A stretch of DNA of 36,578 nucleotides, from assembly GCA_025350905.1 (NCBI GenBank), contig JANXWY010000487.1, positions 1 to 36,578 on the forward strand, given 5' to 3'. This document shows positions 1 through 36,578 of the stretch, piece by piece. Position 1 is the stretch's first letter; every line of letters begins with the position of its first letter. The translations under genes were made by a program, and so were the position numbers. Source of the DNA: Verrucomicrobiota bacterium. GTDB taxonomy: Bacteria; Verrucomicrobiota; Verrucomicrobiia; Limisphaerales; JADLHS01. Under the pieces are notes generated by a model. The model was not told the DNA's origin. It was given only the letters and a program-made list of their open reading frames with translations, and did no database searches.

Positions 1-2
1 AG

Positions 3-926
3 ATGCGCGCGGTGGCCCCTACAATTACGGCGTCGCCATCCGACCAAACCGTGACGGAAGGCGACGACACAAAGTTTATAGTAGTGGCGAGTGGCACCGC
101 GCCGTTGAGCTACCAATGGAAGCGGAACGACGTGAATGTGATTGGCGAGACTGCTTCCACGTTGACGCTGAACAAAGTGACGGCGGGTCAGGCCGGCAAT
201 TACACGGTGGTGGTGAGCAACTTGGCTGGGCCGGTAACCAGCAGCGCGGGCAGGTTGACGGTCATCCCGCCGCCGATGGCGAGTAGCCAGCAAGTGCAGG
301 TGGACGCAGGCAAGCCGGTGAGCATTACACTTCAGGGAAGCGGTCCGGCCGGCGTGACGCTGATATATAGATTGGCGACCAAGCCGAGCCGAGGGCAAAT
401 CGGAGATCCCAGCGGGAGCGCGGTTCTCTATACGCCCGACAAAACTGCGAGCGGGCAGGATAGTTTTACCTTCGTGGTGGGCGATGGGAAACGCGAATCG
501 GCGGCGGCCACGGTGGCGATCAACATCAAGAACGAACTGGTGGATACCCTGGCCGCGGCCGAACTTGCCTTCAAAAGCGGGGTGTATGACGACGCCGAGA
601 GTAACCTTAAGAAGGTGTTTGAGTTCGACCCCGGCAACGAAAAAGCGAAAGCCTTGCAGGGGCAAGTAGCTGCGGCCAAACAAGCGCGGGCACAACGCAC
701 GGAGTTGGATAATCAGTTGGAAGATTTACGAAAGCAATTGTTAGGCGGCAAAAAGCCCCAATGGTTGACGGTGCCGGAATCCACCAAGAAAAAGATCGAG
801 ACGGATTTTGATACCACCGGTTTTAAGACTCAAATAAAGGAGCTCGAAAAAAAGTACGCGAGCTTGCTGGACAAAGTTCGGACGGACTTAATCAAAGCGC
901 TGAAGGAAAATTTGGATAACCGGTGA
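3..926 (+). CDS. Ig-like / cadherin-like repeat protein with TPR-coiled-coil tail (5' partial)
   Basis: The frame is open to the window edge and the first ATG has no visible upstream signal, so this is probably the C-terminal part of a longer protein. Residues about 7-90 form an Ig-like (I-set type) domain, with the pattern PLSYQWKRN, TLTLNKV, AGNYTVVVSN. Residues about 95-175 look like a cadherin/Big-type domain (SITLQG, VLYTPDKT, DSFTFVVGDG). Residues 177-225 resemble one TPR unit (AELAFKSGVYDDAESNLKKV). The rest is charged coiled coil ending in KENLDNR. Ig modules of this kind are typical of large surface or secreted Verrucomicrobia proteins. The helical tail after the Ig part is less usual and suggests a periplasmic or cell-associated scaffold. 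Function is unknown. A weak hairpin (931-946) follows the stop but has no T-run. Confidence 0.7.
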   Translation: MRAVAPTITASPSDQTVTEGDDTKFIVVASGTAPLSYQWKRNDVNVIGETASTLTLNKVTAGQAGNYTVVVSNLAGPVTSSAGRLTVIPPPMASSQQVQVDAGKPVSITLQGSGPAGVTLIYRLATKPSRGQIGDPSGSAVLYTPDKTASGQDSFTFVVGDGKRESAAATVAINIKNELVDTLAAAELAFKSGVYDDAESNLKKVFEFDPGNEKAKALQGQVAAAKQARAQRTELDNQLEDLRKQLLGGKKPQWLTVPESTKKKIETDFDTTGFKTQIKELEKKYASLLDKVRTDLIKALKENLDNR

Positions 927-1080
927 CGAGTCCCGCCGTGACGGGATGATTTGGAAACAATTTTAGCTTTTGGCGTCGAAAGCCCAAGCCAGTGGAAAAT
1001 AATCAACAAAAAGATAGACACCTTTCCATCAACCAGCTACAAAGAGCACGAAGTCTTAATTCCCGGTGCGAAACTCAGTT

Positions 1081-2220
1081 ATGAAGACCAAGCTCACCAA
1101 TCGCCGCGATGGGGTTAACTCATCACGCCGTTTCCATCCCAAACTTTTTTTTCTCGGGGCCGGGGCCATTTTGTCGTGTCTGCCGGCAACTGCGCAAAAC
1201 CAGCAGCCGGCAGCGGATGAACCGGATGTCAATGCGCCTTGGCCGTCCGCCGCAAAGCAAGGACGTTCGCAGGGCAAACCGACCGAAGCTACCACCACCA
1301 CCACGACCGCCCCAGTCAAAGCGAGCCCGGCGCCCGATCCCGTGGTAAAAAGTGTGCCGCCGGATACCTCCTTGAGCACTCCGTCGCCAGCCGTGCTGCA
1401 GGCGCCCAAGGCCACCAAGAATCAGGTTTCCATTTCGGCGGACTATTTTCTAGGGCAGGGGGAAGTCACCTTGCCTTTGGGTTTCTCCTTGTCCAGCGTG
1501 CCAGGGTTTGAAGGGTATAAACCGGAGGTGGCCAAGCCCACGCGGAATGCGGACTATATCGGGGCGACGGTTTCTTACTCGTACGGTCAGTCTTGGTATT
1601 TGGACGTCGGATATTTGCAAGGCAAATCCAGCGGCGAAGTGGATGTTAACTTGGGGATTCCACTCCCCTCCAATTTCACGATCGATGAGACGGGTTATCA
1701 AGCGTACATTCGTTATGTCCCGAAGTCGCTGCGCGGTAAACGACTCTCGGCGTACTTTCGCCTGGGGGTGAACTATGTGGACTCGAAGTTGACCGACGAT
1801 TTGACCTTCCCCAACGGCGGCTATTATACCGAGCGGATTCAGGCCACCGACATACTGGGCAACTTGGGTTTGGGGGTGGGTTACCGGCTCTGGAATGTGG
1901 GCCATTTCCGGCTGGGCTTGCAGGCGGAGGCGGAAGGTTTTGGTGGCGTTCGCACGCAAGATATCAACGAGAGTCTGGGCGACACGCCGCTGAGTCCGAC
2001 GACCATCAATAACACCCTGTTCGGCGGCATTGGTCGGGGCACGGTGCGCATGGAATATCGCTTCGGACAATCCGGCCTCCTGCGGATGTTCGCTGATGTC
2101 GGGGTCAAGGTGATCTTCACTGAGATCCAATATCCCAGTGTCGGTAATTATAATGGGAGTAGTTACAACGAAATGTTGTGGGGGCCCTACGCGAAACTGG
2201 GGCTTAGTTATTCCTTTTAG
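1081..2220 (+). CDS. Putative outer-membrane beta-barrel protein
   Basis: Encodes 379 residues. I chose the ATG at 1081; an in-frame GTG lies five codons earlier and neither has a clear ribosome site. The N-terminus is a signal peptide: basic n-region, then LFFLGAGAILSCLPATA, with cleavage likely near ATA-Q. Residues about 25-105 are a low-complexity Pro/Ala/Thr linker that includes a run of six Thr. The remainder alternates polar and hydrophobic residues with many Tyr/Gly strands (GATVSYSYGQSWYLDVGYLQ, AYIRYVPKSL, YFRLGVNYVDSKL) and ends in GLSYSF. A terminal Phe with alternating hydrophobics is the usual signal for beta-barrel insertion. It is likely an outer-membrane protein of unknown cargo. 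It lies 24 bases before the large repeat protein, so the two may be cotranscribed. Confidence 0.75.
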   Translation: MKTKLTNRRDGVNSSRRFHPKLFFLGAGAILSCLPATAQNQQPAADEPDVNAPWPSAAKQGRSQGKPTEATTTTTTAPVKASPAPDPVVKSVPPDTSLSTPSPAVLQAPKATKNQVSISADYFLGQGEVTLPLGFSLSSVPGFEGYKPEVAKPTRNADYIGATVSYSYGQSWYLDVGYLQGKSSGEVDVNLGIPLPSNFTIDETGYQAYIRYVPKSLRGKRLSAYFRLGVNYVDSKLTDDLTFPNGGYYTERIQATDILGNLGLGVGYRLWNVGHFRLGLQAEAEGFGGVRTQDINESLGDTPLSPTTINNTLFGGIGRGTVRMEYRFGQSGLLRMFADVGVKVIFTEIQYPSVGNYNGSSYNEMLWGPYAKLGLSYSF

Positions 2221-2244
2221 ACAACTCAGATTGGGAGGCAGATC

Positions 2245-5200
2245 ATGAATAAGAACTTTCTGGCGGGCATCATAGTTTCAATGTCAGTTGGGCTTGCCCC
2301 GGCGCGCGCCGCGCTGGAATTCACCAACGTCACTCAACAGACATCCGCCAATACCAACTTCGCGCTCAACGCCGTCGCGTTTGATGGCGGCGGTACTTTT
2401 ATGGCCGTGGGTGATAACTCGCGAGTGTTGACGGCCCAGTTTGTCCTCGGTTCGACAAATTTGCTTTGGACCACGAACACCACTCCCGGGGCCAGCTTGT
2501 CTTTAAGATCGGTGGCGGCTTCCGGCCTGAATCGGTTTGCCGCCGGTGGCGCCAATAATGTGGTCTATTCCAGTTTGAACGCCACCACTTGGGAGACGGT
2601 TCCCACCCATCCATTTGGTCTGGTGACCACGGTGCAGGGGCTGGCTTTCAATTCCAGCCTGGACCGCTTCGCCGCGGTCGCATCGATTCCGAATATTAGC
2701 TATGCCGACAGCAGCTTGCCTTCGTGGTCTCCCGCCTTGGTTAAGAATTCCGTGCTGATTGAATCCTTTCGGGGAGTGACTGCATTGTCCGGAAACGGAT
2801 TTGCGGCCTGCGGTCGCGGTGGGGATATCCGGCTCTCCAAGGATGGGGCGCTGACGTGGGATGCAAACCGTACCTACAACGTGAGTGAACCGGAGCTTTT
2901 GGGGATTGCCACCGATGGGGGACTGGGGCTCATCAGTGTGGGGAACGCCGGTCGAGTCCTGATGTCCAGCAATTTTGGGACGAACTGGGATAGCGTTGCC
3001 CTTTGGCCGGGACCTAATAACACCAACAATGCCGTGGCCTATACGGGCGATCGCGCGAGCCTCGGCGATGGCGACTATATCATCGTTGGCTCTGGCGGTC
3101 AGATCTGGACGGGTAACACCACCAATACGAGCAACTGGACGAGCACGATCAATTCATCAAACAGCAGCTTACGGGGCGTCGCGTTCGCCACCACCGGAAT
3201 CATGAAAGGCGTCGCCATGGTGGTGGGCGATAACGGAGCGATCCTGCTGGGCGGCACGCCGCCGCCCGCGCCAACGAACGCGACGGATCAGACGGTTTGT
3301 TCCGGTTCCGGCAATACGAATCTCAGCGTAAACCTGAATACGAATGGTTACCCGGTGGGGACGCTCGTCGTGGATTGGTTCAATGCGAATGGCGTGTTGG
3401 TGGCGACCATACCCGCCGACAGTCTCAATTACTATGCGGCTACCAACACGATCCCGGATGGCGGCAACCATGCCTCCAACTTTGTTTACCAGGCGCGAGC
3501 CCGCGACCTAAGAACCGGATTCACCAGCGCCACCCTGGCGGCGACGCTCACCATCAACCCAAGACCGACGTCGCTGTTGACGAGTTTGAGCCGGACCAAT
3601 TGTAATGATGGCAGTTTGTTCACGCTTACGAACGTGTTGACAGGGATTGGTCCCTGGACGGTGACGTGGTCTTCGAATGGGGTACCGGTGGTGCAACCGG
3701 TGAACAACTCCGGGCCCGGTCCGTTCCTCAACACGTACACGGTGTACCCGACGAACGTGCTGGCTGGCGCGGCGGTCACCAACATTTATTTTGTGCTATC
3801 GGTCTCAAATAATGCGACGACTTGCAGTGGCAATCGGCCGGGGGACATTGCCGGGCTAAACCGAGTGACGGTATATCCGACCCCGACGGTGAACGCGGTG
3901 GCGAATCAGGGGCCGTATTGCAACACGAACGCGGGTCTGGCTATTAATTTTAGTGGCCCGGTGGCGGGGACCACTTTCAGTTGGACGAGCACGGTCAATG
4001 TGGGCTTCGGCGTTGGTGGGGTGGGCAACATTGGCGCTTTCACGGCAAGCAACCCGGGCACGGCGCCGGTGACGGCGACCGTGACGGTGACGCCGAGTGC
4101 GAACGGTTGTGTAGGTACCCCGAGAACGTTCACGGTGACGGTGAATCCGACGCCGACGGTGAACTTGATGGCGAACCAGGGGCCGTATTGCAATACGAAC
4201 GCGGGTCTGGCTATTAATTTTAGTGGGCCGGTGGCGGGAACCACGTTCAGTTGGACGAGCACGGTCAATGTGGGCTTTGGTGTTGGTGGGGCGGGCAATA
4301 TTGGCGCTTTCACAGCAAGCAACGGAGGCTCGGCGCCCGTGACAGCGACGGTGACGGTGACGCCGAGTGCCAACGGTTGTGTGGGCACGCCGTTCACGTT
4401 TACGGTGACAGTGGATCCGACGCCGACGGTAAACGCGGTGGCGAATCAAGGCCCGTATTGCAACACGAACGCTGGCTTGGCGATCAATTTCAGTGGACCG
4501 GTGGCGGGGACGACCTTCAGTTGGACCAGCACGGTCAATGTGGGCTTTGGCACTGGTGGGCCGGGGAACATTGGCGCTTTCACGGCAAGCAACGCGGGCA
4601 CGGCGCCGGTGACGGCGACAGTGACGGTGACGCCGAGTGCCAATGGGTGTATCGGCACGTCGCTCACGTTTACGGTGACAGTGGATCCGACGCCGACGGT
4701 AAACGTGGTGGCGAATCAAGGGCCGTATTGCAACACGAATGCGGGGCTGGCGATCAATTTCAGCGGCCCGGTGGCGGGGACGACGTTCAGTTGGACCAGC
4801 ACAGTCAACGTGGGCTTTGGCGTTGGCGGGGCTGGGAACATTGGCGCCTTCACGGCAAGCAACGGAGGCACGGCGCCGGTGACGGCGACAGTGACGGTGA
4901 CGCCGAGTGCGAACGGTTGTGTGGGCACGCCGCGTACATTCACGGTGACCGTGGATCCGACCCCGACGGTGAACGTAGTGGCGGATCAAGGGCCGTATTG
5001 CAACACGAACGCAGGCTTGGCGATCAATTTCAGCGGACCGGTGGCGGGCACAACGTTCAGTTGGACCAGCACAGTCAATGTGGGCTTCGGCGTTGGCGGG
5101 GCAGGGAACATTGGCGCTTTCACGGCAACCAATGGGGGCAACTCCCAGTTGGCTTCCACCGTGACGGTGACACCGAGTGCCAATGGATGTGTCGGTACGC

Positions 5201-6024
5201 CGCTCACGTTTACGGTTAGAGTCAATCCGACGCCGACGGTGACAAACGTGGTCAATCAAACCCAGACCGTTTGCAATGGGGGCTTGACCGCGCCTGTGAC
5301 TTTTCTCGGCAACCCGGCGTCTTCCTTCACGTGGGTTAAGAACAATACCAACATCCTGCTCGGACCGGTCAGTGGAACGGGGACCATCTTGCCGTTCGCG
5401 GTCACTAACAGCGGGACGACGCCGGTGACGGCGACCATCACGGTGACGCCGATTTATAGTCTCGGTGGGGTGAATTGCGACGGAGCGGCGACGAACGTTC
5501 AGATCACAGTGAATCCGACAGCGAAGGTTACCAGTGTAATAAATCAGACGCAGACGGTGGTGCTTGGCCTCATGACTGCCGATGTGCAGTTAGACGGGAC
5601 GGCGACGTCATACACCTTCGTTAATAACACCACGAATATTGGTCTGCCGGCCAGCGGGACCTTGGCCGCCGCCGGTGGCATGGCGACCTTTGGCACGTAT
5701 TTGACTACCAATGCCGGGACGGCAACGATCACATTTACCCCACATTATCTCAACGGCGGGGTAGATTGCACCGGGTCCACTACCAACGTGACCATCACGG
5801 TCACCGCGACCAACGCCCAAATCTTCACGATTCAACAATTGAATTTGACCAACGTTGTGCTGGAGTGGACTTCACCTTCAAATACCATGCTGTTGTCGGC
5901 CACGAATTTGAATCCGGCCGGATGGGTGACGAATGCTACGGGTCTGCCCGGGACCAACCGCTATACCAATTCGATTCTCGTGCCGCCTCCCTACCGGTTT
6001 TTCCGGCTGACCAACGCGCCGTAG
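2245..6024 (+). CDS. Large secreted protein: beta-propeller-like head and tandem PKD-like repeats
   Basis: Encodes 1259 residues. A GGGAGG ribosome site (2233-2238) lies 6 bases before the ATG. The signal peptide is residues 1-22, ending in APARA. Residues about 25-335 contain recurring blades (FMAVGDNSRVL, LISVGNAGRVLMSS, AMVVGDNGAILLGG), as in YCF48/BNR-type propellers. Residues about 340-545 hold Ig/PKD-like material. Five near-identical 90-residue modules cover about 546-995, each with ANQGPYCNTNAGLAINFSG, TTFSWTST, GNIGAFTASN and TVTVTPSANGC. Two diverged modules reach about 1190. The last 70 residues (LEWTSPSNTMLLSATNL to RFFRLTNAP) resemble a C-terminal domain common in secreted Verrucomicrobia proteins. 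It is probably a surface adhesin or matrix protein. A terminator follows. Confidence 0.8.
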   Translation: MNKNFLAGIIVSMSVGLAPARAALEFTNVTQQTSANTNFALNAVAFDGGGTFMAVGDNSRVLTAQFVLGSTNLLWTTNTTPGASLSLRSVAASGLNRFAAGGANNVVYSSLNATTWETVPTHPFGLVTTVQGLAFNSSLDRFAAVASIPNISYADSSLPSWSPALVKNSVLIESFRGVTALSGNGFAACGRGGDIRLSKDGALTWDANRTYNVSEPELLGIATDGGLGLISVGNAGRVLMSSNFGTNWDSVALWPGPNNTNNAVAYTGDRASLGDGDYIIVGSGGQIWTGNTTNTSNWTSTINSSNSSLRGVAFATTGIMKGVAMVVGDNGAILLGGTPPPAPTNATDQTVCSGSGNTNLSVNLNTNGYPVGTLVVDWFNANGVLVATIPADSLNYYAATNTIPDGGNHASNFVYQARARDLRTGFTSATLAATLTINPRPTSLLTSLSRTNCNDGSLFTLTNVLTGIGPWTVTWSSNGVPVVQPVNNSGPGPFLNTYTVYPTNVLAGAAVTNIYFVLSVSNNATTCSGNRPGDIAGLNRVTVYPTPTVNAVANQGPYCNTNAGLAINFSGPVAGTTFSWTSTVNVGFGVGGVGNIGAFTASNPGTAPVTATVTVTPSANGCVGTPRTFTVTVNPTPTVNLMANQGPYCNTNAGLAINFSGPVAGTTFSWTSTVNVGFGVGGAGNIGAFTASNGGSAPVTATVTVTPSANGCVGTPFTFTVTVDPTPTVNAVANQGPYCNTNAGLAINFSGPVAGTTFSWTSTVNVGFGTGGPGNIGAFTASNAGTAPVTATVTVTPSANGCIGTSLTFTVTVDPTPTVNVVANQGPYCNTNAGLAINFSGPVAGTTFSWTSTVNVGFGVGGAGNIGAFTASNGGTAPVTATVTVTPSANGCVGTPRTFTVTVDPTPTVNVVADQGPYCNTNAGLAINFSGPVAGTTFSWTSTVNVGFGVGGAGNIGAFTATNGGNSQLASTVTVTPSANGCVGTPLTFTVRVNPTPTVTNVVNQTQTVCNGGLTAPVTFLGNPASSFTWVKNNTNILLGPVSGTGTILPFAVTNSGTTPVTATITVTPIYSLGGVNCDGAATNVQITVNPTAKVTSVINQTQTVVLGLMTADVQLDGTATSYTFVNNTTNIGLPASGTLAAAGGMATFGTYLTTNAGTATITFTPHYLNGGVDCTGSTTNVTITVTATNAQIFTIQQLNLTNVVLEWTSPSNTMLLSATNLNPAGWVTNATGLPGTNRYTNSILVPPPYRFFRLTNAP
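3881..5230 (+). repeat. Five-unit 270-bp tandem repeat inside the PKD-like protein gene
   Basis: Units begin at 3881, 4151, 4421, 4691 and 4961, each opening with the block CSCCGACGGTRAAC. The period is exactly 270 bases (90 codons) with no insertions or deletions. Differences between units are mostly single bases, many of them synonymous. A sixth unit starting at 5231 has the same opening but is strongly diverged. The low divergence and exact phase suggest recent duplication or gene conversion within the coding sequence. Confidence 0.92.
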
Positions 6025-6065
6025 GGATGATTGAACTGCGGATTGGTATTGAGAATTGTCGCTTG

Positions 6066-6112
6066 TTTGTGCCGACGGCATTTGTCAGTCTGCCGTCGGC
6101 ACAAATGTTTTT
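6066..6112 (+). terminator. Rho-independent terminator
   Basis: A perfect 15-bp inverted repeat (6066-6080 TTTGTGCCGACGGCA against 6091-6105) encloses a 10-base loop and is followed by TGTTTTT. It lies 41 bases after the stop of the PKD-repeat gene and 62 bases before the next start. It should separate the envelope-protein genes from the T6SS operon. Confidence 0.9.
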
Positions 6113-6174
6113 GGCAGCGAGGTGTGAGCCTTGGTGCTGCGGAAAATCTGTGTGACGGCCTCTAACCAAACTCG

Positions 6175-7125
6175 ATGAGTCAAACGATGACAACCTTAAC
6201 CGCGCAGGAGAGTGGTTGGATCCATGATGTCGCCGGGCGGCTGCGGCTCATTCAGGCAGACACGGCCCAAGTCGAACCGGGCAAGCGCGCGGAATTTCTG
6301 CAGGAAGAGGTTGAGCGCAGCCTTAAGAGTGTTCCCCCGGCAAACCGGAAACGATTTCTCGAGGCTTTGCTGGCGCGCTTCCCGGTGGCGGGCAAGGTGG
6401 TCAGTTCCTTTGCGCCGGCGCCGGCTTTGCCCCCCGCCCCAGTAGCCGCCCCGGTGGCCGTGGCGGAATCACCGATGGAAACTTTGGAGCGGTTTTTGGC
6501 GTCCGTCCCCAAGCTGTCAGATGATCAGCGGGGCGATCTCGTGCAGCGCATGTTGGGCTCCGATTTGTTCCAAGCCTATCGGAGCGCGTTGATATTGGAA
6601 ACTTCTGAGGAGGCGCAGCGGGCGTTGGGCCTCCTGAGCGGGCAGCAGCCGCGGCTTGAGCGAATGGTGCAGTTGACCGTGGTGTTGCTGGATTTTGTTA
6701 CCCGACTGGACCAAACGGGACTGAAAACGATGGAAGCCTTGACGCCCCGCAGTCCGCTGTTGAAACGCAACGAATCGGTGCGCAAGGCGGCGGCGCGCTT
6801 TTTGGTCGGCGAGGTTGAAACCGTGGAGCCGCAGTTACGCGAAGCCTTTGGTTTGCTGGCGGCGTTGCTGGTGGCGCCGCTCAGCGGCGGCCGCGTTTTT
6901 GGCCAGCCGTACGTGGAGCGCTTCTCCCCCGCGGCGATTGAAGATGTCGTCACGGCGGAGGGCGGGGGCGGGGTCTTCAGCAACAAGAAGGAGCGTTGTT
7001 GGATTCGGTATTGCGACCTGGCCCGCGACTTCGCCACCGCCGATCTGGTGGATCGGAAAATCAAGGAATGTCTCGCGGCGGTCGTGCAGAAAACCGTCGA
7101 GAAGAGTGCCGGCGGGGGGCGATAA
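6175..7125 (+). CDS. T6SS-operon first gene; possible TagH-like protein lacking an FHA domain
   Basis: Encodes 316 residues of soluble protein with no signal peptide or membrane span. Residues about 5-75 are helical. Residues 80-98 are a Pro/Ala/Val linker (PAPALPPAPVAAPVAVAE). Residues about 100-316 are helical. The C-terminal pattern (LREAFGLLAALLVAPL, then YVERFSPAAIEDVV, then a WIRYCDLARDF helix) recalls the C-terminal domain of T6SS FHA proteins (TagH), which have an FDPxxLE-type turn followed by a helix rich in aromatic residues. That match is from memory and weak, and no FHA domain is present. The stop lies 6 bases before tssK, so it belongs to the secretion operon. An accessory or baseplate-linked role is inferred from position. 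Confidence 0.6.
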   Translation: MSQTMTTLTAQESGWIHDVAGRLRLIQADTAQVEPGKRAEFLQEEVERSLKSVPPANRKRFLEALLARFPVAGKVVSSFAPAPALPPAPVAAPVAVAESPMETLERFLASVPKLSDDQRGDLVQRMLGSDLFQAYRSALILETSEEAQRALGLLSGQQPRLERMVQLTVVLLDFVTRLDQTGLKTMEALTPRSPLLKRNESVRKAAARFLVGEVETVEPQLREAFGLLAALLVAPLSGGRVFGQPYVERFSPAAIEDVVTAEGGGGVFSNKKERCWIRYCDLARDFATADLVDRKIKECLAAVVQKTVEKSAGGGR

Positions 7126-7131
7126 TTTTTT

Positions 7132-8493
7132 ATGCACATCCATTGGCATGAAGGTTTATTTCTGCAACCTCACCACTTGCAGCTCATGCAACACCGGCTG
7201 TCGGCGGATGTGCGGGCTGCCCGCTCGTTGTTGACGCCATATTGTTATGGGGTTCTGGAAGGCCGGCTCGTCCAGGACGACCTGGCCGATGGGCGGGTGC
7301 GGTTCGAACGGTTGCGCGTGATCATGCCGAGCGGACAGGAAGTTTTGTTCCCGGAGGATGCCAATCTACCGGCGCTCGATATCAAGGCTGAACTCGTCCG
7401 CAGCCCGGGCCCGCTGGAAATTTTTCTCGCGGTGCCGCTGTGGGCCAAGCGCCGGGCGAATGCCTTTCGTCCGGGCGAGCAGGCGGATTCCCGCATCAAG
7501 TTGTTGTATATGCCGGAAGAGGCCCGCGAGGTAACCGATGAGAACACGGGCGAAAATCCGCAGGCCGTTCACTTCCGAAAAATAAATGCCCGGGCAGTGT
7601 TCAAGGGCGAAGACCTCGCGGATATGGAATTTATTCCCTTGCTCCGCGTGGTGCGGGCGTCGGGGGAGGATCTGGGCAAACCCCGGCAGGATCCAGATTT
7701 CGTGGCGCCGTCCCTCCTGCTTAAATCATCGCCGGTCCTCCATGACTTGATGCGCGAACTGACCGCACAACTGAACGCGAGCCGGGAACAGTTGCGTGTC
7801 AAGGTTACAACCGGCGGTTTGGGGCTGGAGGTAAAGTGGGACCTGACGTTACGGCTCACCACGCTGAATCGCTTTTGTAGCAGCCTGCCGTCCCTGGTGG
7901 AGGAGGGCACGGTGACCCCCTTCGGAATGTATTTGCAGCTGCGCGAATTGTTGGGCGAATTGCTGGCCTTGAATCCGGACAAGGGCGTGTTTGATTGCGA
8001 GCCGTACAATCACTTGGATCCCTTGCGCAGTTTTAAAGAGCTCGATCGAAAAATCCGCGCCGAAATCCGTGTCTCCCGCGCGACCGAACCGATGCGCGTG
8101 GTCTTTGCGGGCAGTCCGGGCCTGTTGCGGGCGACGCTCGAGCCGCAGCATTTTGAAAAGCCGACCGGGCATTTCCTGGGCATCAAGACCAAAGTGGAGC
8201 GCACGAAACTCGCTTTGTATTTGGCGGATTCCAACAAGTTCAAATTGATGCCCGGCAGCATGGAACGGGTGGCCATCTTTGGCGTGGAACTGAAGGAAGA
8301 GAATTATCCCCCGTTGGAACTGCCGGGGCAAAATGACCTGCATTATTTCCGGGTCGTGCCCGCCTCCAACCAGCGGCGCTGGGACAAGATCAAAGAGGAA
8401 AAAGTAATTTCGTTGGTCTGGAACAACTCGGATTTTGACCTGGCCGATGCGACCATGACCCTATATATGACCTTGCCCTCAGGCTCCGCATGA
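7132..8493 (+). CDS. tssK: Type VI secretion baseplate subunit TssK
   Basis: Encodes 453 residues, the usual TssK length. The opening HIHWHEGLFLQPHHLQLMQH is the family signature (W-x-E-G-M/L-F-L-x-P-x-H-x-Q). The C-terminal domain carries the conserved stretch DLHYFRVVPASNQRRWDKI, followed by the final beta-rich segment ending in TLYMTLPSGSA. In known systems TssK trimers join the baseplate to the cytoplasmic parts of TssL and TssM; its N-terminal half is related to phage receptor-binding protein shoulders. The stop overlaps the tssL start by 4 bases (ATGA), so translation is probably coupled. Confidence 0.95.
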   Translation: MHIHWHEGLFLQPHHLQLMQHRLSADVRAARSLLTPYCYGVLEGRLVQDDLADGRVRFERLRVIMPSGQEVLFPEDANLPALDIKAELVRSPGPLEIFLAVPLWAKRRANAFRPGEQADSRIKLLYMPEEAREVTDENTGENPQAVHFRKINARAVFKGEDLADMEFIPLLRVVRASGEDLGKPRQDPDFVAPSLLLKSSPVLHDLMRELTAQLNASREQLRVKVTTGGLGLEVKWDLTLRLTTLNRFCSSLPSLVEEGTVTPFGMYLQLRELLGELLALNPDKGVFDCEPYNHLDPLRSFKELDRKIRAEIRVSRATEPMRVVFAGSPGLLRATLEPQHFEKPTGHFLGIKTKVERTKLALYLADSNKFKLMPGSMERVAIFGVELKEENYPPLELPGQNDLHYFRVVPASNQRRWDKIKEEKVISLVWNNSDFDLADATMTLYMTLPSGSA

Positions 8494-9173
8494 AACTTCT
8501 CGAACTGTACGAAGACTTGTTCCAATACATCTGCCGACTGAATCGGGCGGCCAAAGCCCAGGCGCAACCGGAGTACGTTCGGGTGCGATCCGAAATCAAG
8601 GAATTACTGGGGGAAGTCAGCCGTGCTGCCGCGGCGGATGTGCGGTTGCTGAACCAGGTCCAGCGGCTGGAATTGTGCCTGATTTTTTTTGTGGATAATT
8701 TGATCTGCACCAGCCGGCTGAAGCTGGCCACCCAGTGGACGGAAAACCGCCTGGCCAAGGAGCGAAACGAACTCGCGGGGGACGAGCGGTTCTTCGATTT
8801 CTTGGATCAAGACTTGAAGGACACCAGCGAGGAGGCGGTGGAGCGGCTCGCGGTTTATTATGCCTGCCTCGGGTTGGGTTTCATGGGAATGTACCAAGGG
8901 CAGTCCGATCAGATTCGCCAATACATGGAACAGATTTTTCCCCGGATCCGGCAATGGGTGGACAACGATCCGCGGACCAAGATCAGCGATGAAGCCTACA
9001 AATTCACCGACACCCGCGTGCTGACCGAGCCGCCCAGCAACAAGATCATATTAGTGGCCGTCGTTTTTGGATTCCTGAGTCTGTGTGTGCTCATCGTGTA
9101 TTACGCGCTCTTTGCCAGCGCGGTCGGAAAATTGAGCGACTCGGTGGCGACAATTATTAAGCAAGGCCAGTAG
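8490..9173 (+). CDS. tssL: Type VI secretion membrane subunit TssL (short, DotU family)
   Basis: Encodes 227 residues. The N-terminal cytoplasmic helical domain has the DotU pattern: LYEDLFQYICRLN near the start, a VDNLI motif, GDERFFDFLDQ, then YYACLGLGFMGMYQ. One C-terminal membrane span lies at about 184-208 (ILVAVVFGFLSLCVLIVYY). Only about 18 residues follow, so there is no peptidoglycan-binding (OmpA-like) extension; wall anchoring would need another protein. TssL forms the inner-membrane complex with TssM and contacts TssK. It overlaps tssK by 4 bases and lies 80 bases before tssM. Confidence 0.93.
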   Translation: MKLLELYEDLFQYICRLNRAAKAQAQPEYVRVRSEIKELLGEVSRAAAADVRLLNQVQRLELCLIFFVDNLICTSRLKLATQWTENRLAKERNELAGDERFFDFLDQDLKDTSEEAVERLAVYYACLGLGFMGMYQGQSDQIRQYMEQIFPRIRQWVDNDPRTKISDEAYKFTDTRVLTEPPSNKIILVAVVFGFLSLCVLIVYYALFASAVGKLSDSVATIIKQGQ

Positions 9174-9239
9174 CTTGGGATTTCAGGACCCCGGGCGACC
9201 GGCGGAAGCGGCGCTGTAAAGTTCCGCAAACATTGGCAC

Positions 9240-9245
9240 AAGGTG
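9240..9245 (+). promoter_or_regulatory. Ribosome binding site deciding the tssM start
   Basis: AAGGTG lies 8 bases before the ATG at 9254. A TTG at 9233 in the same frame would extend the protein by seven residues but has no such site, so the ATG is preferred. Confidence 0.55.
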
Positions 9246-9253
9246 CAGCAACT

Positions 9254-12200
9254 ATGGAAGACGATTCAAAATTTGGCCACTTGGTGAAATGGGGACTGGG
9301 CGCCGTCGGTTTGGGCGGCGTGGCGGCGGTGATTTCCGTACCCTCGTCCTTTAAAATCTGGGTGGCGGTCGCGATTCTCCTCCTGTTTGTCCTCGTTTTC
9401 GGCGGCTATTTTCTCTGGCGCCGCATGCGCGCCCGCCGGCAGAGCAAAATGTTTTCCTCCGCCCTCGAGGCGCAGACCGGCGCCGCGCCGCGCGCCATCA
9501 GCGATCCCAACCAGCGCGCGGCGCTGGACAAATTGCGGCAGAAGTTTCAAACCGGCCTGCAGGAGTTCAAAACCCACGGGAAGGACATCTACAAGCTGCC
9601 CTGGTACGCGATCATCGGTGAATCCGGCTCCGGAAAATCAGAAGCCATCCGTCATTCCGGCATTGAATTTCCCCCCGGACTGCAGGACAAAATGCAAGGC
9701 TCCGGCGGGACCGTCAACATGGATTGGTGGTTCACCAACCGGGCCATTATTCTCGACACCGCCGGTTCGATGATCTTCCGCGAGACGCAGGCCGGCGATT
9801 CTCCCGAGTGGGCCGAATTCCTCCGCCTGTTGAAAAAATCCCGTCCGCAGTGCCCGATTAACGGCCTCTTTCTGGTGCTTTCCGTCGAGAGCCTCATTCA
9901 CGACTCGGCCGACAAGATTTCGGAGAAGGCCAGCAAACTGGCCCAGCAGCTGCAATTGATTCAGCGCACCTTGGATGTGCGCTTTCCGGTTTATCTCCTC
10001 GTTACCAAGTCCGATTTGATGACGGGTTTCCGCGAATTTTTCGACAGCATTGAAGACCCGCTGCTGCAGCATCAGATGTTCGGCTGGTCGAATCCGGATG
10101 CCCTCGACTCACCCCTCCGCCCGGAACTCGTCGAACAACATCTGAAAAGTGTGGCTGACCGTTTGCGCCGGCGTCGGCTGGCGCTGATTTTGCGCGAGCC
10201 CTCCTCCGGCGCGCGCTTGGGGGAAACCACCTTTTTTACGGCCTCCTCCCAACCGCTCGGCGGCCGCGGTGGGCAGCGCCGATTGGATGACATGGACGCG
10301 CTGTTCGCCTTGCCGGAAAGCGTCATGCGGCTGGTGCCGCGCCTGCGCCGCTATTTGGAGACGGTGTTTGTCGCCGGCGAATGGTCGGCCAAGCCGGTGT
10401 TTCTGCGCGGCATCTATTTCACCTCTTCCATGCGTGAGGGCAAGGCATTGGACGAAGCGATGGCGCTGGCCACCGGCCTGTCGGTGGATCAATTGCCGGA
10501 AGATCGCAGTTGGGAAAAGAACCGGGCGTTCTTCTTGCGGGATCTTTTCGTGGAAAAAGTCTTCAGCGAAAGCGGACTGGTCACGCGGGCCACAAATACC
10601 ATCCAGCTCCTGCGGAAACGGCAGTTCGCAATTTTTGGGACCGCCGGAGTCGCCCTGCTGCTGCTGATCGTATTGGCGGGATTCGGGTACCGCAACCTCA
10701 AGCGCAATGTCCTGGTCGAAGCCGCGGATTGGGAGGCCGGAGTCAAAGGCTGGAATCAGGGGGACTGGTCGCCCTCCATTATTCGCGCCGGAACGCAAGA
10801 TGCCTTTCATTATGCTTACGCTGGCACCAATCGCGAGGCGCAAGTGGGGGCCGGCAATTTGTCGGTGGTTGAGTACCACCAGCGGCTCAAGGAGGTGGTT
10901 TCCAAGAAGCTGGGCGTGAGCCTGATTTTCCGTCCCCTCCTCTGGTTCGGGTTTGGCAATGTCAATAAACAAGATCGTGCAAATGCGCAGCGGGTCCTGT
11001 TTGAACAGGGAGTGCTCAAGCCCCTCGTCGTGGAAACGAGAAAGAAGCTGCAGAACCGGCAGCCCACCGAGAAAACGTCCGCCCGCCATCAAGGCGCATT
11101 GCTGGCCCTGATTCAACTGGAAGCGGATCGCTTTGCGACCAACGTGGGCTATCTCAGCGGCACCAATGCCGCCGCGACTTACCTGAACTCGTTCGTTACC
11201 TATCTCACGGACTCCGATACCAGTCCCGTGGACACCAATCTGGTATCCATCTTCGCCTGGACCTATTCCAAGGGAGGGAGCGGGGATGGCAAATGGCCGC
11301 CGTCGCTGCTGCTCGCCGGGGATGATCTGGCAAGTAATACGGCGATTATGACGGGATTAAAGGGACTTCGCGAGGCCAACCTAGCGAGCGAGAAGCGGAT
11401 CACGGATTACGGGCTCCCGGCCCTCAACCAGCTGGTGACGGACTTCGTGGCGTATCGAAAATTGGAAAGGAATTGGCTGGCCGATCCCAGCGGATCGTGT
11501 GATGCGGCGCTGACAAGTTTGGAAACCGCCATGCGGGCTTTGAAGGAAAGTGAAAGCAAGTTTTTCGAAGCCACCAAGGGTGTGGTCGGCCGACCCCTGA
11601 CGAATCTGACGGAGTGTTATGACAGGCTGGCCGTGGCGGCGGCCAGCGCCTCGGGGCTGAGCATCGAAGATAATTTGAAAGGCTTTTCCGAAAAATTTAG
11701 GACCAGCCGCCTGCACTCACAAATTGACCAACAACTAAAGGAATTTAGGTCCGCGGCGTCGGGTGCCGTAAAATCCAAGCGCACCGAGCTCGCCAAAGAT
11801 CTGGCGGAGCTCGATCTGACATACACGCTCCCTGTCGGTGGTGAGTCCGTGTATGACACGCGCTGGTCGCTTTATTTGGCGGCCTGTGCCTTGGATGGCT
11901 CGAAAGCGGACGTCAAGGAAGCCGACCTTGGTCATGCGTGGGAGCGCTTCAATAACTTGATGGCCAAAGCCGCCGAGTTGAAAACCAAACTAAAAGCTTA
12001 CGCCGGACCCTCCGCCACGGAAGTTGCCAGTGCCTGCGAACGGATTGCCGGTCGGGCGGCCACGCAGATGCAGGAGCGTTACGTCTCCAGTTACGTCCAA
12101 ACCGCCACCAACAAGTTGGTTGAATTGGCGGGCAATGCCGGGTCGTTCGGAGGCGTGACCAATGCCGCGAATTGGCTGGAAATGTTGAAGCGTGACTTGG

Positions 12201-12988
12201 CGGACACCGCCACGCTCAAGGAGCAGGCGGGGAAACTGGGTCCCGTGCGGGTCGCCTTGACCAATGCTTATCGCGAGATCCCCCAAAGTTATGCCAACCA
12301 GTCCTTCGAGAGCCTGAAGCGGAATCTGAAGTTTCCAGTCTTGCTCACCGCGTCCGAGAGCTTCGATGAATCGGGGTTGAAGGCCGCGCGCGTCACCCTC
12401 AATCGGCTCACGCTGGACTTGAACAATGCCGCGGTGTGGCAGTCGTTTCCCGGCAGCGACGCGATCTTGCAGTCCGCGCGGAAAAATCCCTACGCCGAAG
12501 TGGTGAATGCGCTGGTCGCCGAGAGCGGAAACCTGGCGGAGATCGAAATACTTTTCACGCTGCCGGCTCCGGGAGCCAGCGCGGAAGGGGGGCTCTACCG
12601 CGATCCGCTTCGGTTTGCCAACATCGTGGTGAACGGAAAAACCAATGACGTCAACGGTTGGAAGCGGCCGGGGGATGTCTCCAGTTTTCCCGAGAAGCAA
12701 ACTTCCATTGCCGCCAAGATCCCGGTGAACGCTGGCTTCCGCGTGGAATTCTTCTCGGACATGAACCGGCGAACCCGGACCGCCACGCTGGGTTTTGAAG
12801 GCAGTGAGGACAATTGGACACTCATCAGGTTGATAAAAGCTGGCCATGCCGAGCCCATCAACAATAAAGGGGGCACGGAGTGGCGGCTGAAACTTCCTGT
12901 CACCGTCGGGGCCAATCAGCCCACGTTGGAGGCCTTTGAAATCAAGGTCAGCAGCCCACTCCCGAAAAAAGAGGAGTGGCCGAAGTAA
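9254..12988 (+). CDS. tssM: Type VI secretion membrane subunit TssM (IcmF family)
   Basis: Encodes 1244 residues, a typical TssM length. Two N-terminal membrane spans fall within about 10-55 (GLGAVGLGGVAAVISV and IWVAVAILLLFVLVFGGYF). The cytoplasmic NTPase-like domain carries Walker A GESGSGKS (122-129), DTAG (168-171) and TKSD (251-254), so nucleotide-binding motifs are intact. A third span lies at about 459-481. The large periplasmic part follows, mostly helical. Near the end DNWTLIRLI corresponds to the conserved GPWALFRLL-type motif of the TssM C-terminal domain. TssM spans the envelope and normally meets the lipoprotein TssJ at the outer membrane, but no tssJ lies beside it. The following gene starts 26 bases after this stop. 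Confidence 0.95.
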   Translation: MEDDSKFGHLVKWGLGAVGLGGVAAVISVPSSFKIWVAVAILLLFVLVFGGYFLWRRMRARRQSKMFSSALEAQTGAAPRAISDPNQRAALDKLRQKFQTGLQEFKTHGKDIYKLPWYAIIGESGSGKSEAIRHSGIEFPPGLQDKMQGSGGTVNMDWWFTNRAIILDTAGSMIFRETQAGDSPEWAEFLRLLKKSRPQCPINGLFLVLSVESLIHDSADKISEKASKLAQQLQLIQRTLDVRFPVYLLVTKSDLMTGFREFFDSIEDPLLQHQMFGWSNPDALDSPLRPELVEQHLKSVADRLRRRRLALILREPSSGARLGETTFFTASSQPLGGRGGQRRLDDMDALFALPESVMRLVPRLRRYLETVFVAGEWSAKPVFLRGIYFTSSMREGKALDEAMALATGLSVDQLPEDRSWEKNRAFFLRDLFVEKVFSESGLVTRATNTIQLLRKRQFAIFGTAGVALLLLIVLAGFGYRNLKRNVLVEAADWEAGVKGWNQGDWSPSIIRAGTQDAFHYAYAGTNREAQVGAGNLSVVEYHQRLKEVVSKKLGVSLIFRPLLWFGFGNVNKQDRANAQRVLFEQGVLKPLVVETRKKLQNRQPTEKTSARHQGALLALIQLEADRFATNVGYLSGTNAAATYLNSFVTYLTDSDTSPVDTNLVSIFAWTYSKGGSGDGKWPPSLLLAGDDLASNTAIMTGLKGLREANLASEKRITDYGLPALNQLVTDFVAYRKLERNWLADPSGSCDAALTSLETAMRALKESESKFFEATKGVVGRPLTNLTECYDRLAVAAASASGLSIEDNLKGFSEKFRTSRLHSQIDQQLKEFRSAASGAVKSKRTELAKDLAELDLTYTLPVGGESVYDTRWSLYLAACALDGSKADVKEADLGHAWERFNNLMAKAAELKTKLKAYAGPSATEVASACERIAGRAATQMQERYVSSYVQTATNKLVELAGNAGSFGGVTNAANWLEMLKRDLADTATLKEQAGKLGPVRVALTNAYREIPQSYANQSFESLKRNLKFPVLLTASESFDESGLKAARVTLNRLTLDLNNAAVWQSFPGSDAILQSARKNPYAEVVNALVAESGNLAEIEILFTLPAPGASAEGGLYRDPLRFANIVVNGKTNDVNGWKRPGDVSSFPEKQTSIAAKIPVNAGFRVEFFSDMNRRTRTATLGFEGSEDNWTLIRLIKAGHAEPINNKGGTEWRLKLPVTVGANQPTLEAFEIKVSSPLPKKEEWPK

Positions 12989-13014
12989 GTCCCTGCAACG
13001 CCATAAATTTTGCG

Positions 13015-15792
13015 ATGGCAAATTTCTTCCAACGCCTGCTGGGCCCAAGCCGCCGCCCGGTGACGAAAACCGGTCCGCCCCGATTGGTCCTGGCCGCGTT
13101 CGGCAAACATCCCGGCTGGAACGATCACATTCCCGGCATCGGCATGGAAACCGAGGCGCTGGCGCAGCTCAAGCAGACGATGTACGTCTCCGGCATCGGC
13201 GGGCGGATCGACGCCGGCGCGTGGACTGGGCTCGCGGAGGAGAAACGGCTCGAGGGTTTTGATCATACTTTCCTCAGCGTTCGGGGAGGACAAAACATTA
13301 CGGGCTGCCTGTTCTCCTCCGCCGATGGCTTGCGGCGCCGGGAATATCCCATGGTCCTCTGCGTGGACGGGGGCGGCGCCAACGCCGGATTCATCTTGCC
13401 GCCAGCGCAGTCCGAACTCGACCGCTTGCGGGTGGCTTGCCGGGCGACCGCCTCGGCCGAACAAGTCACCACGGAATGTCGTCTGGCCCAGGATCGGTTG
13501 CGCGGAATTCTTGCTGGCCCGTCATCGACGTTGCCGCCGACGGTTGCGTTACCCTCCGAAATTCGCCGCCGCTTTCTCGAACACCGCGACCTGGGGCCGG
13601 ATCGTATCGGCCTGCTTCGAGCCTTGCATGAACTCGGGGCTTATGGCGATCCCGCACGGCCGGTCGCGACTGGTCCCGGGGCCAAAGTGCGTTCCTGCCA
13701 TCTGCGCCTGCCCCGCGCCGCGGATTCTCTCAATGGCTCCCTTCTGTTATGGGCAGAATTTTTCGGTTGCGCAGTTTCGGCCTCGACGCCTTTGCTGTTG
13801 CTCACCCGGGCCGGCGTGGATTGGCTGGATGTGATTATCGGGGAGCCGATCAGCGACGATTTCTTCTGCCTGCAGGCTTCACTCACGGCCTTGCCACTGG
13901 CGTCGCAAATTCCTTATGACTTGACGCCCGAATTGAAACCGCGGCTCCAAGCCATCGAGGCCAAATTTTTACGCCCGGACACTTCATCGCTGCTGGCGAC
14001 CCCAGTCGCCGGCGCCGTCCCGTCGCCCGCAACGAATGCGGGCGTGAGTCAAACTCCGCCGCGCCGCGGCCTCAACTTGGTAATCGTTCTGGTCGTTGCG
14101 GTATTGGTTTTGGCGGGTGGTTTGCTGGTTTGGTTGTTCACCGGAAACAACACTTCACCTTCGGACGCCAAGCGGCTGGCAGCGGCCTCCAATTCCGTCC
14201 CCGCCAATGGCGTCCCTGCGCCAACCCAACCGGCGGCGTCGGAGGGAACAGGAGATGAGCGCGCTCGCGAAGCGGCAAGGCTGAAAGTGGAAGCGGAGGG
14301 CAAACGCTTGGCGGAGGCGAAACGGGTCGCGGAAGCCAATGCGGCGGCGGTAACCACGACCAAGAACGAAGCAAACCCCAAAACTGAACTGCCACCGAAA
14401 GCCGCCAGCCAACCTCAAGCAGTGGTTGAGACCAAGCCACTGCAAGCCGAGGCGAAGCCCGGGAGCAACGCGATAGTTGCGGCGGAATCTCAATTCACCA
14501 ACCCGGCGGCCGGGCAGGGTGGGAAGGACGCCGCGCCGCCCGCGGCAGTCAAACCCGTCGAGGACGAGAAGGCGCAAGCTCGAGCCCGGGAGAACGACGC
14601 GGACCTCGCGCAGATCGCTTTGGCCCAGGGTAATTATGATCGCGTCCTGGAACTGGGTCAGAAATGGCCGGGGGTCGAGCGTTTTACCGCTTTGTTGCAA
14701 TTGGCCGCGACGGAGACGAATCAACTCGTGCAGGTCAATGCATTTCTACTGGCCGGGAACTACAATCCAATTCTCACCAACCGCCTGCCGGAGAATCCCA
14801 AGTTCAAAGCGATTTGGACGGCGGCCGACGGCGAAAAGCGATTGCTCGACCAAGCCAATGCCGAGTTTGCCGGCGGGGACTACGCTTTCCTCCAACGGCC
14901 GGAGGTGCAAGCCTTGGAGGCGAAGCCGCCATTTAGAAAATTGCTGGCGGACGGAAGTGCGGAGGCGGGCCAGTTGATCAAAGCGAAGGAGTTGCAAGCG
15001 GCAAATCAACCGCAAGCGGCCAAGGATTTTATCGCGGCACTGAAAATTCAAAAGCCGCCGTTCGTCAAGATTCAACAGTGGGCGACGGGCGAATTGGTGC
15101 GCCTCGCCGGCGAAGAGAAGGAAAGCCAGCTGGCGAAAAGCCTGTTCGAGCAAGCGGATTACGCCGGGGCTTTGGCCCTCTGCCAAAAGTACTCCGGCCT
15201 GCCGGTGTTCGATGGTCTGGTCCGCAGCGTCAACGAGGAGCAGCAAGTCCTGGTGGACACCCGCAAAAAATTCACCGCCGGCGACTATTCCTATGTGAAG
15301 GAGTTGGCCTCGCGAGCTTACCGAACCAAGCCGCCGTTCTCCGAGTTGCTGCGCCAAGGTAGCGAAGAGCAGGCGACGCTTGGTGAATTGGAGAAACTCA
15401 AACAGGCGGGCGACTGGCAGGCGCTGCCGGGGAAACTAGGCGCTTTGCCGGCGGCCGTTTCCGGCAAACCCCCCTTTGAGGATTTGCGCAACTGGGCGGG
15501 CGCGAAAGCGGATGCGCAGGCGGAGCTCCGAAAGAAAGACCCCGTCTGGCTCGACGCGGAATTCGAAAAGCTGCTGGTTTGGTTCAATATTGTTCCGTCC
15601 ACCAGCCCCAGAATTCAAACGCCAGAGGCGCGCAAACAAAAAATGTTGGGCGCCATCGGACCGCAAAAAGACGTCTATCTGCGCGAAATTCAACGCCTGG
15701 AGGACGAGTATAAGAAAGGTGGTTGGCTGACTCAAAATGATCGCGAGAAATACCTGAAGGAGTTGAAGAAGACGATCACGTATTGGGAATGA
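13015..15792 (+). CDS. TagF-like domain fused to membrane span and seven-repeat periplasmic region
   Basis: Encodes 925 residues from the ATG at 13015; a GTG at 12976 overlapping tssM is possible. Residues about 23-330 are TagF-like: AAFGKHPGWNDHI (from 28) matches the G-K-x-P-x-x-x-D opening of that family, followed by EYPMVLCVDGG. An RR pair precedes one span at about 352-375 (LVIVLVVAVLVLAGGLLVWLF), predicting N-in, C-out. Residues about 395-530 are Ala/Lys/Glu-rich with a TolA-like helix. Seven degenerate ~42-residue repeats start at 538, 580, 620, 662, 713, 755 and 798. The usual pattern is A-G-x-Y, a helix, then K-P-P-F and a second helix. TagF proteins are known as cytoplasmic post-translational T6SS regulators; this anchored form could link regulation to the envelope. 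That role is inference. Confidence 0.8.
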   Translation: MANFFQRLLGPSRRPVTKTGPPRLVLAAFGKHPGWNDHIPGIGMETEALAQLKQTMYVSGIGGRIDAGAWTGLAEEKRLEGFDHTFLSVRGGQNITGCLFSSADGLRRREYPMVLCVDGGGANAGFILPPAQSELDRLRVACRATASAEQVTTECRLAQDRLRGILAGPSSTLPPTVALPSEIRRRFLEHRDLGPDRIGLLRALHELGAYGDPARPVATGPGAKVRSCHLRLPRAADSLNGSLLLWAEFFGCAVSASTPLLLLTRAGVDWLDVIIGEPISDDFFCLQASLTALPLASQIPYDLTPELKPRLQAIEAKFLRPDTSSLLATPVAGAVPSPATNAGVSQTPPRRGLNLVIVLVVAVLVLAGGLLVWLFTGNNTSPSDAKRLAAASNSVPANGVPAPTQPAASEGTGDERAREAARLKVEAEGKRLAEAKRVAEANAAAVTTTKNEANPKTELPPKAASQPQAVVETKPLQAEAKPGSNAIVAAESQFTNPAAGQGGKDAAPPAAVKPVEDEKAQARARENDADLAQIALAQGNYDRVLELGQKWPGVERFTALLQLAATETNQLVQVNAFLLAGNYNPILTNRLPENPKFKAIWTAADGEKRLLDQANAEFAGGDYAFLQRPEVQALEAKPPFRKLLADGSAEAGQLIKAKELQAANQPQAAKDFIAALKIQKPPFVKIQQWATGELVRLAGEEKESQLAKSLFEQADYAGALALCQKYSGLPVFDGLVRSVNEEQQVLVDTRKKFTAGDYSYVKELASRAYRTKPPFSELLRQGSEEQATLGELEKLKQAGDWQALPGKLGALPAAVSGKPPFEDLRNWAGAKADAQAELRKKDPVWLDAEFEKLLVWFNIVPSTSPRIQTPEARKQKMLGAIGPQKDVYLREIQRLEDEYKKGGWLTQNDREKYLKELKKTITYWE
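14626..15540 (+). repeat. Seven ~42-codon degenerate protein repeats (KPPF repeats)
   Basis: Repeat starts fall at 14626, 14752, 14872, 14998, 15151, 15277 and 15406. Each opens with a variant of AGxY (QGNY, AGNY, GGDY, AANQ, QADY, AGDY, AGDW). About 20 residues later comes a variant of KPPFxxLL (VERFTALL, NPKFKAIW, KPPFRKLL, KPPFVKIQ, LPVFDGLV, KPPFSELL, KPPFEDLR). Exact KPPF occurs at 14923, 15052, 15328 and 15466. The pattern suggests helix-turn-helix units stacked like TPRs. I do not recognise it as a named repeat family. Confidence 0.75.
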
Positions 15793-15889
15793 CTCCGGTC
15801 GGCTTGCCCGTTACCGAAGCAAGCGGTTTTGAACAACCGGACGTGAGCGCCGGACGGCCGATGGTTGGGCCGCGGCCAGAAAATTAATT

Positions 15890-17002
15890 ATGAACGAACT
15901 TGTAGCCAAACTTTTGCAGCCGGTGTCCGCCGACCAACCCTGCGGGCCGGATCTTTCGGAAAAGCCCTTGTACGACGAATTGACCCAGGTGCTGAAGGGC
16001 AAACCTTCGATTCAGGTGGGCTCAGTCGAAAAGGCCGCGGAACCCCCGGATTGGCGCGAATTGAAGGCCAAGAGCCTCGAGTACCTGACCCAATCGAAGC
16101 ACCTCCGCGCGGCTATGATGTATTGTGGCAGCTCCCTGCAAACCGCCGGATTGCCCGGTTTTCGCGACGGGCTCCAGTTGATTCGCGGCTTGGTCGAACA
16201 GTACTGGCCCACCATTCATCCACCCCTGGATGTGGAGGATAACAACGACCCGACGCAACGCTTGAATATTCTGGGCGCCTTGAACTCACCGCGTGGTACC
16301 CTCCGGCCCGACATCCAGCAGTGGCTTGCAATCATTGATTATCTTTACAGCGCCCCGCTTTGCCGGCCAAGAGGGGCGGAGCCCGTGACCTTGGATATGG
16401 CCGCCGCCGCCCATCGGCAGGCCGAGAACAAATCCGAGGCCCAAAGCAGTGAAAGCGCTTCGTCCCCGCCGCCGGGAATGGATCTGGCGCAATTGGGTAA
16501 AGCCTTTCGCGCCGCCAACCCGGCCGAAATCGAGGCCAACCACACGGCCGTCGCGGAAGCCTTGGAGGCTTTGGCGGGGCTGGATAAATTCCTCACCGAA
16601 ACTCTGGGCGCGGGCAATACCATCAGCTTCGATGAACTCCAGAAAGTCTTGAAGGAACTGCATGGCGTGCTGCAGGCGCAGCTGCCGGGCGCAGCGCCCG
16701 CCGCGGGCCCCAGTTCTCCGGAAGGTGCGGCGGTGGAAACCACAGCCGCGGCGGGGGCTTCGGCGATTTCGATCAGCGGGGCCGTGCGCTCCCGCGAAGA
16801 TGTCGTGCGGATGATTGATGCGATTTGCGAATACTACCGGCAGTTCGAGCCGTCCAGTCCCGTCCCCTATTTGCTGAAACGGGCGCAGAAGGTGGCCCGG
16901 ATGAACTTTGTGGAATCCATGCAGGAATTAAATCTGGCTTCCGTGGACGCCCTGCGGCCGAGCATGGGTACCGCGGTGGATACCGACCCGCTGGCCAGCT
17001 AG
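15890..17002 (+). CDS. tssA: Type VI secretion protein TssA (ImpA family)
   Basis: Encodes 370 residues. The N-terminal ImpA domain (about 5-130) has the family signatures CGPDL, then HLRAAMMYCGSSLQTAGLPG and VEQYWPTIHPPLDVED. A variable linker follows (about 180-200, then an Ala/Pro/Gly-rich part at 265-290). The C-terminal domain SREDVVRMIDAICEYYRQFE with PSSPVPYLLKRAQKV matches the end domain of short TssA proteins. TssA caps or primes the growing tail and meets the membrane complex and baseplate. The gene sits 97 bases after the TagF fusion and just before the methyltransferase gene, consistent with one operon. Confidence 0.93.
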   Translation: MNELVAKLLQPVSADQPCGPDLSEKPLYDELTQVLKGKPSIQVGSVEKAAEPPDWRELKAKSLEYLTQSKHLRAAMMYCGSSLQTAGLPGFRDGLQLIRGLVEQYWPTIHPPLDVEDNNDPTQRLNILGALNSPRGTLRPDIQQWLAIIDYLYSAPLCRPRGAEPVTLDMAAAAHRQAENKSEAQSSESASSPPPGMDLAQLGKAFRAANPAEIEANHTAVAEALEALAGLDKFLTETLGAGNTISFDELQKVLKELHGVLQAQLPGAAPAAGPSSPEGAAVETTAAAGASAISISGAVRSREDVVRMIDAICEYYRQFEPSSPVPYLLKRAQKVARMNFVESMQELNLASVDALRPSMGTAVDTDPLAS

Positions 17003-17030
17003 CCGCACCGCCGTGACCTTTATCCCGCCG

Positions 17031-18527
17031 ATGTCAGCCTCCGGCCTTCCGCTGCGTTTAGAAAGCGCGGAATCCTTTGCCACCGTCCGGGATTTTTTTC
17101 AGCGGGCGGAATTCAACGAAACTCGGCTCTGTCGGGCCCTGGCGCTCGAAGAAATGAGTGATCTCGGCCGAGTTCAATGGGCGGATGCGCAACTGGACGC
17201 GCTGCCGACCCCGCTGCGCTGGTGTCTGCAATTCTTTGTTCGTGGGTTGGTGCAGGACGAAACGGAATCTCGTACCGTCTGCCGCGACCCGGTGTTCGCC
17301 GCCCTACATAGGTTGGGTCTGCTGCAGGCCGCAAAAAAAAGCACGGCGGCCGTGGTTTGCCCGGTGTGGCTTTATCCCGCGGATGGTTTCGTGGTGGCGA
17401 CCGACCGGCGAGAGGCGCCCGAAGGGGATGCGTTTACTCCGCCGCAGGACATAGTTTTCCCGGCGATTTATGCGGGTACGCTCCGCTTCTTGCGCCTCCT
17501 CCCCGAGGCGCGCGGCGGTGACGCGCTCGATCTGTGCGGGGGGTCTGGCATCGGTGCGTTGCATCTGGCGCGCACCGCGCGCACGGCGGCCACGGCGGAT
17601 CTCACGGAGCGTTCGGCGTTCTTCGCAGAATTCAACGCCCGGTTAAATGGCGTGGCGCTGCAAAGTTTTTGCGGCGATCTTTATGGTCCGGTGGCGGGCC
17701 GGCAGTTTGATTTGATCACCGCCCACCCTCCCTTCGTTCCCGCTACGGGCACCAACATGGTTTATCGCGACGGCGGCGAGACGGGCGAGGAGGTGACTCG
17801 GCGGACCATTGAAGAACTCGCCGCGCACCTGCGACCCGGCGGTACCTGCGTCATCCTGTGCGTCGCTCGCGATACCCAGGAACAGGCGTTGGAGTATCGC
17901 GTTCGCGACTGGCTGGGAGCGGCCCGGGATGAGTTCGACATTATCTTCGGGTTGGAGAAGATCCTGACCGTGGCCGAGGTCGTTGACTCGTTGCGCAAGC
18001 GCGGCCAGCAAATTGGCGACGAAGAGGCGCGGGAGTTATCCGTCCGTTTGCACTCCTTGGGCACGCGGCAGTTTGTCTATGGGGTGCTCTTCCTCCGCCG
18101 TTATGCGGAACGGGTGGACCAGAAGCCCTTTCGCATCGGTCTGACGCAGCACGGGCGCGCGTCGGATTTTGAGCGGCTGCTCGCGTGGCGGCGACATGCG
18201 CAGCAACCAGATTTTGCCGGGTGGCTGAATCAAGCGCGGCCAGCTTTCGCGCCGCGGCTGCAACTGACCGCCCGCCACGTGGTCCAGGAAGGGGAATTGG
18301 TGCCGGGGGAGTTTATTTTCGCCATTGCCGACGGACTGGAAGCCGCGTTGCGACCGGACGCGTGGGTGGTGCCGTTGCTGGCTCAATTCAACGGCACGCG
18401 GTCGGTGGCCGAGGTGTTTGCCAGCGCTGCCGCTGAATTGCCCCCAGGTTTTCAGCTGGCGGATTTCGCGGCGCTGGTGGGGCGAATGATCGAGCGCGGC
18501 TTTTTGTGCGTGGCCTTCCCGAGTTAG
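17031..18527 (+). CDS. Class I SAM-dependent methyltransferase at the end of the T6SS operon
   Basis: Encodes 498 residues from ATG 17031; a GTG at 17013 is an equal alternative, and neither has a clear ribosome site. The N-terminal domain (about 15-120) is helical. The Rossmann core has motif I LDLCGGSGIGAL (about 166-177), and HPPF (232-235) occupies the place of the N/D-PP-Y/F catalytic motif of HemK/MTS-type enzymes, with His replacing Asn/Asp. The C-terminal ~60 residues (VVPLLAQFNGTRSVAEVF to MIERGFLCVAF) look like a winged-helix module. The three-part layout resembles large uncharacterised bacterial methyltransferases with flanking domains (DUF7059/DUF7782-like, from memory). Substrate unknown. 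The gene follows tssA by 28 bases, so protein modification linked to secretion is possible but unproven. Confidence 0.78.
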   Translation: MSASGLPLRLESAESFATVRDFFQRAEFNETRLCRALALEEMSDLGRVQWADAQLDALPTPLRWCLQFFVRGLVQDETESRTVCRDPVFAALHRLGLLQAAKKSTAAVVCPVWLYPADGFVVATDRREAPEGDAFTPPQDIVFPAIYAGTLRFLRLLPEARGGDALDLCGGSGIGALHLARTARTAATADLTERSAFFAEFNARLNGVALQSFCGDLYGPVAGRQFDLITAHPPFVPATGTNMVYRDGGETGEEVTRRTIEELAAHLRPGGTCVILCVARDTQEQALEYRVRDWLGAARDEFDIIFGLEKILTVAEVVDSLRKRGQQIGDEEARELSVRLHSLGTRQFVYGVLFLRRYAERVDQKPFRIGLTQHGRASDFERLLAWRRHAQQPDFAGWLNQARPAFAPRLQLTARHVVQEGELVPGEFIFAIADGLEAALRPDAWVVPLLAQFNGTRSVAEVFASAAAELPPGFQLADFAALVGRMIERGFLCVAFPS

Positions 18528-18776
18528 TTCCGTTCGGAGATTCTCGGGTTGCTGCCTCAACCCACACCTGAGACTTGGGTTCGCCCTTCGCGCGATGGCC
18601 AAGCCGGTTGGCTGATCGATTGAGCTTGCTAAATGGCGACCGGCGATAAGAAGATCAACCGCATTGGAAGCAACCAAATCTGCCAACCTTATGCTCGCCC
18701 AGCCCAGCAATCCATCTCCCCAGAGGTGGCCTCGGCCCTGCCTGAGGGCGGCCAACCGGGCCAGCGTTTAAGAGAT

Positions 18777-20009
18777 ATGAAAATCATACAAAATCACCAA
18801 AAGATCCGGCTGAACGCCAGCGTTTCAACAACGGTTGCTTTGCTGGCGGCGGCGCTGACGCTGACTTTGGCCGGCTGCAAGAAGTCGCCGCCTGCCGCCC
18901 CGCCGCCGCCCATCGTGCAGGTGATGGAAGTCACCGCCACGAACGTGCCGCTCCACACGGAGTTCATCGGACAACTGGACTCGCCGCAGAACGTCGAGGT
19001 ACGCGCGCGCGTCGAGGCTTTCGTGGACAAGGTAATTTTCATCGAGGGCACCGAGGTGAAAGCCGGCGCCCCGTTGTTTGCGCTGGATAAGAAGCCGTTC
19101 GAGGAAAAGCTCGCCGCCGCCAACGGGATGCTGGCGGAAGCCAACGCGGCGTTGAACAAGTACAAAGCGGACGTCGCCCGCCTCAAACCCCTCGCCGCGA
19201 AACGCGCCATACCGCAACAGGACCTCGACAACGCGGTCGCCTCGGTGGACGTAGGCGAGGCGAACGTCCTGTCCGCCAAGGCTCGGGTCGTGTCGGCCGA
19301 GATCGATCTCGGTTATTGCGACGTGAAGGCGCCGCTCGACGGCATGATCGGCGCCAAGCAGGTTTCCGTGGGCAGCCTCGTGGGCAAAGGCGAGCCGACC
19401 TTGCTGGCGACGATTTCGCAGCTCGATCCCATCTGGTTCTACTGCAATGTGAGCGAAGCCCAATATCTCCGGGGCCAAAGCGAGAGCCGTCGATTGGGCA
19501 AGAGCCTGGAAGACCTACCGGTGACCCTGATCCTCACGACGGGCGCCGCGCATCCGGCCAACGGGAAGATTGTGTTCCTCGATCGCGCGGTGGATGTGAA
19601 GACCGGCACGCTGCGGATGCGGGCGGCGTTCCCCAATCCCGAGCGGCTGCTCCGCCCCGGAATGTTCGCCCGGATGAAGGTGGATATTGGCGTCCGCCCC
19701 GACAGCATTCTGGTGCCGGAGCGGGCGGTGACGGAACTCCAAGGCAAGAATTTTGCCTGGGTCATTGGCGCCGACAACATGGCCACGCAACGCGCGGTCA
19801 AGGTGGGGGAGACGATCGGAGAAAGCGTGCTGATTGCGGAGGGCTTGAAGGCGGGTGAACGCATCGTGGTCGAAGGCCTGCAAAAGGTGCGCGAAGGGGC
19901 GCCGGTACAGCCGAAGACTGCCGCGCAGATGGCCGAGGCCGCCGAAGCCGCGAAGCAGGTTGATTCCAGCCACGCCAAGCCAGGCGAAAATAAGCCCGCC
20001 AAGGAGTAA
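18777..20009 (+). CDS. RND efflux periplasmic adaptor lipoprotein (AcrA/MexA family)
   Basis: Encodes 410 residues from ATG 18777, preceded by AAGAGA. An upstream in-frame ATG at 18633 would bury the signal sequence and is rejected. The lipobox LAGC puts the acylated Cys at 34. The mature protein has the membrane-fusion-protein order: beta-barrel and lipoyl halves (VEVRARVEAFVDKVIFIEGT, later DLGYCDVKAPLDGMIG), a helical hairpin between them (about 95-165), then a barrel and membrane-proximal domain (PGMFARMKVDIGVRPDSILV and GLKAGERIVVEGLQKVREG). It would bridge the pump encoded 4 bases downstream to the outer-membrane channel. Substrate is not readable from sequence. Confidence 0.93.
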   Translation: MKIIQNHQKIRLNASVSTTVALLAAALTLTLAGCKKSPPAAPPPPIVQVMEVTATNVPLHTEFIGQLDSPQNVEVRARVEAFVDKVIFIEGTEVKAGAPLFALDKKPFEEKLAAANGMLAEANAALNKYKADVARLKPLAAKRAIPQQDLDNAVASVDVGEANVLSAKARVVSAEIDLGYCDVKAPLDGMIGAKQVSVGSLVGKGEPTLLATISQLDPIWFYCNVSEAQYLRGQSESRRLGKSLEDLPVTLILTTGAAHPANGKIVFLDRAVDVKTGTLRMRAAFPNPERLLRPGMFARMKVDIGVRPDSILVPERAVTELQGKNFAWVIGADNMATQRAVKVGETIGESVLIAEGLKAGERIVVEGLQKVREGAPVQPKTAAQMAEAAEAAKQVDSSHAKPGENKPAKE

Positions 20010-20013
20010 TCGT

Positions 20014-23000
20014 ATGGCTGACTTCTTCATTCGCCGCCCCATCGTCGCGATGGTCATTGCCATCCTGACGGTGATCGTCGGTTTGATCTCCCTTAAACGG
20101 TTGCCCATCGCCGAGTATCCGCCGGTCAGCCCGACGATGATCCAGGTCACCACGACCTATCGCGGTGCCGCGGCGGAAGCCGTCATGGAATCCGTCGCCA
20201 CGCCCATCGAGTCCAAGGTCAACGGCGTGGACAAGCTGCTTTACATGCAGTCCTACAGTGCCAACGACGGCAAACTCACGCTAAATGCTTATTTCGACGT
20301 GGGCACGGACGTGGACATCATGCAGGTGAACGCGCAGAACCGCGTCGGTCAGGCGGATGCGCAGTTGCCCGATGCGGTCAAACGCGAAGGCGTGGTGGTC
20401 AACCGCTCCAGTCCCGACATCTTGATGGTCGTCGGACTTTACTCGCCCAATAGCACCTACGACGCGGTGTTTCTGGGCAATTACTGCGACATCAACCTGG
20501 TGGACGCCATCAAGCGCGTGAAGGGCGTGGGCGACGTGAAGAATTTCACCGCCCAGGATTATTCCATGCGCGTCTGGCTGCGGCCCGACAAGCTCGCCAT
20601 TCTGGGCATCACGCCCGCGGACATTCAGAACGCCATCAAGGAGCAAAACGCGCAGTCCCCCGCGGGCCGGATCGGGGCCGAGCCGGCGCCCCCGGGCCAG
20701 GAAATGCAGTTCAACGTCCGCGCCCTCGGCCTGCTCAAGGATCCTCAGGAGTTCGCGGAGATCATCATCCGCTCCAACCCCGACGGGTCGCAGGTAAAGA
20801 TCAAGGATGTCGGTCGCGTGGAACTCGGCGCGCAGACCTACGATTTGCGCGGCCGGTTCAACCAGCGGGGAAAACCGTCGGCCGCAGGCGCCCTCGGCAT
20901 CTTTCTCGCGCCCGGCGCAAACGCCATTGAGACCGCCGACAACGTGAAGAAGATTCTCGAGACCGCCAAACTGCGGTTCCCAACGGACATGGCTTACGAC
21001 GTGGTGATGGATTCCACCCTGCCGATTAAAGCTTCGATGGAGGGGATTGTGCACACGCTCTTCGAGGCCGTCGTGCTCGTGCTGATCGTGGTCTATCTCT
21101 TTCTGCAAAGTTTCCGGGCGACCCTCATTCCGATGGCGACGGTGCCCGTCTCGCTCCTCGGCGCCTTCATCATGTTCCCGGCGATGGGTTTCAGTGTGAA
21201 CGTGCTGACGATGCTCGGCCTGGTGCTGGCCATCGGCATCGTGGTGGACGACGCGATCGTCGTGGTCGAGGCGGTGCAACACCACCTCGAGCACGGCAAG
21301 GAGCCCGTGGAAGCGACCCAACTGGCGATGAAAGAAGTGTCCGGTCCGGTGGTGGCCATCGGTTTGGTCCTGTGCGCCGTGTTCGTGCCGGTGGCCTTTA
21401 TGGGCGGCGTGACCGGCCAGCTCTACAGTCAGTTTGCCCTCACCATTGCCATCGCGGTGGTTTTCTCGGTGATCAACGCCCTGACCCTCAGCCCCGCCTT
21501 GTGCGCGCTGATGCTCAAGAAACCGGCCCCGGGCCGCGGGCCGATCGCGGCGTTTTTTAAATTGTTCAACCGGTTTTTCGACTGGTTGAGCAACAGCTAC
21601 GGCAACATCGTCGGCAGCCTGGCCCGCAAGGCCACGCGCTCCATGCTGCTGCTGGTTGCGGTGGTGGCTGGCATCTGGCTGCTCGGCAAGTTCGTGCCCG
21701 GCGGGTTCATTCCAGACGAGGACAAGGGATTTCTGTTTGTCTCCGTCGAACTGCCCGAAGGCGCTTCGCTTCAACGGACCGATGAACTCCTCAAGCAGGT
21801 GGAAGCCATTGTCTCGAACACCGAAGGCGTCCGCTCGGCCGTGGGACTGGCCGGATACAACGTCCTCAACTCTTTGAACTTTCCCAACTCGGCCATGATG
21901 TTCGTGGGTTTGGAGCCGTGGGAGGAACGCAAAGCGCCCGCGTTGCATGCCAAGGCGCTCGTGGCCGGGTGGAACAAGAAGTTTGCCGCCCTCCCCGGCG
22001 CGCGGGCCTTCGCGTTTGGCCCGCCGCCCCTGCCGGGTTACGGCAACGTCTCCGGCTTCACCATGCAATTGCAGGATCGTTCCGGCGGTTCGATTGAGCA
22101 GCTGGCCGGCTACGTGAAGCAACTGCAAAAAGCAGTGGCCGAGCGACCGGAGATTGCCCGCGTCAGCACCACCTTCAATTCGGCCACGCCGCAGGTAAAG
22201 GTTGAGCTTGACCGCGAGAAGGCCCGCACGTTGGGCGTGCCGGTGGACAGTATTTTCCAGACGCTGCAAACCTACCTGAGCGGTCTGTATGTGAACGATT
22301 TTGTCCGCTTTGGCCGCGTCTATAAGGTCTTCCTCCAGGCGGAACCGGATTTCACCAGCCAGCCTGCCGACATCGGCAAGTTTTATGTGCGCAACAACGA
22401 CGGTGGCATGGTGCCTCTCAACACGCTGGTCAAGATCACCAGGATGAGCGGACCGAACTTCGTCTCCCGCTTCAACCTCTACAACGCGGCCGAAATGATG
22501 GGCGCAACGGCACCCGGCTTCAGCTCCGGGCAGGCTATCCAGGCCATCGAGGAAGTCATGAAGACCATGCCCAGCGAAGTCGGCTACGAATGGTCCGGTC
22601 TCACGCTGCAGGAAAAGAAATCCGAGGGCCAGGCGCCGGTCATTTTCGGCATGGCGGTGCTGTTTGTTTTTCTGTTGCTGGCGGCGCAGTATGAAAGTTG
22701 GGGATTGCCCTTCGCGGTGCTGCTGGCCACGCCGACCGTCATCCTGGGCATGATGATTGGGCTGTTGATGCGCGGCTTCGACATGAACGTGTATGCGCAG
22801 ATCGGTCTCGTCATGCTCATCGGGCTGGCGGCCAAGAACGCCATTTTGATCGTCGAATTCGCCAAGATGAAACGCGAGGAGGGCGTCGAGATTCTCGAGG
22901 CCGCGATTCAAGGATCGAAGCTGCGCCTGCGGCCGATCCTGATGACGTCCTTCGCCTTCATTCTCGGCTGTATTCCCCTGATGCTGGCCAAGGGTTCCGG

Positions 23001-23178
23001 GGCCGCGTCGCGCAGCACCCTGGGGACGGGCGTGGTATATGGCATGACTATCGCCACGGCCATCGGGCTGTTCATCATCCCGGTCTGCTATGTCTTCGTG
23101 CAAAAGATCGTCGAACGAGGCGGGAAGAAAGTGCCGATACCCGTCGTCGCCCCGGCGGGGAAAGGAGAAGCACACTGA
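20014..23178 (+). CDS. RND multidrug efflux permease (AcrB/MexB, HAE1 family)
   Basis: Encodes 1054 residues, the normal family length. AAGGAG (20001-20006) lies 7 bases before ATG 20014, so the longer frame from 19855 is rejected. The start MADFFIRRPIVAMVIAI is typical. Proton-relay residues are intact: Asp412 and Asp413 in GIVVDDAIVVVEA and Lys941 in GLAAKNAILIVEF, matching AcrB D407, D408 and K940. Twelve spans and two large periplasmic loops fit the fold, with the porter-domain stretch FAFGPPPLPGYGNVSGF present. It pumps substrates outward using the proton gradient, together with the adaptor upstream and the channel downstream. The stop overlaps the next ATG by one base (TGATG). Confidence 0.96.
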   Translation: MADFFIRRPIVAMVIAILTVIVGLISLKRLPIAEYPPVSPTMIQVTTTYRGAAAEAVMESVATPIESKVNGVDKLLYMQSYSANDGKLTLNAYFDVGTDVDIMQVNAQNRVGQADAQLPDAVKREGVVVNRSSPDILMVVGLYSPNSTYDAVFLGNYCDINLVDAIKRVKGVGDVKNFTAQDYSMRVWLRPDKLAILGITPADIQNAIKEQNAQSPAGRIGAEPAPPGQEMQFNVRALGLLKDPQEFAEIIIRSNPDGSQVKIKDVGRVELGAQTYDLRGRFNQRGKPSAAGALGIFLAPGANAIETADNVKKILETAKLRFPTDMAYDVVMDSTLPIKASMEGIVHTLFEAVVLVLIVVYLFLQSFRATLIPMATVPVSLLGAFIMFPAMGFSVNVLTMLGLVLAIGIVVDDAIVVVEAVQHHLEHGKEPVEATQLAMKEVSGPVVAIGLVLCAVFVPVAFMGGVTGQLYSQFALTIAIAVVFSVINALTLSPALCALMLKKPAPGRGPIAAFFKLFNRFFDWLSNSYGNIVGSLARKATRSMLLLVAVVAGIWLLGKFVPGGFIPDEDKGFLFVSVELPEGASLQRTDELLKQVEAIVSNTEGVRSAVGLAGYNVLNSLNFPNSAMMFVGLEPWEERKAPALHAKALVAGWNKKFAALPGARAFAFGPPPLPGYGNVSGFTMQLQDRSGGSIEQLAGYVKQLQKAVAERPEIARVSTTFNSATPQVKVELDREKARTLGVPVDSIFQTLQTYLSGLYVNDFVRFGRVYKVFLQAEPDFTSQPADIGKFYVRNNDGGMVPLNTLVKITRMSGPNFVSRFNLYNAAEMMGATAPGFSSGQAIQAIEEVMKTMPSEVGYEWSGLTLQEKKSEGQAPVIFGMAVLFVFLLLAAQYESWGLPFAVLLATPTVILGMMIGLLMRGFDMNVYAQIGLVMLIGLAAKNAILIVEFAKMKREEGVEILEAAIQGSKLRLRPILMTSFAFILGCIPLMLAKGSGAASRSTLGTGVVYGMTIATAIGLFIIPVCYVFVQKIVERGGKKVPIPVVAPAGKGEAH

Positions 23179-24869
23179 TGAAAACTGTGGCACAGCAGAC
23201 TCAGCACAGGCGACTGCAAGTTGAACATCGGACGATTCTCCCTCACCCTGACCCTCTCCCGCTGGGAGAGGGAACAGCCATCGCACTTCGAAATTGTTTC
23301 ACCTCTTGTCCGGCCAACGCCGACGCCGGTTACTCGAAAAACCGGACGGCAATTCTCCCTCCCCCAGCGGGAGAGGGCCGGGGTGAGGGAGAGACTCCGG
23401 ATCATGGGCGCGCTTCGGCTACATTTGGTCGGTTCGCAGTCGCCGCAAGAATCCTCTGCCTAGCGATGATCCTTCTCGCCGGTTGCGCCGTTGGGCCGGA
23501 CTACCAGCGCCCCGCGGTGGAAGCGCCCGCCGCCTATCGCACTGCCGCCTCAGACACCAACGCTTCGGTCGGCACGAACACGTTCGCGGACCTTGGCTGG
23601 TGGGCGGTGTTTCAGGATCCGCAGCTGTCGGCTTACATCGGCGACGCGCTTACGAACAACTGGGACATCAAGATCATCGCGGCGCGCGTGCTGCAGGCCC
23701 AAGCGTCGTTGCAAGTTGCCCGCTCGCAGTTCTTCCCCAACCTCTCCGCCGGCGGCGACCTTGTCACCAGCCGGGCCTCACAAAACGGCCCGAGTCCAAT
23801 CCCGTCCGGAGCGAATCCGCAGCAGAACTATGGTGACGTTTTTGCGGGCATGTCGGCCTATGAGGTTGACCTGTGGGGCAAGATTCGTCGCGCCAATGAG
23901 GCGGCGCGGGCCCGTTACCTCGCCACGGAAGATGCGCAGCGTGCCGTGCGGCAGACGCTCGTGGCGCAAGTAGCCGCGGCCTATCTCGCGCTGCTGGAAC
24001 TTGATTATGAACTGGAAATCGCCCAGCGCACCTATCAGGTTCGTACGAATTCGCTCGGGCTGACCGAAGCCCGCGAGCAAGGCGGCGTGGCCGCGATGCA
24101 GGACGTCGCCCAGGCGAAGATTCTCGTCTATGGGGCCGAGGCCAGCATCGTGGATATCCAGCGCCAGCGCGAGCAGCAGGAAAACTTTCTGTGCATTCTG
24201 CTCGGCCGCAATCCCGGCTCGATTCAGCGCGGGGCGGGATTCGTCAATCAGCAAGTCCGCGCGGAAGTCCCCGCGGGTTTGCCGTCATCCTTGTTGGAGC
24301 GCCGCCCCGACCTCCAATTCGCGGAACAAGAGTTGGTCGCCGCGAACGCGAACATCGGCCAGGCCAAAGCGGCTTTCTATCCGCAGCTCACTTTGACCGG
24401 CTTTTATGGCTTTCAGAGCGTGGCATTTTCCGACCTGTTCGCCCCGGCGTCGCGGACCTGGCAGTTCGGCCCCGCGGTGACCGTGCCATTGTTCACGGGT
24501 GGTCGCTTGCGGGCCAACTTGAAAATTACCCAGGCGCAATACGAAGAAGCCTTGGCCACCTATCAGAAGACCGTGCAAAACGCTTTCCGCGAAGTATCCG
24601 ACGGCCTCATCGCCTACCAGCGCACGCGCGAATTTGCAGTCCGGCAGGAGCAGCGCACGCAGGCCAACCGCGAGGCCGCCGAGCTGGCCAACATTCGCTA
24701 CGACGGCGGAGTGACCAGTTATCTGGAAGTGCTCTACAACGAACAAGAGCTGTTCACCGCTGAATTAGTCCTGGCCCAGGCCCGGCTTAGTGAATTGCTC
24801 TCCGTGGTCCAACTTTACCGCGCCCTCGGTGGTGGTTGGCAGACAGAAAACTCGATGGTTCAAAAATAG
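23178..24869 (+). CDS. Outer-membrane efflux lipoprotein (OprM/TolC family) with repeat-derived N-terminal extension
   Basis: Encodes 563 residues from ATG 23178, which overlaps the pump stop by one base and has AAGGAG 10 bases upstream. The lipobox LLAGC places the acylated Cys at residue 103, far too deep for a normal signal peptide. Residues about 20-72 are translated from a palindromic DNA repeat (HPDPLPLGEG and PPPAGEGRGEGE). After Cys103 the protein is a normal OprM-type channel: GPDYQRP, WWAVFQDPQLSAYI, YEVDLWGKIRRANEAARARY, two coiled-coil helical repeats, and the family strand GPAVTVPLFTGGRLRANL. An internal ATG at 23466 would leave only six residues before the Cys. Export with the long extension is doubtful unless another start is used. 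Confidence 0.88.
   Translation: MKTVAQQTQHRRLQVEHRTILPHPDPLPLGEGTAIALRNCFTSCPANADAGYSKNRTAILPPPAGEGRGEGETPDHGRASATFGRFAVAARILCLAMILLAGCAVGPDYQRPAVEAPAAYRTAASDTNASVGTNTFADLGWWAVFQDPQLSAYIGDALTNNWDIKIIAARVLQAQASLQVARSQFFPNLSAGGDLVTSRASQNGPSPIPSGANPQQNYGDVFAGMSAYEVDLWGKIRRANEAARARYLATEDAQRAVRQTLVAQVAAAYLALLELDYELEIAQRTYQVRTNSLGLTEAREQGGVAAMQDVAQAKILVYGAEASIVDIQRQREQQENFLCILLGRNPGSIQRGAGFVNQQVRAEVPAGLPSSLLERRPDLQFAEQELVAANANIGQAKAAFYPQLTLTGFYGFQSVAFSDLFAPASRTWQFGPAVTVPLFTGGRLRANLKITQAQYEEALATYQKTVQNAFREVSDGLIAYQRTREFAVRQEQRTQANREAAELANIRYDGGVTSYLEVLYNEQELFTAELVLAQARLSELLSVVQLYRALGGGWQTENSMVQK
23235..23396. repeat. Inverted palindromic repeat pair (MITE/REP-like) inside the efflux channel gene
   Basis: The left arm (about 23238-23273) and right arm (about 23352-23394) are near-complementary inverted copies about 90 bases apart. 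Each contains its own palindrome; the left one is CCCTCTCCC-GCT-GGGAGAGGG, with 9-bp stems. The arms read CCCTCACCCTGACCC and, on the other strand, CCCTCACCCCGGCCC. Such CCCTCACCC...CTCTCCC elements are widespread non-autonomous repeats in bacterial genomes (from memory). The element keeps the reading frame open. Confidence 0.8.
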
Positions 24870-24909
24870 GGGTTGGCCAACCGGCCCGCCCAGCTTGCGA
24901 ATGATAATT

Positions 24910-25365
24910 ATGAAAACGTCAAACATGAACCCCGATTCGCAAAAACTGGCCGGCGCGGTGCAAGCGGCCCGCCTCCGCGTGGTCGCGGCGGAAAGCCGAT
25001 GGCAAACGTCCAAACAACAGGCGCGGGCAGCCAAGCGTCGGCGCAAAGAGGTAAAGCTCATGGCCCGGCGCGCCCGCAAACAGGCTAAACAAGCGAAGGC
25101 GGATTTGGCCGACGCCCGGAAAGCGCTGGCCGTAGCCGAAGCGAAACTCGCCATCGCCGGTAGCCACGTCGCGGCTAGGAAACCTGCCTCTGCCAAACCA
25201 AGGCCGAAGCCAGTGGCCAAGCGCGCCATCGCTGCCGCCAAGCAAAAACCGGTGTCAGCCCGGCCGCTGCTCCCCGCGGTTCCATCCGCCCCGCCTCCGG
25301 CACCCGAGCCCACGGTGCCAGCAGCTCCTTCAATCCCGGAAGCTCAGCCCGGCAACGAATCATAG
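24910..25365 (+). CDS. Basic Lys/Ala-rich coiled-coil protein with Pro-rich tail
   Basis: Encodes 151 residues from ATG 24910; ATG 24901 would add MII and is equally possible. Residues about 12-85 are a charged helix likely to form coiled coil (QAARLRVVAAESRWQTSKQQ, then RRRKEVKLMARRARKQAKQ). Residues about 86-120 are Ala/Lys/Pro repeats (KPASAKPRPKPVAKR) of the kind seen in histone H1-like and AlgP-like tails. The end is Pro/Ala-rich and neutral to acidic. There is no signal peptide. It may bind nucleic acid or polyphosphate electrostatically; this is inference from composition. It lies 40 bases after the efflux channel gene and before ppk2. No family is recognised. Confidence 0.6.
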   Translation: MKTSNMNPDSQKLAGAVQAARLRVVAAESRWQTSKQQARAAKRRRKEVKLMARRARKQAKQAKADLADARKALAVAEAKLAIAGSHVAARKPASAKPRPKPVAKRAIAAAKQKPVSARPLLPAVPSAPPPAPEPTVPAAPSIPEAQPGNES

Positions 25366-25542
25366 CCACGCGGAAAGCGGAACGAGTGAGTTGCCGCTCG
25401 GTGAATTTCCGCAAGAATCGCAAACGGCGCGCACGATGAATCTCAAAAATAAACCTTCTCCGCCGATCCCAATTGGGTTGAGGCAACTCGGCCCCTCGGT
25501 CACGCATGCGTAAGCTAACAAATCCCTAACCCTGATGAAGTT

Positions 25543-26358
25543 ATGAGCAAGAAAGACAAACCCAACTCCGACCACTCCGAAAAGCTGAAGGGCAAGAAAT
25601 ACCTGAAGGAGTTGCGCAAACTCCAGGGCGAGCTGTGTCACCTCCAGGAATGGGTCAAATACAAAGGCCTGCGCGTGATCATCGTCTTTGAGGGCCGCGA
25701 TGCCGCTGGTAAGGGCGGCACCATCCGGGCGCTGACCGAGCGGGTTAGCCCCCGTGTGTTCCGCGTCGTGGCCCTGCCGGCGCCGTCCGATCGGGAGAAG
25801 TCGCAGTTGTACATGCAGCGCTACATGCAGCATTTCCCGGCCAAGGGCGAGATTGTGATCTTTGACCGGAGTTGGTACAACCGCCTCGGCGTCGAATATG
25901 TGATGGGCTTTTGCACGAAAGAACAGCACACCGGTTTCCTCGAGAACTGCCCGGAGCTGGAGAAATACCTGGTGGCCGGCGGCATCCAGCTCATCAAAAT
26001 CTGGCTGGAGTCCAGCGACCAGGAACAAAAGCGCCGGTTCGAAGCGCGGATGAAGGATCCGCTGCGCCAATGGAAACTCAGCCCGATGGACCTGCCATCG
26101 CGCACCAAGTGGTTCGAGTACTCGCGCGCCCGCGACCTGATGTTCAAGGCCACGGATACGAAGCACGCGCCCTGGTTCATCCTGCGCTCGGACGACAAAA
26201 AGCGCGCCCGCCTCAACTGCATCCACCACATTCTGAGCCTGGTGCCGTACAAGAAAGTGCCGCGCGAGCAGGTCAAGCTTCCCAAGCGTTCGATGAAGCA
26301 CGCCTACGACGACGAGGCCACGTTGAAAGGCAGGAAGTTTGTGGCCGAAAAATATTGA
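25543..26358 (+). CDS. ppk2: Polyphosphate kinase 2, class I
   Basis: Encodes 271 residues, the single-domain class I size. Walker A GRDAAGKGG is at 51-59 and the Walker B/lid motif DRSWYNR at 108-114. Further family marks are PAPSDREKSQLYMQRY, GIQLIKIWLESSDQEQKRRF and the LSPMD...W stretch. The enzyme transfers phosphate between polyphosphate and nucleoside diphosphates, most often making NTP from polyP in this class. The start ATG has only a weak GATGAAG upstream. About 177 bases without a gene precede it, so it may have its own promoter, though I cannot place one. Confidence 0.95.
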   Translation: MSKKDKPNSDHSEKLKGKKYLKELRKLQGELCHLQEWVKYKGLRVIIVFEGRDAAGKGGTIRALTERVSPRVFRVVALPAPSDREKSQLYMQRYMQHFPAKGEIVIFDRSWYNRLGVEYVMGFCTKEQHTGFLENCPELEKYLVAGGIQLIKIWLESSDQEQKRRFEARMKDPLRQWKLSPMDLPSRTKWFEYSRARDLMFKATDTKHAPWFILRSDDKKRARLNCIHHILSLVPYKKVPREQVKLPKRSMKHAYDDEATLKGRKFVAEKY

Positions 26359-26563
26359 AATCGCCTGTTCCATGAACCAATCGAACCGGCGAAAGGAATC
26401 CAATCCGGGCGGTGATTGGAAATGCCGCCAATGCTCGCCGGACTCGGTCGCTCGATGGCCGGTGAGGCAAAAGATTTACCACCGTTCCGACCGCGGGAAG
26501 CCCAGCGTCGGGGCGTGGTAACGAAAAAAACAGAACCTGAGACAGCAATCCCGAAGGCATAAT

Positions 26564-27181
26564 ATGAAAATCAAATCCTTGTTAATCATCGGCCTTGCGA
26601 CCCTGTTGGCTTCCGCCACGCAGGCCAGCCAGGAACAACTCGCCAACAGCATCAAGGAGGCTCACCTCGAAGCCAGCCGGACCGACGCGCAGCTGAAAGC
26701 TACGCTCGCGGCTATCAACGCGCTAACCAAGCAGACCAAAGGCGACCTCCGGCCCGCCTACAACGCGTATTGCGCGGAGGTAAGCAAGACGGAGGCGGCT
26801 GCAGGTTGGACGAAGACGCGCATCCAATGGATGGCCGGCGATGGTCGGAGGTACTTCCAAGATTGGCAAGCCACGGTCAATGGCATTGCCAACCAATCCT
26901 TGCGGAAAAAATCGCAGAAGCGGTTGGACACGGTCCAGACAAGTTACGGCAAAGTCGAGGCGTCCCTCAAGTTGGCGGGTGAGAAATTCAAACCATTCCT
27001 CTCGGACCTGACCGACATCCAGAAGGCGCTCGCCACGGACGTGACCCCCGGAGGAGTGAAGGCGATCAAGAGCACGGTCAAAAGCGCCAATTGGAATCAT
27101 CAGTATGTCGACCGGGCGATCAAGTCCGCACTCCAGGAAATGAACAAAATGGAAAAAGCGTTGTCCTCGCATGCCAAGTGA
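26564..27181 (+). CDS. Exported DUF2959-like helical protein
   Basis: Encodes 205 residues, with GAAGG 6 bases before the start. A signal peptide (KIKSLLIIGLATLLASATQA) precedes an all-helical mature protein. The central pattern QSLRKKSQKRLDTVQTSYGK followed by FKPFLSDLTDIQKAL resembles DUF2959 proteins, which share an S-L-R-x-x-S...Y motif and a coiled-coil build. I see no catalytic residues. A periplasmic role is likely and the function is unknown. About 205 bases without a clear gene lie before it and about 200 after, so it is probably a single unit. Confidence 0.75.
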   Translation: MKIKSLLIIGLATLLASATQASQEQLANSIKEAHLEASRTDAQLKATLAAINALTKQTKGDLRPAYNAYCAEVSKTEAAAGWTKTRIQWMAGDGRRYFQDWQATVNGIANQSLRKKSQKRLDTVQTSYGKVEASLKLAGEKFKPFLSDLTDIQKALATDVTPGGVKAIKSTVKSANWNHQYVDRAIKSALQEMNKMEKALSSHAK

Positions 27182-27380
27182 AATGAGTCTAAACGACTGC
27201 GACCATTGGTTTAATGGGTCGGCGCGAGCACTGGCTGATCGCGGGCGATCCGACCCAGCCCGCCCGACGAAAACGGGCGGCGGTGAAAACATGGTCCTCG
27301 CCTGCATCGAAGTGCCGAGGGCGCTGGCGGTACCGGCGAAGCGATTCGTGGATTATCCTAACCCCACCTGACGATCAAAC

Positions 27381-28313
27381 ATGATACCATCACAATTCTG
27401 CAAGGTTCGTGGCCGGCGTTTCTGTGGCCGCGCCTGGCTGCCGCTGGTGATCAACGCCGTGCTGCTCTGGACCACACAAAACTTCGCCGCGGAGGCGCCG
27501 GCGCTGCCTCCGTTGACTACGGTGCCCGGCAGCCCTCGGCTACCGGGCAAATTCGTCTGGGCCGACCTCGTCACCGACGACATGCTCACGGCCCAAAAAT
27601 TCTACACCGCGCTGTTCGGTTGGAAATTTAACGACTACGGCGGCTACTTCATTGGGAGGAATGACGACCGACCCTTGTGCGGCATGTTTCAACGGCCGCG
27701 GCCAGCGGATCAAAATGCCAAACCGCGGTGGCTGGGCTACCTCTCGGTTGCCAATGTTGAGAAGGCCCAGGCGGCCGTGACGAAGGCGGGCGGACGCGTG
27801 CTGGCGGCACCGCAGAAAATGCCCAAACGCGGCGAGCAGGCGGTCTTTGCCGACACCGAGGGCGCGTTGTTTGGGGTCGTCAAATCCAGTGCCGGGGACC
27901 CGGCGGATTTTCTGGCCGAGCCCGGCGACTGGATTTGGCTCCAACTGCTGAGCCGCGACGGGCGCAAGGCCGCGGAATTCTATCGGGGCGTTGGTGGCTA
28001 TGAAATTATTGAAAACACCACTTCGAACAAGTTGAGCGATTACGTCCTGGCGAGCGAGGGCTATGCGCGCGCCACCGTGCGCACGCTCCGAACGGAGGAC
28101 GAAAAAGTGCGTCCCACCTGGCTCCCGTTTGTGCGGGTGCGGAATGTCGGCGAGTCACTGACGAAAGCGAAGCAGCTCGGCGGCAAGGGACTGGTTGAGC
28201 CCAAGCCCGAACTCTTCGACGGCAAGGTGGCATTGATCGCGGATCCGACGGGCGCCGCCATTGGGCTTTTGGAATGGAGCGCGGAGTCGGCAAAAGGAGG
28301 CCGGAATCCATGA
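27381..28313 (+). CDS. Exported VOC family (glyoxalase-like) protein with two VOC modules
   Basis: Encodes 310 residues. A signal-like N-terminus (basic KVRGRRFCGR, then AWLPLVINAVLLWTT) leads to a cleavage region near NFAAEAPA. Module one (about 52-175) begins GKFVWADLVTDDMLTAQKFY and runs to FADTEGALFGVVK. Module two (about 185-300) contains GDWIWLQLLSRDGRKAAEFY and ends with IADPTGAAIGLLEW. Paired modules of this type occur in the CFP-30B/27-kDa antigen-like glyoxalase group. Most VOC enzymes are cytoplasmic, so the export signal is odd. The metal ligands common to glyoxalase I are not obvious, and the substrate is unknown. It overlaps the next gene by 4 bases (ATGA). Confidence 0.85.
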   Translation: MIPSQFCKVRGRRFCGRAWLPLVINAVLLWTTQNFAAEAPALPPLTTVPGSPRLPGKFVWADLVTDDMLTAQKFYTALFGWKFNDYGGYFIGRNDDRPLCGMFQRPRPADQNAKPRWLGYLSVANVEKAQAAVTKAGGRVLAAPQKMPKRGEQAVFADTEGALFGVVKSSAGDPADFLAEPGDWIWLQLLSRDGRKAAEFYRGVGGYEIIENTTSNKLSDYVLASEGYARATVRTLRTEDEKVRPTWLPFVRVRNVGESLTKAKQLGGKGLVEPKPELFDGKVALIADPTGAAIGLLEWSAESAKGGRNP

Positions 28314-28645
28314 GCACGCTGAAACATTCAGTTAGTTTCGCCGCGATGAGCATTGCGCTTGCGATCGTCATTGGTTGCGAAAGCACCGACGGCGGCCATT
28401 CCAATGCGAGTGTCGGGGTTTATTATGGAGTGGGGTTCTACGACCCTTGGTATTACGGCGGGTATCATGATCACGACTACGATATCGATCTTCCGCCACC
28501 CAACCGACCGGATCGACCCGATCGACCGGTGCGCCCGGAGCAACCGATCGCGAAGCCGCCCACCTCGAGCCCCAGAGTAACACCCTCGATCCCATCCACG
28601 CCGCGGCCGGCGTTTCGCGGGGGCGGCGGGGGCGGACGGAGATGA
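28310..28645 (+). CDS. Small lipoprotein with Pro/Arg-rich and Gly-rich tail
   Basis: Encodes 111 residues. AAGGAGG (28294-28300) lies 9 bases before the ATG, which overlaps the VOC stop. The lipobox IVIGC gives a short signal peptide. The mature part starts with Gly/Tyr/Asp (VGVYYGVGFYDPWYYGGYHD), continues with repeated P-D-R-P units and ends FRGGGGGGRR. Similar low-complexity lipoproteins with a DPWYYG-type block are common in Verrucomicrobia and Planctomycetes genomes (from memory) without known function. An outer-membrane or periplasmic location is expected. Confidence 0.75.
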   Translation: MSTLKHSVSFAAMSIALAIVIGCESTDGGHSNASVGVYYGVGFYDPWYYGGYHDHDYDIDLPPPNRPDRPDRPVRPEQPIAKPPTSSPRVTPSIPSTPRPAFRGGGGGGRR

Positions 28646-28713
28646 GCCATGACACCGGTTTGCTCCAGACGGGAAACAACTCAAACCCGGATTATTCCAG
28701 AGGGAATCTTAAA

Positions 28714-29817
28714 ATGAAATCAGCCTGCCCCTCCGCTTGCGCCGGAAGTAATTTCCAATCCCTCCTCCTTGTCGCGGTCCTGCTGCTCGTCGGCGGCTGC
28801 GCGCACCTTGGGCCGAAAACCGTGTCCGTGGACCGTTTCGACTACAGCACGGCCATCGCGGATTCCTGGAAACAGCAGACGCTCCTCAATATCGTCAAGC
28901 TGCGCTACATGGATCTGCCCGTTTTCGTGGACGTGGCCTCCATTGTCGCCGGCTACTCCATGCAAACGGGTGTCAGCGTTAATGGCACGCTCTCTTCGGA
29001 ACAGGCGATCCAAGGCAACTATGCGTCGGTCGGTGGGCAAGCCATCTACACCGACCGGCCCACCATCACCTACGTACCAATGACCGGGGAAAAATTCCTA
29101 CGCGGGCTGATCACGCCGATTGATCCGAAGAATATTTTCTTCATGCTACAGACCGGTTACGCGGCGGACTTCGTCCTGGGGCTGACCGTCGAATCGCTCA
29201 ATGGCGTGCGCAACCGCTCGACCACTGGCGGCGCGGTTCGAGAAGCGGACCCGGATTTTATCCGCGTGTTGGACCTGATCCGGGAAGTGCAGACCGCCGG
29301 GGCGTTTGGGATGCGGGTCGAGGAGGACAAGGTCAAAGGTTCAACGGGGGTGATCTTTTTCCGGCGTGACGGCCTGTCCCCCGACATTACTGAAAAAGGT
29401 GCGGAAGTCCGGCGATTGCTCAAGCTGGACACGGAAGCACAGAAATTCACGCTCAGCTATTCGCCGGTGCGCGGGGCGGACACGGAGCTCACCGTGAACA
29501 GCCGTTCCATGCTACAAATCATGCAAGCCTTCGCGAGCTACCTGGTAGTACCCGAGGCCCACCTGACGGATCACAGCGCCGTGCCGGCGTTTGAAAACGC
29601 GGCCGCGGATCATCCGCAGGATCCCGTCCGCATTCACAGCGGCAAGGCCAAGCCCGCGAACGCGTACGCCGCCGTGCGCTATCGCGACTACTGGTTCTGG
29701 ATTGACGACGGCGACTTGCGCACCAAGCGCGCACTCACGGCCGTCATGTTTTTCTTCACGCTGGCCGAAACCGGCAGCCCCGAAAAGCTGCCGCTCATCA
29801 CCATCCCGGCACAATAA
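28714..29817 (+). CDS. Uncharacterised lipoprotein (~367 aa)
   Basis: Encodes 367 residues from ATG 28714, with AGAGGG (28700-28705) 8 bases upstream. An in-frame ATG at 28642 overlapping the previous stop would add 24 residues without helping the signal and is less likely. The hydrophobic run LLLVAVLLLVGGC ends in a lipobox. The conserved-looking opening of the mature part is DYSTAIADSWKQQTLLNIVK, followed by LRYMDLPVFVDVASIVAGYS. Later comes DYWFWIDDGDLRTKRALTAV, then a hydrophobic MFFFTLAET near the end. I do not recognise the family. Strongly patterned residues suggest a folded periplasmic or outer-membrane-bound domain rather than low-complexity sequence. Confidence 0.8.
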   Translation: MKSACPSACAGSNFQSLLLVAVLLLVGGCAHLGPKTVSVDRFDYSTAIADSWKQQTLLNIVKLRYMDLPVFVDVASIVAGYSMQTGVSVNGTLSSEQAIQGNYASVGGQAIYTDRPTITYVPMTGEKFLRGLITPIDPKNIFFMLQTGYAADFVLGLTVESLNGVRNRSTTGGAVREADPDFIRVLDLIREVQTAGAFGMRVEEDKVKGSTGVIFFRRDGLSPDITEKGAEVRRLLKLDTEAQKFTLSYSPVRGADTELTVNSRSMLQIMQAFASYLVVPEAHLTDHSAVPAFENAAADHPQDPVRIHSGKAKPANAYAAVRYRDYWFWIDDGDLRTKRALTAVMFFFTLAETGSPEKLPLITIPAQ

Positions 29818-29866
29818 AAGTGTAAACCAAAGAAATCAGCCGACAGGTTCCCGCACTGACCCCGCC

Positions 29867-32662
29867 ATGAAAACCACGGAACAGATCAGACTTGAGGCAG
29901 TTCGCGAGCAACAGGTTCACTGGAAGAAATGGGGGCCCTACCTGAGCGAGCGACAATGGGGCACCGTGCGCGAGGATTACAGTGAGAACGGCGACGCCTG
30001 GAATTATTTCACGCATGACCATGCCCGTTCCCGCGCCTACCACTGGGGCGAGGACGGCTTGGCCGGCATCTGCGACGACAAACAGCGCCTTTGCTTTGCC
30101 CTCGCGCTGTGGAACGGCCGGGACCCGATTCTCAAGGAGCGACTCTTCGGGTTGACCAACAGCGAGGGGAATCACGGCGAAGACGTCAAGGAGTACTATT
30201 ACTACCTCGACAGCACGCCGACTCACTCCTACATGAAGTACCTCTACAAGTACCCGCAAGCTGCTTTCCCGTACGATAATCTGGTCGATACCAATCACGG
30301 GCGCAGCCGGCAGGAGTTCGAGTACGAGTTGATCGACACCGGCGTTTTCGACGCGGACCGTTATTTCGACGTGTTCGTGGAGTATGCGAAGGAATCGCCC
30401 GAGGATATCCTGGTTCAAATCAGCGTCCACAATCGCGGCCCGGAATCCGCCGAGATCCACTTGCTGCCAACGCTCTGGTTCCGCAATCGCTGGTCATGGG
30501 GCCGGGACAACCCGCGACCGCTGCTGGAAGTCGCCCGTGGCAAATCCACGACCGTGAAGGCGACCGATGCCGACTTGGTCGAACGCCATTTCTATTGTGA
30601 CGGCCCGGCGTCATTGCTTTTCACCGAAAACGAAACCAACGCGAAGCAGCTGTTCGATGGCCAGAATCGGACCCCCTTCGTCAAGGACGGCATCAACAAC
30701 TTTGTGGTCAACGGGCAAACCGACGCAGTGAATCCGGCGCAGACCGGCACGAAGGCCGCAGCGCATTATCGCCTGACCATCCCGGCCGGAAAGTGCGAAA
30801 GCGTTCGATTGCGGCTGACGGCCGTTGCGCCGGGGGACTTGGAGAAGCATTACGGGAAAGGCAGTGGCGCGTTCGGCAACCATTTCGATGAGGTCATGCA
30901 GTCGCGCCGCCAGGAAGTGGATGAATTCTACGCCGGTGTCATCCCGCGCTCGCTCGATGCCGACGCCACCAACGTCATGCGCCAGGCCCTTGCCGGGATG
31001 CTGTGGTCCAAACAGTTCTTCTATTACGACGTGAACCGCTGGCTCGAAGAGCGCGGCAACGATCCGTACCGGCCGTCGGCCAAGCCGGCGCCGCGCAATG
31101 CGCAGTGGCACCACATGTACAATGCCGACGTCATCTCGATGCCGGACAAATGGGAGTATCCCTGGTACGCCGCGTGGGACCTCGCCTTCCATGTCCTGCC
31201 ACTCACGCTGGTGGATGTGGATTTCGGCAAGCAGCAGCTCAATTTGATGTTGAGTGAAAATTACCTGCACCCGAATGGGCAGATCCCCGCCTATGAATGG
31301 AATTTCGGCGACGTGAATCCGCCCGTGCATCCTTGGGCCACCATCTTCACCTACCGCCTGGAAAAGGTGCGCACCGGCCAGGGAGACGTTGAGTGGCTGC
31401 AGCGCTGTTTTCAGAAGCTGTTGCTCAACTTTACCTGGTGGCTCAATCGCAAGGATCGTTCGGGCAAGAACACCTTCGAGGGCGGATTCCTAGGCCTGGA
31501 CAACATCGGCGTCTTCGACCGCAGCTCACCGCTCCCGACCGGTGGGTACTTGGAACAGGCCGACGGCACGGCGTGGATGGCGCTCTTCAGCCTGAACATG
31601 CTCGAGATCGCCATCGAACTAGCCTTGCACGACGCGACCTACGCGGACATGGTGCTGAAGTTCGTTCAGCACTTCGTCTCGATTGCCTCGGCGACCATTC
31701 ACGCGGGCGGCAACACCGGCATGTGGGACGAGGAGGACGGCTTCTTCTACGACGTGCTACAATTACCGAATGGCCAGGCCCAGCGCCTGAAGGTTCGTTC
31801 CATGGTGGGTCTGCTGCCCTTGTGCGCCGTCGCTGTTTTTGATGGTGAGTTCCAAAAAAAGTATCCCGAGATCATGAATAAGTTTCAGGGCTTCATCGGT
31901 GCCCGCCCGGAATTGAAAACCTTCATTCACGATCCGACGCAGCCCGGATGTTCCGACCGTCGGCTCGGGGCGATCCTCGACGAAACCAAGCTCCGGCGCG
32001 TGCTGGCCCGGATGCTGGACGAGAATGAATTCCTCAGCGCGTTCGGCATTCGTTCCCTCTCGCGCCACCACGCGGAGCATCCTTACGTGTTCAACGTGGG
32101 AGGGCAGGATTATCGCGTGCCCTACGTCCCGGGTGAATCCGATACGGGCATGTTCGGCGGCAACTCGAACTGGCGCGGCCCGATCTGGATGCCCGTGAAT
32201 GCGCTGATCATTCGCGCCCTCCTGCAATACTACGCCTTCTACGGCGACGCGTTCACAGTGGAATGTCCGACCGGCTCCGGCCAGCAGTTGAACCTCTATC
32301 AAATTGCCGAGGAAATCTCGAATCGCCTCGCTTGCCTGTTCCGCAAGGGGAAGGACGGAAACCGGCCGGTGAACGGTGGCGCGAAGAAGCTCCAGGAAGA
32401 TCCGCACTGGTGCGACTATCTCCAGTTCTACGAATACTTCCACGGCGACACTGGGGCCGGGCTGGGGGCGAACCACCAGACCGGCTGGACCGGTGTCATC
32501 GCCCGCACTCTGCACCTGTTCGCAACCACCACGGCGGGGCAGGTGCTCGAACTCGGCAAAGCCGCCGCGGCGGTTGAGCTCGCGAAGCCGGCAGAGCCGA
32601 AACCGACCACAGGTGCAACGAACAGGGGCAAACGGGAGCGCCGAAAGGAACCGGACCGATGA
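29867..32662 (+). CDS. GH63/MGH1-like glucosidase
   Basis: Encodes 931 residues from ATG 29867; the frame upstream overlaps the lipoprotein gene and is rejected. The N-terminal beta domain (about 1-290) includes LSERQWGTVREDYSENGDAW and YFTHDHARSRAYHWGEDG. The C-terminal (alpha/alpha)6 part carries PDKWEYPWYAAWDLAFHVLP, FLGLDNIGVFDRSS with Asp545, and NWRGPIWMPVNALI at about 768. These are family marks of mannosyl-oligosaccharide-glucosidase-like and MGH1-like hydrolases. No signal peptide is seen, so it probably acts in the cytoplasm on a small glucoside such as glucosylglycerate; that substrate is inference. The C-terminus ends in a basic tail (RGKRERRKEPDR). The stop overlaps the next start by 4 bases. 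Confidence 0.9.
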   Translation: MKTTEQIRLEAVREQQVHWKKWGPYLSERQWGTVREDYSENGDAWNYFTHDHARSRAYHWGEDGLAGICDDKQRLCFALALWNGRDPILKERLFGLTNSEGNHGEDVKEYYYYLDSTPTHSYMKYLYKYPQAAFPYDNLVDTNHGRSRQEFEYELIDTGVFDADRYFDVFVEYAKESPEDILVQISVHNRGPESAEIHLLPTLWFRNRWSWGRDNPRPLLEVARGKSTTVKATDADLVERHFYCDGPASLLFTENETNAKQLFDGQNRTPFVKDGINNFVVNGQTDAVNPAQTGTKAAAHYRLTIPAGKCESVRLRLTAVAPGDLEKHYGKGSGAFGNHFDEVMQSRRQEVDEFYAGVIPRSLDADATNVMRQALAGMLWSKQFFYYDVNRWLEERGNDPYRPSAKPAPRNAQWHHMYNADVISMPDKWEYPWYAAWDLAFHVLPLTLVDVDFGKQQLNLMLSENYLHPNGQIPAYEWNFGDVNPPVHPWATIFTYRLEKVRTGQGDVEWLQRCFQKLLLNFTWWLNRKDRSGKNTFEGGFLGLDNIGVFDRSSPLPTGGYLEQADGTAWMALFSLNMLEIAIELALHDATYADMVLKFVQHFVSIASATIHAGGNTGMWDEEDGFFYDVLQLPNGQAQRLKVRSMVGLLPLCAVAVFDGEFQKKYPEIMNKFQGFIGARPELKTFIHDPTQPGCSDRRLGAILDETKLRRVLARMLDENEFLSAFGIRSLSRHHAEHPYVFNVGGQDYRVPYVPGESDTGMFGGNSNWRGPIWMPVNALIIRALLQYYAFYGDAFTVECPTGSGQQLNLYQIAEEISNRLACLFRKGKDGNRPVNGGAKKLQEDPHWCDYLQFYEYFHGDTGAGLGANHQTGWTGVIARTLHLFATTTAGQVLELGKAAAAVELAKPAEPKPTTGATNRGKRERRKEPDR

Positions 32663-33744
32663 ACCCACTTCGCTCTAAACTCGAACAGAACCTCGGCTGG
32701 ATTATCCTCGCGCTGCTGCTGGGCGGCTGCCTGCTGGTGCTGCTGCCGTTCGTTTCGGCGTTGCTGTGGGCGGTGGTGCTGAGTGCTTCGAGTTGGCCGC
32801 TGTATCGCCGGCTGGTCAAGCTGCTCGGCGGACGGCGCACGCTCGCCGCGTCACTGATGGCGCTGGCGATGATTTGCGTGATCCTGCTCCCGTTCGTCAT
32901 CATCGGCGCGACCTTGGGGGAGAACATCAAGGAACTCACGACGGCCACGCAGCACTGGGTGGATGAAGGACCGCCGGCGCCGCCCAAATGGTTGATCAAG
33001 GTGCCGGGGGTTGGTCGGCAGGCGACTGACTATTGGGAAAGCCTCGCCGCGGACAGCTCCAAGCTGTTGGCGACGGCCAAGCGGTTCCTCGAACCAGTGA
33101 GCGGTTGGTTGCTCCGGGGCGGCCTCGCTTTGGGACGTGGCCTGATCGAACTGGCGCTCAGCATTCTGATTGCGTTCTTTTTCTTCCGCGACGGCGGCAA
33201 GGCGGCGGAACGCTTGCGCGCCGCCGTGGTGCGGATCGCCGGCGAACGCGGCCAGCATTTGCTCGAGGTGGCCGGCAACACGGTGCGGGGCGTGGTTTAT
33301 GGAATCCTGGGCACGGCTTTGGTGCAGGCGGTGATGGCGGGCATCGGTTTTCTCATCGCGGGCGTACCGGGGGCGGGCGTGCTGGCATTGCTGACGTTCT
33401 TCCTCTCGGTGGTGCCGGTCGGTCCTCCCTTGATCTGGTTGCCGTCGGCGCTGTGGTTGTTCCATCAAGGCGCCACCGGTTGGGGCATCTTCATGCTGAT
33501 CTGGGGCATCGGGGTGAGCAGCGTGGATAATGTGGTCAAGCCGTGGCTCATCAGTCAGGGCAGCGCCATGCCGTTCCTGTTGATCTTCTTCGGCGTCATC
33601 GGCGGCGCGCTCACGTTCGGTTTTATCGGTGTGTTCATTGGCCCCACGCTGCTGGCGGTCGGCTACCGGCTCGTTGCCGAATGGTCCGCCGCCGGCCGCA
33701 CGGACGTCACGGTCAACACCGCGGCGGCGAGGGAAGCGCAATGA
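32659..33744 (+). CDS. AI-2E family transporter (permease)
   Basis: Encodes 361 residues with about seven to eight membrane spans (LGWIILALLLGGCLLVLLPF, MALAMICVILLPFVIIGATL, LTFFLSVVPVGPPLIWLPSA). The last is the family hallmark, a VP-x-x-G-x-x-xxW-type loop. SVDNVVKPWLIS is the second conserved motif. The family includes TqsA, proposed to export autoinducer-2, and Na+/H+ antiporter-like members, so the substrate cannot be assigned. The ATGA overlap with the glucosidase gene suggests coupled translation. Confidence 0.92.
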   Translation: MNPLRSKLEQNLGWIILALLLGGCLLVLLPFVSALLWAVVLSASSWPLYRRLVKLLGGRRTLAASLMALAMICVILLPFVIIGATLGENIKELTTATQHWVDEGPPAPPKWLIKVPGVGRQATDYWESLAADSSKLLATAKRFLEPVSGWLLRGGLALGRGLIELALSILIAFFFFRDGGKAAERLRAAVVRIAGERGQHLLEVAGNTVRGVVYGILGTALVQAVMAGIGFLIAGVPGAGVLALLTFFLSVVPVGPPLIWLPSALWLFHQGATGWGIFMLIWGIGVSSVDNVVKPWLISQGSAMPFLLIFFGVIGGALTFGFIGVFIGPTLLAVGYRLVAEWSAAGRTDVTVNTAAAREAQ

Positions 33745-33765
33745 GAGTTAGGGCCATCGGGGTAG

Positions 33766-33786
33766 GGTCATCGCGCTGCGATGACC
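33766..33786 (+). repeat. REP-like palindrome, copy 1
   Basis: A perfect hairpin: 9-bp arms GGTCATCGC and GCGATGACC around the loop GCT. It is the exact reverse complement of the element at 33867-33887. It lies 21 bases after the AI-2E stop. Confidence 0.85.
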
Positions 33787-33866
33787 TCGCCCGCGTCCAG
33801 CGGGCGATTGGCATGGTACAGAATCGTGCGAATGCAAGTAACCGTTCCGCGCCTGATACCGCGCGG

Positions 33867-33887
33867 GGTCATCGCAGCGCGATGACC
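33867..33887 (-). repeat. REP-like palindrome, copy 2 (inverted)
   Basis: The same 9-bp arms around the loop AGC, inverted relative to the copy at 33766, with 80 bases between them. The paired inverted arrangement is the usual form of REP/BIME elements mobilised by RAYT transposases; no such transposase is in the window. Confidence 0.85.
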
Positions 33888-34061
33888 TTACCGGGGGGAT
33901 CGTCGTCGGCGACAGGGCTGAGCGTTGGGCGTAGCCTGGCAGCCGGCGGGCTGTTCTTGGTCGTGGTGTTTCATGCCGCCGCGCATGACTGCTTCCACGG
34001 TTGGACGCACCTGACTGGAGTGCAGCTGCATTTCTAGTCGGGGTCATTGAAAGCAAACGCT

Positions 34062-35735
34062 ATGAACATCCCCATGCCCGCCCTCGCGTGGCTGCGAACT
34101 TACGACCGAACCTGGCTACAGGGGGACCTGGTCGCCGGCATCACGCTCGCGGCCTACCTGCTGCCGGCTGGATTGGGCGACGCGTCGCTCGCCAACCTGC
34201 CGCCCGAGGCGGGACTCTACGCGTGCCTGTTTGGCGGACTGGTGTTCTGGCTGTTCTGCAGCTCGCGGCACACGGCCATCACGGTCACCTCCGCCATCTC
34301 GCTGCTCGTGGGCGCCTCGCTGGGCGGAATTGCCGGTGGTGACTCGGCGCGGTTCGGCGCGCTCGCCGCCGGTACCGCGTTGCTCGTAGCGCTGATCGCA
34401 GTTGTCGCGTGGTTGGCCAAGGCGGGTGCGATCGTCAATTTCATCTCCGAGAGCGTAATGGTTGGGTTCAAGTGCGGCGTGGCCCTGTTCCTCGCGAGCA
34501 CCCAGTTGCCCAAATTGATTGGCATTCACGGGGCGCACGGCAACTTCTGGGAGAACAGCGGTAGTTTTCTGAAGCACCTGGGGGAGCTCAACCCCACTTC
34601 ACTTGCGATTGGAAGCGTTGCGCTGACCGTGCTGGTGCTCGGAAAGTTTTTTCTCAAGCACCAACCCGTCGCGCTGTTCGTGGTGGTCGGCGGCATTGTG
34701 GCTTCGGGCCTGCTCGGCCTCGAAGCGCGCGGGGTAAAGTTGCTGGGGGAAGTGCCACAAGGACTGCCGACCCTGGCTTTGCCGGCGCTTCACTGGGCGG
34801 ATTTGAACGAGCTGCTGCCGCTGGCGATCGCGTGTTTCCTGCTCGCCGCCGTGGAGACGGCCGCGATCGGTCGCACGTTCACCGCCAAGTACGGGGGGCG
34901 ACTCGACGCGAACCAGGAATTCCTCGCGCTCGCCGCGGCCAATCTCGCCGCCGGTTTGGGCCGCGCCTTCCCGGTCAGCGGGGGCATGTCGCAATCGCTC
35001 GTCAACGAAGGTGCGGGCGCCAAGACGCCGCTGTCCGGCGCCATTGCGGCGGGAATCATTCTGGTGGTGGTGCTGTTCTTCTCGCACTTGCTGGCCGCGC
35101 TACCCCAGCCCGTGTTGGCGGCGATCGTATTGGTGGCCGTCACCGGGTTGTTCCAGCTTTCCAACCTGCAGAAGCTTCGTCACACCAACCGGACCGAGTA
35201 TATCGTGGCCGTCAGCGCCTTCGTGGGGGTATTAAGTTTGGGCTTGCTGAAAGGGGTGCTGATCGGCGCGATCATCTCCCTGGTCCTCCTGATCCGGCGC
35301 GCATCGCGGCCGCACGTCGCCTTTCTCGGTCGCATCGCGGGCTCGCGGCGATTCTCCGATCGCGAGCGGCATCCGGACAACGAATTGATTCCCGGGGTGC
35401 TGATCTTCCGCCCCGAGTCGAGCCTGCTCTATTTCAACATGGATCACGTGCGCGACACGATTGCGGATCGGGTGCGGGCCGAAGTCCCGCCGCCGAAGCT
35501 CGTGGTGCTGGACCTTTCCGCCGCGGCCTATGTAGACATGCACAGCGCGCACATGCTCGCGGGACTCGCCGGCGAGCTCACCACTGCCGGCATTCGCGTC
35601 CAGGCGGTGGAGGCGCGCTCCGCCGTACGCGATCGCCTGCGCCACGAAGGAGTGGAGGTGAAACTCGGCGGGATCAACCGGCTCACTTCCGTCGCTGACG
35701 CGGTGGACGCTTTTCAAAAAGCGACCCCGACTTGA
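34062..35735 (+). CDS. SulP family anion transporter with STAS domain
   Basis: Encodes 557 residues from ATG 34062; a TTG at 34047 in frame is not preferred. The SulP opening is seen as WLQGDLVAGITLAAYLLPAG followed by LPPEAGLYACLFGGLVFWLF. There are about 11-12 spans to residue ~410, including FPVSGGMSQSLVNEGAGAKT, the conserved G-G-x-x-x-S...N-x-x-x-G-A-x-T motif. The C-terminal STAS domain (about 440-555) has LVVLDLSAAAYVDMHSAHML. The family carries sulfate, bicarbonate or other anions; the substrate is not readable. It is followed 46 bases later by the phosphofructokinase gene. Confidence 0.93.
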   Translation: MNIPMPALAWLRTYDRTWLQGDLVAGITLAAYLLPAGLGDASLANLPPEAGLYACLFGGLVFWLFCSSRHTAITVTSAISLLVGASLGGIAGGDSARFGALAAGTALLVALIAVVAWLAKAGAIVNFISESVMVGFKCGVALFLASTQLPKLIGIHGAHGNFWENSGSFLKHLGELNPTSLAIGSVALTVLVLGKFFLKHQPVALFVVVGGIVASGLLGLEARGVKLLGEVPQGLPTLALPALHWADLNELLPLAIACFLLAAVETAAIGRTFTAKYGGRLDANQEFLALAAANLAAGLGRAFPVSGGMSQSLVNEGAGAKTPLSGAIAAGIILVVVLFFSHLLAALPQPVLAAIVLVAVTGLFQLSNLQKLRHTNRTEYIVAVSAFVGVLSLGLLKGVLIGAIISLVLLIRRASRPHVAFLGRIAGSRRFSDRERHPDNELIPGVLIFRPESSLLYFNMDHVRDTIADRVRAEVPPPKLVVLDLSAAAYVDMHSAHMLAGLAGELTTAGIRVQAVEARSAVRDRLRHEGVEVKLGGINRLTSVADAVDAFQKATPT

Positions 35736-35781
35736 CGTTTCCAATGCGAACCAAACCAACCCACCTGTCCGCCGCGCTCCC

Positions 35782-36477
35782 ATGAACACCGCCACGCTAG
35801 GCGAACCGCGCTTCGCCTCCACTCAGAGCCACACGGTCCAAGACGACCTCCGCATCCCGGAGCATATCGAAGTCGGCGCCGCCCCAGGACTGCAATTCGA
35901 ACTCGCCGGTCCGCGCGCGAAGCTCTTTTTCGACGCGCAGCACACGCGGGCCGGCATTGTAACGTGTGGCGGCTTGTGCCCGGGCCTGAACAATGTCGTC
36001 CGCTCGCTGGTGCGCGAATTGCACTTCGGTTATGGCGTCCCGGAAGTGCTCGGCTTTCGCGGCGGTTACCGTGGGCTGGATCCGAAGCTCGGGACGGAGC
36101 CGATAAAGCTGACGCCCGCGTTCGTGGATGATATTCATCAAAAGGGTGGCACGGTGCTCGGCACCTCGCGGGGTCCCGTGGAGGTCGGCCCGGCCGTGGA
36201 TAATCTGATCGCACGCGGAGTGAACGTCCTCTTCACCATTGGCGGGGACGGCACCCAGCGCGGCGCGCATGACTTTTACCGAGAAGCCCGGCGCCGCGGT
36301 CACGCACTCGCGGTGGTCGGCGTGCCAAAGACCATTGATAATGACGTGGGTTTTGTCGCGCGCAGTTTTGGTTTTTTCAGCGCTGTCGAGGCGGCCGCGC
36401 GCGTGCTGGCTTGCGCGCACACCGAGGCGCAGAGTGTGCCGGGCGGCATCGGGCTGGTGAAGCTAAGGAAACGCTGA
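35782..36477 (+). pseudogene. ATP-type 6-phosphofructokinase, interrupted by an IS5-family insertion
   Basis: The native sequence runs from 35782 to 36466 (about 228 codons); the last codons before the stop at 36475-36477 (RKR) come from the insertion. Intact motifs are GGLCPGLN (63-70), GGDGT (154-158) and PKTIDND (182-188). Gly after the GGD Asp together with Lys in PKTIDND fits the plant-like group III ATP-dependent enzymes (from memory: G104/K124 in E. coli numbering). The protein breaks off in GIGLVKL, where family members continue with the MGR motif that binds fructose 6-phosphate. About half of the usual 400-450 residues is missing, so the product should be inactive. The rest presumably lies beyond the insertion. 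Confidence 0.88.
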
Positions 36478-36578
36478 TTTAATCCGCATGGATTTCTTTT
36501 GAACGAGGAGGCTGATTTTCTCGTCTGTGTTGCATGACCCACCAGACCAGTTTCACGCACGCCGAGTTTGCCGCCAAA
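36467..36578 (+). mobile_element. IS5-family insertion sequence, left end (runs off the window)
   Basis: The left end begins GGAAACGCTGATTTAATCC at 36467, directly after CTAA (36463-36466). CTAA fits the YTAR target preferred by the IS5 group, which duplicates 4 bases. The homology of the phosphofructokinase stops exactly here. A transposase start follows at 36534. The right end and the second CTAA copy lie outside the window. Confidence 0.82.
36534..36578 (+). CDS. IS5-family transposase, N-terminal fragment (3' cut by window)
   Basis: The first 15 codons read [15 protein letters not shown]. This matches the usual opening of IS5-group transposases (E. coli IS5 InsH starts MSHQLTFADSEFSSK). 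The window ends inside the gene, so the DDE catalytic core is not visible. Confidence 0.8.

Follow-up and report, generated by a model that had tools for sequence, protein, structure and literature searches.

A TagF-like domain joined to a membrane span, a repeat arm and a shared tail in a T6SS locus of a Verrucomicrobiota bacterium

Between tssM and tssA, a T6SS gene row of a Verrucomicrobiota bacterium encodes a 925-residue protein, P0001, in which a TagF-like domain of about 320 residues is followed by a membrane span, an Ala/Lys/Glu-rich stretch, seven repeats and a conserved tail. The reading that we favor, and hold to be moderately likely, is that P0001 is a membrane-tethered divergent TagF through which an envelope signal acts directly on the assembly of the secretion membrane complex, replacing the usual phospho-relay. 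To our knowledge, TagF is usually a small, unattached protein of the cell interior that serves as an off-switch of the T6SS; in Proteobacteria, an outside signal reaches TagF inhibition through a kinase relay. The stretch of DNA analyzed here, referred to as the window, comprises 36,578 nt, namely positions 1 to 36,578 of the forward strand of contig JANXWY010000487.1 (assembly GCA_025350905.1). The gene and the parts of its product are located as follows:

13015..15792, + strand: TagF-TM-arm-tail fusion P0001, 925 aa (single open frame; architecture repeated in four assemblies)
13075..13974, + strand: TagF-like domain, residues ~21-320 (AF2 model, Foldseek/VIA, hhalign, family profile matches)
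14062..14142, + strand: single transmembrane segment preceded by an RR pair, residues 350-376 (hydropathy 3.1; K/R enriched on the N side)
14248..14589, + strand: Ala/Lys/Glu-rich low-complexity helical stretch, residues ~412-525 (translation)
14602..15513, + strand: seven TPR-like repeats of 39-52 residues each, residues ~530-833 (self-similarity, all-helical model, TPR_2 in relatives)
15505..15789, + strand: conserved C-terminal tail module of ~95 residues, residues 831-925 (profile A7)

The frame from 13015 to 15792 is unbroken, tssM ends at 12988, and an in-frame GTG lies at 12976, 5′ of the P0001 start. G+C at codon position 3 stays high from end to end, so the frame bears no sign of a join. 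Because the same domain order recurs in four separate assemblies (loci L028/L017, L029, L030 and L032/L150, with L028 from a Pedosphaera sp.), the fusion is not an assembly artefact; a frameshift or assembly join yielding two separate genes, which the first-pass annotation had named as the outcome that would undo its proposal, is ruled out by the identical fusion in these independent assemblies. Its observation of one open frame directly 3′ of tssM, holding a TagF-like domain, a single span, an Ala/Lys/Glu stretch and repeats, is therefore confirmed, and its idea of a regulator and an envelope part in one protein was right. The neighboring genes are:

3..926, + strand: second arm protein, X, represented by its C-terminal part and probably truncated at the contig start (Ig_3, Big_9, tail profile)
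1066..2220, + strand: predicted outer-membrane beta-barrel protein (OMP_b-brl 3.4e-4)
2245..6024, + strand: PKD-repeat surface protein upstream of the T6SS module, syntenic (PKD_5 2.8e-20)
6175..7125, + strand: Fha/TagH-like protein with an FHA_C region and no detectable FHA domain (T6SS_FHA_C 8.9e-4)
7132..8493, + strand: tssK (T6SS_VasE 2.4e-52)
8490..9173, + strand: tssL, short, no OmpA-like extension detected (DotU 1.3e-25)
9233..12988, + strand: tssM (IcmF-related_N 6.5e-54, TIGR03348 7e-88)
15890..17002, + strand: tssA (ImpA_N 1.1e-30, TIGR03363 1.2e-62)

Homologues of the PKD-repeat protein occur in L028, L030/L180, L179, L154 and L183. Further along the window, a 391-aa ORF (28642-29817) with no Pfam match adjoins a glycoside hydrolase.

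In the case of the N-terminal domain, fold, profile and gene order agree in pointing to TagF. A structural model generated with AF2 from an alignment of 63 relatives (mean pLDDT 89.6) was compared with solved structures using Foldseek and VIA; the best match was TagF of A. baylyi (9t0n, Z 16.4, 269 residues, rmsd 4.1), followed by TagF of P. aeruginosa (6iz8, Z 12.4). The next PDB entry was a longin domain at Z 8.0, and the longin matches (Z 8 and lower) were taken to reflect a common core fold only. At the profile level, hhalign of profile A3 against five proteobacterial TagFs gave E 1.1e-4 (probability 57%) and aligned the TagF motifs FGK..D and S.D..GR..P. Pfam TagF_N was matched at E<=1 by 21 of the 63 relatives and NCBIfam TagF (TIGR03373) by 34, both weakly (best 5e-4), and families other than TagF were each matched by one or two; a PDB sequence search with the family profile returned chance matches only. 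P0001 alone gives no match to the TagF model of Pfam or to that of NCBIfam, its sequence being too distant from known TagFs for these models to score, which counts against the favored reading; the models miss divergent members, and P0001 is TagF-like, not a member of Pfam TagF_N. The gene order Fha-TssK-TssL-TssM-TagF is common to the TagF-like loci and to NCBI-annotated proteobacterial clusters, and the TagF-like gene lies directly downstream of tssM in the window and in about 65 of about 78 related loci, a position already known for TagF genes (PMC6082577). The TagF-like identity first proposed for this region thus stands on fold, profiles and gene order, and the structural match whose absence was to count against it is present. 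P0001 shares with TagF (DUF2094, TIGR03373; 6iz8, 9t0n) the predicted fold, the signature motifs and the post-tssM gene position; known TagFs, however, are cytoplasmic and lack a span, whereas P0001 has an envelope arm of ~400 residues and a tail fused on and, with a strong span at residues 356-374, does not fit a soluble cytoplasmic protein. Because of this span it is filed as a TagF-like fusion, not as a classical TagF.

The span is the one strong hydrophobic segment that was found in P0001 (residues ~356-374, Kyte-Doolittle 3.1), and the RR pair reported on its N side is indeed there, at residues 350-351, with no K/R immediately past the span. Such a placement of charges would put the TagF domain in the cytoplasm and the arm in the periplasm; a K/R excess on the N side is present in 23 of 35 fused relatives, a proportion that counts against a firm topology in the favored reading. 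The following Ala/Lys/Glu-rich stretch resembles TolA, as had been noted, on composition only; longer TolA-like versions occur in L028 and L036, and an NCBIfam match to the gliding protein GltJ that falls in this low-complexity stretch was discarded as an effect of composition. Seven repeats of about 42 residues had been described past this stretch, and seven units are found, starting at residues 530, 570, 610, 653, 705, 744 and 788 (spacing 39-52) and conforming loosely to L-x-x-A ... A-G-D-Y ... K-P-P-F-x-x-L. Compared with itself, the arm matches best when shifted by 43 residues (z 3.65; 95% shuffle maximum 3.44), a modest signal above chance. A structure model of the arm, built from an alignment of five rows, is all-helical, and its fold search gave no match at E<=0.001 and weak helical-repeat or TPR-type matches only. 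Of the two identities suggested earlier, SEL1 found no match; TPR models in Pfam do not match the P0001 arm itself, TPR_2 is detected in close relatives, and the repeats look like diverged TPR-type helices.

Neither the ~95-residue tail nor the tail-bearing protein X at window positions 3-926 figured in the first account of this DNA. A profile built from the tails of TagF fusions alone, searched among 1000 ORFs, recovers kinase, pseudokinase and PP2C arm proteins; its matches at E 1e-3 or better include span-bearing PP2C phosphatases (L151, L153), proteins resembling kinases, and truncated tails, and unrelated ORFs begin at E 1.6, leaving a clear gap. This sharing of one tail between TagF, pseudokinase, PP2C and kinase proteins counts in favor of a membrane-tethered TagF. 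With a profile built without the window's own tails, the tail of window X was recognized at E 6.2e-5 in 1000 proteins, the best unrelated ORF standing at 0.099. Three further X-type proteins, in genomes G008, G025 and G483 respectively, run from a kinase-like N-domain through a span and TPR-like repeats to the tail, and each has the outer-membrane barrel gene next to it:

L179:3664-6705, - strand: pseudokinase-TM-TPR-tail protein (G008)
L181:1130-3265: pseudokinase-TM-TPR-tail protein (G025)
L152:1909-4407, - strand: pseudokinase-TM-TPR-tail protein (G483)

In all three the HRD motif has become HGN and the DFG motif DPF or DPY, and the proteins are, to judge from these motifs, pseudokinases. 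All seven X-type tail proteins, namely that of the window and those of six other genomes, directly precede a member of the outer-membrane barrel family encoded at 1066-2220, which likewise counts in favor of a tethered TagF.

The same observations could be read otherwise, with the tail as a partner-swapping scaffold that pairs TagF in the periplasm with pseudokinase X, or with PP2C or kinase arm proteins, so that X and not an envelope signal controls TagF. Such an arrangement would account for one tail being shared by TagF, X, PP2C and kinase proteins; in G008, moreover, the pseudokinase X (HGN, DPF) lies upstream in the gene row of tssM and the TagF fusion, and the window holds the tail end of an X-like protein. 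This protein is cut, however, and its visible part consists of Ig, cadherin-like and one TPR-like unit before the tail, not of a kinase-like domain; in L183, as in window X, Ig-type domains precede the tail in place of long TPR arms, and X-type proteins also occur in a genome without detected TssM (G025). We consider the scaffold, one of the two main rivals of the favored reading, quite unlikely. TssM was not detected in G025, G641, G639 or G052, all of which encode arm proteins of the PP2C, kinase or X type, and the arm/tail module is therefore broader than its T6SS use; by the same token, its ligand need not be part of the T6SS, which counts against the favored reading. In sequence terms, arm and tail form a module common to pseudokinases, PP2C phosphatases and kinases in the taxonomic order of the host, and the shared tail connects the T6SS to a broader Ser/Thr signalling repertoire of these bacteria, which have been little studied. 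Among the genomes without detected TssM, a PP2C-TM-arm gene adjoins a very long Ser/Thr kinase with a TPR arm in G052 (L020:4134-12322, - strand) and in G641 (L151:1230-7637).

The T6SS of the source genome is probably complete, since sheath and baseplate genes exist elsewhere in it: TssC is encoded on contig C235 and TssF on contig C207. In contrast to a PpkA-Fha-PppA relay, no FHA domain is detectable in the Fha protein of the locus, and none of 45 Fha homologues (0/45) matches an FHA model; within the TagF loci searched, no kinase or PP2C homologues were found except one kinase in L107. Both observations count in favor of a tethered TagF. Locus L020 carries kinase and PP2C homologues together but has no TagF, and no TssM was detected in its genome. 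A kinase or phosphatase encoded elsewhere in a genome could still act on the T6SS, a point against the favored reading.

TssJ (PF12790) gave no match in 29 genomes, with a positive E. coli control, although a divergent TssJ could escape such a search. This absence leaves room for the first-pass suggestion that P0001 may replace missing wall-anchoring parts. It also bears on a structural explanation, the other main rival, that we consider unlikely: arm and tail would stand in for TssJ and for a peptidoglycan-binding TssL and brace the apparatus by fixing TssM/TssL to the outer membrane or wall, the TagF domain being a mere docking module. Along with the undetected TssJ, the short tssL product, the Ala/Lys-rich TolA-like stretch of P0001 and the OMP gene within the gene row of the window would all fit a brace. 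Genomes with a stand-alone TagF likewise lack a detected TssJ, however, so that the missing TssJ does not track the arm; arm and tail are also found on phosphatases and kinases of genomes without detected TssM, and it is an FGE-like domain, not the arm, that ends most fusions.

To define how far such fusions extend, 84,980 genomes were scanned, giving at least 80 loci that were chosen by motif, so that the proportions below are not a census. Among the matches listed, the loci belong almost entirely to Verrucomicrobiota and Planctomycetota, chiefly Phycisphaerae, and 32 of 69 TagF-like frames are long fusions of 700-1824 aa, nearly all of which have a single span past the TagF domain; that relatives join TagF via a span to varied envelope domains counts further in favor of a tethered TagF. 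An FGE-sulfatase-like end is present in 24 of 33 long fusions among these matches, the window's fusion being included in the count, and L044 bears a TPR-like arm in addition to this end. These ends, seen on L018, L021, L036, L044, L060 and other long fusions and predicted to be periplasmic, have 0-3 cysteines in their final 170 residues and are unlikely to be working formylglycine enzymes. The survey of T6SS loci in the two phyla that had been suggested at the outset thus did uncover TagF-TM-envelope fusions, and the first interpretation is upheld in part: TagF-like domain, span, repeats and gene position stand, while P0001 proves to be one version of a large and diverse group rather than singular, and the SEL1 option falls away.

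On the TagF tree, P0001 sits in a group of seven (SH-aLRT 99), all of which have the span and six the TPR-like arm, one member being cut by a contig end. Fused and free forms switch about 12 times, so extensions have been gained or lost often. Against the favored reading, TagF is a free-standing, span-less protein in many relatives, and the TagF-like family can therefore do without anchoring. The frequency of these changes, together with the highly variable sequence and repeat number of the arm, would suit a remnant, that is, a leftover or processed part that is tolerated and has no regulatory role while TagF works as usual. We regard this as very improbable: the tail is conserved and common to otherwise unrelated proteins, and open frames of 700-1800 aa have been maintained in 32 loci.

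In the membrane-tethered reading, the TagF-fold domain would lie in the cytoplasm beside TssL/TssM and the Fha-core protein, where, like other TagFs, it most likely keeps the T6SS membrane complex or baseplate from assembling. The single span would lead to the diverged TPR-like helical arm in the periplasm and to the tail, which would dock on an envelope partner, the best candidates being the outer-membrane barrel protein encoded upstream and the second tail-bearing protein X. An envelope change, such as damage or contact, would shift or free the arm and lift TagF inhibition locally, and this direct switch would substitute for the PpkA-Fha-PppA relay, no enzyme or reader domain of which was found in the clusters except the one kinase in L107. 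Fusion, TagF fold, hydrophobic span, repeats, shared tail and gene order were observed in the analysis, as were the undetected FHA domain and the lack of a kinase or phosphatase homologue beside the gene; topology, inhibition by P0001, the partner of the tail and the signal are inferred. That relatives in two phyla fuse TagF to other envelope domains suggests that the switch reads envelope state directly, and the persistence of TagF-span-envelope fusions in dozens of species of both phyla, where the relay was not found, suggests a direct envelope route to TagF. A bolder version, which we hold to be doubtful, is that the T6SS is turned on and off free of phosphorylation, with TagF and a dead PpkA-like pseudokinase sharing one periplasmic tail that reads the outer-membrane barrel, and with an Fha devoid of its phosphothreonine reader; if true, a kinase relay has turned into a mechanical switch that spans the membrane.

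Several known systems share features with P0001. TagR, of the TagQRST-PpkA cascade, is an FGE-like periplasmic protein, to which the FGE-like domain that ends most TagF fusions would correspond. Among PpkA/PppA-type regulators, those with periplasmic domains have the same layout of cytoplasmic regulator, TM and periplasmic part; unlike them, P0001 has no kinase or phosphatase domain, and it is the PP2C and kinase proteins in the host's taxonomic order that carry an arm and tail of the P0001 type. TagF represses the T6SS, acting via Fha and keeping the membrane complex from assembling (PMC6082577, PMC5995506, PMC10482370). The TagF-PppA chimera of Agrobacterium (PMC5995506) is built of two parts with TagF first, as in P0001, but in the chimera a cytoplasmic PP2C phosphatase follows and the entire protein is predicted to be cytoplasmic, whereas P0001 continues into a span and an envelope arm. 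P. aeruginosa reports outer-membrane damage to its T6SS via a kinase relay, the TagQRST-PpkA cascade (PMC11881912), whose purpose of linking envelope state to T6SS assembly would match that of P0001; the cascade, however, employs separate proteins and a kinase relay, while P0001 is a single protein with no relay found at its locus. In the open-access literature we found no description of a TagF fused to a membrane span, and nothing to the point on TagF together with Verrucomicrobiota, Planctomycetota or TPR. The TagF domain, the T6SS and TPR-like arms are already known; judged from these open-access papers, their union in one membrane-spanning regulator appears to be new, and a natural TagF-span-envelope fusion offers a single protein in which a direct signal route can be tested.

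The survey also yielded TagF-like genes in other settings. Opitutaceae-type loci in G131 (L022), G211 (L023/L095), G178 (L024), G465 (L082) and G468 (L098) carry TssM (IcmF) and a TagF-like gene, while neither VipB sheath nor TssF was found in these five genomes, of which G178 is a single contig and 100% complete. In L098, a ShlB-type TpsB gene follows the TagF-like gene, and these Opitutaceae-type genomes may have a TssLM-TagF system that lacks a tail and is linked to two-partner secretion. In T6SS-type loci of Phycisphaerae (L034:10858-19976, L060:14753-20849 and similar ones), the TagF gene is likewise immediately followed by genes for a ShlB-type TpsB and a TPS-domain TpsA, and two genes past the TagF-like gene, L104 (10275-12539) and L102 (9037-11325) encode an FHA-domain ABC transporter fusion.
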